NCBI GenBank assembly: GCA_030374765.1
Contig: JARGXX010000071.1
Span: 1,302,001-1,366,000 of the forward strand
Direction: 5' to 3'
From: Agarophyton chilense
Taxonomy: Eukaryota; Rhodophyta; Florideophyceae; Gracilariales; Gracilariaceae
Length of the DNA: 64,000 nucleotides
Part shown: positions 1 through 64,000 of the stretch, in pieces
How the letters are laid out: each line of letters opens with the position of its first letter
Numbering within the stretch: position 1 is the stretch's first letter
Translations under genes and position numbers: made by a program
Notes under the pieces: model-generated
Seen by the model: only the letters and a program-made list of their open reading frames with translations
Databases searched by the model: none
Told to the model about the DNA's origin: nothing

Positions 1-2
1 TG

Positions 3-173
3 GTGCCATGGACTGGAGATCCGCACAAGAAGCTGTGTGATTCGCTGCGTGAGCCGAGTAGAGTCATTCGAATGCCTTGGCATGACAGTACCACAGAAGT
101 AACAATCGTAGAAGTCCCTAATGATGTCTCAGCGAACCAGGAAGAGGCTATGGAGATTGAAGAAATCTCATAG
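3..173 (+). CDS. C-terminal end of an unknown protein (partial, runs off the left edge)
   Basis: An open frame enters from the left edge and runs 56 codons to a TAG at 171-173. The encoded tail is acidic at its end (many Glu, ending ...EEIS) and contains no stop over its whole visible length. I recognise no domain. It is called coding only because it is open to the edge and has a protein-like composition; a chance open frame of this length is possible. It lies about 1.95 kb upstream of the transposase gene on the same strand and could belong to another mobile element or a host gene. Confidence 0.35.
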   Translation: MPWTGDPHKKLCDSLREPSRVIRMPWHDSTTEVTIVEVPNDVSANQEEAMEIEEIS

Positions 174-2124
174 CGCTGCTCTTCCAGAACCTATTTCGAT
201 TAGAGAAACAAGCTCCGTTTTCGAACGTCGCTGTTTGTGAATATAAACAGACTAGTACTTTTCAGCATGGGCCCATCAACATGAAGATGCTTTGTGCGAC
301 GCCAGTGTTGGAAGGCATCCATATTTTTAGTGAAAAGTCACTCAAAATAGTCCTTACTACGCGCAGATGCATTGATTGCGGTAGAATTGCACCATGAGTC
401 TTGTGAAGAATATCAGCTGGTACAGATCCTCTGCACAGGCGAAGCTACATGTGCAATCGTAGTACCTCGATGTGGGAATGCCAGCAATATACGTAATGTT
501 TTGATTACAAGTATTCCCTATTTAAAGCTCAACGGTGATGGAAACCATTATCAATTATGTACACCATTGTATCCTGTCAACCGCAAACTCATCTGTTCCC
601 AAGCCTGTTTCGTACTCATCAATGGCAAAGAACGAATTCATCCCATGGAGTGACGTCATAGCAATCTGTACTAGCAGCAGGTTACTCGATACAGGAACAT
701 TTCCGTTTCGGTTGTATACTGCATTAACACTAAATATCCTTTGGTCTTTATGTTCCGTTCTATCCAGGAGAGCAGGCGGATCAACTATATCACCGCTACA
801 ATAAGTTATTCTCTCCTCCTCGCTCTTGATTTAGTCCCATAACTACTTGCAACACAGGTGCTAAAGTGTAATCGCTATCCCCAGCGACCTCCAACGTTTT
901 CCGGAATAGTCTTCATCTGCTGTACCAACTGTGGGGATGTTGCGCCGACCTAGGCTACTACTGTGTGCTTAGCGCGAACAAAGCACGGCATCCGGAGGTA
1001 TTTTCGATCGTTGAAGTGTTGGTGTGTCTCTCTTTTCAGCCACTGCAGATCGTCGGTTGAGGGACACGGCACGAGAAGAGGCTTCACATGTATAGAGACA
1101 CCATGTAACTAACAGAGGAACAATGCCAAGCAAGTACATCACCCAGACTCATATCCTAGGCGAGACCTGAATAGAAGCCCTGGTTGGGATCTGATCATTT
1201 GTCACCCTCTGCATACGTTCTTCCGTTGGAACCCCTTCCGAAAGACTCCGTTAGAGCCATAGCTTGGACTGACAGTTTGAAGGGGACGGGAATTGGGATG
1301 ACCTTGTTCTGAGGACAGGCTTGTAGTTTTAAGCATATGTCCAGATAAGCGAGGTCCGTTCATGCATACGGCCCAGTTCCCCGATCGTGATCGGTACGCT
1401 GACTGGCCTTTTAGCAAACTCCTGAGTCATAGTAAGAAGTTGAAGGAAAAATACCTTCTTTACCTTTAACTGTAAGGATGGATTTACTATGAGCAGCTTT
1501 TTCTATGTGATTTTGGCCTCTGCCGGGAAATCATGTTGCGTGTTCATCTCGTTTCGATTTGTTAGATAGAAGATAGCACACCGCGTGAAGGCGAGCTGCT
1601 TGTGCCTGCAGTCATGACCAATCTGGTGTCAGATCACATTCGTCGATAATTTCCTGACCAATGAGGTCAAAATTACTTGTCCTATATTTCATGTTTTGCT
1701 TGCTTTCAATACTCTGCAGGAATGCCCGTCGTAGAATTATTGACCAACTCGTTGAACTACAAGCATTTCAACATCCCCACGTCATTCATGCTATGCTCGG
1801 CTCCACTCATGCCAAGCTGCCACCCGGCAACGAGTCTGTACTTTGTTTCACACAACTTCCTGCACTTTCGTTCACCGATGGTAGCACTGCTTTGACATCC
1901 AGGGCAACTTATACGTTCTCATTTTCGACCCAGATGTTTCAACCCATTGAACCAGAATTGGCCCAACGGTTCATAAAAGGGCCAGTCATTGGCTAATATG
2001 CGCAGTCGGCAAAAGTTTGAATGCACGTGTACACGCCGAGCTCTTGAACTTTTGAGAGGATCCTCCTTCATCGTAGGGCGCACAGCACAGTGCGGATTCT
2101 GCACTGCAGAAGCATCTGTAAGTC
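174..2124. other. Intergenic stretch, no supported gene
   Basis: Short overlapping ORFs occur on both strands, but none shows a recognisable motif or domain. One plus-strand frame (1661-1996) starts with a hydrophobic stretch but cannot be assigned. I searched by eye for a left terminal inverted repeat of the downstream Tigger-like element and did not find a convincing one. Confidence 0.5.
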
Positions 2125-3999
2125 ATGCAACCAACAAGGCATTCGGAAGAGTTACACAAAGTGCAAGGAAGCGCTTGCGCAATGAAAGAATCTTCTCTAG
2201 ACGACACAATGGCTTCCGCTGAAGAGACTCCAAAGAGCGGTCAAAAACGGCGTCGAACTGAACTCAACATCTCCACAAAAATTGAAATTGCGAATAAACT
2301 GAAACAAGGAACCAAAGTATCTGCAATCATTGAAGAGTATGGCATATCGCGGAGAACAGTTCAATACATCAAATCCAACACACCGAAGCTTTTGGAAACA
2401 TCAACGAATGACATCATGTCTATGACGATGATTCGAAATCGCGCGTCAAAGTTTCCCGCCATCGAAAAGTGCCTCCTGCACTTCGTGCGATTTGCACGTC
2501 AGTTGAAGGTCCCAATAACGTTTAGTGTTCTTCAAGGAAAAGCGTTGATGGTGAAATATTGTTTGCTTGAAAAGACAGATGATGAAACCCAAAGGAAAGC
2601 ACTTGATACGTTTACGGCATCTCAAGGATGGGTTGCTCGTTTGGTGAAGAGGAATAGAATTCGATCTGTTCTTTTGCACGGTGAAACAGGACCTATAGAC
2701 AACATCAGGGATGTCGAAGGTATGATTCGTACTCAACACTTCATCAAAGAATACGAACCAGAAAACATATACAATGTAAACGAAACTGCACTTTTCTTCC
2801 GTTTGCTACCGTGTCGAGCATACGTTTCCGAGATAAACAATCACAAGACGGTGAGATATTTGAAGAATATGGGCACCAAAGACCGAATAACTGCGTATGT
2901 ATGCGCTAATGCGACTGGATCCGAGAAGCTTCCCGTAACCATAATTGGCACCGCAGAGAATCCAAGCTGTTTCAACAATTCTCCCCCTCCGGTTCCGTAC
3001 TTTTCTCAAAAGCATGCCCGGACAGACGGTCCAACGTTTCGAAATTGGTTCTTTAACGTTTTCCTTCCGGCCATACGTCACAAGACATCTAAGCCTGTCG
3101 CTCTGATTATGGACAATTATTTAGCTCATGGTCTTGATTTGAAAGACACCCGGAATCAGGTGGCGGTCATAAGTCTTCCGCAAAGCCGTGTTGCTATGCA
3201 TCAACCTGTAGATTGTGGGGTCATAGAGTCGTTTAAAGTGATATACCGCTATTTGTTGTTGAAAGAAGTATTATCGAGTTTAGAAGAGCGTAATGTTCGG
3301 CGCGAGAGTTCGAAACACATGAAAGCTGGCACTAGAGGACTTTCAGAAGGGTACGAGGCTCATGTTCTGGACGCTGTAGAGATAATCGTGAAAGCCTGGA
3401 ACAATGTCTCTGCGAAAACCATCTCAAGTTGTTGGATCAAATCAGGCGTATTACCACCGATCCTGGAGGCCCAATTGTCGCCAGAACACGGTATACTTTC
3501 AGAAAGTATCAAAGTTGTACGCACTGTTCAGGAAGGGGATGTGATGCAGTTAACGGACACGTTCAAAGAAGTATGTAACGCAAAGTTACGTTTCCAAGAC
3601 ATGGTCGATGAAAACTTGGGTGAAATAAGTGTTGCTCAAATCCAAAAGTGGACAACTCTTGAGGAGAGCGAGGACGTTCGAGAGGCTTTAGCCCATGATT
3701 CATTGATGATTATGACAGAAGAGATGCAAGATGAAGTCGTGCAATCGTTGAAACCCGCTGAAATCGAATCTCAAATGAACAGTAACAATGTAAAAGATGC
3801 TGAAGCGGCAAGCCTCCCAGTTCCATCGATAGCAAGCATCGCACAGATGTTCTCTGACGTGGAAGCGTTGGCGAGCCGAACAGGAGTATGTTCGGCTTCC
3901 TATCACCTTCGGAAAGCAAAGCAAGCTTTTATAAATGCAAGGCGAGAACAGGATTTAAAAAGTAGTCGGCAAATATTGGTTGCTGATGTGCTCAGGTAG
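2125..3999 (+). CDS. pogo/Tigger-type (CENP-B-like) DDE transposase, first catalytic Asp replaced by Asn
   Basis: The 624-residue ORF has the layout of pogo/Tigger transposases of the Tc1/mariner superfamily, which cut and paste DNA elements at TA sites in the nucleus. A psq-type helix-turn-helix lies at about 45-85, a Tc5/CENP-B-type DNA-binding domain at about 110-190, and a DDE_1 nuclease core at about 210-450. The core shows YNVNET (usually YNxDET), LIMDN with D330, and HQPVDCGVI with D363. The first acidic catalytic residue is therefore N219 (codon AAC, one step from GAC), which should block or strongly reduce catalysis. In-frame ATGs also occur at 2182 and 2209, and the last would still keep both DNA-binding domains. 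The reading frame has no break. Either this is a recently inactivated copy or the protein has been kept for DNA binding, as CENP-B was. Confidence 0.85.
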   Translation: MQPTRHSEELHKVQGSACAMKESSLDDTMASAEETPKSGQKRRRTELNISTKIEIANKLKQGTKVSAIIEEYGISRRTVQYIKSNTPKLLETSTNDIMSMTMIRNRASKFPAIEKCLLHFVRFARQLKVPITFSVLQGKALMVKYCLLEKTDDETQRKALDTFTASQGWVARLVKRNRIRSVLLHGETGPIDNIRDVEGMIRTQHFIKEYEPENIYNVNETALFFRLLPCRAYVSEINNHKTVRYLKNMGTKDRITAYVCANATGSEKLPVTIIGTAENPSCFNNSPPPVPYFSQKHARTDGPTFRNWFFNVFLPAIRHKTSKPVALIMDNYLAHGLDLKDTRNQVAVISLPQSRVAMHQPVDCGVIESFKVIYRYLLLKEVLSSLEERNVRRESSKHMKAGTRGLSEGYEAHVLDAVEIIVKAWNNVSAKTISSCWIKSGVLPPILEAQLSPEHGILSESIKVVRTVQEGDVMQLTDTFKEVCNAKLRFQDMVDENLGEISVAQIQKWTTLEESEDVREALAHDSLMIMTEEMQDEVVQSLKPAEIESQMNSNNVKDAEAASLPVPSIASIAQMFSDVEALASRTGVCSASYHLRKAKQAFINARREQDLKSSRQILVADVLR

Positions 4000-5336
4000 C
4001 AAGAGTGCACATGTCAACCTTGTATCCGCTGGTTGCAATACTGCTTTCGATGTAAACAATCCTACGATAAAAGGACTGCTTCGGATTTTGACTCTTTTAA
4101 CGTACCCTTCTCAAGGGCCAATTTTGGTCCACCTAGGAAGATTTAAAGACATTTCCCAAAACTTCTTTACTGTACTAGAATGTCTATTGGACCGAGGGCC
4201 TCATATGAGGCAAGTTTTTATTTCTTTGTACTTCCGCTATTAATACGATCTACAGGCTCAACATACAGTCCCCGAAAATTGAAAAGCAACAACGCCACTC
4301 AACGTATTGTCTAGCACCCCAGCGATATTGTGCTACAGAGTAAAAGCGCGATATAATGAACTTTTTTCTGGCAGAAAATATTGCCCGAAAAGTTCATTAC
4401 AACGAAATGTTCACTATATGCGAAGGACACTTGTCTCAAGAGGAGAACCTCACAGCAATGCTCTGATAGTGTTGTGTGAACGGCAACTGTGTGACCTCTC
4501 GCGCAATATCTTGTACAATCAAGATAGCTGAATAGAGCAAGAGGGGAGCTGTTCGCTGTAGACGTAGATAGCAACAGCTGGATTGAGGGCGAGGCGTCTC
4601 TTCACCAAGCAAAGAAGCTCTTCTCTACGAGAATATTCAAAACCCAATATCTGCTGTGCTGCCCTCTTCGAGGTGGAAGAGGGCTGCACTCAGAGCGGGG
4701 ATTTTATTGCGGAGATGCGCGCGCGCCAGCGAGCAGCGCTTAAACAAGCAGTGCAAATCTGCCTAATGCAGTAGCGCCTATTTTGAAATTATTTCAAATT
4801 GCTACCCACGATTCGACGACGACGAGTTGCCATATAATTGACACTCCCTCCATTTGTACCATAGCATGTCTGCAACTCCCCCGCGATGATCTAGCGATTC
4901 TGCAAACATTTCATTGCACCTGCCAGTGTCTACATAGAGCGGTCGGCAAGAATAGAGTAAGCCAAACCTTCGGGCGAACAGTGCGCGGCGTGCGGCCTTC
5001 GGAAAACTTGATGCGAAAGCTTTCGTGCCATCTGTATGCAGCGGTGCTGGTTTACGGCTCTCGATATCCCATGGCCTCCACGGAATACGACGTTTTACCC
5101 AACCAAACGCTCGACAATCAATCTTGACTTCTACAGCAGGGCTCGCAACTGCTGCAAAGTATCATTCTCGAATGATCAATTGTTAGACGTTGACATCCAG
5201 GGATTCTATCGCCATTGCCGTGTGAAGCGCTGTTTGATGCATAAACTTGGTAAGTCCATCTGCCATATTATTCGTGCTTTGCACGAAGCCAATATCAAAA
5301 ACCGTCATATCTTTGAATCCTTCGCGTGCAGCGACA
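4000..5336. other. Intergenic stretch between the transposase gene and element 1
   Basis: Apart from the palindromic segment at 4334-4418 I see no gene, repeat or RNA here. The ORFs present are short and lack any motif. Confidence 0.5.
4334..4418. repeat. Imperfect palindromic segment, possible Tigger end or MITE
   Basis: Two arms, AATGAACTTTT at 4355-4365 and its reverse complement at 4388-4398, face each other across an AT-rich centre. Outside them the sequence starts TA-CAG and ends CAC-TATA, which fits the TA target and CAG-type ends of pogo/Tigger elements. It lies 335 bp downstream of the transposase stop. It could be the right end of that element or a separate 85-bp miniature element. 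The outer arms match only partly. Confidence 0.35.
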
Positions 5337-5341
5337 TTATC

Positions 5342-6205
5342 TGAAAAGCAACGTCCTCCAGGGAGGTTTTTAGGGACTTGAGTTTTTTCCGGAGCCTCCT
5401 GCGTGCAACCTCGTTATGAGTAGGAGTAATCCGTTTTCACAGCGATGGCCGGAACGCCAGTGATGCACCGGCGGGACCGGGTGCCATACACGTGGCCGCA
5501 GCGCCCGCGCGACACGCGGCCGCTAGATTGGCCCCTTTGTTAGACGGACATTTAGCTATTTAGGATAGACTTTATTTATTTTATTCTACGGTGACTACAG
5601 TACTTAGGCCGCCGGCCTCGCGGCGGCCGGTCCGGTAAAGTCTCTTCGACGAGGGTGATCTTGGTCTTCCAGATCTTGGATCTGGGTCGAACCGCCTGCG
5701 CGGATATACAACTCCTTACGGAGGGATTTCCCGTGGTGCACGGCTTCCCAACCCCCTTGGACGTTCAAGCAGCCTTCGTGTGTTGGGTATCTATTCCCAC
5801 TTTCGTGGTTCCGCCCGTGTATACGGTTTGCTACACCCGGCAGTGCCGGCTATTCCCGAGTCCTCTCTTGCCACTCGTGGTCAACCTCGCCCTCTTGCCT
5901 CCGTTCCCATTTTCCTTCCCTTTTCCTCCCCTTCATTGGGCAATTCCCGCTCTTGCGGCTCGCACTGACACCTGTCGTGCTCGGCACTCTCGTGGGTTTT
6001 GCCTCCTCAGAGGATACGCAAGCACCGCTTCGGCGGATATTCTCGGCTTCTTTCAGCCTCCCTGCGCCCGTCGCGACGGTTCGGCTCCGGCTTACACCCG
6101 GCATTGCGCGCCGATCCCTGGGAGGGCTCTACCGCGCCGGTTACCTCGTGAGAGGAAGATCCGGACGTCTTCGCAGGTTTTCCCCCTTGGGGGCATTGTC
6201 CTACA
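5342..6205 (+). repeat. 5' LTR of element 1
   Basis: The 864-bp repeat begins TGAAAAGCAACG and ends TCCTACA. It carries a CACGTG box at 5489-5494 and an AT-rich stretch at about 5560-5585. It is about 98.7% identical to the copy at 13265-14127 by eye. The inner edge is fixed by the primer site three bases downstream. Confidence 0.93.
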
Positions 6206-6208
6206 AAT

Positions 6209-6227
6209 TGGTCTCCCGACTTAGAAG
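6209..6227 (+). other. Primer binding site of element 1
   Basis: TGGTCTCCCGACTTAGAAG begins three bases after the LTR, as expected for minus-strand priming by a tRNA 3' end (TGG pairs with CCA). The same 19-mer occurs at the equivalent place in element 3 and with one change in element 2. I could not name the tRNA. Confidence 0.8.
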
Positions 6228-6328
6228 TCAAGACCGCTTGTGTCCTCTCTGAGGTTGTTTTCCGTTTAACGGGTTTTCTCCGGTCTCACCGGTTTGCTTT
6301 CTATTCTTCCGTCGAGACAGTGTGGCCA

Positions 6329-8440
6329 ATGCCAAGGAAACCGCCTAGCATGGAGCGTCATGCAACACGCAGCCGTTCCCGCCAAAGCGGTGATGCCAGG
6401 GGCACTGATGTTCCACAGGCCCTGGCTCCAACACGGGCTTCCCGGGAGATACCGGTCACCGGCACTGAAGACCCGCAGCCCGATTCCGGGTTAACGACCG
6501 TCGCAACGGTGGTTTCTCCGCCTCCGCGGTTGGTCGTCCAAGCGCGGATTGTACGCTTGGAAGAGCAGCTCCGCTCCCTGCGGGCTGCTCACAATACCCT
6601 CTCGAGGGAGTTCACCTCTTTACGAGGAAGCCTCACTAACCCCCGTCCAAGTGAGTTAGCCGAGGATATGCGCGTATTGCGGTCGGACGTCAATACACTA
6701 TTCGAGTGTTTTGGCGCTCCGTCTTACTTCGCAGAAGGTATGGAGAATCGCTTCGAGCGTCTCCGAAGCCGACTTGAGTCGGTCGAGAGGACGTTAACCT
6801 CACCCGCGAACGCGGCTAGACCGGTTGTCTCTCATCGAGAGACACAGTCGCGGAACCGGAAGAGCCGGAAGAACCGGGATTCTAACCGTAAGCACGGGCA
6901 CCCGTCCGACTCATCATCTGAGTCGGACGGTAAACCGAGTGACTCGGAGAGTTCCGATTCGTCGGTGAGCGATGACCCACAGGATCGTTATGGGCGCTCT
7001 TCCCGCTCAAAGCGGTCCTCTGCCACCTACGGGGCCATCCGGTCGTGCCCCAAGGGTCGGCGACATCTGGGCCTCAAACCCTTGAAGCCCACCAACCCTC
7101 TGTACAGGACACTCCTTTCCTACCGGTATTACCGGCTAGAAGATTCCTCTTTAGGTCGGACACCGCGTGACACGGGTAAAGTGAAAGACTGCACCAAGCG
7201 GATGCAGCTTTCACTTCGTAACCAGTCGTTTACTGGGGATGATCCAATTCTGGTCTTGGATTTCTTACACCGCTTTGTAGCGGAAGCCGATATACTTGGA
7301 ATGAACGAAGGACAAGCCTACGTGGCGCTACCCTACTTTCTACGGGGTGTCGCTGAAGATCAGTTTTTGTCGGTTCGGGGCTCGTCGCGAGCCCCCGAAG
7401 GAGGTGTGACCTGCTGGCCCGAGGCCGTGCAGTACCTCCTGCGTTCCTACGCAACCAACTCCGCGATACAAGCGGCGATACTCGCTTTGCGAGACACTCG
7501 ACAACGCTCCGGTGAGCTCGAGACCGATTACTCGGTACGCCTGAGTAAGGCTTTCCACCGTTGTGGTAATGTATACCCCGCTGGGGAACGCTGTACGATG
7601 TTCATTGATGGCTTGGATCCAGCCATCAAGACTCTTGTCGCCCGTCACAGGGAACAAGAGCCGAAGGTGACCTACCTTGAACTCGTACAGTTTGCCCGCG
7701 CAGAGGGAGATGCACTACGTGCACGAAATCCGGGAACCCGGTCGAAGGCCGCTAAAGCATTGCTGCTTGAGTCAGACTCTTCTTCACCGTCATTTGCGAC
7801 GGATGGCATCCCCAAACAGGGTTATGACAATATGAATGTCATCCACCACGATGGTTTATCTATTCCGACAACGGAATTACCGTCTACGACGGATGGCTCG
7901 GTTGACTCAACCGCAAGGGACACGGAGAACGGGCAGGTCTTCTATCTAAATGACCGCCGCACTCCGGCCCCCCGTATGCCGTACTCAAACGGAATGACAC
8001 GAAGTCAGCGCCCTGGATGGGTTGGAAACCGGGAACCCGGAAGATACACCGATGCTCGGAATGCCGTACCGCGAAACGCGGGAGTGACGTTGGTGTGCCA
8101 CTTGTGCTACGAGCGCGGGCACACCTCCCCGCACTGCCTTTTATCGCTACGCGATATGGCGCGAGTGGTGGATAATTACGAAGCCCTCTCCCCGCAGGAG
8201 AAGGGCTCCGTGCCACTCACGTCATATCTCTGCGCGAAGACGGACTTCCCCAACGCATTGGCTCATACTCCGAATTCTCGGTACAAACCGGCTCGGCCGG
8301 CACGCGCCGCACCAGCGCCAAACCACGCTGGTGAATCTCAACCCGCTCTTGCGGTAGCTACCGTGCAACGGAATCATGCACGCGTTGCCGAGGAAGTCGG
8401 GCCTTCGTCCGACCAGGACCCTGTACAGGGAAAAGAATAG
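6329..8440 (+). CDS. gag: Gag polyprotein of element 1
   Basis: The 703-residue capsid and nucleocapsid precursor packages the element RNA into particles. A basic Ser/Arg N-terminus is followed by a coiled-coil stretch (about 70-150), a Ser/Asp/Lys-rich low-complexity block (about 175-240), a retrotransposon gag core (about 245-460) and a single CCHC zinc knuckle (CX2CX4HX4C, about 590-603). The upstream GTG at 6320 was rejected in favour of the first ATG at 6329. The frame is unbroken although pol in this element is deleted, so Gag could still act in cis. The stop at 8438 lies three bases after the slippery heptamer that leads into the pol frame. Alignment by eye to the gag of elements 2 and 3 is strong in the core and the knuckle. 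Confidence 0.92.
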   Translation: MPRKPPSMERHATRSRSRQSGDARGTDVPQALAPTRASREIPVTGTEDPQPDSGLTTVATVVSPPPRLVVQARIVRLEEQLRSLRAAHNTLSREFTSLRGSLTNPRPSELAEDMRVLRSDVNTLFECFGAPSYFAEGMENRFERLRSRLESVERTLTSPANAARPVVSHRETQSRNRKSRKNRDSNRKHGHPSDSSSESDGKPSDSESSDSSVSDDPQDRYGRSSRSKRSSATYGAIRSCPKGRRHLGLKPLKPTNPLYRTLLSYRYYRLEDSSLGRTPRDTGKVKDCTKRMQLSLRNQSFTGDDPILVLDFLHRFVAEADILGMNEGQAYVALPYFLRGVAEDQFLSVRGSSRAPEGGVTCWPEAVQYLLRSYATNSAIQAAILALRDTRQRSGELETDYSVRLSKAFHRCGNVYPAGERCTMFIDGLDPAIKTLVARHREQEPKVTYLELVQFARAEGDALRARNPGTRSKAAKALLLESDSSSPSFATDGIPKQGYDNMNVIHHDGLSIPTTELPSTTDGSVDSTARDTENGQVFYLNDRRTPAPRMPYSNGMTRSQRPGWVGNREPGRYTDARNAVPRNAGVTLVCHLCYERGHTSPHCLLSLRDMARVVDNYEALSPQEKGSVPLTSYLCAKTDFPNALAHTPNSRYKPARPARAAPAPNHAGESQPALAVATVQRNHARVAEEVGPSSDQDPVQGKE

Positions 8441-8462
8441 AGGGAGTCTCCCCTTCGGGAGA
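8428..8462 (+). promoter_or_regulatory. Predicted -1 ribosomal frameshift signal, gag to pro-pol, element 1
   Basis: The heptamer G GGA AAA sits in the correct phase at 8428-8434, one codon before the gag TAG. After 12 nt a hairpin follows: TCTCCC at 8447-8452, a CTTC loop, and GGGAGA at 8457-8462. The -1 frame is open from the heptamer through the protease. Elements 2 and 3 have the same arrangement. Confidence 0.6.
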
Positions 8463-8475
8463 GGCGTCATCAAAG

Positions 8476-9447
8476 TTGAGGCTGACGACGCCCGAGGCGC
8501 CGATGCCTCGCTCCCCGGTGAAAATCCTGACAAGGAAGGACACCGCAGACGCGGACTCTAAACACCTCGGTGTTTTGCGTCGACCGTGGATACGGATTAG
8601 AAATAACCGGATCCCGGATAGAGTCTTGGTAATGGCCAAGCGTAACTACAAGTTTTACGCTGACCTTGGTCTGCAAACGCAGTTTATGGTGAGATATCTC
8701 ACTGTCCTGGATACAGGTGCTGGGCCAAACTTTATTGTGGAATCGGTGTTACCCCCGCCATTGCGGTCTCTCATCCGTTCTGAAACGGTACCCGACGTCT
8801 CAGACGCCAATAACCACCCGTTGAAAACGGTATATGTGATCGACCTAGTCGTCAGGCTAGGGCGGATGGTGGTTAAACTAACTTTTATTGTGTGCCGCTC
8901 TCTGGCCACGCCAGTTATACTGGGATGTGACTACTGCGACAGGTTTGTCGACGCCATCCGCCCACGCCTTAAGCAGGTGGAACTTGAGGACGGATCGACC
9001 GTCCCCATTGTTCGTCAACCGCTGAAGCGGGCATCGAGGAAACACGTTCCTCTACCTGCTGCGCAGGAGCCACACCGGCGAACCGGGATTCTACGAAGCT
9101 ACGTGTCGACGAGTCGATTTGCATTCCGCCAAAGTCCCACTCTTGGGTACGTGTCAGTTCTCGTCAGCACGGTTTTCGAATCGTTCGACCGATACCATCA
9201 CTGTCGAACAGGCATCAACTCGCTTTCGCGGATGGAATGGTTAACATTGAGCCCGAAAAATCGTTTTGTGTATGTGTGTCCAACTCTGGAGAGAAACACC
9301 AGTATCTGGTTAGGAACCAAGTCATTGGAAGAGTTGCTCCTCACCCCATGTCTATCTTTACCCTTCAAGGGGATCGTACCGGTTCAACCGGAATGGGTCA
9401 CTCTGAGGAGGGAGACAATCTCGTCGGAGGTCCCCAGTCTACGCTGA
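8476..9447 (+). CDS. pro: Aspartic protease part of pol, element 1 (truncated frame)
   Basis: This frame continues the -1 frame entered from gag. It encodes a retroviral-type aspartic protease that matures Gag and Pol. The active-site motif LDTGAGPNF lies about 75 residues in, and a conserved GCDYCDRF follows about 80 residues later. The first codon is TTG and no own ATG is needed if the frame is entered by frameshifting. After about residue 200 (near 9100) the protein no longer resembles elements 2 and 3, because a frameshift moves the homologous sequence into another frame; the tail up to 9447 is out of frame. The protease may still be made. Confidence 0.75.
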   Translation: MRLTTPEAPMPRSPVKILTRKDTADADSKHLGVLRRPWIRIRNNRIPDRVLVMAKRNYKFYADLGLQTQFMVRYLTVLDTGAGPNFIVESVLPPPLRSLIRSETVPDVSDANNHPLKTVYVIDLVVRLGRMVVKLTFIVCRSLATPVILGCDYCDRFVDAIRPRLKQVELEDGSTVPIVRQPLKRASRKHVPLPAAQEPHRRTGILRSYVSTSRFAFRQSPTLGYVSVLVSTVFESFDRYHHCRTGINSLSRMEWLTLSPKNRFVYVCPTLERNTSIWLGTKSLEELLLTPCLSLPFKGIVPVQPEWVTLRRETISSEVPSLR

Positions 9448-9992
9448 ACTTATCCACACTGCCGTGTGTGTCGCCACCAGCAGTACTGGTTAAGTTATCC
9501 AATGGTTCTTGGATTGTTGTCATCGACTACCGTCGGTTCTGCACGACTGACATCGGAAAGATACCACCTGAGTTGGTGAATTTTAAAGCCCAGCCATTGC
9601 TGGATGGGCTACCGAATTGTTCGGATCATGAGAGTTGCTGGAACTCGTGGCTTTCAGTAATGCCTTCCGCTGTTCAGCGTTCGATGGCCTGCATACGCCC
9701 AAGGCGCAGAGGAGGGCCATTTAACAGAACTCTGGATGCTTCAGCCCCTCGCAACGAGGATGGTTCTCAGAATCCCTCGCATATTGCGGAAGTTCCCGTT
9801 TCTACGGTAGGGCTAATCTATCCCATCCAGATGGTTGCTTTACCCGCCAATAAGCGATTCCCGCTCTACCACCCACCCGTGGGACTCTCTGATATACCGA
9901 TTCAATCGGACGCTGGCCTGAATGGCCTTTCTTCTCTCACGCCACAGCGCGGTGTCTATCCCCGCCAGATGGGCGCTTCTACCACTCTTTAG
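9237..9992 (+). pseudogene. Remnant of pol: end of protease spacer, scrap of RT and start of linker, element 1
   Basis: The frame opens with sequence homologous to the protease-RT spacer of element 3 (MVNIEPEKSF, SGEKHQYLV). It then shows one RT fragment around DGSWRFCIDYRRL (here NGSWIVVIDYRRF). It then jumps to sequence matching the post-integrase linker (GLSDIPIQSD, NGLSSLTPQRGVYPR). The YxDD box, RNase H and the integrase core are absent. A TAG at 9990-9992 ends the segment, and the same frame reopens and continues to 11108. This is the deletion scar that makes the element non-autonomous. Confidence 0.75.
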
Positions 9993-10235
9993 GTCGCTCC
10001 GTCTAAGGAGGGGGAGGGGACCCGCTCAATCGCGGAAGCATCGCCGTCGCAACGGAAGTTTAACCGGGCACCCCGGGCAAAGCCCCCGAGCGGGCAACCG
10101 GCATCGTCGCCGGACGTCAATCCGCTCCCGCGGGACGCGGCGGTCAACCCGACCGCCACGCAACCCCGCAAGGGGGACCAAGGCGCTCGAAGACCCGAAG
10201 CCGGGAAGCGAGACCCTACGGACGCTCCGCACCGC

Positions 10236-11108
10236 GTGGAAGCAACTGAGGGCTCCCCGCACATTCGCGGTCGCACACCGAGCGTTTCGGTCGATACCGG
10301 TACTCAGGCGGGCGCGGCGCAAGCAGGTCTAGCGAGCCACTTCGTTGAGAACGGTACGAACCCCATGGGGGAAAAGGGGCGCGACGACAAGTCGAAAACC
10401 GCCTCCCTTGCCGAACAATCGGAGCCAACCGTCCGCGATGGTCCGACCACCCGTCCTCAAGGTCACGTGACCCGGGCGGGAGATCGGACCAATGGGCACC
10501 CGGCGTCCCGGTCATTTGCTGACAGCCACCCCGCGGAGGCGGATCGCCGGGACGGTGAACCACTCACCGCCCACGGCGCACCGCACAGCGGAAACTGCCC
10601 ACCAATGAGAACGCCGCATACCGCCAATCAAGCGGAGGCCTCCGGCGAATCGTCACCAAGACGGAAGGACCCCCGCAAACTCGCGGTAAGAGCGGACTTC
10701 AGAGAAGCCCCTACCGCCCAGCGGAAACACAATCCGGCCGCGCTGGCAACATCCGCGAAGCGGTACGGCAGCCCCGGCAACCCGGCAACAACCGCAGAGC
10801 GGAATGACAAACCGGGTGACCTGGAACAGGCGACGACGAGCCCAGCACCACGCGGCGCTGAGGCTCGGGTCACCACCACCCGGCAAGGCCAGCAAGTTCA
10901 CGTGCAGGAGTACGTCCTCGACCGGATCGTCGGACATAGCTACGATGAGCACGGGGTGCTCCAGTACCGGACCCGCTGGTACGGATACGGGCCGGAGTGG
11001 GACACCCGGGAGCCCATCGAGCACCTCCCGCGCTCCGCGGTAATGCGATACCACCGCCTTGCGGGGACCGCACTCCCAGCCACGCTGGTAAACGCCCAAG
11101 AGGGATAA
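10236..11108 (+). CDS. Linker plus C-terminal chromodomain ORF of element 1
   Basis: The 290-codon frame is the C-terminal part of pol left after the deletion. About 200 residues of Pro/Thr/Arg/Gly-rich, probably disordered linker are followed by a chromodomain at about 220-275 with EYVLDRIVGHSY, then RWYGYGPEWD, then EHLPRSAV. Chromodomains at the end of integrase direct chromoviruses to marked chromatin in plants and fungi. The track start is GTG, and the frame is continuous with the upstream remnant except for the stop at 9990. Its openness over 870 bp of GC-rich sequence may reflect recent insertion rather than selection. Whether it is translated alone is unknown. Confidence 0.7.
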   Translation: MEATEGSPHIRGRTPSVSVDTGTQAGAAQAGLASHFVENGTNPMGEKGRDDKSKTASLAEQSEPTVRDGPTTRPQGHVTRAGDRTNGHPASRSFADSHPAEADRRDGEPLTAHGAPHSGNCPPMRTPHTANQAEASGESSPRRKDPRKLAVRADFREAPTAQRKHNPAALATSAKRYGSPGNPATTAERNDKPGDLEQATTSPAPRGAEARVTTTRQGQQVHVQEYVLDRIVGHSYDEHGVLQYRTRWYGYGPEWDTREPIEHLPRSAVMRYHRLAGTALPATLVNAQEG

Positions 11109-11133
11109 ACCGTGAACACGGAATGGAATGGCT

Positions 11134-11152
11134 GATGGCGCCACGCGCCATC
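11134..11152. other. Perfect hairpin between the convergent pol and antisense genes of element 1
   Basis: GATGGCGC and GCGCCATC form a perfect 8-bp stem around a CAC loop, 26 bp after the pol stop and 290 bp from the end of the antisense ORF. I see no equivalent in element 3. It could influence transcript ends. Confidence 0.4.
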
Positions 11153-11441
11153 TCCGTCCATGCCCCAACGCGGGGAAGGAAGCAACCGCTCACGCTATCC
11201 CAACGTCGTTGGTGGTCGTTCCAGTTACCTGGTCCGCGCGCGAAGTGCCCCCCGTTAAACACGGAACTCCCAGCTAGGCTGGTTCCCTGAAACGCCGGAA
11301 CCCCGGTTGAAGGCCGGTACCCCAGAAAGAAAGAAGTGGACTTGGGAAAGGGCGTCGGAAAGGCGACCCTCTTCTTTTTATTTCTCACTACTGGCAAGGG
11401 CGCCCTAGCGGCGCCGCCCTACATTCTACCGGAAGCTCCGG

Positions 11442-13094
11442 TCATTCCTCCGCACGAGGTGGACCCCCGCCCAGGCGGTTGGCTAAGGCATCCCGCATGG
11501 CGGCCACATCACCCGAGATCTCGGAAGGGCGAAGCCCCACCTCCCGAAGGAAGCGCGCGATGACCTCGCCCCGCTCCGCGCCAGCGGCAGTTGCGGGCGG
11601 GCCCGCCACCGATGGAGTCGGATAGGAATCCGTTCGCACGGCATCAGCAGCCCCGGATGGAGCCGCACCACCGTATTCAACGGACCCCTCACCGGCCTCG
11701 CCGGACTCGTCATCCCCCATCGGAGCGTAACCCGAATCCTCCGGTTCGTTGTCGACCATCGGGTCACCATCCGCATAGCCGCGGTAATAGTCGCTCGAGT
11801 CGACATACCCTCGCGGGTGGTCGGCCGGGACTTCACGCGGTGCATGCCGGGTGGCTTCCGCTTCCTCACGGCTGATCTCGTGGTACTCCCAGGGGTCGAA
11901 GTAGATGAAATCCCCCGCTAGCGCGGTATTCCTCCCGAATCCGGGGCCAAACCCGCGACGCGGTTGAATGCGTTGGGAGTTCTCCAGCGGGACCTCATCC
12001 CACTGGACCCCCTCCACAAAGTCGAGGAGGCCCAGCATCTCTTCTTCGTTCGCCTCGCCCCCGAGGGGGATGCGCATGTCCAAACGGCGGATCGCAGCCC
12101 GCACACGCGGTGGCACGTACCACAATCGGTATTGGTCGTTCGCCTCAGCGAGGATAAAAGCCGCAGTGCGGACGGCCCATTCGCTTACCACGACGGACCA
12201 CCACCCCGACTGGGGATCGTTCAAGAACGACGACCCTACATAGGTTAAGACTGGGGGCAGCTCAATGAAGCAACCCCAGCACGCCTCCAAGGAGGACCAC
12301 CAGTCTGGGAGACTGACATACCGACCATGTCGGTGAGCAGGCGCGATGCGCTCAATCTCCGTGTTCTGGTACGGTACGAAATACCCGGTCCGGGCCCGCC
12401 AACACCGCTCATCGCGGATGAAGTTCTGAAGGAAGTTCGAGCGCGACTGCCGCGGTTGGTAGCGGAACTCTGCCCGAAGAATCGGTCGTGCCCAGCAAAG
12501 GGCTTCTTGCCGAGCGATCGGTGTGCCCCTCCAAGCGAGGGTTTCCAATCCGTTAAGAAGGTCACAGTACGACATTTCCCCGCGAGTGCGGTAAAGGTGG
12601 ACGTCGAATTCGACCTTTGGCGGTATCGGGAACTCGAAAGGCGCCCGATGGTGCCTGAGATAAGCGATCCGCACAAGCGCGGCCTGAGCCTCCGCAGAGG
12701 ATTCACCGCGTCGGCGGAGTATGTGATGTACCGGGATGGCGATACGATTACGCCAATCCCAGGACATGGTCACCACGCCGGGCAGGTCGCCCGGGAGCAT
12801 CTCCGAATTATCGGTGTAGGATTGGATCAAATCCTCGTAGCGGACAGCCAATGGGTGAAACCAAGGCGCATACCGCAACATCGCGGAGCCATGCCAAGTT
12901 CTCGGATTTGCACCCACAACGGCGTCGTAGGTCGGCCACTGCGGTGGGTCCGCCTGTCCGCGAAAGCGGGCGCCAATACGGCGGTCTTCGTACGCGAGGT
13001 TGGTAACATCCCCAGGGTGGGGCGCGGACCGGAAGCCAGTGGAACCGCCAAGGGCGGGAGTCGCGGATGTGTTATGACGGTCGGGGTTGGACAT
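11442..13094 (-). CDS. Antisense accessory protein (aORF) of element 1, intact, function unknown
   Basis: A 550-residue gene lies on the strand opposite to gag-pol, between the chromodomain and the 3' LTR. The ATG at 13094 (MSNPDRHN) was chosen because element 3 starts MSNQNNQ at the equivalent place; the longer frame reaches a TTG inside the LTR. A low-complexity N-terminus (about 1-70) is followed by a Trp/Arg/Pro-rich central region (about 90-400) with LRYAPWFHP, LPGDLPG, WDWRNR, FVPYQNTEIER, IELPPV and EWAVR. Next come a DPWEYHEISREEAEA motif, a strongly acidic Asp/Glu/Tyr segment (about 420-500), and a short helix-forming end with GDVAAMRDALANRLGGG. Elements 2 and 3 carry clear but diverged homologues. 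I recognise no family and no catalytic motif. Expression would need a promoter in or near the 3' LTR reading inward. Confidence 0.75.
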   Translation of the reverse strand: MSNPDRHNTSATPALGGSTGFRSAPHPGDVTNLAYEDRRIGARFRGQADPPQWPTYDAVVGANPRTWHGSAMLRYAPWFHPLAVRYEDLIQSYTDNSEMLPGDLPGVVTMSWDWRNRIAIPVHHILRRRGESSAEAQAALVRIAYLRHHRAPFEFPIPPKVEFDVHLYRTRGEMSYCDLLNGLETLAWRGTPIARQEALCWARPILRAEFRYQPRQSRSNFLQNFIRDERCWRARTGYFVPYQNTEIERIAPAHRHGRYVSLPDWWSSLEACWGCFIELPPVLTYVGSSFLNDPQSGWWSVVVSEWAVRTAAFILAEANDQYRLWYVPPRVRAAIRRLDMRIPLGGEANEEEMLGLLDFVEGVQWDEVPLENSQRIQPRRGFGPGFGRNTALAGDFIYFDPWEYHEISREEAEATRHAPREVPADHPRGYVDSSDYYRGYADGDPMVDNEPEDSGYAPMGDDESGEAGEGSVEYGGAAPSGAADAVRTDSYPTPSVAGPPATAAGAERGEVIARFLREVGLRPSEISGDVAAMRDALANRLGGGPPRAEE

Positions 13095-13251
13095 GGTGCG
13101 TGTTGGTGTGCTGTGGTTGGAATCGGATGCGGAGAGCGTGCGTAAGATCCTTGGTGAAGGTGTGTTGGTTTCCGGAGACCCGGTGTCGGACACGCTCTTA
13201 TCATGACGAGCTGCAATGCCGACTTCCTCTTCGAGGTGTTCGCCCTGTCTT

Positions 13252-13264
13252 AAGGGAGAGGATA
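13252..13264 (+). other. Polypurine tract of element 1
   Basis: AAGGGAGAGGATA abuts the 3' LTR (TG at 13265). Elements 2 and 3 carry AAGGAGGGGGATA-like tracts at the same place, as expected for plus-strand DNA priming. Confidence 0.8.
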
Positions 13265-14127
13265 TGAAGAGCAACGTCCTCCAGGGAGGTTTTTGGGGAC
13301 TTAAGTTTTTCCGGAGCCTCCGGCGTGCAACCTCGTTATGAGTAGGAGTAATCCGTTTTCACGGCGATGGCCGGAACGCCGGTGATGCACCGGCGGGACC
13401 GGGTGCCATACACGTGGCCGCAGCGCCCGCGCGACACGCGGCCGCTAGATTGGCCCCTTTGTTAGACGGACATTTAGCTATTTAGGATAGACTTTATTTA
13501 TTTTATTCTACGGTGACTACAGTACTTAGGCCGCCGGCCTCGCGGCGGCCGGTCCGGTAAAGTCTCTTCGACGAGGGTGATCTTGGTCTTCCAGATCTTG
13601 GATCTGGGTCGAACCGCCTGCGCGGATATACAACTCCTTACGGAGGGATTTCCCGTGGTGCACGGCTTCCCAACCCCCTTGGACGTTCAAGCAGCCTTCG
13701 TGTGTTGGGTATCTATTCCCACTTTCGTGGTTCCGCTCGTGTATACGGTTTGCTACACCCGGCAGTGCCGGCTATTCCCGAGTCCCCTCTTGCCACTCGT
13801 GGTCAACCTCGCCCTCTTGCCTCCGTTCCCATTTTCCTTCCCTTTTCCTCCCCTTCATTGGGCAATTCCCGCTCTTGTGGCTCGCACTGACACCTGTCGT
13901 GCTCGGCACTCTCGTGGGTTTTGCCTCCTCAGAGGATACGCAAGCACCGCTTCGGCGGATATTCTCGGCTTCTTTCAGCCTCCCTGCGCCCGTCGCGACG
14001 GTTCGGCTCCGGCTTACACCCGGCATTGCGCGCCGATCCCTGGGAGGGCTCTACCGCGCCGGTTACCTCGTGAGAGGAAGATCCGGACGTCTTCGTAGGT
14101 TTTCCCCCTTGGGGGCATTGTCCTACA
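13265..14127 (+). repeat. 3' LTR of element 1
   Basis: The 863-bp repeat runs from TGAAGAGCAACG to TCCTACA and is followed directly by the target duplicate TTATC. About ten substitutions and one deleted T separate it from the 5' copy. Confidence 0.93.
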
Positions 14128-14237
14128 TTATCTAACATCATTCGTTTCTCAGAAGTGCGAGAACCTTTCGATATGACATCGAGGAGTGACTTGCTCTCCG
14201 TAAGTAACTGCACCGGAACTCTGCTTTGGGTAAGCAA

Positions 14238-16046
14238 TGAAAGACAATGCCCTTCAAGGTGGATTCTTCCCAGGACTTAGACTTTTCGCTCGCTTTAGAA
14301 CTAGCTTGGTCTATGACAAGCTATACCACTATTGCGTTCCGACGGCCGGTTAGGACCGAAAGTGCACACTGGTGGAACACGTAAACTGCACGGATGCCGA
14401 CGCTCGTGTGCAAGGCGTGCCACACGTTGCCCGAATTCTACGTAATGGTTAGTATTATTTGGTATTTTTTAGTATTTATTGAGCTAGGCTATCGCTATTT
14501 AGTGTTTTTTTTCGGGCGCGCGCCCACTGTCAGGGGCCGTGCCCCACCCTACTTAGAAGGTTGAGCATTGCTCCCCAGTAAACACCCTCTTGGGGCATCC
14601 CAAGGAGGGAGTCTTGGCTCTGAAATTTTCGCCTTCGGCGCGTCTTCACCGCATACTGCGTGAGCGCTCGTCGCACGTTAGGTCATCCACCCCTCTGTCG
14701 ACCTGAGTGCTACCACCACCGTGAGTTCATATTTAATAGCCGACACTTGTCGTAGTCTCGCTCCTGTATAGGGTTTCGCCCCCGTTTTCCTCTTGTTCTC
14801 CTTTTTGGCTCTCGTGAGTGGCTGCCTCACTCACCTCGCTCGCCCCCCTTGTGGAGCAAAACCCGGCGACGGGAAGTGCTCTCAAGGTGTTCGAAGCCTT
14901 GCTCCCTGGGGGAGGCAGACTCAGAGACAGAGCCCTCCGTTCCACCCGTAGTGTGGGATGTAACTCCCACGGAGATTCCGGCAGTACCGACGGAGGTGAG
15001 GGGTAGAAACCGTTGGGTAGGGAATGGGTATGGGTATCCCAAAGAATGGGGGAAAATCCGGCGAAGAGAAAAAACGGGGCGAGTGTCGGGCACTGACAGG
15101 CACCGGACCCGAGAACCAGAAAAGGGGCGAAACAACAAAAGAAACCCAATACAGGGGCGAAAACCTGTCCTTGAAAGGACACACAAAAAGCACGCAACAA
15201 GTAAGCAGAACCCCCACGGGGTATCGTGCACGCAGGTCGTCTGAGCGGTCCCAAGGGGGTGGTTGCACGGAACCCAAACGTGGGCACTCTCCAAGTGGAG
15301 TCGTGTCCCTACGCAGGCGTTGCTAACCAGAGCCCGTTCCGGGTTGTAAGGCCGAAACGATGGCGACGAAGAACCTCTAAAGGTATCGAAGACCAACCTT
15401 GGTTCCCATTTTACTCTGAGCTTCGGACTGTCAGATCTCGTCTCCCTAAGTAGGGCCCACTAACTAAACTGTACAGTAGTGCACACCTGCTCAGGGCCAT
15501 ACACGTGGAGATCCCACTGCCAGGGCCCAAAAGTCCAACGTTCTAACAAATATCCGAAAAATCGGTGCCAAAATTAAGCCACGTGTATCACGGGGCCAAT
15601 CCAACCATGGGCCATCCGAATCTTCCCTTCATAGGCGAACTCTAACCAGAAGACCGTGCCACCTCAGAACACCTTAGAGGGAATCATAGTCATAACCCTC
15701 GGAGGGTTCAACCCTCATTCTATGAGTTGCATCTTCAAGTATCCCCTAACTGGGCGTTGCTCTACACCCCTCATACAAGTGTTTCCTGGCTCCTTTTCTG
15801 ACAATCGCCGTGATACCGCTCCGCCTAGGATTGTTCACAACCTGTACTGTGCCGTGCTAACCTAAAAACTCTAGGTATATCCCGCCGGATTGGCCTCGGT
15901 CTTACACCCGACTCCGTCGTGCCTTTTCAGAGTGGCTCTGTTTCTGTGCTCCGCTGGGACTCGTCTCCTCCGCCTGAGGCGTGTATCTCAAGAGAGGAAG
16001 ATCCCGAACATCTTCGTGGTGTCTCCGCTCCAAGCGTTGTCCTACA
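14238..16046 (+). repeat. 5' LTR of element 2, split by a solo LTR
   Basis: LTR sequence occupies 14238-14849 and 15772-16046 (about 887 bp when joined). It starts TGAAAGACAATG and ends CCTACA. A conserved 7-bp stem with a 7-nt loop (GTGAGTG at 14814-14820, CACTCAC at 14828-14834) lies just before the insertion point; the right LTR keeps the stem with one loop change. Confidence 0.88.
14850..15766. mobile_element. Solo LTR inserted in the 5' LTR of element 2
   Basis: The 917-bp segment has inverted ends TGTGGAGCAA and TTGCTCTACA and is flanked by a perfect 5-bp duplication CCCCT (14845-14849 and 15767-15771). The other LTR of element 2 lacks it at this point. Scattered similarity to the LTR of element 3, including CACGTG boxes near 15495 and 15580, suggests a related family. 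It contains no genes. Orientation is uncertain. Confidence 0.85.
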
Positions 16047-16049
16047 AAC

Positions 16050-16068
16050 TGGTCTCCCGATTTAGAAG
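16050..16068 (+). other. Primer binding site of element 2
   Basis: TGGTCTCCCGATTTAGAAG, one base different from elements 1 and 3, starts three bases after the LTR. Confidence 0.8.
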
Positions 16069-16211
16069 TTTGGGTCGGGCACAGTCAGTCATGATTAATC
16101 GGAAAGAGGACTCACAAATTGAGGTTGAGCTCAGTGGCCCTCTTTGAGAAAATGTTTTGGCCCCACTAGCCGATTGGGTTTGGATACTCACATGTAACGG
16201 ATTCTGATCTC

Positions 16212-18272
16212 ATGTCGTCCAAAGACCGTCCGAGGACGCGGAGTCCAACCGGTGCACCGGAACCATCGCAACCATCCCGCATCCCGGTCCGTTCACGGTC
16301 TCATACCGATGGATCGACTGGCGTGCCAGGTGGAAGGACTTCGAGACCACCTGTCTCTGATTCGACACCCCCATCAAGTGGAGCAGGACCGGCGTCTGCA
16401 GCCGCCCAGATGCTCTCCCCTGCTAGGGATGTCACTCTCCATCCCAGCTTTGCAGCTGTGGAAGAGCAACTCCGCTCTATGCGGGAAGCTCAAGTCATCC
16501 TTACAGAGGAGTTCGATTCCCTTCGCGAGAAGGTAAATGACACTGCTACGCAGAATTTTTCTGAGGACCTCCATGTCATCCGTGCGGATGTGAACTCGAT
16601 TCTAGAGGCTTTTGGTGGACCCTGAACCTTTGTCAAGGACGTCGCGGACAAGTTCTCGCGCGTCCAAAGCCGTCTCGAGACGTTGGAACAAACACTAATG
16701 TCGGGGCATGATCCGGCCGAGCTGGTTGCAGTATCCCACAAGGGAAATAAGGAAGAGAACTGCCACGCTCGGAAGAATCGAAGAAACACGGATCCCGAAC
16801 CGTCAGACTCCTTATCCTCGGAGTCCGACTCTTCCAATTCATCGGTGTAAGTAGCTCGCCGTGAGCGTTCTTCACGCTCTAAGCGGTCAACAGCCAACCA
16901 TGGTGTGATCCGCGCCCGCACGAAGGGAAAGAAGCACACAGGTTTGAAGGAGCTGAAACCGACCAATTCGCTCTTTAAGAAGCTCTTATCATGCCGTTAC
17001 TACCGTTTGGAGGACTCCTCTTTGGATCGTACACCCCGTGGTACGGGAAGGGTGAAGGACTGCAATAAGCGAGTGCAGCTCTCATTTCGCAACCAGTTGT
17101 TTTCTGGAGAAGACCCAATATTGGTGTTGGATTTCTTGGCACGCTTTGTCGCGGAAGCTGACATCCTTCGAATGAACGAGGTACAGGCCTACATTTCCTT
17201 ACCGTACTTCTTACATGGGCTTGCAGAAGACCAGTATCACTCTGTCAGAGGTTCATCACGCGCGTCCGAAGGAGGCATAACCTGCTGGCCCGAAGCAGTT
17301 CAGTACCTTCTGAGGTCGTATGCTACTAACTCCGCCATTCAGCAGGCTATACTCGCCCTGCGGGACACTCGCCAACGTCCAGGCGAGTCGGAAACCGATT
17401 ATTCGTCTCGCCTTAACAAGGCCTACCACCGCTGTGGCAATGTTTACCCCGCTGAAAAGCGTTGTACTATGTTTGTCGATGGTTTGGACCCGGCGATCCG
17501 GACTCTTGTTGCTCGACGTTAAGAAGATAGACCTAAAGCCACGTATTTGGAACTAGTGCAGTTCGCTCGTGCAGAAGGTGAAGCCCTGCGCGCATGCACT
17601 CCTGGCCCCAGGGCTAGGTCCGCAAAAGCGTTGATGTTACAACCGGGTACCCCGTCAGCTTCGATGATCGACGAACAGGCCTCTCGAAGGGATTATGATA
17701 ACGTGCAGCTAGCCCATAGCCACGTTCATTCCATCCCGACAACGGAGTTACCCTCAACCCTGGACGAGTCACAATACGTGTTTGGGGACGACACGCTACT
17801 CTATGCGGGTAATGGTCGCGTCCGTGCGCCACGCGTCCCACACGAGAGTGGTAACACCCGCTTTTCGCGTCCTGGTTGGAGAGATACCCGCCCCGCCGTG
17901 AAGTTCGCCGAGCCTCGCCACCCAACGCCGGCTGCTGGTCTGATTTTTCATCTCTGCCACAAACCAGGCCATACTTCTCCACAATGTGTGTTGTCTCTCC
18001 GAGAATGGGCACAAGTCGTAGTCAATTACGAGGCCTTATCCTCGGAGGACAAAGCAGCTGTTCCGATTGCATCGTATATCTGTGCTCGAACGGATGTTCC
18101 ACGTCACCTGTCGCTTCCCCGAGCTCGGGTAGTACCTGCACCGGAATCCCGTGTCGCCGACGTGGTCGGTCACCCCACCGCTTCTGCGGTACCTTCTGGA
18201 CCTGATGCCCAGGCGTTGCCCGCTCAACGCCATGAGCAACCGCCTACGGCGGAGCAGGCCCAGAAAAACTAA
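16212..18272 (+). pseudogene. gag: Gag pseudogene of element 2
   Basis: One reading frame from the ATG at 16212 to the TAA at 18270 aligns over its whole length to the gag of elements 1 and 3. It is broken by in-frame stops at 16623-16625 (TGA), 16848-16850 (TAA) and 17520-17522 (TAA). The coiled coil, Ser-rich block and gag core are all recognisable (for example YRLEDSSLDRTPRGTG and GLDPAIRTLVAR). The zinc knuckle has lost its first Cys (FHLCHKPGHTSPQC). The three stops plus the lost Cys rule out function. Confidence 0.88.
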
Positions 18273-18300
18273 ATGTGGGAGTCGCCTCTCAAGGAGAGGC
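18263..18300 (+). promoter_or_regulatory. Relic of the -1 frameshift signal, element 2
   Basis: G AAA AAC at 18263-18269 directly precedes the gag TAA. A perfect 7-bp hairpin follows: GCCTCTC at 18284-18290, an AAG loop, and GAGAGGC at 18294-18300. The stem sequence differs from elements 1 and 3 but still pairs. Confidence 0.5.
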
Positions 18301-20437
18301 AACCTCAGAGTCGAGGTCGACGGCGCCCGAGGCGTCCAAGCCTCGCTCCCTCGTAAAAATCCTTTCAAGGAAAGAGGCCGTCAATGACGGGAACTTGGAA
18401 CACTTTCGTGTTCTGCGTCGTCCGTGGAAACGTGTTTCCCATAACCGGTTCCCGGATAGAGTTCTGGTGATGGCCAAGAGAAACTACAAGGTCTATGCTG
18501 ACCTTGGCCTTTCACCCCAGTTTATGGTGCGACACCTTACCGTCTTAGACACCGGTGCCGGTCCGAACTTTTTCGTGGAGGAAGTGTTACCGCCTGCACT
18601 GCAGTCTAGAATCCGCCGCGACCACGTCCCGGAGGTCGCTGATGCGAACAACAAACCGTTGAATACGGTGGGGTTCATAGAACTGGTAGTCCGCGTTGGC
18701 GCTCGCGTGGTGAAACTCGACTTCGTCGTATGTAGGAAATTGGCCGCCCCACTCATCTTGGGTTGCGACTTTTGCGACCGCTTCGCCGAAGCGATCTTCC
18801 CCCGACAACGGCATGTCGAGATGGAGGATGGATCGTCCACTCCGATCGTTCGTCGCCCGCTTAGGCGTGTCACGAAGAAGCATGTCCCGCTACCGGCACC
18901 AAAGCAACCTGGACCGGATAACCGTGAATCTAATAAGCTCCGTGTCGCAGCGTCATTGTGCGTCCCGCCTGAGTCCCAAATGATGGTGAAAGTAACCTCC
19001 CGTCAACACGGACTCCGGGTCTTGCAACCATTGTCGTCACTGTATGACAGGCACAGCCTCGCAATTGCGAATGAAATCGTCCATGTGGAGCCAAACCAAC
19101 CGTTTCACGTGCTGATCTCCAATCTAGGCACTGTACCCCAGTATCTGGTGAAGAGCCAAGTGATAGGGTCTGTCATGCCGCACCCCATCGCTATGGTGCC
19201 GACAAAGCTGACCGCAGCTGACGTTCTCGCACTCGTTCACTCTAAGGAGGGGGACAGCCCGGAACCCGTTTCATCACTGGTACCCGGGGTTCAACCTGTA
19301 ATATCAGGGACGCAGCCCGTTTCAACGAATGGTGACCGCCCCGATCCAGCCCAAGAACTCGAGGACCTGGATCTCAGCCACGACCTGGAGTCAAACCGCC
19401 ATCGACTGCGAGAACTTTTAAGGGACTACACCACTATGTGGGACGGCTCCCTTGGTGAGATTGCCACTACGGAACACCGGATTGATTTGCTACCGGACAC
19501 CCGACCCATCTCTCAGCACCCATACCGTGCCGGCCGCGCCGCACGCGCGGAGGAAAGGGCACAGATGGATTAAATGCTTCGAGCAGGAGTCATTGAACCG
19601 GCTCAGTCGCCGTGGGCTTCTCCAGTAGTACTGGCTCCAAAGCAGGATGGTTCCTGGATGTTTTGCGTCGACTACCGCCGGTTGAATACCGTCACCGTCA
19701 AGGACGTGTATCCAATCCCAAGAATGGACGACTACATTGACTCGCTAGGCACCGCCACCGTCTTTACAACCCTGGACGCCAATTGGGGATATTGGCAAGT
19801 TCCGGTAAGGAAGCAAGACCAGGATAAAACCACTTTCGCGTGTCCCTCCGGTCTCTACCGTTTCAAACGGATGCCTTTTGGTCTTATCAACGCCCCCGCT
19901 CCTTTCCAGCGAGCCATCGACATCCTATTGGCCCGCTTCAAATGGCATACCTGCCTGGTCTACCAGGATGACATAATCGTATTCTCAGATAACCTGGACA
20001 AACATCTCACTCATGTGAGGGATATCATGACCACGCTTCGAGATGCCGGTGTCACTCTTAATTTGAAGAAATGTGACTTCTTCACGGACACCCTGAATTA
20101 TCTCGGCCATGTTATCCGTCCAGGACGTGTTACAATCGAGGAAACTCGTGTTAAGTCACTCAAAGAGGCTAAAGAACCGCGGACGCAAACCGAGCTTCAT
20201 TCCTTTCTGGGACTCGCAAACGTCTACCGACAATTCATCCCGCACTTTGCGGACAAGGTTGCACCGTTAAACGAGCTTTTGAGGAAAGGCCAACCACCAA
20301 AACTGGACCCCTTCACCCCCGTTCAAACGGAATCTTTCAACTCTCTTAAGGATTCTGTCGTCTCCGCCCCGATCTTCTCGTTGCCCAAGCCTGGAAGGCC
20401 CTTCACCGTAGATACGGACGCCAGCGACTACAAGTAG
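18275..20437 (+). pseudogene. pol: Protease and reverse transcriptase region of element 2 pol
   Basis: This -1 frame holds the aspartic protease (LDTGAGPNF at about residue 90), a conserved spacer (SRQHGLRVLQPLSSLYD) and the reverse transcriptase from about residue 420. RT blocks include SPWASPVVLAPK, FCVDYRRLN, LDANWGYWQVP, RMPFGLINAP and YQDDIIVFSDN. The catalytic box reads YQDD where element 3 has YLDD. A TAA at 19571-19573 replaces the Lys codon before MLRAGVIEPA. The frame ends at 20437 because one base is missing within the RNase H start, which keeps its DTDASDYK motif. The protein cannot be complete. Confidence 0.88.
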
Positions 20438-23280
20438 GTTGTGCACTGTTTCAAACTGCACCGAATGGGGAAAGACGCCCCGTAAGGTACTGGTCCCGAT
20501 CGCTCAAAGTCCACGAGAAGAATTACTCCGTCTCGGAGAAAGAATGCCTTGCTATAGTGTGGGCATTACAAACGTTGCGCCCCTATCTCATGGGTAATCA
20601 TTTCACCGTTTTCACGGACCACGCATCACTTCGATGGCTACACTCCATCTCGGAGCCTTCAGGCCGCTTGATGCGTTGGCGTCTCCGTCTAGCGAAATTT
20701 GACTTTGACGTGCAGTATCGAAAAGGATCGTGCAACACCCAAGCCGATGCTCTCTCCCGCCTGGTCACTACTGGCGAAGCACTACCCATTAAAGACGATA
20801 AAATACCCTGCTTTGCAGTGAATGGCGACGAAACTACCATCGAGGACGAGGAAGGAGACACGGACTCTTCAGATTCCGGTTCCGAATTGGACGACTTTCT
20901 TCTCTCGGAAGATTCCGAGAAACCCTTACCAGGGAACTTCGTGCCTTTTACTCCAGAGGAGATGATACGGGAGCAATTCGCTAACCCGTTACGCGCGAAG
21001 GTCCGCGCTCAACTCAATGGAGGAGGTACTCTCCCCTTTAAGGTGAATGACGCCGGATACCTTGTACGGACCGTCGGATCGCATCCACAAATCGTGGTAT
21101 CACATAACCTCCAGTCGAGAGTCTTGCGGTTGTCGCACTACTCCAAACTGAGTGGCCACGTCGGGGGACGGAAACTTTACCTCACCCTACGCCGTAACTT
21201 CTACTGGCCTGCCATGGCAGTAGACTGCTACGCAACGGTGCGGTTTTGTACCGATTGCGCTCGGAACCGTGTCAAACTCCGCCGTCATGCGACGAAGTTG
21301 AAGCTGTTTCCAGCTCGCCCTCCATTGGAGTTTGTGGCCATCGATATACTCGGTCCATTCCTTACCACTATGCGGAATTACAAGTTCTTACTCGTAATTA
21401 CGGATCGCTTCTAAAAGCTGGTCCGGACCGTACCGTTACGGAAGATCTCCGCTATGAGCGTGGCTCAAGCCTTCGTCCTACACTGGGTCTTCGTCTACGG
21501 CCCACCGGTCAACCTCCTCTCCGATAACGGGAGACTGTTCGCCTCTCGTTTCTTCGAGGATGTGTGTCGCATCTTGGACATTAAGAACCTGTTCACGACC
21601 ACTTACCACCCCCAAACTAATGAGCAGGCCGAACGGTTCAACCGGACATTACTTGCGACACTCCGTTCTTACGTTGCAGACCACCCCAAAGATTGGGACT
21701 TGTTCACTGATGCGCTCACCTTTGCGTACAATACGCAAATGCACAAGAAAACTGGATTAACACCCTTCGAGCTGGTACTGTCCCGTACCCCACCGCCTGT
21801 GGCGCTGGAACCACAGCCCACGCTCGATACCTTTCCGTCACCGACTGCTTACCGCGAAGCGTGGAAAACTTGGCTCGCGAAGCTCGTCGCCGCCGCACGG
21901 CGTTCAATGGGCCGAGCCCAGGCCGCTTACAAGCCTGACTTTGATACCAAAGCCCCTCAATCGCCGCCACGTCTCGCCCCCGACGGTTATGTATTCATCC
22001 GCAAGGAGTATTGGAATCTAGAGAAGGAGAAACGCCACAAGCTGTCACCCGTTCCCGACGGCCCCTTTCGGGTTATTTCGGTGGCTCCCGACACTGTCGT
22101 TGTTGACCTCGCTGGTAATCACGAACGCATCTCCCGCGATCGCGTGGTATCGGCTCCTCCGCCGTAAACATCCTATCCAACTGGTGTGACTGCTCCCGTT
22201 GAAACGGATACATCGACCTCCTTACCCCAGGTCCACCCGCGTCCCTACGTGTTACCACACCCATTTCGGGGTTTGTCTGACCTTCCGCTACCCGCGGCGC
22301 CCAACCCGCAAGGAATCGTGTCGCGCATTCGTCGCTCCTCCCCAGTCCAACCGACGGACACCAACCCCGGTGCATCGTCTAAGGAGGGGGAGGCGCCCGA
22401 CAGCCGTCGTAATCCGGTCGATGCCGTCGCTGGAAACGCCGCACCGTCGCGTGTCATTCTTCGCCCATCAGGGGTGCCTGATACCAACGTCCTCCACGAC
22501 TCGACGCCGTCGCTATCCAAGCCTCAGAACGCAGCTGCGGTTAACGCCACCAACACCCACCGGGGTGTCACCACACGTGCAACACGGAATGCAAATGCGC
22601 TCGATGCACCGCAGCCTGATACAGTACGAGTGGACGACGCCCCGCCAAGTACCCCGCACAGGGAGGCGGATACATCCACGGCGCCGACGCCGGACAGCCA
22701 ACCATTGGAACGCTCAGTTGACTACACGGAACCTCGCCGTGGGACAGAGAGGTGCGACAATGCGCCACCGCCCCAGCGAATCTCACCGCAGAAGCGAGCT
22801 TCACTACGCCGATTAGAGGAACGACCACGCGAGTTACCCGCTAATGTGGGCCCTCCAACCGGAGTGGGAAGCGCCGAAACAAGCCCGGAACTTGGGGAAA
22901 ATGAAACGTCGAAGTCGGGTCGACATTCCACTCAGCCGAGGACTGCCTCGCGCGCTACACGGTTCGACCGGAGCGAAGCCGCCCAACGCGTGATCACTTC
23001 GCTACCTCCTGGCTCAGGACGGGAATCACCCGGAAATAGCGACACCGTCATACGGGATGGCCGGGAAGTGCACCGACAAGAGTTGGTGGTCGGACGCATT
23101 CTGGAGCACTCCTACCACCCAGAGGGGTATATCCAATACTTGGTCCGTTGGTACGGGTACGGCCCCGAATGGGATTAAGACGAATCGATAGAGCACCTAC
23201 CTCGGTCAAAGGTGGTACAGTATCATCGTCGTACTATCACGGCTTTTCCGGCTACCATAGACCGAGCCCAAGTGAGATAA
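20438..23280 (+). pseudogene. pol: RNase H, integrase, linker and chromodomain region of element 2 pol
   Basis: After the one-base loss near 20436 the homology continues in another frame. It holds RNase H (SEKECLAIVWAL, FTDHASLRWL), the integrase zinc finger (His pair then CTDC), the DD35E core (AIDILGP, LLSDNG, NEQAERFNRTL), the GPF/Y module (DGPFRVISV), a Pro/Ser/Thr-rich linker and a chromodomain (ELVVGRILEHSY, RWYGYGPEWD). In-frame stops occur at 21412 (where DRFSKL is expected), 22165 and 23176 before the natural end at 23278-23280. These are three independent lesions in addition to the frameshift. Confidence 0.88.
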
Positions 23281-23492
23281 GAAGACACCCGATGGGGATA
23301 AAGGAACAGAAGATCCGGATAAGGACCCTTGGAAGAAGGAAAAGATGCACAGAAGACCTTGAAAAGGACACTCAGAAGAAGTGGAAGAGAAGAAAGAAAA
23401 CAAATACGTCATAGACGGAAGCAGTCTACCATTTTCGAAGTTGCTGCACACACTACCGCACAGCGGGATATACTAACCAAGATCACAAGGGA

Positions 23493-25162
23493 TTAGTTGG
23501 AAGAACCCGGATTGCCGTGCTCGCCAACCAAATCGCTAGCGGAGTTACTCCCGCCGGCCAGGCGTGCCGCGAAGGCGTCTCTCATCGCACCGATGTCGCC
23601 GCTCGCCCCTTGCGCGTTCAGTCCAACACCCCGAAGGAACTGGGAGATCAAGACCGCCTCTGGGCGTATGGGAACCTCGATAACTTCCGGTTCGTCCGGC
23701 AACGCCGCCGCCACTGGATCGATGACCGCACCTGCGTGAGTCGCTCCGTGCGCCGGCTGCGCCGTAGTATCGGCACCATCAGGATCTCCAACGTCTTCCA
23801 TGACCTCTTCGCCACGGTATTCGCCCTCCTCCTCCGGGAGATCATCACCGCCATAGGCGTAGTAGAAGTCATCCGAGTTGAGAAACCCCACGAGGTGCCC
23901 GTATGGTATGCCTCGCGGAGCCATCCGGAGTGCCGACGCCTCAGCCTCGGAGATCTCTTGCTGCTTCCATGGTTTAAAGAAGATGAAATCTCCCGCCAAC
24001 GGCGTCTGACGCCCCGGAGACCGATCAGCCCCACCGGCTTCTTGACCACGGCCGCTCTGCCGGACAGGCACGACAGCCCAGTCGACACGCCCAATGATGT
24101 CGATGAGCTCCTGAGCTTCATCAGCGTTATTAACAACTCCAAGAGGGAGTTGAAGGTCCAGCTGCCCGACGTAACCACACAAACGCGGAGGAAGATACCA
24201 CAGTCGATACTGGTCGTAGGCTTCCGACAAGATGTACGCCGCGGCGCGGACTGCCCATTCGGTTAGGACGACGGACCATAAGCCGGAGTGCGGATCCTCG
24301 ATGAGGTACGAGCCCAGATAGGAGACGACTGGAGGCAACTCCACGTAACATCCCCGGCACACCTCGACGGAGGACCACCACCCAGGCAGGGGAACCTATC
24401 GCCGGAACTGATAGAAGGGACTAATCCGGTTTATCTCCGTGTTCTGATAAGGGACAAGGAACCCAAAGCGAAGCGAAATCTGCCCCGACGCTCCTCGCGG
24501 ATGAAGTTCTGTAACCACCGATATCGGGACTCACGACGAAGATGACGGAACTCGGCATGAATGATCGGACGGACCCAGCAGATCGCTTCTTGACGCACTC
24601 GCGGTTGACCGAGCCATGCGTAAGTTTCCAACGCTGCAAGGCGTTCACGATAGCCGATCTCACCCTGAGTCCGGTACATCCGTAGGACGAAGCCGAATTC
24701 GTCGGGGATGGGGTATTGGAAGTTAGCCCGGCTGATCCGTGAGTAACCGATGCGGACGAATATACAATGCGCCTCTTCCGCCGACTCGCGCCTTCGCCGC
24801 AGAATCACGTGAATGGGAACCGCCACACGGCGTCGCCAGTCCCACGAAGTGGTGATCAAAGCCGGCAGCTCGCCCGGGAGACGCGCATTGCCATCAGCAT
24901 ACGCGGCCACGAGTTCTTCGTCGAATACCGCTGTCGGATGGAACCACGGAGCTCTCCGGAGAATCGTCGCATGTTGACGCGGGTTTAACCCGACGAGTTC
25001 GTCGTAACTGGGCCAGGAGTCCTCCGCAGGATTGATGTGGCTTAAATCTTCAACGGAACCCCAGGACCGGCTTGGCGCGGTTGACGAGGCACTCCCCCGC
25101 GGAAGGGGAGTCGAATGGAAACCGGAGAAGTAACCCCGGCGGGGATTGTTACCACCGTTCAT
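23493..25162 (-). pseudogene. Broken antisense accessory gene (aORF) of element 2
   Basis: The minus-strand homologue of the element 1 antisense gene begins at an ATG (MNGGNNPRRG) at 25162 and ends at 23493. Shared blocks include LRRAPWFHP, LPGELPALITTSWDW, VRQEAICWVRPIIHAEFRH, GCYVELPPV, SEAYDQYRLWYLPPRL and the C-terminal GDIGAMRDAFAARLAGG. A frameshift near 24470 and a TAG at 24396-24398 divide it into two frames. It sits convergent to pol, 210 bp after the pol stop and 240 bp inside the 3' LTR, the same place as in elements 1 and 3. Function unknown. Confidence 0.78.
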
Positions 25163-25388
25163 CGGGAGTACTGGTCGCCGAGGTATCGGGATGTGGTCGC
25201 GGGAAGTTGGCGTACGATGCAGAAGAGCGCTCGAAGTTCGAGGAGTGGGTACCGCGTTGGTGCGTTTGTCGTTCTGTTGTGCAGCTCTGCCTTCGACAGT
25301 CGAGTGGTCGCTGGACGCGTTACGCGGCTCGCTCCGATGCCGGTTGGACCGTTGACTCCCCGCCATGTCGACGGCGTGTTCGTCACCT

Positions 25389-25401
25389 AAGGAGGGGGAT
25401 A
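25389..25401 (+). other. Polypurine tract of element 2
   Basis: AAGGAGGGGGATA directly precedes the LTR start at 25402. Confidence 0.8.
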
Positions 25402-26008
25402 TGAAGAACAATGCTCTTCAAGGGGGTTTCTTTGCAAGACTTAGAGGTTTCGCTCGCTTGAGGAATAGCTTGGGCTATGACAAGCTATACCGCTATTTCG
25501 TGCTGACGGCCGGTTAGGACCGAAAGTGCACACTGGTGAAACACGTGGATTGCACGGATGCCGACGCTCGAGTGCGAGGCGTGCCACACGTGGCCCGGAT
25601 TCTACCTAATGGTTAGTAATATTTGGTAATTATTTGGCTATGCACGAGATATTTAGTATTTATTTTTCGGGCGCGCGCCCACTGTCAGGGCCGCGCCCCA
25701 CACTACTTAGGAGGTTGAGCACTGCTCCCCAGTAAACACCCTCTTCGGAGATCCCAAGGAGGGAGTCTTGGCTCTGAACTTTTCGCCTTCGGCGCGTCTT
25801 CACCGCATACTGCGTGAGCGCCCGTTGCACGTTAGTTCATCCACCCCTCTGTCAACCAGAGTGCTACCACCACCGTGGGTTCATATTTAATCGCCGACAC
25901 TTGTCGTAGTCTCGCCCCTGTATAGGGTTTCGCCCCCGTTTTCCTCTTGTTCTCTTTTTTGGCTCTCGTGAGTGGCCGCCTCACTCACCTCGCTCGTCCA
26001 CCTCATAC
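25402..26008 (+). repeat. 3' LTR of element 2, left part (the rest is at 38032-38301)
   Basis: The LTR starts TGAAGAACAATG and is interrupted after CATAC at 26004-26008 by element 3. CACGTG boxes lie at 25542-25547 and 25587-25592. Divergence from the 5' LTR is clearly higher than between the LTR pairs of elements 1 and 3. Confidence 0.88.
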
Positions 26009-26929
26009 TGTAGTGCAACGCCAAGGGCGGCGGAAACACACGAAGATGTCCGAGTCTTCCTCCAAGGAGGATAGCACGGCGACGGAGCCTCTCCGGAGTG
26101 AACACGACTAAGTCGGGGTGTAAGGCCGAGGTTCACCGGCACGCCAAGCGGGGAGAGTGCGGGATGCTAGAAGGGAGCAGACCGGGTATGAGCTGTATTC
26201 CACGGGAGTGGGCAAGTCTCGAGATCGAGTAGTGTACCCACGGGAGTGGTGGTAAATACGGTAAGCCGGCGCGCGACGAACGCGGGAGCGGCACGAACAA
26301 CCAACCACAAAGCAAAAGGGGGAGCTACCACGAGAGTGGGTAAGCGATAAAGGGGGGACCACCCAGTGGGGGCGATCGGGGGCATGGGCCACGAGAGCCA
26401 AAAGAAATATGTAGCGAACCCAATACTGGGGCGAGAACACGGCAGTGGTATGAACAATATACACGCTAGAAGCGGTGAGTCTCCTGTTGACGCAGGGTGG
26501 ATAAGTCTACCGTTAGTAACGCGGCTTCACCTCGGTAGAGTGTGGAAGACTCGCGAAAGCGGAAAAACACTTAGAGCCAAGAACCCTGGTTGGGGAGGTT
26601 TACTGAGTGTCAGGGCGAGATCGCCCTGGCACTATATAGTGTAGAATACTCTAAGGACCTCCCTAATCTAGTGTAATAAAGCTAAATAAATAGAGAAATA
26701 TCCAGCTATGCTATGCCAACCTGTCCTGGGCTACCCGTGGTACACGTGGTAAGTCACACCCGAATTGGGGCCACGGCGCACGTCCGCCGGTGCACTTCGC
26801 GTACAACGCGTATACACCTGGCTACGCCAGCCCGCTAGTAGCTGTATTACTCATAGATCTCACAAGTATCGCCCGAGGCGGAAAAACAACCAAGTCCTGG
26901 AAAACGGCCCTCACGAGGGTTGCACTTCA
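26009..26929 (-). repeat. 3' LTR of element 3
   Basis: On the plus strand the 921-bp repeat runs from TGTAGTGCAACGCC to GTTGCACTTCA. The inner edge is set by the polypurine tract at 26930-26941. A CACGTG box lies at 26743-26748. Confidence 0.92.
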
Positions 26930-26941
26930 TATCCCCCTCCT
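26930..26941 (-). other. Polypurine tract of element 3
   Basis: On the minus strand AGGAGGGGGATA abuts the LTR, matching elements 1 and 2. Confidence 0.8.
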
Positions 26942-27198
26942 GAGGCGCGAGTACGACATCCGCGATGGTGGGCGCCGCGCCGAGACGAATGCATAAGAGT
27001 GCAACCAGCTCGCTGGGATCCACTTCATCCGATGCCAACAAACGCAGTGCGGCAAAACTCCAGTCTCCTGGCAACAACCGTTCTCAACGTTCCATCTCAA
27101 CCGAATCCGCATTTTTGCGTGCCAGTCCTCCGATTCCTCGGCATCGTCTTCCGCTTCGCCGGTCTGCTCTTCCGGTCATCCGGCCTCTTCGCTAACCC

Positions 27199-28892
27199 AT
27201 GAGCAACCAAAACAATCAACCCAACCGTCTCCCTGCGGGGTACTTCTCCGGCCTCCGGTCCGCTCCACTTCCGCAAAGCGCGTCATCGGCTGCGCCGCAG
27301 ATTCCTATCGCAAACGCGGCTGCTGCTCCCTACAGAATGTTCCCCCCGAGAGGGTGGCCGCCATTGTCGGGCGCCATCCTGGGCATCATGCGTCCGTTCT
27401 CCGGCTCGCGCCGTGGTTCCACCCGATTGCGGTGTTAAACGAAGCGCTCATAGCGATGTACACCGATGGAAACGGGATGCTTCCGGGCGATATTCCGGCC
27501 GTGGTGACAACTTCGTTGGATTGGCGACGTCGCGTAGCGGTTCCGGTCCACGCTGTGGCGCGCCGGGGTAGTGGAACCTCGGCTTCCGCTCATGCGGCCT
27601 TCGTCCTTCTTGGCCATCAACGGCTTCGCCGGGCTCCTTTCGAATATCCCATCCCCGATGGTCTCGGCACCGACATTCGACTTTACCGCACTCAAAGTGA
27701 GATTGGTTACCTCGACCGCCTGGCGGGTTTGGAAACACTCTCGTGGAGGGGCGTCCCGATAGCACGGCAGGAGGCCATGTGCTGGACGCGACCGATTATC
27801 CGGGCAGAATTCCGCTACATGCGTCGACTTGCGCGGGCCAACTTCCTCGCCCTGATCCGCTTCGAGCGTCGAGCACGATCCCGATTCGGGTATTTGGTCC
27901 CGTATCAGAACGTGGAGATCGAACGCCTTCGCGTGGCCGACCGACGGGGTCGCTATGTCCTCATTTCACCGTGGTGGTCGAACCTCGAGGCCTGCCGGGG
28001 CTGTTACATCGAGCTGCCACCAGTCATCACGTATTACGGTTCGTACCTCATCGAGGATCCCGAGTCCGGACTGTGGTCGGTGGTGATTACCGAATGGGCA
28101 GTCCGCGCGGCGGTGTTCATCCTGTGGGAGGTGTATGACCAGTACAGACTGTGGTTCCTCCCGTTCCGGTTGAGGTCCGCGATTAGCAGCCTGGACCTGA
28201 GCATCCCACTTGGTGGAGTAACCAACGCCAAAGAAGTGGCGGGTCTTCTCGATTACATCGACTAGTTGGACTGGACCACCGTTCCGATTGAACAAAGCGG
28301 GCGCACCGTGAGTAGCCGTGGTCAGGACCTGTCACCAGGAAGGCGTACTCCCTTGGGAGGTGATTTCGTATACTTTGACCCTTGGGAAGGGCACGAAATC
28401 TCCGCGGAGGAAGCGAACGAACTCCGGTTTGCACCACGCCATATCCCCGAGGGGCATCCGATTGGTTTCGCGGACGCGGATGAATATTACCACGTTTACG
28501 ACGGCGACGATCCAATGGTGGACAACGAACCCGACGACGGGAAAGCGTACGCCGAGGCGGAGGTCGAGGGATCCGACGCGGAAGGTCCCTATAACGCGGG
28601 GACGCCAGCCACGCCTTACGTGGATTTGGATAACCCCGCGGGGGCTGGGTCGGAATACGCGGTAGCTGGACCACCTCCGGTTCCACCGGTGAATCTCCCA
28701 AGTGGTGGGGCGTCCGCCCCAGGCGATGCGAGCTCCGCTCCGGTGGGTCAAGCGGCCGTGATCTCCCAGTTCCTGCGACAGGTGGGGCTGGGGCCCAACG
28801 CAGCGAGTGGCGATGTTGCCGCGATGCGCGAGGCCTTGATCACCCGCCTCCAGGGAGGTAACCAACCCGGGGGCGGTGATCCGAACCCGTGA
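27199..28892 (+). pseudogene. Antisense accessory gene (aORF) of element 3, broken by one frameshift and one stop
   Basis: This gene reads opposite to gag-pol. It starts at the ATG at 27199 (MSNQNNQPNR), 270 bp inside the 3' LTR, and ends 180 bp short of the pol stop. Blocks shared with the intact copy in element 1 include LRLAPWFHP, LPGDIPAVVTTSLDW, ARQEAMCWTRPIIRAEFRY, FGYLVPYQNVEIER, FDPWEGHEISAEEA, GDDPMVDNEP and GDVAAMREALITRLQGG. A frameshift at about 27357-27372 and a TAG at 28263-28265 interrupt it; outside these the frame is clean for 303 and 208 codons. The lesions look recent. Function unknown. Confidence 0.78.
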
Positions 28893-29071
28893 CGGGGCAC
28901 GCGATCCCGATGGGGAGTTTTCCCTTGTGACTTAGAGTAGTATCCCGAGTGCTCGGTATTTCATCGATAGCTTCGAATAAAAACCAAGTGACTTGTGTAA
29001 CCCAAAACCTTCCTTCACTAGCCTGTTCTCAAGCAAACCTACTTCTCTTTTCTCTTCCACCGAGGTGGGTG

Positions 29072-32000
29072 TTATCCCACCTGGGCTTTAACAACCGATG
29101 CCGGGATTCCCGTCCGCGTTCTGCGATGATATGACACCACCTTCGAACGTGGGAGGTGTTCCATCGGCTCATCCGAATCCCATTCGGGCCCTAAACCGTA
29201 CCAACGGACGAGGTATTGAATATAACCATCCGGATGGTATGAGTGCTCCACTATGTGGTCGACCACGAACTCCTTCTCGTAGACTTCCCGCCCTTGCGGT
29301 GTACGCGTCACCGGACCAAACCGATGTACGTCCGCAGGTGCGTGTGGGCTACTGTGCCCTTCCCCCGAGGGGTCCATGGGCTGGCGTTGCCTTTCCATGC
29401 CCTGGGTAGGGGAACGAACCGGGTTCCGGGTTGCCTTGGCCGCTTGGCGGGTTGCTTCCGCCAAGGCGTCATGACGAAGAGCGTCAGTTCGACGGCTTCG
29501 GCCGGAGGCCTTCCCGTGGGGCAATTCTCCCAGTTTTTGGGTCGGAATGCTTTCCGAGAGTTCTCGTGCAGAGGCCACCCTTCGGGGGAACGTGAACTCA
29601 TCCCAAGGCTGGGTTTCGCGGTCGCGTTCCGCGAGTCGTCGGGGTGAAATCGGTCGCGACGGTGCTGGACTTGACACGGGAGGCGGTTTCATCACGGGGC
29701 ATCGTGCCTTGCCGGGTGAGCCGCCTTGGGCGTTGATTGGTGTATCTCCCGAGCCGGGTGCCGTCTGGTCACGTGACACGTCCGACTGATGGCTGGGAGT
29801 ACTCCGCGCTGTGCTGCGTTCCGCCTCCTCACGTGAGGGCGTGTGCAACGGCGCTGCCGGTATGTCTGCTCGCTTGGGCGACAAAGTACCGCGACGGGCG
29901 TGCAACTCCGGGTCAACCGTGCCTTCCTCACCAACGGACGGCCAAGTGCGCGGCGAGGAACCCCTGCGGGGAGCGAGTTCGTCCTCAACTATCCCTTTCG
30001 AGGGTTCAACTTCACTCGGCGACGAGGTGCTTCCGTCCTTGACGGGCAAATTCTCCGGGGTGACCGGTGCGCCTTCGACAACGCGGTCGGGGTCAACCGA
30101 GACACTCGGAGTGCGTCCGCCACTGCGCGCGGGTTCTGAACCAGCATCAAGCGTGCTGGGTGTGAATCTCCCGTCTGCTACGGTGTGCTTGCCCGGCTTA
30201 GCCGGTGTGTCCTGCCGTACAGTACGAGGGACCACTTCCGATCGATTCGGCCTAGAGGGGCCTGCAAGGGCGTGCTCTAAGTTTTCCAGCGTAGCTGGTG
30301 TCGACGAACCGTGACCCACGGGCTGCGGGTCCACGCTCGATGGCATAGCCGGTCCAGTATCGCGAGGGCGAACAGCATCCTGCGGCGATTTCGGTTTCGC
30401 TTCGGCGAGAGGATTTCCACTACGTGGTGCGTCCTGTCGAGTATAGTCCCCGTGGGGAGTGCGATGAGACGCAGATGCGATGGCGCTTCCCATAGAGGGA
30501 TCAGCAATGGCTGTAGCGCGCAGATGCGGAGATGGCACGTCGGTAGACGGGACGTCCGGATCACCGTTGTTCTTTCTGGTGTGTCCAGGAGTCCGTGCAC
30601 CACGGTTGTCATGACGCGACGAAGCGGTTTCCGTCTCTCGAAGAGAGTTATGAGCTTCCTCCCCCTCCTGAGACGGAGCGACATGGGGAGTGGTTGAAAC
30701 GCCCAACGGGCGGGGGTAGACACCGCGCCGTGGCGTGAGAGAAGAGAGGCCATTCTGCCCTTGGTCCGATAAGATCGGCAAGTCAGAGAGTCCCCGGGTA
30801 GGGTGTGGTAACGCAGAAGGTCTGGAAACCACGGCAGTGGGCTGAGCCACTGTTGTGTGCCGAGCACCATCATCCTCAGAGAGGGATTGTTGACCCATTT
30901 CGGTTACTTCCAACGTCGGTGGCGGGGCGAGTACAACGCGGTCGCGGGAGATCCGCTCATGAGCGTCGACAATTTCCACCACGATGGTATCGTTTTTCAC
31001 CGAAATGACCTTGTAAGGACCGTCCGCGACGGAAGAAAGCTTGTGCTTCTTTTCCTTTTCAGGGTTCCAGTACTCCTTACGGACGAAGACGAAGTCACCG
31101 GCTTTGATTGGCGGGGCCTTACCGCGTACGCGAGAGTCGAAATCACGCTTGTAAGCGGCTTGGGCACGAGCCATCGAGCTTCGGGCAACCGGGATCAGCT
31201 TCGTAAGCCACTCTTTCCACTTGTGGCGATAATCCTTCACGGAAGGGAAGGCATCCAGCGTGCGCTGGGGTTCTAACGCGACAGCGGGTGGAGGGCGGGA
31301 TAAGACCAATTCAAATGGAGTTAAACCCGTAGTACGGTGTACCTGCGTATTGTACGCGAACGTCAAGGCGTCGGTATATAAATCCCATGTCTTTGGGTGA
31401 TCGGCAACGTAAGAACGGAGAGACGCTAATAGCGTTCGGTTAAACTGCTCCACTTGCCCATTACACTGGGGGTGATAGGTCGTTGTGAACAGGTTCTTGA
31501 TGTCAAGAATCCTGCACACATCCTCGAAGAATCGCGATGCGAACTGTTTTCCGTTATCGGATAGAAGATTAACCGGCGGGCCGTAGACGAATACCCAATG
31601 GGTTACAAATGCTTGTGCAACCGTGAAAGCGGATATCTTCCGTAGAGGTACGGTCTGAACCAGTTTTGAGAAACGATCCGTGATAACGAGTAAAAACTTA
31701 TGTCCACGTCGTGTGGTGAGGAGCTTACCGAGAATGTCAATGGCGACAAACTCGAGAGGAGCCCGTGCCGGGAATAGTTTCAACTTCGTTGAGTACTTGC
31801 GAAGTTTCACCCGATTCTTATGACATTCGGTACAAAATCGCACCGTTGCGTAGCAATCCACCGCCAGGGCGGGCCAGTAGAAATTCCTTCGCAAAGTGAG
31901 GTAGAGCTTCCGTCCACCGGCGTGTCCACCAAGTTTCGCATAGTGCGATAGATGCAAAACTCTAGACTGTGGAGTATGCGGCACCACGACTTGTGGGGAT

Positions 32001-34102
32001 GACTGAACCGTCCTGACGAGGTATCCAAGATCGTTCACCTCGAAAGGGAGTTGTGCACCGCCACTAAGCCAGGCGCGAATCTTCGTACAGAAGGGGTCAC
32101 CCTGCTGTTCTCTGACCATCTCCTCCGGGGGTATCGGCACAAAATTACCCGGCGGGGGTTTCTTTGAGTCGTCCGAGACGAGCAATGCGTCAATATCATC
32201 ATCCGATTCTGGGCCTTCGTTCCATTTATCGTGTAACCAATCCGGGTCCTCTGGTGTTCCATCGTCTACGACGAAGCAAGGTATATCCTCGTCATCGACG
32301 GCTAGAGCTTCCCCATTCGTGGGTAAACGCGAGAGCGCGTGCGCTTGCGCGTTCTGAGTGCCCTTCTTGTAGATCACTTCAAAGTCATATTCCGCGAGGC
32401 GGAGTCTCCAACGCATTAAGCGGCCTGACGGTTCTGAGATGGTCATGAGCCATCGTAGGGACGAGTGATCCGTGTAAACGGTAAAGTGCACACCCATGAG
32501 GTAGGGGCGGAGTGTAGAGAGGGCCCACACAACTGCGAGGCACTCCTTCTCCGACACGGAGTAGTTCCGCTCGTGGACATTGAGCGAGCGTGACCAGTAC
32601 CCAATGGGTTTGCGTTCTCCTTCGGGAGTAGTTTGAAAGAGCGCACAGCCTACCTGGTAGTCGCTAGAGACCGTGTCCACGGAAAACGGTAGTCCGGGTT
32701 TCGGTAACGATAGAATCGGTGCTGATGTGACAGCCTCCCTAAGGGAGTTAAAAGCATCCGTCTGGACGGACGTAAAGGGGTCCAGTTTAGGTGGTTGACC
32801 TTTCCGCAGAAGTGCGTTCAAGGGGGCCGCGATGTCAGCGAAGTTAGGGATAAACCGTCGGTAGACGTTGACCAATCCTAGAAAGGAGCGCAGTTCCGTC
32901 TGGGTAGCGGGTTCTTTCGCCTTGCGAAGGGACCTCACTCGAGCTTCCTCGATCATTACACGTCCAGGACGGATAATGTGCCCGAGATACTTCACAGTAT
33001 CGGTAAAGAACTCACATTTCCTCAGTTTGAGGGTTATTCCAGCATCACGTTGCGTGGTCATTATGTCCCTGACATGGGTGAGATGGTCATCCAGATTGTC
33101 TGAGAATACAATGATATCGTCCAAATAGACGAGGCAAGTACACCACTTAAAGCGGGCCAACAAAATGTCGATAGCACGCTGAAAGGTAGCGGGAGCATTG
33201 GTTAAACCAAAGGGCATCCGTTTGAAACGGTAGAGTCCCGAGTGACAGACAAACGCAGTCTTATCTTGGTCCTCCTCCCTAACGGGAACCTGCCCATATC
33301 CCCAATTGGCGTCCAAAGCCGTGAACACGGTAGCAGTGCCGAGAGAGTCGATGTACTCATCCATTCGTGGGATCGGATACACGTCCTTGACGGTAACATC
33401 ATTCAAGCGACGGTAGTCGATGCAAAAGCGCCAGGACCCATCGGGTTTCGGAGCCAGTACCACTGGGGATGCCCACGGCGACGGAGCCGGTTCGATCACT
33501 CCAGCTCGGAGCATTTTGTCCACTTGGAACTGTTCCTCTTCTCGAGCCTTGGGGGCTGCCCTGTAAGGGTGTTGAGCCACCGGTCGGGTGTTCGGCATTA
33601 AATCTATCCGGTGTTCCGTTGTATTTATCTCACCAAGAGAGCCATCCCACATTGTGGTAAACTCCCGTAACATCTCACGCAGACTTTCACGGTGTGACTC
33701 CGGTACATGACCGAGGTCGAGTTCCTCGAGTTCTTTCACGGGGTCTACCCGGTCGTAACTCGTCGGAACGGGCTTCTTTTCTGTTTCGGCAGGTTGCGAT
33801 TCCGAATCATTCGGTGATTGGACGGCAGTTTCCTCCCCCTCCTTAGAGTGAACGAGACCGAGGACTTCGGCAGCGGTCAGCCTAGTGGGGACCATCGCGG
33901 TGGGGTGAGGCATTACCGATCCAATAACTTGGTTTTTCACCAGTGACTGGGGGGTGGAGCCCAGATTGGCAACGAGCACGGTGAACGGCTTTTCTGGGAC
34001 AATCTGCGCGACTCCATTCGCCACAGCGAGTTGATATCCATCGTACAGAGATGAGAGAGGCTGAATGACTCGTAAACCGTGTTGACGGGAAGTGACACGC
34101 AC
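29072..34102 (-). CDS. pol: RT, RNase H, integrase and chromodomain polyprotein of element 3
   Basis: The 1,676-codon frame makes cDNA and inserts it. In order: protease-RT spacer (SRQHGLRVIQPLSSLYD), RT (about 190-370, YLDDIIVFSDN), RNase H (about 470-590), integrase zinc finger (two His, then CTEC), DD35E core (AIDILGK, LLSDNG, QVEQFNRTL), GPY module (DGPYKVISV, near 1040), about 540 residues of Pro/Ser/Arg-rich linker, and a chromodomain near 1605-1660 (FVVDHIVEHSY, RWYGLGPEWD). The first RNase H acidic motif reads DTVSSDY where element 2 has DTDASDY, so a catalytic Asp is Val. The frame starts just after a TGA at 34103-34105, where element 1 has TGG (Trp), so the full Pro-Pol needs readthrough or is lost. 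The first codon here is GTG, not a true start. Confidence 0.9.
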   Translation of the reverse strand: MRVTSRQHGLRVIQPLSSLYDGYQLAVANGVAQIVPEKPFTVLVANLGSTPQSLVKNQVIGSVMPHPTAMVPTRLTAAEVLGLVHSKEGEETAVQSPNDSESQPAETEKKPVPTSYDRVDPVKELEELDLGHVPESHRESLREMLREFTTMWDGSLGEINTTEHRIDLMPNTRPVAQHPYRAAPKAREEEQFQVDKMLRAGVIEPAPSPWASPVVLAPKPDGSWRFCIDYRRLNDVTVKDVYPIPRMDEYIDSLGTATVFTALDANWGYGQVPVREEDQDKTAFVCHSGLYRFKRMPFGLTNAPATFQRAIDILLARFKWCTCLVYLDDIIVFSDNLDDHLTHVRDIMTTQRDAGITLKLRKCEFFTDTVKYLGHIIRPGRVMIEEARVRSLRKAKEPATQTELRSFLGLVNVYRRFIPNFADIAAPLNALLRKGQPPKLDPFTSVQTDAFNSLREAVTSAPILSLPKPGLPFSVDTVSSDYQVGCALFQTTPEGERKPIGYWSRSLNVHERNYSVSEKECLAVVWALSTLRPYLMGVHFTVYTDHSSLRWLMTISEPSGRLMRWRLRLAEYDFEVIYKKGTQNAQAHALSRLPTNGEALAVDDEDIPCFVVDDGTPEDPDWLHDKWNEGPESDDDIDALLVSDDSKKPPPGNFVPIPPEEMVREQQGDPFCTKIRAWLSGGAQLPFEVNDLGYLVRTVQSSPQVVVPHTPQSRVLHLSHYAKLGGHAGGRKLYLTLRRNFYWPALAVDCYATVRFCTECHKNRVKLRKYSTKLKLFPARAPLEFVAIDILGKLLTTRRGHKFLLVITDRFSKLVQTVPLRKISAFTVAQAFVTHWVFVYGPPVNLLSDNGKQFASRFFEDVCRILDIKNLFTTTYHPQCNGQVEQFNRTLLASLRSYVADHPKTWDLYTDALTFAYNTQVHRTTGLTPFELVLSRPPPAVALEPQRTLDAFPSVKDYRHKWKEWLTKLIPVARSSMARAQAAYKRDFDSRVRGKAPPIKAGDFVFVRKEYWNPEKEKKHKLSSVADGPYKVISVKNDTIVVEIVDAHERISRDRVVLAPPPTLEVTEMGQQSLSEDDGARHTTVAQPTAVVSRPSALPHPTRGLSDLPILSDQGQNGLSSLTPRRGVYPRPLGVSTTPHVAPSQEGEEAHNSLRETETASSRHDNRGARTPGHTRKNNGDPDVPSTDVPSPHLRATAIADPSMGSAIASASHRTPHGDYTRQDAPRSGNPLAEAKPKSPQDAVRPRDTGPAMPSSVDPQPVGHGSSTPATLENLEHALAGPSRPNRSEVVPRTVRQDTPAKPGKHTVADGRFTPSTLDAGSEPARSGGRTPSVSVDPDRVVEGAPVTPENLPVKDGSTSSPSEVEPSKGIVEDELAPRRGSSPRTWPSVGEEGTVDPELHARRGTLSPKRADIPAAPLHTPSREEAERSTARSTPSHQSDVSRDQTAPGSGDTPINAQGGSPGKARCPVMKPPPVSSPAPSRPISPRRLAERDRETQPWDEFTFPRRVASARELSESIPTQKLGELPHGKASGRSRRTDALRHDALAEATRQAAKATRNPVRSPTQGMERQRQPMDPSGEGHSSPHAPADVHRFGPVTRTPQGREVYEKEFVVDHIVEHSYHPDGYIQYLVRWYGLGPEWDSDEPMEHLPRSKVVSYHRRTRTGIPASVVKAQVG

Positions 34103-34798
34103 TCATACTTGGGACTCTGGCGGGATTCGGACAGACGCAGCCACGCGGAGCTTGGTAGACTCCCGAGAAGCGGGTGGAGGTTCCTGCGCGGCAGGAAGCG
34201 GTACGTGCTTCTTGGAGGCACGCCGCAGCGGACGACGGACAATCGGGACCGACGAGCCGTCTTCCATCTCAACACGCTTTAAGCGGGGCCTTATGGCGTC
34301 AACGAATCTGTCACAGAAGTCACATCCCAAGATGATGGGGGCAGCCAATTTCCGGCATACAATAAAGTCGAGTTTCACCACGAAGGAGCCCAAGCGAACG
34401 ACGAGAGCGACGGTTCCAACCGTTGACAACGGGTTCTTATTCGCGTCCGCGACGTCGGGCGCCACGCCAAGGCGGATCTGAGACCGCAAGGGCGGAGGCA
34501 GCAGCGACTCCACGATGAAATTCGGACCAGCACCTGTGTCCAAAACAGTAGGGACTCGAACCATAAACTGGGTAGAAAGGCCAAGGTCGGCATACACCTT
34601 GTAATTGCGCTTGGCCATTACTAAGACTCTATCCGGGAACCGGCGGTTAAGAACACGTTTCCACGGTCGACGTAGAACACCAAAGTGTTCAGAGTCCACG
34701 TCTGAGACGGCCTGTTTCCTCGTGAGGATTGTGACCGGAGAGCGAGGCGGAGACGCCTCGGGCGTCGTCAAACTCACTGTTGGGGACGCCTCTCCCAA
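34103..34798 (-). CDS. pro: Aspartic protease region of element 3 pol, ending in a premature stop
   Basis: The 231-codon segment is in the same frame as the RT ORF downstream and in the -1 frame relative to gag. It carries the protease motif LDTGAGPNF (near 85), GCDFCDRF, and a basic spacer rich in Arg/Lys/Pro. It begins TTG-GGA-GAG, but the frame is open further back to the slippery site at 34819-34825, so translation is expected to enter by frameshifting from gag. It ends SQV-TGA. The matching codon in element 1 is TGG, so a single G to A change explains the stop. Confidence 0.8.
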   Translation of the reverse strand: MGEASPTVSLTTPEASPPRSPVTILTRKQAVSDVDSEHFGVLRRPWKRVLNRRFPDRVLVMAKRNYKVYADLGLSTQFMVRVPTVLDTGAGPNFIVESLLPPPLRSQIRLGVAPDVADANKNPLSTVGTVALVVRLGSFVVKLDFIVCRKLAAPIILGCDFCDRFVDAIRPRLKRVEMEDGSSVPIVRRPLRRASKKHVPLPAAQEPPPASRESTKLRVAASVRIPPESQV

Positions 34799-34825
34799 AG
34801 GGGAGACTCCCGAAATCAGTTTTCC
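34791..34825 (-). promoter_or_regulatory. Predicted -1 frameshift signal, gag to pro-pol, element 3
   Basis: On the minus strand G GAA AAC precedes the gag TGA. It is followed after 12 nt by a TCTCCC / GGGAGA hairpin with a CTTT loop (34791-34806). The -1 frame is open through to the protease. The heptamer is less canonical than that of element 1. Confidence 0.55.
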
Positions 34826-36945
34826 TGAGTCCCATCCGCCTGGGGCGGGGCCTCAGAATCCTGAACCACTAGCAATGGGGCGCCAGCGGCGGGGTTTGAA
34901 GGAACGGGGCGGTGGTCGGGAGCCTGCTCGGCAGGGTAAAGCAACGCATTGCGCGGTTTCGCCTCCGGAATACTCCGTGGAAAATCGATCTTCGCTCGAA
35001 GATACGACGTCATCGGAACAATCCGCTTTTCCACTGGAGTCAACGCCTCATAATTACCGATCACTCGGGCTACTTCTCTCATGGTGAGGATACAGTCCGG
35101 TGAAACGTGACCGTGTTCGTAGCATATGTGGCATATGAGTCCCGGGCGCGAGGGCTGCAAACCGGAGCGAGCATCCGTGAACTTCACCGCTTGGCGGGTA
35201 TCCTTCCATCCAGGGCGACTCTTTCGGAGCGCACCGTTTGAATACGGGATGCGGGATCCGTAAACACGTGGAGAGTCTGCGTACAGCAGGGGTCCATCCT
35301 GGGCCGTGTCATATGAGTCGTCCGTCGTAGACGGTAGTTCGGTTGTCGGGACCGAATAGATATCGCTTCGGGCGAAGTGTACGTTGTCGTACTCCTGCTG
35401 GGGGCGCTCACTCGCAACCAGCGATAGGGATGGAGACTTCATTTCCATCACCAACGCCTTGGCGGTTCGCGACCTGTGTCCAGGGGCACGAGCTCTTAAA
35501 GCGTCACCTTCCGCTTGCGCGTGTTGGACCAACTCCAGATACGTTGTCTTCCTTCGGTCTTCCCGGTAACGGGCCACGAGTGTTCGGATAGCGGGGTCCA
35601 GTCCATCGATGAACATGGTGCAGCGCTCTCCGGCGGAGTGTACGTTCCCACAACGGTGGAAAGCCTTGTTCAGGCGCACCGAGAATTCGGTTTCCGTTTC
35701 TCCAGACTTCTGGCGCGTATCGCGAAGAGCGAGAATAGCCGACTGAATCGCGTGATTAGTGGCGTAGGACCTCAAGAGGTATTGTACTGCTTCTGGCCAG
35801 CAGGTTACCCCTCCTTCGGAGGCTCTAGACGAACCTCTTACAGAGTTGTATTGATCCTCGGCGAGGCCTTTCATAAAGTAGGGGAGTGCAATAAACGCCT
35901 GTCCTTCGGTCATACCGAGAATATCTGCTTCGGCGACGAACCTCGCAAGGAAATCCAACACCAAAATGGGGTGTTCTCCAGAAAAGCTCTGGTTCCTGAG
36001 GGACAATTGAATACGCTTTATGCAATCCTTCACTCTACCCGTGCCACGGGGCGTGCGATCCAAAGAGGAGTTCTCTAGCCGATAGTATCGGTAAGAAACC
36101 AACTTCTTGTACAGGGGGTTGGTGCATTTCAGCTCCTTCAACCCGGAGTGTTTCCTTCCCTTCTCGCGGGCGCGGATCACACCTTGGGTGGCAGACGACC
36201 GTTTAGAACGGGATGAACGCCTGCGATGACCATCGTCAGGAGACGAATCTGACGAGTCCGACCCATTTGAATGGTGAGGGCCACGCGACGACCGTGAGGA
36301 GTTCGACGAATCCGAGTCATCGCTGTCATGCTTTCCACGCCGACGGCGGGTATTGTTCCTTATCCTCTCGTGTTTCGCTTGGTGCGACACAGCAACCGGC
36401 TTCTCCGGGACGTCTTCCATCAAGATAGTTTGCTCTAACGTCTGGAGACGGGCGCTAACACGATTGAATCGGGTCTCGACACCTTCTACGTAAGCGGCGG
36501 GACCACCAAAACATTCCAACAGGGTGTTGACGTCCGCCCGCAACAAGCGGAGGTCGTCAACCACTTCCTTCATAGAAGAGCCATTACACCTGGAACGCAG
36601 GGCTTCGAACTCTTCCACGAAGGCATTGTGCGCTTCCCGCATTACGAGGATCTGCTGCCTCACACTTGAGTTGGTGTCGATGTGGAACTCGTTTTTCCGG
36701 GCCTTTTCGTCGGCGGGAGCCGGGTCATCCACGGCAGGGGCCGGTCCAGCACCAGAATTGGGTCCATTCTTCGACGCCTCAGGCGGTAGCTTGTTGTTCT
36801 TGGAGGAGTTCGACCCCTTACCCTTGCCTTTCGGAGCGGCTTGAGGTAACGGCGGGGGAACCCTTCCAGGGTCCGCAGGCACCACGTCATTGACGGAACG
36901 ACTCCGCGTGATCGCGGGTTCCGCTTGCGACGGTTGTCGTGACAT
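34816..36945 (-). CDS. gag: Gag polyprotein of element 3
   Basis: The 709-residue frame starts at the ATG at 36945 (MSRQPSQAEP); the open frame upstream begins without ATG and was not used. A Pro/Lys/Asn-rich N-terminus is followed by a coiled coil (about 80-165), a Ser/Asp-rich tract with RRRRGKHDSDDSDSS-type composition (about 180-245), a gag core (about 250-465) and one CCHC knuckle, CHICYEHGHVSPDC (about 600). The frame is free of stops. It is longer than most Ty3 Gag proteins and close in size to that of element 1 (703). The last codons carry the slippery site into pol. Confidence 0.92.
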   Translation of the reverse strand: MSRQPSQAEPAITRSRSVNDVVPADPGRVPPPLPQAAPKGKGKGSNSSKNNKLPPEASKNGPNSGAGPAPAVDDPAPADEKARKNEFHIDTNSSVRQQILVMREAHNAFVEEFEALRSRCNGSSMKEVVDDLRLLRADVNTLLECFGGPAAYVEGVETRFNRVSARLQTLEQTILMEDVPEKPVAVSHQAKHERIRNNTRRRRGKHDSDDSDSSNSSRSSRGPHHSNGSDSSDSSPDDGHRRRSSRSKRSSATQGVIRAREKGRKHSGLKELKCTNPLYKKLVSYRYYRLENSSLDRTPRGTGRVKDCIKRIQLSLRNQSFSGEHPILVLDFLARFVAEADILGMTEGQAFIALPYFMKGLAEDQYNSVRGSSRASEGGVTCWPEAVQYLLRSYATNHAIQSAILALRDTRQKSGETETEFSVRLNKAFHRCGNVHSAGERCTMFIDGLDPAIRTLVARYREDRRKTTYLELVQHAQAEGDALRARAPGHRSRTAKALVMEMKSPSLSLVASERPQQEYDNVHFARSDIYSVPTTELPSTTDDSYDTAQDGPLLYADSPRVYGSRIPYSNGALRKSRPGWKDTRQAVKFTDARSGLQPSRPGLICHICYEHGHVSPDCILTMREVARVIGNYEALTPVEKRIVPMTSYLRAKIDFPRSIPEAKPRNALLYPAEQAPDHRPVPSNPAAGAPLLVVQDSEAPPQADGTQEN

Positions 36946-37082
36946 AGTTGTAGCGTTGACCACTAAGAATAGGACAACAAAAGCTTCCACCAAGTGGGTC
37001 CAAACCAAGAAATGGGAAAGCAGATCTCGACGAGAGAAGTCAGCACAGCAATGTGAAAACAACCAAACCAGGCCCCCCTAGC

Positions 37083-37101
37083 CTTCTAAGTCGGGAGACC
37101 A
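37083..37101 (-). other. Primer binding site of element 3
   Basis: On the minus strand TGGTCTCCCGACTTAGAAG follows the 5' LTR after three bases, identical to element 1. Confidence 0.8.
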
Positions 37102-37104
37102 GTT

Positions 37105-38026
37105 TGTAGTGCAACGCCAAGGGCGGCGGAAACACACGAAGATGTCCGAGTCTTCCTCCGAGGAGGATAGCACGGCGACGGAGCCTCTCCGGAGTGAACA
37201 CGACTAAGTCGGGGTGTAAGGCCGAGGTTCACCGCCACGCCAAGTGGGGAGAGTGCGGGATGCTAGAAGGGAGCAGACCGGGTATGAGCTGTATTCCACG
37301 GGAGTGGGCAAGTCTCGAGATCTAGTAGTGTACCCACGGGAGTGGTGGTAAATACGGTAAGCCGGCGCGCGACGAACGCGGGAGCGGCACGAACAACCAA
37401 CCACAAAGCAAAAGGGGGAGCTACCACGAGAGTGGGTAAGCAATAAAGGGGGGACCACCCAGTGGGAGCGATCGGGGGCATGGGCCACGAGAGCCAAAAG
37501 AAATATGTAGCGAACCCAATACTGGGGCGAGAACACGGCAGTGGTATGAACAATATACACGCTAGAAGCGGTGAGTCTCCTGTTGACGCAGGGTGGATAA
37601 GTCCACCGTTAGTAACGCGGCTTCACCTCCGTAGAGTGTGGAAGACTCGCGAAAGCGGAAAAACACTTAGAGCCAAGAACCCTGGTTGGGGAGGTTTACT
37701 GAGTATCAGGGCGAGATCGCCCTGGCACTATATAGTGTAGAATACTCTAAGGAGCTCCCTAACCTAGTGTAATAAAGCTAAATAAATAGAGAAATATCCA
37801 GCTATGCTGTGCCAACCTGTCCTGGGCCACCCGTGGTACACGTGGGTAAGTCACACCCGAATCGGGGCCACGGCGCACGTCCGCCGGTGCACTTCGCGTA
37901 CAACGCGTATACACCTGGCTACGCCAGCCCGCTAGTAGCGGTATTACTCATAGATCTCACAAGTATCGCCCGAGGCGGAAAAACAACCAAGTCCTGGAAA
38001 ACGGCCCTCACGAGGGTTGCACTTTA
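37105..38026 (-). repeat. 5' LTR of element 3
   Basis: The 922-bp repeat differs from the 3' copy at about 17 bases and one indel. Its outer end reads TTTA on the plus strand where CA is expected, so the terminal TG of the element has mutated to TA. The target duplicate CATAC follows at once. Confidence 0.92.
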
Positions 38027-38031
38027 CATAC

Positions 38032-38301
38032 GAGTGTTTCCTCGCTCTTTTTCCGACAATCGCCGTGGTACCACTCCGCCTAGGCTTGGTCACACTCCGG
38101 ACTGTGCCGTGCTCACCTAAACACTCTAGGTATATCCCGCCGGATTGGCCTTGGTCTTAGACCCGACTCCGTCGTGCCTTTCGAGAGTGGATCTTTTTCT
38201 GTGCTCCGCTGGGACGCGTCTCCTCCGCCTGAGGCGTGTCTCTCAAGAGAGGAAGATCCCGAACATCTTCGTGGTGTCTCCGCTCCAAGCGTTGTCTTAC
38301 A
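38032..38301 (+). repeat. 3' LTR of element 2, right part
   Basis: GAGTGTTTCC through GTTGTCTTACA aligns to 15777-16046 of the left LTR. It rejoins the segment at 25402-26008 once element 3 and one CATAC copy are removed. Confidence 0.88.
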
Positions 38302-39627
38302 GTCAGCCACTTAGCCAAACCACTGTAAAGGTATGGTCCCTAATGAACGTCGAGGTATAGAGGGTAGTAAAGCCCCCCACGTGGATCGCCACTACATGCG
38401 CCGTTGCCAATATGGCATTCTCCTGGGAAGGGTCGCAACCTGGCGCACGCCGTGGTAAGCCACTCGACCCATGACGACATGTGTTCCACTAAGACATTCT
38501 GCCTCTAGGCATCCTATGCGGGATACCACTTCACATTAAAATGCTAATGATAACACGCACTCATGAGTTCCAACCGCGATTTCGCGAAAAACCAACCTAT
38601 CAGATTCCCCGACATAGTAGAATTCTACACAAGATACTTAGTTGAGCGAATGAAAAGCAGACTACTCTTCTTACAGTTAGCTACGGGTTGCACCTAAAGG
38701 ACAGCGTCTTTGCTTGCAGAGAATGCCTTGAGGGCCTGGAGACGATACTTTCCCGGTTCCCAGATTCTCTCGAACGCAGTTTCCGGTAAGGGTTTGCTTT
38801 GAATTGAGTACCAATAAAGCCCAGGAGAGAGCTTTTGGGAGTAGGATTGGATTATATTAGAGGTAGCTATTTTTCTCATGGTCATCTCTATGTAGCTCTC
38901 TCACATACTTCAAACCCTTCCAACGTCAGATTATGTGTCGGAAACAGCGATAAAAACACACGTAATTTATTTTTTTAAAAGGTCTTTCGTAAAAGTGGTT
39001 GGATGATGTAAACTAGAGAGCAGCTTCTTTTTTCTTTTGCATTCTTTTTCCACCTTTTTTAATCTTATGAACTAGCTGACCCAAAAAAATGTTGCTTTCA
39101 AAAGCCAGACCTGAACAACAGTCGCTACAAACTACTGTCAAAGCTTTTGCTCTACCTACTTAAACTCTCGAAAGCGTTCGAAACACGCTACAGAGCCACT
39201 CGTTATTACTAATGTAGGGACACTAATGCTGGATGGACAGGTTTGAGGCGGATGTTAACATCCATTTGATATTTAGTGAACAATGATGGCTTTAATCAGA
39301 TTTCGCGTACTTAACGTAAGCTCGTCGTCAATTTTCGCACCTCTTTCGTATCACTCCAGGTTCTGTCATATTTGTGGTACGTGGCTGCAATAATTACACG
39401 AAATTTTTTTTTGCGTAAATCCTCAAATCGCAGTGAAAATGTATTTCAAAGCTTAATAAAGTGCATAAAATTGATTTACAGGGCTCTATACTAAAAAAAA
39501 ACTGTAGAACTACTCACAAATTATGTTGAGATGCTAAGCGTATAAATATCTCTTGCATTACCAGCACGCTACACAATGTCAAACAGGGGATAAGGGTAAC
39601 ATAACATACAGACATCCACCCAAACAC
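38302..39627. other. Intergenic stretch between element 2 and the first host gene
   Basis: GC-richer sequence up to about 38,520 may be another degraded LTR fragment, but I could not match it. The rest is AT-rich with A and T runs. No gene is supported. The last part is the 3' flank of the minus-strand RING gene. Confidence 0.5.
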
Positions 39628-40745
39628 TCAAGTAGCAACTGCCTCGGTAACAACAAAGGCTCTGACAACATCCCTGACGGGTGCCCTACAAATAGGGCAC
39701 TTCTGACCAGAACTGAGCAGTTGCCTCGCACACAAACTGCAAGTACACATATGACCACAAGCATATAAAACACAATCTACATTCTTCTCCAAACAAACGG
39801 TACAAGCTCCCGCCTTCGCTACGCGCTCGGTCCTCGCCTGAACTGCACATGAGGGAGAGTGAGCAACGTGTTTGACACCGGCTCTGTTCAACGCGGCACA
39901 CACCTCTTGTCGAATGGAGCGTTGAATATCGAGTTGCAGGTCGAAACTGGCCGACATGACGTTCTTGAGCACGGTAATTTCCTGTTGCAGGCCTTTGACG
40001 AGTGAAGCGAGCTCTGCTTGCGGTGGGTATGATATTTGGGTGTCCAGATGAAGCTGAGAGGGCACTGAAGTGGTTCTGGCGGCTCTTGTATCACCGCGTG
40101 ATATGAGTGCCTCCAACTGGTTTCGAAATTCAGACTCTAAAAGTGCCGAAACTGCTCGTTGACGATTGAGCTGGCCGAATGAACGCGAACGCACTATTCC
40201 CCGGTAAGCGTGACGGTGGGCTTCTGTTCCCTCCAATCGTGCTCTGAACTGCGCGCTAAGGTTCTACAGGGCAGAAGCACAAACTGGTCAGCAAACAGCC
40301 TGCCCGAACGGCAAGAGACGCAGACGTCAGAAAAATGAACACATACCGTCACTGGCTGTCGGGCGCGAAGAACTTCAATCCCCTCCGGAAAGGCAGCGCG
40401 TCGTTCACGCGCCGGCGAAGCATCGTCGCGAGAAGCGGGCTGACTTTCGTACACGGCGGCGTCACCAGTGCGCCACAGCGCACGTCTACCCAGCGGAGGC
40501 GGGGGCGGCGCCACCGGCGGAGTCGGAACGCGAGAGGCGGCCACCGGTACGAAGGACACTCTGGCCAGAGGCGGTGGAGGCGAGGAATAGGCATTAGAGC
40601 CGAGTAAACGCTCAAGCTGCGCTACGAAACGATGCTCCGCGGCGCGCACGCGCGCGCTTTCTCGCAGAAGCCACAGCTCGCGGATGATTTGAATTTGTTC
40701 CGTGAGGCGGGGCCGCGCGCGCCGCGGTGAGTCGGAGTTTGCCAT
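39628..40745 (-). CDS. RING-finger protein, putative E3 ubiquitin ligase (two exons)
   Basis: CDS is 40745-40347 joined to 40263-39628 on the minus strand, 344 residues. The 83-nt intron (40264-40346) has GTATGT at its 5' end and CTGTAG at its 3' end, and both exons join in phase 0. The N-terminus (from MANSDSPRRARP) is Arg- and Pro-rich. The middle (about 180-270) looks helical, with ELASLVKGLQQEITVLKNVM as a likely coiled coil. A C3HC4 RING closes the protein (CTVCLEKNVDCVLYACGH, then CX2C and CPICRAPV). This RING type, close to the C-terminus, is found in neuralized- and IAP-like ligases that pass ubiquitin from an E2 to substrates. Substrate unknown. Without the intron the N-terminal half would be missed. 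Confidence 0.8.
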
Positions 40746-40984
40746 TTCGGGGAGTGGGGGCGGGAGCGGGAGCCGTGCGGGGAAGAGACGCGAAGGTGTG
40801 GCGAAAGGGAAGGGGAAGGGCGAGGAAGGCGATTATATGGATGGTTTGAGCCGTGGAGGGTGGGAGGCTCTGATGTGGGATGAACTGAGATCTGGGTGGC
40901 ACAGACCGGCAACGACGCGCGCACGTGCCCCGAATCCGGAATCTGCAACAGCTTGCACAGCTGCCGCGAGACGGAAGGCACAAG

Positions 40985-41029
40985 GGGCACAGCGGGCACA
41001 GCGGGCACAGCGGGCACAGCGGGCACAGC
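40985..41029. repeat. 9-bp minisatellite, five units
   Basis: GGGCACAGC is repeated five times in tandem without change, with partial units on either side. It lies in the divergent promoter region between the RING gene (minus) and the glycosyltransferase (plus). The rest of the 40746-41668 gap shows a pyrimidine-rich tract at about 41,540-41,610 before the plus-strand gene. Confidence 0.85.
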
Positions 41030-41668
41030 TGGACAGCGGGCACAAAACCTTCGTACTTCTCTTCACTTGACGGCGAAGGGCTCGTTGGAAACCCGAAGCT
41101 GGACGAATGAACAGCGAGCTCGTGCTACTAACAAAAGATGTTCGGAAACAGTGTGATGCATTGTGGACCGCCGTCATTCTGATTCACAATGGCCTGTGGT
41201 GGACCGGGGAGCCACGCGCCACGACAGGCGCCAATGCACAGCTGTACAACGGGCAGCTCGCGTCGATGGAGCCGTTCATTGCATGTCGAGATGATGAATC
41301 AACAACCAGGGTACGCTGCTGTCATTGTGCGTGGCCTCGCGTCCACGGCGTCGAAGAGCCGCGCATCTCCTCGTCTGTCGTCGTCATTCTTTTCGTGGGC
41401 CGTCTGACGCTGCCTCATCGCGTGTGCACGGCCGTTTCCGTCTTCCGCTGGATTCCGCACATTCTCCATTGCGCGTTGCTCTCGCGCGCACACGTCTCTT
41501 CGAAAATGCAATGTGGTAGGTAGTGTGCTCCTGCTCTTCGCTTCATTCTTGTTGCTTCTTCTCTCATAATCCCCTTCCCCCTTCCCCTTCCCCCTTCTTT
41601 CCCTTTCCCGCACGTCCCCGCCCTTTTGGCTGCCATCGCCTAGCGAGCCTTTCGCCTCCTTGTTCGAA

Positions 41669-43363
41669 ATGTCCGCGGCGATGAGACGCTTGCGCCATAG
41701 AGCCACGTACATTGCGCGAGCTGCCGCCACCAAGAGGATTTTGCCCCCCAATGTCGCTCTCAGACGCCAGCTTCTGCATGCGCTTTTCATTATCTCTCTG
41801 GCGCTTCTTCTATGGAACTCCCTCAGCAATAGAATCTTTGGCTTACAGACTGACTTCCAGTCAGACCAGCAGAGCCCGTTGAGAGATGTAGACTTAGCTA
41901 TCTCCGATTGGCGAGCACAATATTCACAACTTAGCAATTTTCCCAATACTTCCTTCACAGATGATGTTGCCAACTTTCACACCCTCATCACCACATGTCG
42001 AATTCCGCCTGTTTTTGTATCTCGACTTGGAGTGGAAGGCCGCCGCAAACTGCTTATACGTCTCTCTGCCCCTTCAGAAACAATCCCTTCTTTTGAAAAC
42101 ATGCCTAAACTCACCATTGTCGACGTTCGAAATGGACTCGGAAATAGATTGCGTGCGCTAGCCTCCGCCATGGAATTTTCGTACCTTACCCACAGAGTGC
42201 TTGTCGTCGTATGGGCCGCTGACGCTCATCTCAATGCATCCATTCATCATCTGTTCGATCAATCCGTGTTGCACAATCTTGTTCTAATACAAACACCAAT
42301 ATCGTGGCCTATTGATCCGCACAATGTCCATCTAACCTCAACTGCTTCGTTAATACCCGCAAGCGATACTGAACACACTTACCAATCCTCCGTATCCTAC
42401 TTCAATTTTATGGCCAGAGACTCTAACTCAAAACAATCGCCACTAACACAGATTTCTGACTCACACGACAAGCATATATACGTCCGCACCGCCTACGTTC
42501 TTCGGTCTGAACATGCCCCGGGCACTCTAATCAATGCATTCTTCCAAGCACTCACCCCCGCTCCCCAAGTTCGTCAACTCGTTGACGACATGCAACGAGT
42601 TGCAGGTGGAGAACAAGCATTGCATACCATGATCGGAGTTCACATCCGATCAAGAACCTTAGCACAAGACAATGATAAGATTGACCATCTATGTGAATAT
42701 TCCATCCTCGGCGCGGAAACTACCAACGATTGGCGACTTCGAAGCTCCCCAAACAACTTCATCCATGAAATGAAGCGAGTTCGCAGAATGTGGCCTCAGA
42801 TTGTAGAGCGATCTCAACTGCTTTCTTCGAGGAGGCGTGACATTGGGCGTGGAAACGCCAAGTTTCTGGTCAATATCCGTCGTGCACCAAGATTTTTCGC
42901 TGCAGTTGACACGACGTCTGCGCTCAATGAGCTGTACCAACATTTTACACGCGACCATATCATCACCCTGCACCGCAACTGTGACGATCGTGATGCTGAA
43001 TGTGTTCAGTATGCCTTTGCTGATATGATCTTGTTATCAAGAACAGGAGCCATGTTGGCATCTGGGTGGAGCTCATTCTCGGAAGCCGCGCAACGTTTAA
43101 GAGTGCGTCCAGCGGATATGGTTCCGTGGAGCAATGAGGGATACGTCATACGCACCTCAGGTATCGATTTCGGATGGACATGGCGGGAGAAGCTGCGGAC
43201 TAAGGTCTTGCGGTGGATTTGGGGGAAGCGAGGAGACCAGAAAAGTCTCAACTCCGAGAAAGAAAGAGAACTGATGTGCAAACAAAGACGTTTGGAGCGG
43301 CATTGGCAAAACAGTGCTGCTACCGTTGGTATAGGTAGCGCGAGACAGCCGAAGCTGCCATGA
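41669..43363 (+). CDS. Type II membrane glycosyltransferase, fucosyltransferase-like
   Basis: The 564-residue protein starts at the ATG at 41669; the open frame three codons further up begins with TTG. A short basic cytoplasmic tail is followed by one membrane anchor at about 35-55 (LLHALFIISLALLLW), the layout of Golgi glycosyltransferases. The luminal part has NGLGNRLRALASAMEF (about 155-170), HIRSR (near 330) and a C-terminal block with DMILLSRTGAMLASGWSSFSEAA (split: ADMILLSR then SGWSSFSEAA, near 455-480). These three blocks match the order of the peptide motifs of GT-B fucosyltransferases such as NodZ, FUT8 and protein O-fucosyltransferases. Acceptor and donor cannot be told from sequence, so the fucose assignment is inference. 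Confidence 0.7.
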   Translation: MSAAMRRLRHRATYIARAAATKRILPPNVALRRQLLHALFIISLALLLWNSLSNRIFGLQTDFQSDQQSPLRDVDLAISDWRAQYSQLSNFPNTSFTDDVANFHTLITTCRIPPVFVSRLGVEGRRKLLIRLSAPSETIPSFENMPKLTIVDVRNGLGNRLRALASAMEFSYLTHRVLVVVWAADAHLNASIHHLFDQSVLHNLVLIQTPISWPIDPHNVHLTSTASLIPASDTEHTYQSSVSYFNFMARDSNSKQSPLTQISDSHDKHIYVRTAYVLRSEHAPGTLINAFFQALTPAPQVRQLVDDMQRVAGGEQALHTMIGVHIRSRTLAQDNDKIDHLCEYSILGAETTNDWRLRSSPNNFIHEMKRVRRMWPQIVERSQLLSSRRRDIGRGNAKFLVNIRRAPRFFAAVDTTSALNELYQHFTRDHIITLHRNCDDRDAECVQYAFADMILLSRTGAMLASGWSSFSEAAQRLRVRPADMVPWSNEGYVIRTSGIDFGWTWREKLRTKVLRWIWGKRGDQKSLNSEKERELMCKQRRLERHWQNSAATVGIGSARQPKLP

Positions 43364-43925
43364 AATTTTCGATATTGCTTGCTTTCTCACTAACTGTGTT
43401 TTGTCTTTAATCGGGGGTCGCAGGCTCAATCGTTTTAGTCCTACTTGTGAACAGGACTACAATCATGCCTACACGGGAACTTTTGTACACGTGACTGATC
43501 AGAAGTCACATACGCACAGTGGCTGAGACGTTTGAATCACAATCAAGCTTTTCTTCGAGTTGCAAGAACCTTCCCTTCTTTTTGTTATTGTTTGGATGCT
43601 CGAGACCAAATCCAACTATGCACGTTCCCAACCCTTTGCAAACTATCTTGCTTAAATGCCGAATCAACCATAAACAGTATCACCGCTGAAAATTTTTGAG
43701 CTTTATTGTTCATCGTCAGAGATCTCCGTCTCGTCCCCCTGCTTTAATGCATGAATTTTTAAGTACGGTATCTGTACAAGTCTACCTACGCTCTCCAGTG
43801 CAATAGTGAAATGTCTCTAGATATGAGGTTTAAAGTTGTCAAACTTCAATCTCATGTAATCTGAAATGAAGATCTAGTTCAGAATGGTACAGCATCATGT
43901 GGAGCGACCCCTTCAAATAAAGGAT
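43364..43925. other. Shared 3' region of two convergent genes
   Basis: An AATAAA on the minus strand at 43702-43707 lies 220 bp after the stop of the minus-strand gene, and another on the plus strand lies near 43914. No gene seen. Confidence 0.5.
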
Positions 43926-45476
43926 TTAGCCGCTAATCACAGTTCCGGTTTGCGGCACGGTAGCAATAACTCTTCCAAAAGAGTTCCCATCATTCATAGA
44001 ATCGACCGGTATTCTAGCGATAGACATAACGTTGCACTGGACCTCGGCCAAAGCAGGAAGACTGTCTGTGTTATTATCGTCATCCATTCCAGCAGTTGAA
44101 GCAGGTAAGATAAGAGATATTGTATGAGGTGGTCCACAAGGTTCTCCATTCTTCTTACTCTGGGAGCATGCTCTGATGTTGTCGATCGCAGCCTTTGCAT
44201 CCCTGCAAAGTACGTATGAGTATTGCGGATGACTCCGGTCGCGGACATCAGCCAAGGCAACAACCTTGGCTGCATCTTCATCACGCATGTCAACAAACAT
44301 CTTCTCGGCAGACACTTTCTCTTCGTTGTCGGTCTTTTCGTTAACAATGAGATTCTCTTGCTTGACAGTAGTGTCAATGTCCATTGCTTCATCATCACCA
44401 TCAGTACTCGTACTCGGTAGCTCCTTCAACACGGTCATACAGCTAGGCTGCCAGCTTTCGTGTAAACGGGGAGCGGCAACGGCAGGAACATTTGAGGCGT
44501 GATCACTTCCACCTTTCCAAACGGCAGGCAGATTCGAGTCTTCTCCTCCGAACACTTTTGAGGCTGCCTTCAACAATCCAGGGGTTCCAACAAACGCGCC
44601 CCACATGAACATGACACACGCCATCGTTGTCACGGCACCGGTGACTCTCTTTCTCTTCTTCTTTGGTGCTTCCTCCACATCATTTACGGTAAGAGCGCCA
44701 GTGATACGACCTGCGACATCCTGGGACATTTGGGCGAGACCAAGAACAATAGGCTGTTGTGAGTGTTGGGTTGTGGTGGGCGGCGCAGCTGCGGCAGCTT
44801 GTGCCACCGCCACTAAGCGTGCATTGGCGTGGTCAAGCGCAGCACGAAGGGAACGGTTCTCTTGAGAAAGAGAAGAGACTCGTTTACGCAGCGCGGTCGT
44901 CTCGGCTCCCGCAGAAGCAAGGCGTGTTGTGAGTTCAAGAACAAGCGAGTCGTTTGAGTTTGAGTTAGACACATTTTCCTTCTTCTTCGAGGACCGTTTC
45001 TGTCGGCGTTGTCTCGGCTTGTTAGAGCTGGTGCGCTTCGTGGGTCGAGGGGAAGATGGGGCGGACTGTTGCGGTGATGGAGTTTCTATGGATATAGTGT
45101 GTGAGGGTGATGAGATGCGAGAACCGACTGTGGATTGGTCTGAAGGGAGATTTACCATGTGAGGCGGGGATGTTAGAATCGGCATGATGGTTGAATGCTC
45201 TGTGCATTGGGAGAGTGATTCTTGAGACTGAGTGAATGACTCTGGGGATAAACAGAGAGGCTCTGCGGAGGTGGAGAGCGATTCGACGGAGGGAAGTCTT
45301 CCAGGGGTTGTAATGGCGTCCGGAGTTTTATCGGAATCGAAGCTGAGAAGGTCAAGCAAGTCGAGGTTTTGCGAGGACTCTGTGGAAAGAGCATTCAGCG
45401 GCGGAAGGTTGCTGGTGTCAAGGGGAAGGTCGGGAATACATTCTTCCCAGGCGATGTCGGCGTCAATGGAGTCCAT
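43926..45476 (-). CDS. Leucine-zipper protein with NLS and a membrane segment, possible membrane-tethered transcription factor
   Basis: The 516-residue protein has an acidic, Leu/Ser-rich N-terminus that could activate transcription (1-100). A Lys/Arg-rich stretch (147-167) and a coiled coil (178-222) follow. The coiled coil has Leu at the d positions of three successive heptads and Asn at one a position (SLSQENRSLRAAL), as in bZIP dimers. PKKKRKR (271-277), nearly identical to the classic SV40-type nuclear signal, directly abuts a hydrophobic segment (278-302). The C-terminal half has no recognised domain. The layout resembles ER-anchored bZIP factors released by proteolysis (ATF6, bZIP28). 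However, the N-x7-R signature of a bZIP basic region is not present, so DNA binding is unproven. It is convergent with the glycosyltransferase gene. Confidence 0.6.
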   Translation of the reverse strand: MDSIDADIAWEECIPDLPLDTSNLPPLNALSTESSQNLDLLDLLSFDSDKTPDAITTPGRLPSVESLSTSAEPLCLSPESFTQSQESLSQCTEHSTIMPILTSPPHMVNLPSDQSTVGSRISSPSHTISIETPSPQQSAPSSPRPTKRTSSNKPRQRRQKRSSKKKENVSNSNSNDSLVLELTTRLASAGAETTALRKRVSSLSQENRSLRAALDHANARLVAVAQAAAAAPPTTTQHSQQPIVLGLAQMSQDVAGRITGALTVNDVEEAPKKKRKRVTGAVTTMACVMFMWGAFVGTPGLLKAASKVFGGEDSNLPAVWKGGSDHASNVPAVAAPRLHESWQPSCMTVLKELPSTSTDGDDEAMDIDTTVKQENLIVNEKTDNEEKVSAEKMFVDMRDEDAAKVVALADVRDRSHPQYSYVLCRDAKAAIDNIRACSQSKKNGEPCGPPHTISLILPASTAGMDDDNNTDSLPALAEVQCNVMSIARIPVDSMNDGNSFGRVIATVPQTGTVISG

Positions 45477-46895
45477 GCTTACAATTGTGAGGCGTCGGGT
45501 GAGTATGTGCGTGGATGCAGAGTTTATAGGGATCTCTGTATACGAAGATGGATCGGGACAGTTTGCTCGAAAGACGCGTGGGAGCCAAGGCTGAGTGGGC
45601 TAAGCCACATAAACGTGACCGGGCGGCACGGCGAAGAAATAAGCGAGTGGATGTCGTTGTAATTGAAAGACAGGGCAGGAGCCAGAGCGCGCGAGAGAAC
45701 ACTGAAAGTGCACCGGGCCAAAAAAAAACGGCGGCAGAGAGGATTGGAGGGAGAACGTGGCGGAGAGGGGCGAAGTGAGAGAAGTGGGAGAGGGGTGGGG
45801 GAACTCGTCGAGAGAAAGAGCGGGGGACGGCGCAGCGAAGGGTTGGGCGTATGTCAGCGGGGTGTTTGTTTGTGTATTGATGCGGCGCTGGCAGCGAGGA
45901 ATCGAACGGTGGAGCGGACACACGCACGTGGAAAGTTCGCGCAGCTGAAAGCCGATTGCAAATTGTAAGGCGTGTATGGGTGAGACTCGCGGACGCGCGG
46001 TGGTGAGTGGTGCATTTGGAATTGTGCAACGTTGGCAGCTTTGTGTCTCGCTGTTGCTGCTTGCTGGTGACGAGGACGTGTGAATGCTCCCAGATAGCGC
46101 ATTGGACGTCTGCCTCTAGTGGTGGCAACTATTCGATGGCCACACGTGATCAATACGGACGCGACAACAGGGCAAGCCCCCACCGTATGCTAATTGTCTG
46201 CCCATTGAGCTTTTTGTGCAGAGAGGAGGCGAGGAAGGGCCGCTCTGATCGCTCGTTTCTTTTTGGTCTACCATCCATCATCCCGTTGAACGTGTTTGTC
46301 GTGCGCCCTCAAACAGCCATTCTGGATGCCATCAATTTCGTAAGCTTACATGTTCTGACCCACATACACCGTATCCTTTCTCGGAGGAAAGCATTGTATG
46401 GCTCCCCCTGAGTCAGATTCATCGTTTCTGTTCGAAAAATCTGTTGCACGTGTCGATCTGTCCTGTTTGCTTTAACCAACGTCAAGCATGCAAGTAAGCG
46501 ACAAGCTAACTACCCTTCGTATCTGGCTTACGAAAGTTCGTTGCACCGGCGAGTGATTTGTGCGTTTCGCATTTGCGTTTCGCATTTCTGCAGATATTCT
46601 TTCTGCTCTGCTTGCATACGTCATCAGTGCGGCCCACAACTTGTGGCTGATGAGATCCAATTACGATGGTATCTATCTCCAGCTCCTAGCTAGAGCTGTA
46701 GAAAACATTTTGAAGTTGACCACTCAAATGCAAAGTTCTTGGGTAGCCACATCCAACAAGCAACCAAAGACTAAAGTTGATGATTAGTCAGGTGATGACA
46801 TAGTCGCCTCCTCTGAAAGGCCAAACGCAGTCATCAACGCGTCAAATGTGCTCTGTGAGCCCCAAAGCTGAAAGGTTGTGAAGCTCTGCGTCAGT
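45477..46895. promoter_or_regulatory. Divergent intergenic region between the leucine-zipper gene and ALG1
   Basis: The 1.4-kb gap between two divergent starts must hold both promoters. I see an A run near 45,721 and a duplicated GCGTTTCGCATTT near 46,562-46,587, but no motif I can name with confidence. Confidence 0.4.
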
Positions 46896-48233
46896 ATGTT
46901 GTTGTCCATTCTGACCACGCTAGCGGCAGTGTTCGCGTTCTTGCTTCTTTTTAGTCTACTAGCGCTTCTCTTTATCCGATATTATCATCAGCATCGCTTC
47001 CAAACGAATCCTCTACCATCGGCCATATTGCTTGTTTCGCAATCCCCAGCCAATCACTCTCCGCGCGTCCTCGCTCACCTCAAAGCGTGCTTACACTTCA
47101 CAGAACAGGATGCCGTAATCTTCCTCGCAGAACCTCCAAATACAATATCGGATGAGCGAGTTCTTTTCCATTCCTTACCGCAATATCCTCCACTTCACAA
47201 ACGGAATGCTTTCCTTTTGCTCAAGAAAGCAATTTACTTACTTTTCGGTCAGATTTCTTGTTTGGGCACTATAGCATGTCTTCCTTTCGATGCCCATCAC
47301 ATTATTTTGGCGACCCCTCCAGCTCTCCCTCTTTTGCCCCTTCTTATTCTCTTGCGCCCTTTCTTTTTTCCGCACTCTAAAGTCATTGTTGATATTCACA
47401 ATCTCGCATATACGCTTTCCGCACAACACAATACTAATCGTTACTTTCTCAAGCTTGCACGAGCACTCGAATTGCGTTCCTTCCGCTTTGCACATGATAC
47501 ATGGACAGTTTCGTCAGCACTGGCACGGTTTTTGTATGCTATGGGCACAAGAGCAAAAGTGCTTCGAGATCTCCCCTCGGACGTCTTCACCAAGTTTCAG
47601 AACGAACCGCTTTCAGACGATGAGAAAAGCAGCCTTATAGAGCGCGTCCGAGGCCAAGCTACGTGTTTCGGGCCACCATCACATGCCACCAAGGTGCCTT
47701 TGATAGTATCCAGCACGAGTTGGACTCCTGATGAAGATTTGTCTATTCTGCGCGAGTCCATCCTCCAGCTCGATCGGAGCAAGGCGACTATTCGCGTCGT
47801 GATAACAGGAAAGGGCCCGTTGCGAACTGCTTTCGAACAAGACCTAGCGCTTCGAAAGCTTCAACATGTTCAAGTATGGCTCGCATGGTTACCATTCTCT
47901 GACTATGCTGCACTACTTTCAATAGCAGCTCTCGGTGTCTCGTTACATGCCAGTTCTTCCGCCTTGGATCTACCAATGAAGGCTGTAGATATGTTGGGAA
48001 CTGGGCTTCCTGTAGTAGCGTTGAGGTACCCTTGCATTCACGAATTAGTTCACGATGGACGCAATGGAGTTCTGTTCGATGGTTCTGAGGATCTAACAAC
48101 AACCATTCAAAACCTATTACGCGATGAGCAGCTCCTGCAGCATTTGCGAGCAGGTGCGACACACTCTTTCGAGGAAAATTGGCTAACGCAGTGGGAGACC
48201 GTTGCGATACCGTCTTTTTCGCGCGGCGCATGA
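46896..48233 (+). CDS. ALG1: Chitobiosyldiphosphodolichol beta-mannosyltransferase (ALG1)
   Basis: ALG1 adds the first mannose from GDP-mannose to GlcNAc2-PP-dolichol on the cytosolic face of the ER, an early step of N-glycan assembly. The 445-residue protein starts at the ATG at 46896; a GTG six codons upstream was rejected. An N-terminal membrane anchor (about 3-27) precedes two GT-B half domains. Family blocks are visible: ATPPALPLLPL (near 135), VDIHNLAYTL (near 165), STSWTPDEDLSIL (near 270), VITGKGPLR (near 300), WLPFSDYAALLS, and VSLHASSSALDLPMKAVDM (near 350-370), which carries the GT33 signature. Length and order agree with ALG1 from fungi and animals. It is convergent with the CDC50 gene, 218 bp apart. 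Confidence 0.92.
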   Translation: MLLSILTTLAAVFAFLLLFSLLALLFIRYYHQHRFQTNPLPSAILLVSQSPANHSPRVLAHLKACLHFTEQDAVIFLAEPPNTISDERVLFHSLPQYPPLHKRNAFLLLKKAIYLLFGQISCLGTIACLPFDAHHIILATPPALPLLPLLILLRPFFFPHSKVIVDIHNLAYTLSAQHNTNRYFLKLARALELRSFRFAHDTWTVSSALARFLYAMGTRAKVLRDLPSDVFTKFQNEPLSDDEKSSLIERVRGQATCFGPPSHATKVPLIVSSTSWTPDEDLSILRESILQLDRSKATIRVVITGKGPLRTAFEQDLALRKLQHVQVWLAWLPFSDYAALLSIAALGVSLHASSSALDLPMKAVDMLGTGLPVVALRYPCIHELVHDGRNGVLFDGSEDLTTTIQNLLRDEQLLQHLRAGATHSFEENWLTQWETVAIPSFSRGA

Positions 48234-48451
48234 ATCGATCTTTCATTCCAACGCAAAGAATCAAGAAACTCATTTTTATGCCCTATACAATCTGTCACAT
48301 CATTCTTCAAAACGAATACCGCATCCCTCCCATTCGCTGTCTATCTGTTCGGCACGTAGGCATTCACTTACGAAAAAGCGGAATACTCTTAAACTTCTTC
48401 TCGGAATGGCGGCGGAATAATAAGTTTCTGTAGTCTAAATGCTCAAAAGTG

Positions 48452-49537
48452 TCAAGCGTTCAGGTCATCCGGCCCCTCCGCCGTCAGCGGGGCTTTCTGA
48501 ATGTCTGATGGCGTAACTAAATCACCAAGATCGACTGTTGTTTCCGGAGGCAAGTCCAAATCAGGAGTTATTCGTGAACGTAGAAGAATTGCTATTGCCA
48601 AAACAAGTGCCACACCACCAACAGCGATGTAGGCTATGCTTATTGCTCTGTTCGGACCACCAAACCATGTTGTTTCCGATATGAAGAAGAACTTTTCTCC
48701 TTCGAAGGAACTCACTGGAAACCGAGAATTAATCTGAACAAAATAGGTTCCAGGTTCAAGATCTGTACGAATAATTCTGTGTAGCTTCTTCCAATTGCGA
48801 TAGGCAGCAAGTCGCATCCAAACCATAAAATCCTCACTACGTATACGCTCGTTTTGCTCATCAGAGTAGCTTTCGTTGTTTCCTAGAAACCGTGACTCAC
48901 GGTCCACTTCCCATGCGATGCCAGAGCTATCCCATTGCACCTCTCGTTCACAATTAGGGTCGAAACACATTTTGAAAGTGTCGTTAAATTGAGAATCCGC
49001 GACAAGGCCGCAAGGTACTAGTACTTCGTTGGAGCCAGGGGCTTTCTCGAGCGGCTCACACGTTCCTGTATCTGGATTGTTCGCCCCACGTAATTGCTCG
49101 TCCGATCGACTCGTGACATATGTTCGAGCGTTTTGGTAAAAGTTGACAAGACCGTAGTAGAAGTAGGCCGGAGCCTTCACCTCTCTTGTAATATTGAAGC
49201 CCACAGTGCATGTTCCTTCCACTTCTTTAGTCGAGTTGGGGCCGATGTTGCATTCACCTCTATTATCGTAGCGGAAACGCGACGTGCTCTCCATACGACT
49301 GCTCTGAATGAACATGATTGCGCCGAGCGGCAGGAAAACAGCAGCAACGATGAAGTACATGATGAAGACGACACGCGGAGTCCACACGGGTCTCCAGGCC
49401 CATAGTTCTTGTTGTCGAAACTTGGCGCATCGAATAGGTCTTTCATCCTCTTCGACGGCTTCCGCAATATAATCTGAGGCTCGCGTGGAGGTGGAAATGG
49501 CTCCCGAACGCTGCGGGAAGGCTGGTTCTGCGGACAT
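48452..49537 (-). CDS. CDC50/LEM3 family P4-ATPase (lipid flippase) beta subunit
   Basis: CDC50 proteins partner P4-ATPases and are needed for their ER exit and phospholipid flipping. The 361-residue protein starts at the ATG at 49537 (MSAEPAFPQRSG); the longer frame begins with TTG. Two membrane segments, at about 65-86 and 318-340, flank a large ectodomain. The ectodomain has Cys residues and N-glycosylation sequons, YYGLVNFYQNARTYVTSRSD (about 120-140, the family YY..NF.QN.R.Y..S block), PCGLVADSQFND, and a membrane-proximal LEPGTYFVQINSRFPVSSF. All agree with the family. No P4-ATPase lies nearby; the pump in this window is a Ca2+ ATPase. Confidence 0.92.
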   Translation of the reverse strand: MSAEPAFPQRSGAISTSTRASDYIAEAVEEDERPIRCAKFRQQELWAWRPVWTPRVVFIMYFIVAAVFLPLGAIMFIQSSRMESTSRFRYDNRGECNIGPNSTKEVEGTCTVGFNITREVKAPAYFYYGLVNFYQNARTYVTSRSDEQLRGANNPDTGTCEPLEKAPGSNEVLVPCGLVADSQFNDTFKMCFDPNCEREVQWDSSGIAWEVDRESRFLGNNESYSDEQNERIRSEDFMVWMRLAAYRNWKKLHRIIRTDLEPGTYFVQINSRFPVSSFEGEKFFFISETTWFGGPNRAISIAYIAVGGVALVLAIAILLRSRITPDLDLPPETTVDLGDLVTPSDIQKAPLTAEGPDDLNA

Positions 49538-50157
49538 GACGTGCCCAGGCGAGAGAAAAAAAGGTTCGGAGAAGACACGTGCAACGAACCTCTTTGCAAA
49601 CAACTAACTGAAAGAACTGACGGGGGGTGACGGAGTGTTCCGACAAAAGTGTGAGCGTACGCCTAGACCGTGGCCAACGTATAAGGGAGGAGCAAAGGGG
49701 CCAATTCAAGGCTATGGCTTGAGTAGAACGTTGTGGCTCTTGCGCCTGGAGGTGGCACCCTCGCCACTAGCAAGAGAAGGCGCACATTGAGGAGAATTCT
49801 GCCACGTGGCATCATTGCTGTACCACCAGCGTGCATAGCGCGGTCGCTAACATGATCCGATGAACCCCCACCTGCCAGGCTTGCCTCGACAAATTGAATA
49901 ACATTTACCTTCCCCGTATCTACACACGTCCTAGTAGGTTTTGGGCCACCTCTCTTCACCCCGCTCGAAAGAGAGCTCAGAAGAAGTTTGCACATATCGA
50001 TGGCCACTAACAATGCTATCCTGCATTATGTTTCCGCTGATTCTGTCGGTCGTACGTGATCGCTATTTTGACTCAAACACGAGATCCAACTGCGAATTAC
50101 GATTTTCCTTTGTGCGCCGCAGTCATAGTTGTATTGCTTTTCGCCTTACTCCGCCGT
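49538..50157. other. Spacer between two minus-strand genes (p24 then CDC50)
   Basis: The 620-bp spacer should hold the promoter of the CDC50 gene and the 3' end of the p24 gene. No gene or repeat seen. Confidence 0.45.
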
Positions 50158-50925
50158 TCAACACAGCTTCTTTTGTTTGAAATACCCTTCGTAATATTTG
50201 TATTGCGCAGCACATGTTGCAACCGTGACAAATAGAGAAAGGATTGCAAGTACCATTACGTGAGAAGTAGTTTCCTCCATTTTTTGAGTCAGCATACGCT
50301 CTCTTCGTTGTAGTCTAGTCATGTCCCCTATCATACCCGATAACGACGTATGCATTCTTCGCAAGCTCTTCTGCAGTCTGTCTGTGTCAGAAGCCTTTGC
50401 AGCTCGATCCACACCTTCTGTTGACGCCCCGGCGAACGCTTGATCCAAATTGAATTCGATTGCACGCTTCGTTCCTGCAGGATGAACACGGCCTGCCTTC
50501 TGTTGATGTTCAATGCAGATGCGGAACGTGTCTTCTTCTTCATCTTCGTATTCATATTCATCTGCAGGTCTGTGTTGGCGCTGTATCTTTGGTGTGTCGA
50601 ATGAGAACTTGCCGTGGTCAGGCGCTTTTTTGTGATACAAAACCTTTCCTTGTAAATTTGTTACCCACACATCTATGTCCATGTCGCTCTTTCCTCCTGA
50701 TACGCGCGTCTCACCGGTCACCTGGGAAGCAGTGTGTCAGATCTCCTACGACATCAATTGAATCGCTGTTCACACAAGTTCGGCGATGGAGCTGCTTACC
50801 TTAGACCCTGATGGGAGCTCTTCAGTGAAACATCGTCTCTGACCGGGTTCCAAGTAGAACCGCACTGCGTCTGCGACGAGGATCAAGCTCAGGGCAAGAA
50901 GTATTGATGACGCCCGCTTTCCCAT
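50158..50925 (-). CDS. p24/TMED (emp24/gp25L) cargo receptor, two exons
   Basis: p24 proteins cycle between ER and Golgi in COPII and COPI vesicles and sort cargo. CDS is 50925-50800 joined to 50721-50158 (minus), 229 residues. The 78-nt intron (50722-50799) has GTAAGC and TTCCCAG ends and splits the gene in phase 0. Exon 1 (42 codons) supplies a signal peptide (MGKRASSILLALSLILVADA) and the GOLD domain start FYLEPGQRRCFTEELPSGS. Exon 2 supplies the rest of the GOLD domain, a coiled coil (about 140-190), a membrane anchor (about 195-215) and a short tail ending YFKQKKLC, with the aromatic and KKxx features that bind COPI. Its acidic loop EYEYEDEEED is longer than in most relatives. Exon 2 alone would lack any start or signal peptide. 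Confidence 0.92.
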
Positions 50926-51521
50926 TGCTTTTCTTTGCTCTTCCCGTCCAGCTTCGTGAACGTTGTTTGCGTGCAGCAGGGCTTCTGCAATATGGCCGTC
51001 AAACTGCGCAGGTAGTCACACTTTTGGAAGTAATACCGAGTTGGGGCGCAAATGAACAACAGATACTGCTTCAGGGGATCCCTTGATGGGCACACGTCGC
51101 CACCCGCATCTTCACACCTAAATCTACATGTTGCAAGAAATCATGTCTCCGAATTGATTGCGCCGACCATGGTGATTTTTTTGTTTTCACGGCGAATGGA
51201 AATTTCACTGAAAGGATATGTAAGCCGTATGTGTGTTTGCCAATCGGGCTAGTCGTTGTGCTGGGATGCTGTCAGCGGAAAGATTCTAAGCTGTTCTGGC
51301 GCGTTTTCGCCACCTTTTGGCGCCAAAACGCAAAAAATCCAAACCATCGTGCGTCTGCTCTTCAATGGGGGTCGCGCCCTCAAAAGCCTTGCAGGCTGAG
51401 AGCGGCCAGACCCGCCTTTCGCTTGACGCTTTCCCCGCAGCCGAAGCGAAACGTTACTGCTTACCACCCAGTTTCCCCTAGTCAGAGGGGTCATCATTTA
51501 AAAACGGGTCAGAAATTCAGT
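50926..51521. promoter_or_regulatory. Bidirectional promoter region between p24 and the BRCT gene
   Basis: The 596-bp gap separates two divergent starts. It carries the perfect palindrome TTTTGGCGCCAAAA at 51315-51328 with a further GCGTTTTCGCC just upstream (51301-51311). Confidence 0.5.
51315..51328. promoter_or_regulatory. Perfect palindromic E2F/DP site
   Basis: TTTTGGCGCCAAAA fits the E2F consensus TTTSSCGC on both strands. It lies 194 bp upstream of the BRCT gene start and about 390 bp upstream of the p24 start. E2F sites control S-phase and DNA-repair genes in plants, animals and algae, which suits the BRCT gene. Confidence 0.65.
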
Positions 51522-53204
51522 ATGGCCGCCTTGAACGATGCTCTCAGCGATGCAGACACACAAGAGCCGGTGAAGACTGAGCTCAAGTCGCGTGAAGTCC
51601 CCGAAAGTGACGACGAAGAAATCGTAATGATTCGCGTCAAAGGCAACGACAAGGACTCTGAGAAGAAACCGGCTCAGAGGAAGGCGGCTGTGAAGGGCTC
51701 TCGAATTGTGGAGCCGATTACTGATAGTGATCATAGCGATGATGAACAGCAATCGGAACCCGCTGTCGACTTTGGTGAAGAGGAGGAAGAAGAGGTGGGA
51801 AATGCACCCGTGAAATCAGGCGTAGAGAACTCGGAACACCTGGAAGACTCCGATTTTATGGAGATTGAGGACGAGGGTAAGGGCGGAGACAAGCCTTCCA
51901 ACGCTGACCAACAAGCGGGAAACGAAACTCAGAGTAAGAAAAAAGAGCCAGACTCCTCTCAAGCTTCTAAAAGGACAAAGAGAGGGAAGGCTAAAGAATT
52001 GTCGCCTTCGAAGACGATCAAGAAGTCCAAGCTCGACTTGAAGGCCAAGCCAAAAGCAGTGAAAGGCAAGTCGGGTGTTGCAAAGAAAACAACATTGGTC
52101 GGGAAAACGAAGGAGAAAGCTTCGACAAACACGAAATTGTCTCTCTCAGAGCCACAGAAAAGCTCTATCAAGGAAGAGAAGCTCCCGAAGAAACTTTCCA
52201 AGGGCAAGCCGCTCGTCAGAAAATCTGTGAAGCCTTCGCCCAAGGCAGAGAAGTCTTCTACGAAGCAGAAGCCCTTGAAGCCTAAGAAGGCAATCGATAA
52301 GGACGAAGGGGCCAAAGAGAAGAAGTCCCCTTCAAAGAAGAACGTTAAGTCGACTACCCCTATCACAACGTACTCTAAGAAAGCACAGAAATCCTCTGGA
52401 AAGGCATCGAAGGCACCCGTAGAACAGAAAAAGAAGTCAAGTGGACCAGTTTCTACACCGAAAAAGACAATAGGCAGTAAAGTCTTGAAGAAGGTCAAAG
52501 TAGCAAAGAAAAAGAAAGACAAGGGGAAAGCTGAGAGTGAAGATAGTGGACAGGAAGAACCCGAATCGGACAGTGAAGGACAAGCTTCCGACTCTGAATC
52601 AATGGCAGATGAACTGGCCAAGACTCCAGCCTCCAAACTCTCGATTCTCGGAAACTTGGCTTGTAGTTCTCGCGATCAGAACGCGGAAGCACTTCTTGAT
52701 CATGCGGTGCAGCAGCTTGGTCGATACAATATCATATCATATAATGCTGAGTCGAACGCCGTACTGACCGCATACATCATCGGGAATGGAACTAAACGAG
52801 GATGGGGTTTGCTTCAGGCTCTGGTGAGTGGCATTCCGCTTGTCTCCGACAGTTGGCTTTCGGGATCCATATCCGAAGGGAAATGGTTGCCTCTGGATGC
52901 ATTCCGAAGCGATAAGTTTGGTCAATCGCCCCGATCCGTAGACGGTACTGCAGACGGTAGTGGCAAGCTTTTGGACGGGCTACGGATTCGGGTTGCGTCG
53001 GATGAAAAAGATGCGTCTAGCATTCGCAAAATTGTCCGCCTGTGTGGCGCGCGCTTGGCTCAAACCAGGGTTGACCTTGTGATCAATGACACCAAGAGAA
53101 AGGTAGAGAATACGTGTCCACAAGTGCAGAAAAAATGGTTGGCAGATTCTATCGAAGCTGGAGTCCCTTTAGAGTACGACGCATACCTGGTGAGACAAGG
53201 GTGA
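51522..53204 (+). CDS. Nuclear tandem-BRCT protein with a long basic/acidic tail
   Basis: The 560-residue protein starts at the ATG at 51522 (MAALNDALSD); the 97 codons upstream are open but lack a good start and run through the E2F site. The N-terminal 370 residues are charged and disordered: an acidic part with DSDHSDDEQQ and GEEEEEEV, then a Lys/Ser/Pro-rich part resembling histone H1 tails. Two BRCT repeats end the protein: one at about 370-460 (ISYNAESNAVLTAYIIGN, GIPLVSDSWLSGSI) and one at about 475-560 (GARLAQTRVDLVIND, QKKWLADSIEAGVPL). Tandem BRCTs of this sort bind phosphoserine peptides on DNA-damage and replication factors (MDC1, PTIP, MCPH1). The exact orthologue cannot be named. 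Confidence 0.82.
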   Translation: MAALNDALSDADTQEPVKTELKSREVPESDDEEIVMIRVKGNDKDSEKKPAQRKAAVKGSRIVEPITDSDHSDDEQQSEPAVDFGEEEEEEVGNAPVKSGVENSEHLEDSDFMEIEDEGKGGDKPSNADQQAGNETQSKKKEPDSSQASKRTKRGKAKELSPSKTIKKSKLDLKAKPKAVKGKSGVAKKTTLVGKTKEKASTNTKLSLSEPQKSSIKEEKLPKKLSKGKPLVRKSVKPSPKAEKSSTKQKPLKPKKAIDKDEGAKEKKSPSKKNVKSTTPITTYSKKAQKSSGKASKAPVEQKKKSSGPVSTPKKTIGSKVLKKVKVAKKKKDKGKAESEDSGQEEPESDSEGQASDSESMADELAKTPASKLSILGNLACSSRDQNAEALLDHAVQQLGRYNIISYNAESNAVLTAYIIGNGTKRGWGLLQALVSGIPLVSDSWLSGSISEGKWLPLDAFRSDKFGQSPRSVDGTADGSGKLLDGLRIRVASDEKDASSIRKIVRLCGARLAQTRVDLVINDTKRKVENTCPQVQKKWLADSIEAGVPLEYDAYLVRQG

Positions 53205-54472
53205 CTGTTGATGTAATAACTGCGTAGTAGCCAGTGTTGTACAATCATAGTGAGTAGCTGGAATCTTTTGCATTAATCACTACTGAGTCTTTGGTGATTG
53301 CTATTTTTTTGCGCTGTTGTTTTGTTCTTGTAATAGTGGTTCTGAGATGCTCGGGGAGAGTACAGCCGTGTTGGGCGACCACTCTCAACGCTTGGAGCGG
53401 TCTTCGTACCATGAGCCAGTAATTATTACATAAAGTGCATGTGCATGAAACACTTCAAACAAACACTATTCCGTTCAGAGTTCTAACAGACACCGGTGGT
53501 CAAACGAATTCCGCACGTATGCCAGCCCACCCTCGTCCGCCCACCATGGCCGATACTAGTGAGTAGGGCTGATGACCATATTGGAGCCGAGAACTTCAAA
53601 ACAGAAAGTTAATCGAGCGGCGTACTAGACCCATTTTTGCACCGGTATTAGTGCATCCGATGAATTACGTTCGCGACTTCATGAGCGATAGAGCTGCACA
53701 ATCTTTCACGCGGCTCGAGCAGTGAAAGAGACGGAGGCCGGGCGAGTTAGATCCTGTTTATCACGAAGGTAGACTCACCGTGGCCACGTAATCGTCATAT
53801 GTAAGCTTGTTGATGAATCTTTGCCCACTAGATACAGTGTGCCTCCCACGAGGGCACGAGGGAATCTGGGATGGCTGCAGCTTACAGTAGGGTGAAGTTG
53901 ATTGATAGGTTATGGTATCCTTCAGGCGCAAGCATAGTTTAGGGCTCTCATTTGAAACGCGCGATATGGTACACAGAAGCGGTTGCCGTACCGCGCCGCG
54001 ATTGGTGCAACATGCGGGCGCGGGGAAAACGTCACACGCTCATTGGGTGCACAGCCCGCGCCCATGGAGCACCTGCAATCATCGCGCACAACACGCACAA
54101 TCAACACTCAGCACCTGCTGCTGTGAGTTTCTCCGTTCGGTCTGCGGCAGCATGCACCACCCGCACGCTTTCCGTGCCAGCAAGAAACTACCCACTGCCA
54201 TCAGCTTGTCACACATAAGCAGCCACGCAACTTGCCCTGCCCGCTTTCCATCCTGCGCTTCCGCTGTGCTGCTTTTGCCGCTTCGCTCTGTGCACGAAAG
54301 ATAAACTCTTGCGCTACTCCCGCTTTTCTGCAGAGCACTCTGTCTATAGAGTCTCACTCACAAGTCATTCTCATCGCCTTCTTCCATTACAGCTGCGTTA
54401 GTTTGACTTTTCCATAATTCTTCCTGCACAACTCGTCTTTGTCTAACGGCGCCGTTCGCGCGACTTTACAAC
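53205..54472. other. Spacer upstream of the Ca2+ ATPase gene
   Basis: Two plus-strand genes are 1.27 kb apart. The last 250 bp are pyrimidine-rich, as is common for promoters and leaders of compact genomes. No gene or repeat is supported. Confidence 0.45.
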
Positions 54473-57400
54473 ATGGTTGAATCCATGCAAGCGGTGCTAA
54501 GAGCTCCGTGGTCCGCCGCCCCTCTGGAGGTGATGGCTGCTCTCGGTGTTGAGGAGCACACCGGTCTCTCTGACTCCGAGGTCACCAGTCGTCGCACGCT
54601 GTACGGAAGGAACACCATTCCCCCTCGCCAAGGCAAGTCTCTGTTCAAACTCGTTTTGGAACAGTTTCAGGATCAGCTTGTAATTATTCTCCTTTTAGCC
54701 GCTGTAGTTTCTTTCGTGCTGGCCTTCTTTGAGGAAGGTCACAGCCGACTTCAGGCCTTCTTTGAACCGTTGGTCATCTTGCTAATTCTCATTGCAAACG
54801 CCATTGTTGGTGTCCTCCAGGAAAGGAATGCCGAGAGTGCCATCGAGGCCTTAAAGGAATATGAACCTGAAACTGCCAATGCCCTGCGAGCAGGTGTCAA
54901 GCATGTCTTGAAAGCAGCCGAATTGGTACCAGGTGATGTTGTTGAAGTTGCCGTGGGAGAGAAGGTTCCAGCTGATATGCGCATAGTTTCATTACAGAGC
55001 TCTGTGTTGTTCGCAGATCAAAGCATTGTTACCGGTGAAAGCCTCAGTGTTTCTAAGACAACAACCAAGATCCCTTCCAATGATGGAGGTGCCGTCGTCC
55101 AAGACAAAACTTGTATGCTGTTTAGCGGGAGCACCATAAGCAGGGGAAAGTGTACATGTGTCGTCACCACAACAGGTGTTAACACAGAGATTGGTGCAAT
55201 CCACAGCAACATTATTGAGGAGGAAGACAGTCCCACTCCGCTCAAGATTAAGCTCGATGAATTTGGAGAGTTCTTGTCCAAGGTTATCCTAGTCATATGC
55301 ATTCTGGTCTGGTTAGTTAACATTGGAAATTTCCGCTCGCATGGTGGATTGCTTAATGGAGCAGTGTATTACTTCAAAATTGCAGTTGCTTTGGCTGTCG
55401 CGGCCATTCCAGAAGGCCTTCCTGCTGTTGTTACCACTTGCCTTGCACTGGGGACTAAAACCATGGCAAAGAAGAACGCTATCGTCAGACATCTGCCTTC
55501 TGTTGAGACGCTTGGATGTACAACTGTGATCTGTTCTGACAAGACCGGAACGCTTACCACTAACATGATGAGTGTGCAGCGAGTCGTGGTGGCTGACGGT
55601 ATTGACAACGAAACCGGCAAGATACGGATGAAGGAATTCGCCGTTTCTGGGAACACCTTGGAACCTGAGGGTGATTTCACTGTTCCCAGAAGGTCTATAA
55701 AGATCAAATCACCGGCAATTGAAAGTCCTATCCTTGCTGAGATGGCTGAGATTTCCACCCTTTGCAATGATTCTTCACTCACTTACGACACGGAGCACAA
55801 TCATTATGGGCGTATCGGGGAAGGTACTGAAGTTGCTCTGACGGTCTTCGCGGAGAAAGCAGGTGTTCCCGATGTGTCTGTAAACGAGTCACGACGAGAT
55901 GCAACCCCGTCAGAGAAAACTTCTATATGTCGGAAGTACTGGCTCAGCCGATCGGACAAGCTGCTCACCTTCGAGTTCACTCGTGACCGTAAGAGCATGT
56001 CTGTTCTTGTTGCGAAGAAGGGCGATGCTTCACGAACTCGTCTTCTTGTCAAGGGTGCTCCGGAATCCGTCATGGAGAGGTGCGCCTTTGTGCGAACCGC
56101 AGAAGGGGACAAGCTTGAGCTCAGTGACAACATGAGGATGCAGTTTGACTCAGAAATTACGAGGTTGAGCGGTGGGTCCAGTGCCCTTCGTATGCTGGCT
56201 GTGGCAGTGCGAGAAGATGCCCCCGGACTTGGGGACTATGACCTCAAAGACACATCACAGTTTTCCTCGTATGAGAGTGATCTTACTCTTGTTGGGGTCG
56301 TTGGCATGCTCGACCCGCCGCGAGAGGAAGTAAGAGAAGCGATTGCCGTGTGTAGGGACGCTGGAATTCGAGTTATCGTGATAACTGGAGATAACAAAGC
56401 GACAGCTGAAGCCATCTGTCGCCGCATTGGTGTGTTTGATGAAAATGAATATTTGACCGGGAAGTCTTATACTGGTAGAGAATTTGACGCTCTCAAAGAA
56501 TCTGAGCAAAAAGCTGCTGTGCAACGTGCATCGCTTTTTGCGAGAGTTGAGCCGCAACACAAGCAAAGACTGGTAGATTTACTTCGTAGTCAAAAAGAAG
56601 TGGTCGCTATGTCTGGAGATGGTGTGAATGATGCGCCCGCATTGAAGAAGGCCGATATTGGTATAGCCATGGGATCTGGTACCGCTGTCGCCAAAGAAGT
56701 GTCGTCTATGGTTCTGGCAGATGACAATTTTGCCACCATTGTAGCAGCTGTCGAGGAGGGACGTTCGATTTACGCGAACATGAAGCAGTTCATCCGATAT
56801 CTCATCAGTTCCAATATTGGAGAAGTGTGGTGCATTTTCCTCACCGCGCTGATGGGTATGCCAGAGGCTTTGATTCCTGTGCAGTTGTTGTGGGTCAACC
56901 TAGTGACCGATGGTCTTCCCGCCACAGCTCTGAGCTTCAACAAAGCCAGCAAGGATATAATGACGCAAAAGCCTCGAGGCTTGAGTGACAGTATCATAGA
57001 CTCGTGGATGTTTTTCCGATACATGGCCATTGGAACCTATGTGGGAATTGGTACCGTTGGTGGATTCGCCTGGTGGTACATGTTCTATGAGGATGGTCCA
57101 AAGATGTCGTGGTATGATATGACCCATTTCAGTACCTGCACGGAGCAGCTGGGAAGAGGCTGGTCATGCAGCGTCTTTGAGCAGCGAAATGCCAGCACCG
57201 TTGCGCTCACCATACTTGTGCTGATTGAGATGTTGAATGCGTTTAACAGTCTATCGGAGAACCAAAGCTTGTTGACGATGACGCCGCTTACGAACCCTTT
57301 GCTCATCGTTGCATGTTTCCTGAGTATTGCTCTTCATCTTGTGGTATTGTATGTTCCATTCTTCGCTCAGATTTTCTCTGTTGTTCCACTGAGCAAATTA

Positions 57401-57505
57401 GAATGGATGGGGGTAATTTCGATGAGTATTCCTGTCATTGTTCTGGATGAAATATTGAAGCTTGTGTCAAGGACGTATGTGAGCGATGACAAGAAGAGAC
57501 AATAG
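54473..57505 (+). CDS. SERCA-type (P2A) Ca2+-transporting ATPase
   Basis: The 1,010-residue pump moves Ca2+ from the cytosol into the ER at the cost of ATP. It has an N-terminal actuator region with TGES (near 190), the M4 calcium site [12 protein letters not shown] (near 312), the phosphorylation motif [11 protein letters not shown] with Asp356, [11 protein letters not shown] (near 530), the hinge [36 protein letters not shown] (near 715), and M5/M6 residues NIGEV and [15 protein letters not shown] (near 810). Ten membrane segments are expected, four before and six after the catalytic loops. Length is typical of SERCA (about 1,000). The C-terminus KKRQ fits a KKxx ER-retrieval signal. No intron is present. 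The neighbouring ER genes suit this location. Confidence 0.95.
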
Positions 57506-59420
57506 ATTTCGGATAGGAGTACGAAACTACTGCTTGTACACCGATTTTGTGTCTTGCGTTCATCTTTGAACCCCCACTGAAATTTTGCGCAGTGCGCTGT
57601 CGGGAGCGATAGTGGCGCGTAGTGGCTTCACTAACAACGAAAAGCTTTAAGGTGTGATTTAGTGAGGTTATGAACGCCCGGCATTACTGACTTTTTGACT
57701 GTTAAATTTGTCTTGTTTCTGAACTTCGTCAGTGTTCCTTTCGAAGTTGTTTATCTGTTGTGAAAAGATCCCCCGCTCAAACCCCCTCTCAACCAAGTAC
57801 CGTTGTAGTGCTATCCTTCGGCTTGCAATATATAGTTGCGCGGAATTAAAACTCTTCTTGATCTTAATCGTCCCACAACGGATCTCGAAAGACCTGTGTA
57901 TTCCCTCGATGATGATCTGCGTCGAAGAATGTTGCGCTAGAGATTCCTTTAGGAGATTGTTTGTCTCAAGAACTCGTGCCAAAGGAAACGAAGGCCTCTC
58001 TCGCTCATCTGCATGCTTTTTCGATCTTCACTGGCGGAGCTCCCTTTGTGTATACTCGAAATTAAAATACTTCGAAACTCTTCGATCTCTTCTCTTCCTC
58101 ATTTGAGGGCACCGAGTTACTAATGCTACCTCACAAATAGCTGCGTCTGCTGTTGTTCATTGTTGGAACAATTCATGAGGAAGAGTGGCATACTTATTTT
58201 GGCCCTGGTTTGACCCCATCGCTCGTTAATTATCGCGCAAAACTGATTGTTTGCAGCTGATGAGTCTTGATTTTAAGATAAAGTCTCAGGCAAACTGGAC
58301 TGTACAACTGGAACGCATAGCGCTGAAGCTGTACGGGGATTCGGCAACAAGTTTTTATAATGGCAACTCACTTCAGCTCCGCTACGTGAACGACAAGTAG
58401 GAAAACGAGAAACACTCATAAAAGCAAATCTGACATTGGATACTGGTCATGTCAAAGAGAGAGAATCTTTCTTTCTTTGTGCGCCCAACGCGGCAGTACG
58501 TAAAGAACAAAACCGTATCCACCAAGAGGAGGAACTGGAAACCTCTTCATGTATGGCGCTCGTAACCCCAGGGGCGATGCTTTCGTCATTTGTATTTTCG
58601 ACATGCATAGCAGAACCCTAAGAGCTTATCGGGGCGGAGGTCTCTGAGTTCCGTCGATGACCTCTCTAAAGTTTTAATGTTTCCAGGCCCAATTCTTTCA
58701 GATCTCTGGCTCGCTCGTTACAAGGCCGATAGCCATCCACGACGAGCGTGGGCATGGCCAAGCACGAGCACGGAAAGTGGTGTTCTGGGGCGAATGATTG
58801 GAGCGAATAATTGAGAATCAGTTTACGTTTAGCAGGGCGTTTTGTCGCCCTGGCCTCGGAGTCATCTGTTTGACAAATTTTGAAAGTGGCGGTGCCGTTT
58901 GGATTGCAGCGACATATTTCGAACGGTGCCAGTCGAAGATTGACCGAATCGAAGTTATCCACTTGTCTCGTTTTTGTTGGGTATCCACGACATCTGACCA
59001 GCTTCTGATTAGCCCTGATTGGCTCGGGAAAAACGTAAAAAACAGAAATTTAAAGCAGAGAAGCCCCGACATGGTCTAGAAGTTCTGCCGCGGAAATAGC
59101 CTCCAGAAAGCGGCCGACCGCTGCTGCCTTTCGTACGCACGTATGTAGACATCAACGCTTCGACATTTGTTTCCCCGTACCGGCGACTAAAATCGTGCTT
59201 TTCACATCGCACGCACTCGTATTCTCCGCAACGTGCATACTGGATCAACTCCCAAGTCCATCTCTCAAGCCGCCTCCGCCCAGTCCGCGCCCTTTCCTGC
59301 CGTCAATAAGTATATTCCTCCACGATCTCACCCCGCCAGCCTCTTCTTTGTTGAAGATCAGCCCCGTCTGATCCGAGTTCCCTTTTGCCAGCCGGTTCAC
59401 AGCACGTCTCTACTGCCGCA
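57506..59420. other. Long spacer between the Ca2+ ATPase and Ran genes
   Basis: The 1.9-kb gap has several overlapping open frames of up to 124 codons at 57,670-58,110 on both strands. None has a motif or a convincing start, and I do not call a gene. A pyrimidine-rich leader precedes the Ran start. Confidence 0.45.
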
Positions 59421-60274
59421 ATGGCCCAACAGAATATCCCCACCTTCAAGGTTGTGCTTGTCGGAGATGGAGGCGTCGGGAAGACAACGTTTGTCAAGAG
59501 ACATATCACCGGTGAATTTGAGAAGCGCTACATTGCCACCATGGGTGTCGAAGTACATCCACTCAAGTTCTCAACAAATTTTGGCCCCATTCTTATGAAC
59601 GTGTGGGATACTGCCGGACAAGAGAAGCTTGGTGGTCTTCGCGATGGTTATTAGTAAGTCGTCATCTCACATTTTGTTCTTTACCACCGCTTGCACATGA
59701 AGATCATAGAGCTTCTGCTCATCCGCTATACGAGTCACGTCGTTGCGCGTTCCATAACTCCCTATTCATTCTGAAGTGCAGCTCGCGTGTTTTCTTCAAG
59801 TAACCCTTGTCAGAACGCTAACCTCATTGTACTCATGTGTCTCTCCTTCCGTATCTCAGCATTCAGGGAAATGCAGCAATCATTATGTTCGATGTCACTT
59901 CGCGCATGACATACAAGAATGTTCCACAATGGCATCGCGATCTCGTACGAGTGTGCGAGAACATCCCGATTGTCTTGTGCGGCAACAAAGTCGACATCAA
60001 GGATCGGAAGGTCAAAGCAAAGAGCATTACATTCCATCGGAAAAAGTCTCTTCAGTACTATGAACTCAGTGCGAAGAGCAACTACAATTTCGAAAAGCCC
60101 TTCCTATGGATTGCCCGGAAGCTTATCGGAAACCCAACTGTCATGTTCACCGAGGCTCTTGCACTTCAACCGCCTGAGATTGTAATTCCTCAAGACCAGG
60201 TAGCTCAGATCGAAAAGGAAATCGCCGACGTCAGCCAAGTTCCTCTGCCCGACGAAGAAGACAATGACATGTAA
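59421..60274 (+). CDS. RAN: GTP-binding nuclear protein Ran (two exons)
   Basis: Ran drives nuclear transport and spindle assembly through its GTP/GDP gradient. CDS is 59421-59653 joined to 59860-60274, 215 residues. The 206-nt intron (59654-59859) has GTAAGT and TCTCAG ends and splits a Tyr codon in phase 2, restoring the family sequence RDGYYIQG. Visible motifs are the P-loop GDGGVGKT (15-22), GVEVHPL of switch [18 protein letters not shown] of switch II, the base-binding NKVD (about 122-125) and [17 protein letters not shown]. The end, DEEDNDM, is the acidic tail that contacts RanBP1. Length equals that of other Ran proteins (about 216). Confidence 0.96.
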
Positions 60275-60923
60275 CTTTGCATCACTAGTCGCTCGGCTGC
60301 TTCCATGTTTCTGTAGGCCTTCCTTGACTCGAAAAGACTAAAGCAGAGCTCTGAGAGCCATGGAACCTTGCTTCGATCCTGTGTCTTCCCACGGTGAGGA
60401 ACGTCTACCGAACATGTTTAGCAATGAGAAGGGGGTCTCGTACAGTGTGTTATTTTTATGTCTTGAGTTTTTAATCTGTATGGTAACTTATCATCTCTTC
60501 GTCGTGCTGATCTTTCAAGTATTGTCGCCGTTAATCTTTAAAGTACCCACCGAGAAAGGCTTGCGATTGGGAAAAACGGGATCATGAAACTAAAAATGTC
60601 TCGTTCTTGGAATGCGTTAAGAAATGGACTGGCTTGATCTTGTCGTAAAGTACGGTTCCTGAGCGGTAATGTTCGACACACTCAACCTGTACCAGCTGCC
60701 TTTTTAGTAAACATGTTTTCTGCTTCTGTGCCCGATAACTTTGTTCTGCACATAAGTGCTGTGTTCCAGTCCTGTCCGTAGCCTAAGAGGTTCTTTGTTC
60801 CAGGTGACGCGAAGTAGAGTGGAGGCAAAATTGACGTTTAGACTACGAAGAGACACCTACAAAATTCTACGACAAAGTGTATACATACAAACTACTCATG
60901 AAAGAGCAGTCAACCAATGGATC
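60275..60923. other. Shared 3' region of convergent Ran and peptidase genes
   Basis: The 649 bp hold short open frames only. No gene is seen. Confidence 0.45.
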
Positions 60924-63266
60924 TTACCACAGTTGGCACCGTGTGACAGGATTATACCTACTTCCATTCCGACAGGAAAAGGTTTCCGCGAAGACAGAAC
61001 TCTGGCTCAACGGCCCGAGAACTCGAAACTTTCCCGGGGAGTGTGGATCTGTCATAATATCTACTTTCAGCGCCTCGTGGCGGTAAAGTGTGCACCAAGT
61101 TTGCGCATACGCCACGAAAAATAGCTGGTCATTTGTGAGCTCTCTCGCCAGCAGCGCATTGGGCGGAGGAATGCCATCTTCACTGTTGTTTGCCCTCCTC
61201 TTGAATGCACGAAAAGCGACGTTTACGCCGTTGGTGTCGGCGAGATTTTCGCCCAAGGTAAGGTTGCCGCGAACGTGAATGTCAACGTCGCGCGGCTTGT
61301 ATGTGTCAAAAAGGTCGATGTAACATTGTGCCTTTTCTTTGTACTGCGATACAGAAGAATCGGACCACCATGGAGTTAACATGCCGTCTTTGTCGTACTG
61401 ACGACCTTGGTCGTCAAATCCGTGTGACATTTCATGCCCAATCACTGCACCGATGCTACCGTAGTTCATCGCCTCTGGGTACGCATCCGAGAAGAACGGT
61501 TGTTGCAATATTCCGGCGGGGAACACCATTTCGTTCCGAGTAACAGAATAGTACGCGTTGACTTGGTGGGGATTCATAAACCATTCAGTCTTATCGATGG
61601 GATTGCCCAAATGGTTTAAAGACTTTCGCCATTTGTGCGCAATGGCAGAATTGACGTTGCTCTGGAAGGAGGTCGAAATGTGGACGTCGTCGTATGTGTC
61701 CAAGTCTTCACTATAACCAACCTTCCAATTGATGGCGTCCAGCTTTTGTAGGGCGGCATCTATGGTGGTCTTATCCATCCAAGACTCTGACTGAAGAGTG
61801 TCGGCAAACGACTTGGAAATCTCCTTAGCCAGATCGACGGCCACCGTCTTGCGACTCTCAGGGAAGTGCTTTTTAACAAACGCGGCACCCAGTGCCTCTC
61901 CCAGGTGCTTAGTGGTGAGCGTTTGGCAGAACTTCCACTTGTCCGGGAGTTGCTTCAAGCCGTACACGTGCTGCTTAAACTTGAAGGTGTCATGATACGC
62001 CTTTTCACCCAAAAGACCTTCTTGCGCGGCCGAGCGCACAAGATGGAAGGCAAGGTAACCTTTCACAACCTTGCTTGCGTTGGAGTTGCCGTCCATGGCG
62101 TGAAACAGTCGTGCAACAAGCTTGAGAAACGGCACGTTGTCCAAAATGATGGAGCCTCCAAGACGGTGCTCGCTGACGTTGAGCATGCGGAGGTAGTCCG
62201 AAAACTTGAGCTCTTCGGGCAAGTCTGCGAGCAAAATTTTGTTGTACACGGCTTCCGGATCTCGCAACTGCTCTGGGGGCATGGAGTTGTTCGCCAGCAC
62301 GGTTTCAAAGGCGAGTACGCGCTGCGCAAGCTGGTCGTTGCCATTGCGGGGAATGAGGCGCGCCTTGCCGGCAACATTGAGCATATTGACTATGAGGGTG
62401 ACGTACTTTTCCCTCATGTCGCGCTCGCGATCGGTATTCAGCAGGTAGTCGTCTCGGTGCGGCAGACCCAAGCCGCCCTGGGAGACGTAGAGCGCGTAGC
62501 GAGTGGTGTTCTTCTCGTCGATGCTGGTGGACACGTCAAAAAAGGGCGCGGAGGATTGTAGATGAAGTCGGGCCAAGAGACGGGCGAGCTGGGCGGAGGT
62601 GCGCAAGGTGTTGAATTGATCGCGGAACGGGCGGAGGTAGAGGGTGTTGAGGGAGCCAACGCCCATCTGGTCGATGCACGAGGCATAAAAGACGCCCGGT
62701 TTGGACGGGGGCTGGGCGTTTTGCAGATCAACGTCGAGGATCTCCTTGAGCATGAGCTGGATGAGGTCATAGACAACGCTGAAGGACTTGGAGTACTGGG
62801 TCTTGTCGGTGGGGATGGAGGCAGTTCTGAGCCACGAACCGCAGGAGTACTCGTAAAAGTCGTCGCACGGGTCGGCGCTGCGATCCATGGCGGCCAGAAC
62901 GGAGTCCGCGACGGACTGGCGGTCGCGGCCGGGCTGCAAGAAGTTGGACGGGTTAGAGACATCGATGAGGGCATCAATGGCAAGACAGGCGAGCGCGACG
63001 GCGAGCAACACAAGCACGAGCTTTCCATAGTGCACGATGCGCATAGGCACGTCGCGACGGTAATAGCCAGGCGGTGCGGGCGGGAAGTTGAGCGGATGCA
63101 ACTCAGACCGTGGGCAATGCACAGGCTGCTGCTCGCCGTGACGCTCAAAATTGTCATCGTCGGCATCGGCGCTGAGCTGCGCGTAGCCCTCGAGCTGGAG
63201 GGGTTCGTGCGGCGGCGATGAAGGTGCCTGCGCCGCGCGCGGTGAGTCGGACGCGAAATGAGTCAT
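60924..63266 (-). CDS. M13-family (neprilysin-like) zinc metallopeptidase, type II membrane protein
   Basis: The 780-residue ectopeptidase starts at the ATG at 63266 (MTHFASDSP). The frame is open for another 146 codons upstream, but these run through a C homopolymer and low-complexity sequence and were rejected. A Pro/Ser-rich cytoplasmic part is followed by a membrane anchor near 80-98 (LVLVLLAVALACLAIDALI). The M13 N-domain starts CDDFYEYSCGSW. The catalytic domain has NAYYSVTRNEMVFPAGIL, the zinc site HEMSH (H611, E612, H615) followed by GFDDQGRQYD, and ENLADTNG, which supplies the third zinc ligand E673 and D677. The protein ends CQLW, the family's terminal Cys-x-x-Trp. Neprilysins cut peptides outside the cell or in the secretory lumen; the substrate is unknown. 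Confidence 0.94.
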   Translation of the reverse strand: MTHFASDSPRAAQAPSSPPHEPLQLEGYAQLSADADDDNFERHGEQQPVHCPRSELHPLNFPPAPPGYYRRDVPMRIVHYGKLVLVLLAVALACLAIDALIDVSNPSNFLQPGRDRQSVADSVLAAMDRSADPCDDFYEYSCGSWLRTASIPTDKTQYSKSFSVVYDLIQLMLKEILDVDLQNAQPPSKPGVFYASCIDQMGVGSLNTLYLRPFRDQFNTLRTSAQLARLLARLHLQSSAPFFDVSTSIDEKNTTRYALYVSQGGLGLPHRDDYLLNTDRERDMREKYVTLIVNMLNVAGKARLIPRNGNDQLAQRVLAFETVLANNSMPPEQLRDPEAVYNKILLADLPEELKFSDYLRMLNVSEHRLGGSIILDNVPFLKLVARLFHAMDGNSNASKVVKGYLAFHLVRSAAQEGLLGEKAYHDTFKFKQHVYGLKQLPDKWKFCQTLTTKHLGEALGAAFVKKHFPESRKTVAVDLAKEISKSFADTLQSESWMDKTTIDAALQKLDAINWKVGYSEDLDTYDDVHISTSFQSNVNSAIAHKWRKSLNHLGNPIDKTEWFMNPHQVNAYYSVTRNEMVFPAGILQQPFFSDAYPEAMNYGSIGAVIGHEMSHGFDDQGRQYDKDGMLTPWWSDSSVSQYKEKAQCYIDLFDTYKPRDVDIHVRGNLTLGENLADTNGVNVAFRAFKRRANNSEDGIPPPNALLARELTNDQLFFVAYAQTWCTLYRHEALKVDIMTDPHSPGKFRVLGPLSQSSVFAETFSCRNGSRYNPVTRCQLW

Positions 63267-63832
63267 AGCGAGGGAGGAAGGGGGGGGGGGGGGGGGGGGA
63301 TCGGGAGCGCGTGCGGGTGGTGAGGAACAGGGAGAATTGTTGCTTGGGGGGGCCTGGGTGTGTTGCGGAGCGCGCGATGCGTGGCGACGAGCATCTACGA
63401 AGGGTATGACGGCATCTACACTACCACGCGGGAGGCGCACGTGCGCACGAACACACGCTGAATTGAAAGCGACACGCAGCTTACAGTGTGCAGGCAACGG
63501 CGGCGACATACGTGTATGTCGTGGCGGCGTGTGGGCGAGCTGCGAGTGTGTGCGAGCCACGTGGGCGCGCGGCGGTGTCGTTAGCGGGCCGCCGCATACT
63601 GACGTCAGTATGACGGAAGTGTGCTTTCCGCGTAGCTGGTGTAAACAAGCAGTGGCTGTAGCCACGCGCAGGAGGTAGAGAGCACAAGCACACGCTTGGC
63701 GCACAAAAAGGCATAGAGAAAGACGAGAGATACATACACCACATGTGAAACGTTACACCGCGCGCATAGCGCCGCGACAGACAACAGTAAACAAAAAGGA
63801 AAGAAGAGAAAAAAAAACAAACTAACAGAGCG
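63267..63832. promoter_or_regulatory. Promoter and leader region of the M13 peptidase gene
   Basis: The region lies upstream of the minus-strand peptidase start and downstream of the next minus-strand gene. It contains the G20 run and G-rich stretches. No further gene is supported. Confidence 0.4.
63280..63299. repeat. 20-base G homopolymer next to the M13 peptidase start
   Basis: Twenty consecutive G on the plus strand (C on the sense strand of the gene) end 13 bp before the start codon at 63266. The true length may be uncertain, as such runs are often mis-sequenced. Confidence 0.9.
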
Positions 63833-64000
63833 CTATGCCTGGTACCACGCGTTGGGCGCTTTGGACTTGGCCGAGCTGACTTGCCCGCCGGAGAAGGGCG
63901 AGAACGGTTGAATGGGCGACGGCGGCGTTGCCGACGCGCCGAAGATGGGGCTGGCCACGGGCAGCGGACTCAGCTCGGTATGCGGGCTGCCCAGCGCGGG
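63833..64000 (-). CDS. C-terminal end of an unknown protein (partial, runs off the right edge)
   Basis: A minus-strand frame enters from the right edge and runs 55 codons to a TAG at 63835-63833. It is rich in Pro, Ser and Ala (for example FGASATPPSPIQPFSPF) and ends APNAWYQA. No domain is visible, and it looks like a disordered tail. An open frame with this composition right to the edge supports a real gene, in tandem with the M13 peptidase. Confidence 0.5.
   Translation of the reverse strand, partial: PALGSPHTELSPLPVASPIFGASATPPSPIQPFSPFSGGQVSSAKSKAPNAWYQA

Follow-up and report, generated by a model that had tools for sequence, protein, structure and literature searches.

An antisense gene between pol and the 3' LTR of chromodomain gypsy elements in the red alga Agarophyton chilense

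The window, that is, the whole 64-kb stretch of Agarophyton chilense DNA that was analysed, contains three nested LTR elements, which we refer to as E1, E2, and E3. E1 is located on the plus strand between a 5' LTR at 5342 to 6205 and a 3' LTR at 13265 to 14127, and is flanked by a 5-bp target duplication, TTATC, at positions 5337 to 5341 and 14128 to 14132. It contains an open gag frame of 706 codons (6320 to 8440), a pol remnant consisting of the start of pol, fragments, and the chromodomain (8476 to 11108), and a polypurine tract (13250 to 13264). The polypurine tract of E2 was identified on the plus strand at 25388 to 25401, and E3 interrupts the E2 3' LTR, which begins at 25402. E3 itself is located on the minus strand, with a 3' LTR at 26009 to 26929, an open pol frame of 1,676 codons (29072 to 34102), an open gag frame of 748 codons (34816 to 37062), and a 5-bp target duplication, GTATG. 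The purine tract at the 3' LTR of each element ends in GGAGGGGGATA or a similar sequence. All three had been classified as chromodomain gypsy elements in the first-pass annotation, which fits E3, where pol encodes RT, RNase H, integrase, and a C-terminal chromodomain (E = 1.3e-4, 22.2 bits, which is under the Pfam cut-off of 25.1), whereas RT, RNase H, and integrase were not found in the E1 copy of the window.

E1, E2, and E3 each contain a homologous frame, here called the aORF, which lies past pol and before the 3' LTR on the strand opposite to gag-pol, in agreement with the first-pass annotation. The aORF of E1 (11442 to 13094, minus strand) is intact and contains 550 codons from ATG to TGA. 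The aORF of E2 (23493 to 25366, minus strand) is broken by a frame change near 24.4 to 24.5 kb, and the aORF of E3 (26965 to 28892, plus strand) is broken by two in-frame stops and one frameshift relative to an open relative. Of the three genes of 550 to 560 codons originally proposed, only that in E1 is thus an intact gene of this length, whereas the E3-type gene spans about 644 codons when counted from the ATG nearest to the LTR. The distance of this ATG to the 3' LTR is about 35 bp, and the ATG was kept in all 29 E3-type copies that covered the site (30 examined), which places the start in E3 at position 26965 rather than at 27199 as first annotated. An in-frame ATG was likewise identified about 35 bp from the LTR in E2, at position 25366, which is nearer to the LTR than the start first annotated, at 25162. 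Among the 30 best E1-type copies, the ATG was kept in 29, and 23 had no stops or frameshifts within the gene itself.

The short distance of about 35 bp between the LTR and the ATG in E2 and E3 suggests that an antisense promoter is located within the 3' LTR, and the 3' LTR of E1 is the likely site in that element. The LTRs were scanned in part in four families, and no TATA-like site was found near the ATG in the scanned parts, except at position -168 in the element L061. An AATAAA motif was identified beyond the aORF stop in three of the five families checked, including E1 (11377 to 11382, minus strand, about 60 nt past the stop) and E3 (28976 to 28981, plus strand, 83 nt past the stop), while none was present in E2 and L061.

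At least five aORF families are present in the genome, at no fewer than 79, 78, 123, 77, and 92 places, respectively. One element was read from each of five families, and in each of them the aORF was antisense and located between pol and the element's 3' side; both LTRs were delimited for E1 to E3 in the window, and in L061 and L062, where the 3' LTR was not delimited, the gene was positioned downstream of pol. The aORF is common to most E3-type copies: it was found downstream of the integrase at 64 of 72 E3-type integrase places, in 63 cases in antisense orientation at a distance of 1.5 to 6 kb, and the remaining 8 places had no listed aORF. The protein blocks that had been noted as shared between the elements were real, and recurred in proteins with 34% to 65% identity to E1. 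The only named relatives were three predicted proteins in Gracilariopsis chorda (BWQ96_03215, BWQ96_10156, and BWQ96_05177), which fits a red-algal host. Pattern-based scans, one each of the GTDB genomes and IMG/VR, identified no relatives.

In comparisons of five family pairs, including families that are only 33% to 36% alike, the aORF was the only open frame, and the sense and other frames contained 3 to 27 stops. This argues against a frame that is open through constraint on the sense strand, and with five families in one genome, the presence of the antisense aORF is far beyond chance. The pooled dN/dS values of the aORF were 0.50 and 0.65, and thus not near 1, and the ratio of nonsynonymous to synonymous shared variants was 0.54 to 0.69 of the neutral expectation, both estimated from copies picked by protein score. 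For the E3-type, the result for shared variants was weakly significant (30/1000, and 143/1000 for variants in three or more copies), and the differences in the core at the three codon positions were 0.026, 0.021, and 0.038. This depletion of amino acid changes indicates, at the level of sequence comparison, that the aORF is retained by selection, and the claim of a conserved protein-coding gene of no known kind, similar to the antisense aORFs of plants, was upheld. Antisense RNA rather than a protein could still be what matters, with the open frame arising incidentally from high GC content or from constraint on the opposite strand; non-coding antisense RNAs have been described for other elements (PMC7264820), and the E1 aORF stretch has a GC content of 63% in L066 and L067. 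The codon-position bias, the depletion of nonsynonymous variants, the single open frame in such divergent families, and the confident predicted fold of the protein speak against this reading, which is already disfavoured and which we regard as very improbable.

The core of the aORF protein was predicted with confidence by AlphaFold2 (pLDDT 85.4, pTM 0.86), as compared with a pLDDT of 59 in an earlier run with 12 sequences. Searches of the PDB and of viral models with the earlier model yielded either nothing or chance matches, and no match was obtained for the pLDDT 85.4 model in a search of the PDB only. Ten arginines were invariant in eight aORF sequences. The N-terminal arm was basic in four of five families, the exception being L061 (pI 5.4), the E1 core was slightly acidic, and the tail was acidic. 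No Pfam domain was found in four pieces from the window at E ≤ 10, and searches with 18 sequences gave nothing credible in Pfam (best E 0.039). NCBIfam likewise gave nothing credible (best E 0.34), and there were 0 matches to PDB sequence profiles. Neither a known nucleic-acid-binding domain (Pfam and NCBIfam) nor the TRP28 (Transposase_28) domain (Pfam, 4 and 18 sequences) was detected. Within the reach of these searches, the protein resembles no known protein, as the first-pass annotation had suggested. A likeness of the C-terminal helices to a SAP domain was considered and dropped, since Pfam gave no match. The position between pol and the 3' LTR matches that of env-like genes (PMC7264820); an env-like or membrane protein is extremely improbable, given the antisense orientation and the lack of a transmembrane-type hydrophobic segment in seven sequences (highest 19-residue Kyte-Doolittle mean 1.57).

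The gene was also found in derivatives that have lost parts of pol. The RT-less E1 contains open frames for both gag and the aORF, an E1-type aORF is present in at least 12 of 34 RT-less junction copies (10 listed, 2 read), the pooled dN/dS of five RT-less copies was 0.49, and integrase-less forms of the L063-type and L061-type retain the aORF. Such retention, which appears to be new, is consistent with a structural or packaging protein that, like Gag, is needed in cis by each copy, and whose own antisense mRNA sets its amount apart from that of Gag-Pol. However, three of five newly read RT-less copies (L068 to L070) had no aORF within ~0.97 kb downstream of pol, and one of the other two had an aORF with two stops, so that a presence of the aORF in all 34 junction copies is not supported. 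Furthermore, the RT-less copies differed among themselves in the aORF as much as from other E1-type copies, and recombination could therefore have refreshed the gene. An origin from gag was not supported, as the gag profile of the elements showed no similarity to the aORF (hhalign probability 0.1), and we consider a packaging role in cis unlikely.

The aORF identity tracked that of RT (Spearman 0.93) and gag (Spearman 0.90) over ten pairs, which indicates co-inheritance, with core identities of 0.36 to 0.59 for the aORF versus 0.58 to 0.78 for RT. It is doubtful whether the aORF is a third core gene encoded backwards. Such a gene would belong to a new-fold family inherited together with gag and pol across five or more high-copy families, would be kept with gag in RT-less or integrase-less derivatives, and would be required by each copy in cis to propagate instead of serving as an optional regulator. 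The fast evolution beside pol and the high copy number would also suit a family-specific factor that frees its own family from host DNA methylation or small-RNA silencing, for which VANC of the plant VANDAL elements is a model. Yet no homology to such factors was seen in the profile searches, and defective copies would have no need to keep a factor that acts in trans, which makes anti-silencing a rather improbable role by analogy.

The explanation that we prefer, at about even confidence, is that the aORF is an accessory gene for a soluble nuclear protein that acts on the nucleic acid or chromatin of its own element and helps its own family. The mRNA would start inside the 3' LTR, run against gag-pol, and end before pol. 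The product would be a soluble protein of about 550 to 650 residues. Some 380 of these would form an arginine-rich core that is mainly helical, preceded by a mostly basic N-terminal arm and followed by an acidic tail. It would most likely act in the nucleus on the DNA, RNA, or chromatin of the element, and help its own family to be expressed or replicated. The gene, its position, the depletion of amino acid changes, the co-inheritance, and the confident core model come directly out of the sequence analysis, whereas we infer the antisense promoter, the nuclear site, the nucleic-acid binding, and the positive role from sequence features. The roles suggested in the first-pass annotation, namely a regulator, an RNA chaperone, or a host-defence antagonist, are likewise speculative.

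By analogy, the protein probably works like the plant antisense aORF proteins or the antisense regulators of retroviruses. The HBZ protein of the retrovirus HTLV-1 is the product of an antisense gene that overlaps other genes; the likeness is one of description, in that the gene is driven from the 3' LTR, as the aORF probably is, whereas the stretch examined here shows no sense gene. The antisense promoter of HTLV-1 lies in the 3' LTR (PMC7264820). In plants, antisense genes of the aORF-3R type are known from Grande (gene23), RIRE2, and PvRetro13, and an antisense promoter of its own and a nuclear protein have been reported for Grande (PMC7264820). The A. chilense elements share with these the antisense frame between pol and the 3' LTR, but no matching domain or homolog was found, and they differ in their red-algal host, in having a chromodomain, and in the retention of the gene in RT-less as well as integrase-less forms. 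In Retand, the antisense ORF TRP28 (Transposase_28, PF04195; PMC7264820) is described as conserved in many elements and of unknown function, with a proposed regulatory role (PMC11963269). Retand belongs to a non-chromovirus lineage in which tandem repeats are frequent (PMC11963269), whereas no such repeats were found in the window between positions 5000 and 38500. Outside plants, an antisense aORF is located between pol and the 3' LTR in Boty of the fungus Botrytis (PMC7264820), where the likeness rests on layout and the hosts are a fungus and a red alga, respectively. Among algal mobile elements, Sola1-1 of Ectocarpus likewise has an opposite-strand accessory gene, but it is a DNA transposon, and the ParB-like and methyltransferase domains described for it (PMC12477816) have no match here. 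The antisense layout is thus already known from Grande, RIRE2, Retand, and Boty, whereas the protein family appears to be new.

For annotation, the three G. chorda proteins, currently 'hypothetical proteins', can be recognized as aORF relatives, and they are probably element copies. LTR elements with antisense genes occur in plants and a fungus, but what these genes do is not known (PMC7264820). The A. chilense elements provide a further case, with a confident predicted fold, a deep range of families, and natural deletion derivatives that split the gene from RT and integrase, and with this combination, assays of expression, localisation, and binding could test the role of an antisense aORF directly.

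Self-comparison of the window identified three LTR elements, E1 (5342-14127, plus strand), E2 (from 14237, plus strand) and E3 (26009-38026, minus strand), the last of which is inserted in the 3' LTR of E2. The two LTRs were 98.6% identical in E1 and 98.3% identical in E3, with the target duplications TTATC and GTATG, respectively, and a purine tract was located at the 3' LTR in all three elements. The 5' LTR of E2 contained an insert of about 920 bp (14850-15771) without a match elsewhere in the window, and in the E3 pol gene (29072-34102, minus strand) more than 700 residues separated the integrase core (to residue 878) from the chromodomain (from residue 1612). A DNA transposon transposase with DDE_1 and Tc5-type HTH domains was encoded by an open frame of 624 amino acids at 2125-3999 (plus strand).

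The first-pass annotation had placed a gene antisense to gag-pol, here called aORF, between pol and the 3' LTR of each element. All three were recovered, but only the E1 copy (11442-13094, 550 codons) is intact, whereas the E2 copy (23493 to 25366 or 25162) is broken by a frame change and the E3 copy (26965 or 27199 to 28892) is likewise broken, with two in-frame stops plus a single frameshift relative to an open relative. In E1-type copies, variation over the 160 nt preceding the ATG resembled that of third codon positions (0.045 versus 0.042), and 13094 was therefore taken as the E1 start. In E3-type copies, an ATG located about 35 bp from the LTR was kept in all 29 covered copies of 30 examined, and per-pair differences in the first 80 codons were 0.029, 0.032, and 0.039 at codon positions 1, 2, and 3, a weakly coding-like pattern. 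Given this short spacing, transcription of the aORF would most likely begin within the LTR. Each of the five elements read had, in the gap between pol and aORF (11109-11441 in E1, and the matching gaps in E2, E3, L061, and L062), a purine-rich 40-mer on the same strand as gag-pol, possibly a second or ancestral polypurine tract.

In tblastn searches of the genome (79.8 Mb, 135 contigs), the E1-type aORF was found at at least 79 places, the E2 piece at at least 123, and the E3 piece at at least 130, at least 78 of which showed 91% identity or more and are referred to as E3-type. Two further aORF groups, queried as P0004 and P0008, were found at at least 77 and 92 places; the lists were kept separate for each query, and a place at about 1263 kb on contig C105 was common to these two. 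In the one element read from each further group (L061 and L062), gag-pol and an open aORF of 631 and 608 codons, respectively, occupied opposite strands, with the aORF 3' of pol, the placement being given relative to pol rather than to LTR limits. Among the matches listed, 64 of 72 E3-type integrase places had an aORF 1.5 to 6 kb downstream (63 antisense; median distance 3141 bp) and 8 had none, while 14 of 78 E3-type aORFs had no integrase. Three E1-type aORFs at about 3138-3158 kb on contig C68 were spaced by exactly 9197 bp, as though the elements formed a tandem array with common LTRs. Named relatives of the aORF were limited to three Gracilariopsis chorda predictions, which point to a red alga as the probable host.

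To examine selection, we used the 30 best-scoring copies each of the E1-type and E3-type families, a choice by protein score that biases all of the within-family figures towards conservation. Pooled pairwise dN/dS was 0.50 and 0.65, respectively, rather than the value near 1 of a frame without constraint. After grouping by frequency, variants were set against 1000 random placements that preserved base and CpG context. For E1-type copies, N/S was 0.74 of neutral for singletons (as low in 4 placements), 0.69 for variants in at least 2 copies (17 placements) and 0.54 for those in at least 3 (11 placements), with no stops among shared variants versus 5.1 expected (4 placements). The corresponding E3-type values were 0.90 (119 placements), 0.68 (30 placements; 2 stops versus 3.6 expected), and 0.67 (143 placements). 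Open and unshifted frames were found in 23 of the 30 E1-type and 8 of the 30 E3-type copies, 13 of the latter 30 being stop-free and 19 frameshift-free. The variant pattern fits an aORF that would be selected between transpositions and freer once inserted. Between families, synonymous sites were near saturation (pS 0.69 to 0.79; pN 0.33 to 0.54). Constraint on the sense strand could also keep an antisense frame open; in five family pairs, however, the aORF frame had no stops and the highest identity, whereas the three sense frames contained 3 to 27 stops.

Across ten family pairs, aORF core identity (0.36 to 0.59) correlated with the identities of RT (0.58 to 0.78; Spearman 0.93) and gag (0.55 to 0.72; Spearman 0.90), each family being represented by a single element and the pairs being non-independent. 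The aORF has travelled with its element and evolves more rapidly than either RT or gag.

E1 lacks RT, RNase H, and integrase, while its gag and aORF frames are still open. The 501-base region spanning this junction occurred at 34 places in the genome, and 10 of the at least 79 E1-type aORFs were located 1743 to 1745 bp from such a place. Reading of five more junction places gave an aORF at two, one of them interrupted by two stops, and none at the remaining three (L068-L070). The latter combined the E1 junction with a different pol tail, 65% to 66% like E3, and a purine tract about 14 to 25 nt past the pol stop; the next 0.97 to 0.99 kb had no clear similarity to 16 aORF proteins (best E-value 0.004 over 38 residues). 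They may be relatives without an aORF or carry it further downstream, and are possibly chimeras. In five RT-less copies the pooled dN/dS of the aORF was 0.49, and these aORFs were mutually no closer than to other E1-type copies. The E1-type element L063 retained RT and RNase H without integrase, its junction being whole at 33 of 40 places scored from 263 candidates, and L061 also lacked integrase, with a whole junction at 24 of 40 among the matches listed (541 candidates). Members with RT, RNase H, and integrase exist in both families as well (L064 and L065). That gag and aORF outlast RT and integrase would be expected if each copy needs both in cis; alternative accounts are that the elements are young, or that recombination has occurred.

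On this sequence evidence, the aORF is a genuine antisense gene that is encoded by the elements and subject to selection. The antisense layout is already known. Antisense ORFs of the TRP28 type are described in Retand (Vicient 2025, PMC11963269), and a gene on the opposite strand is reported in Ectocarpus Sola1 (PMC12477816). Searches of the open-licence literature, outside which most subscription papers fall, showed none that describes an antisense gene from LTR elements of red algae. The protein family has not been seen before, and the protein and its setting appear to be new. By analogy, the aORF product would foremost be a candidate nuclear accessory regulator and, secondly, a particle or packaging protein needed in cis.
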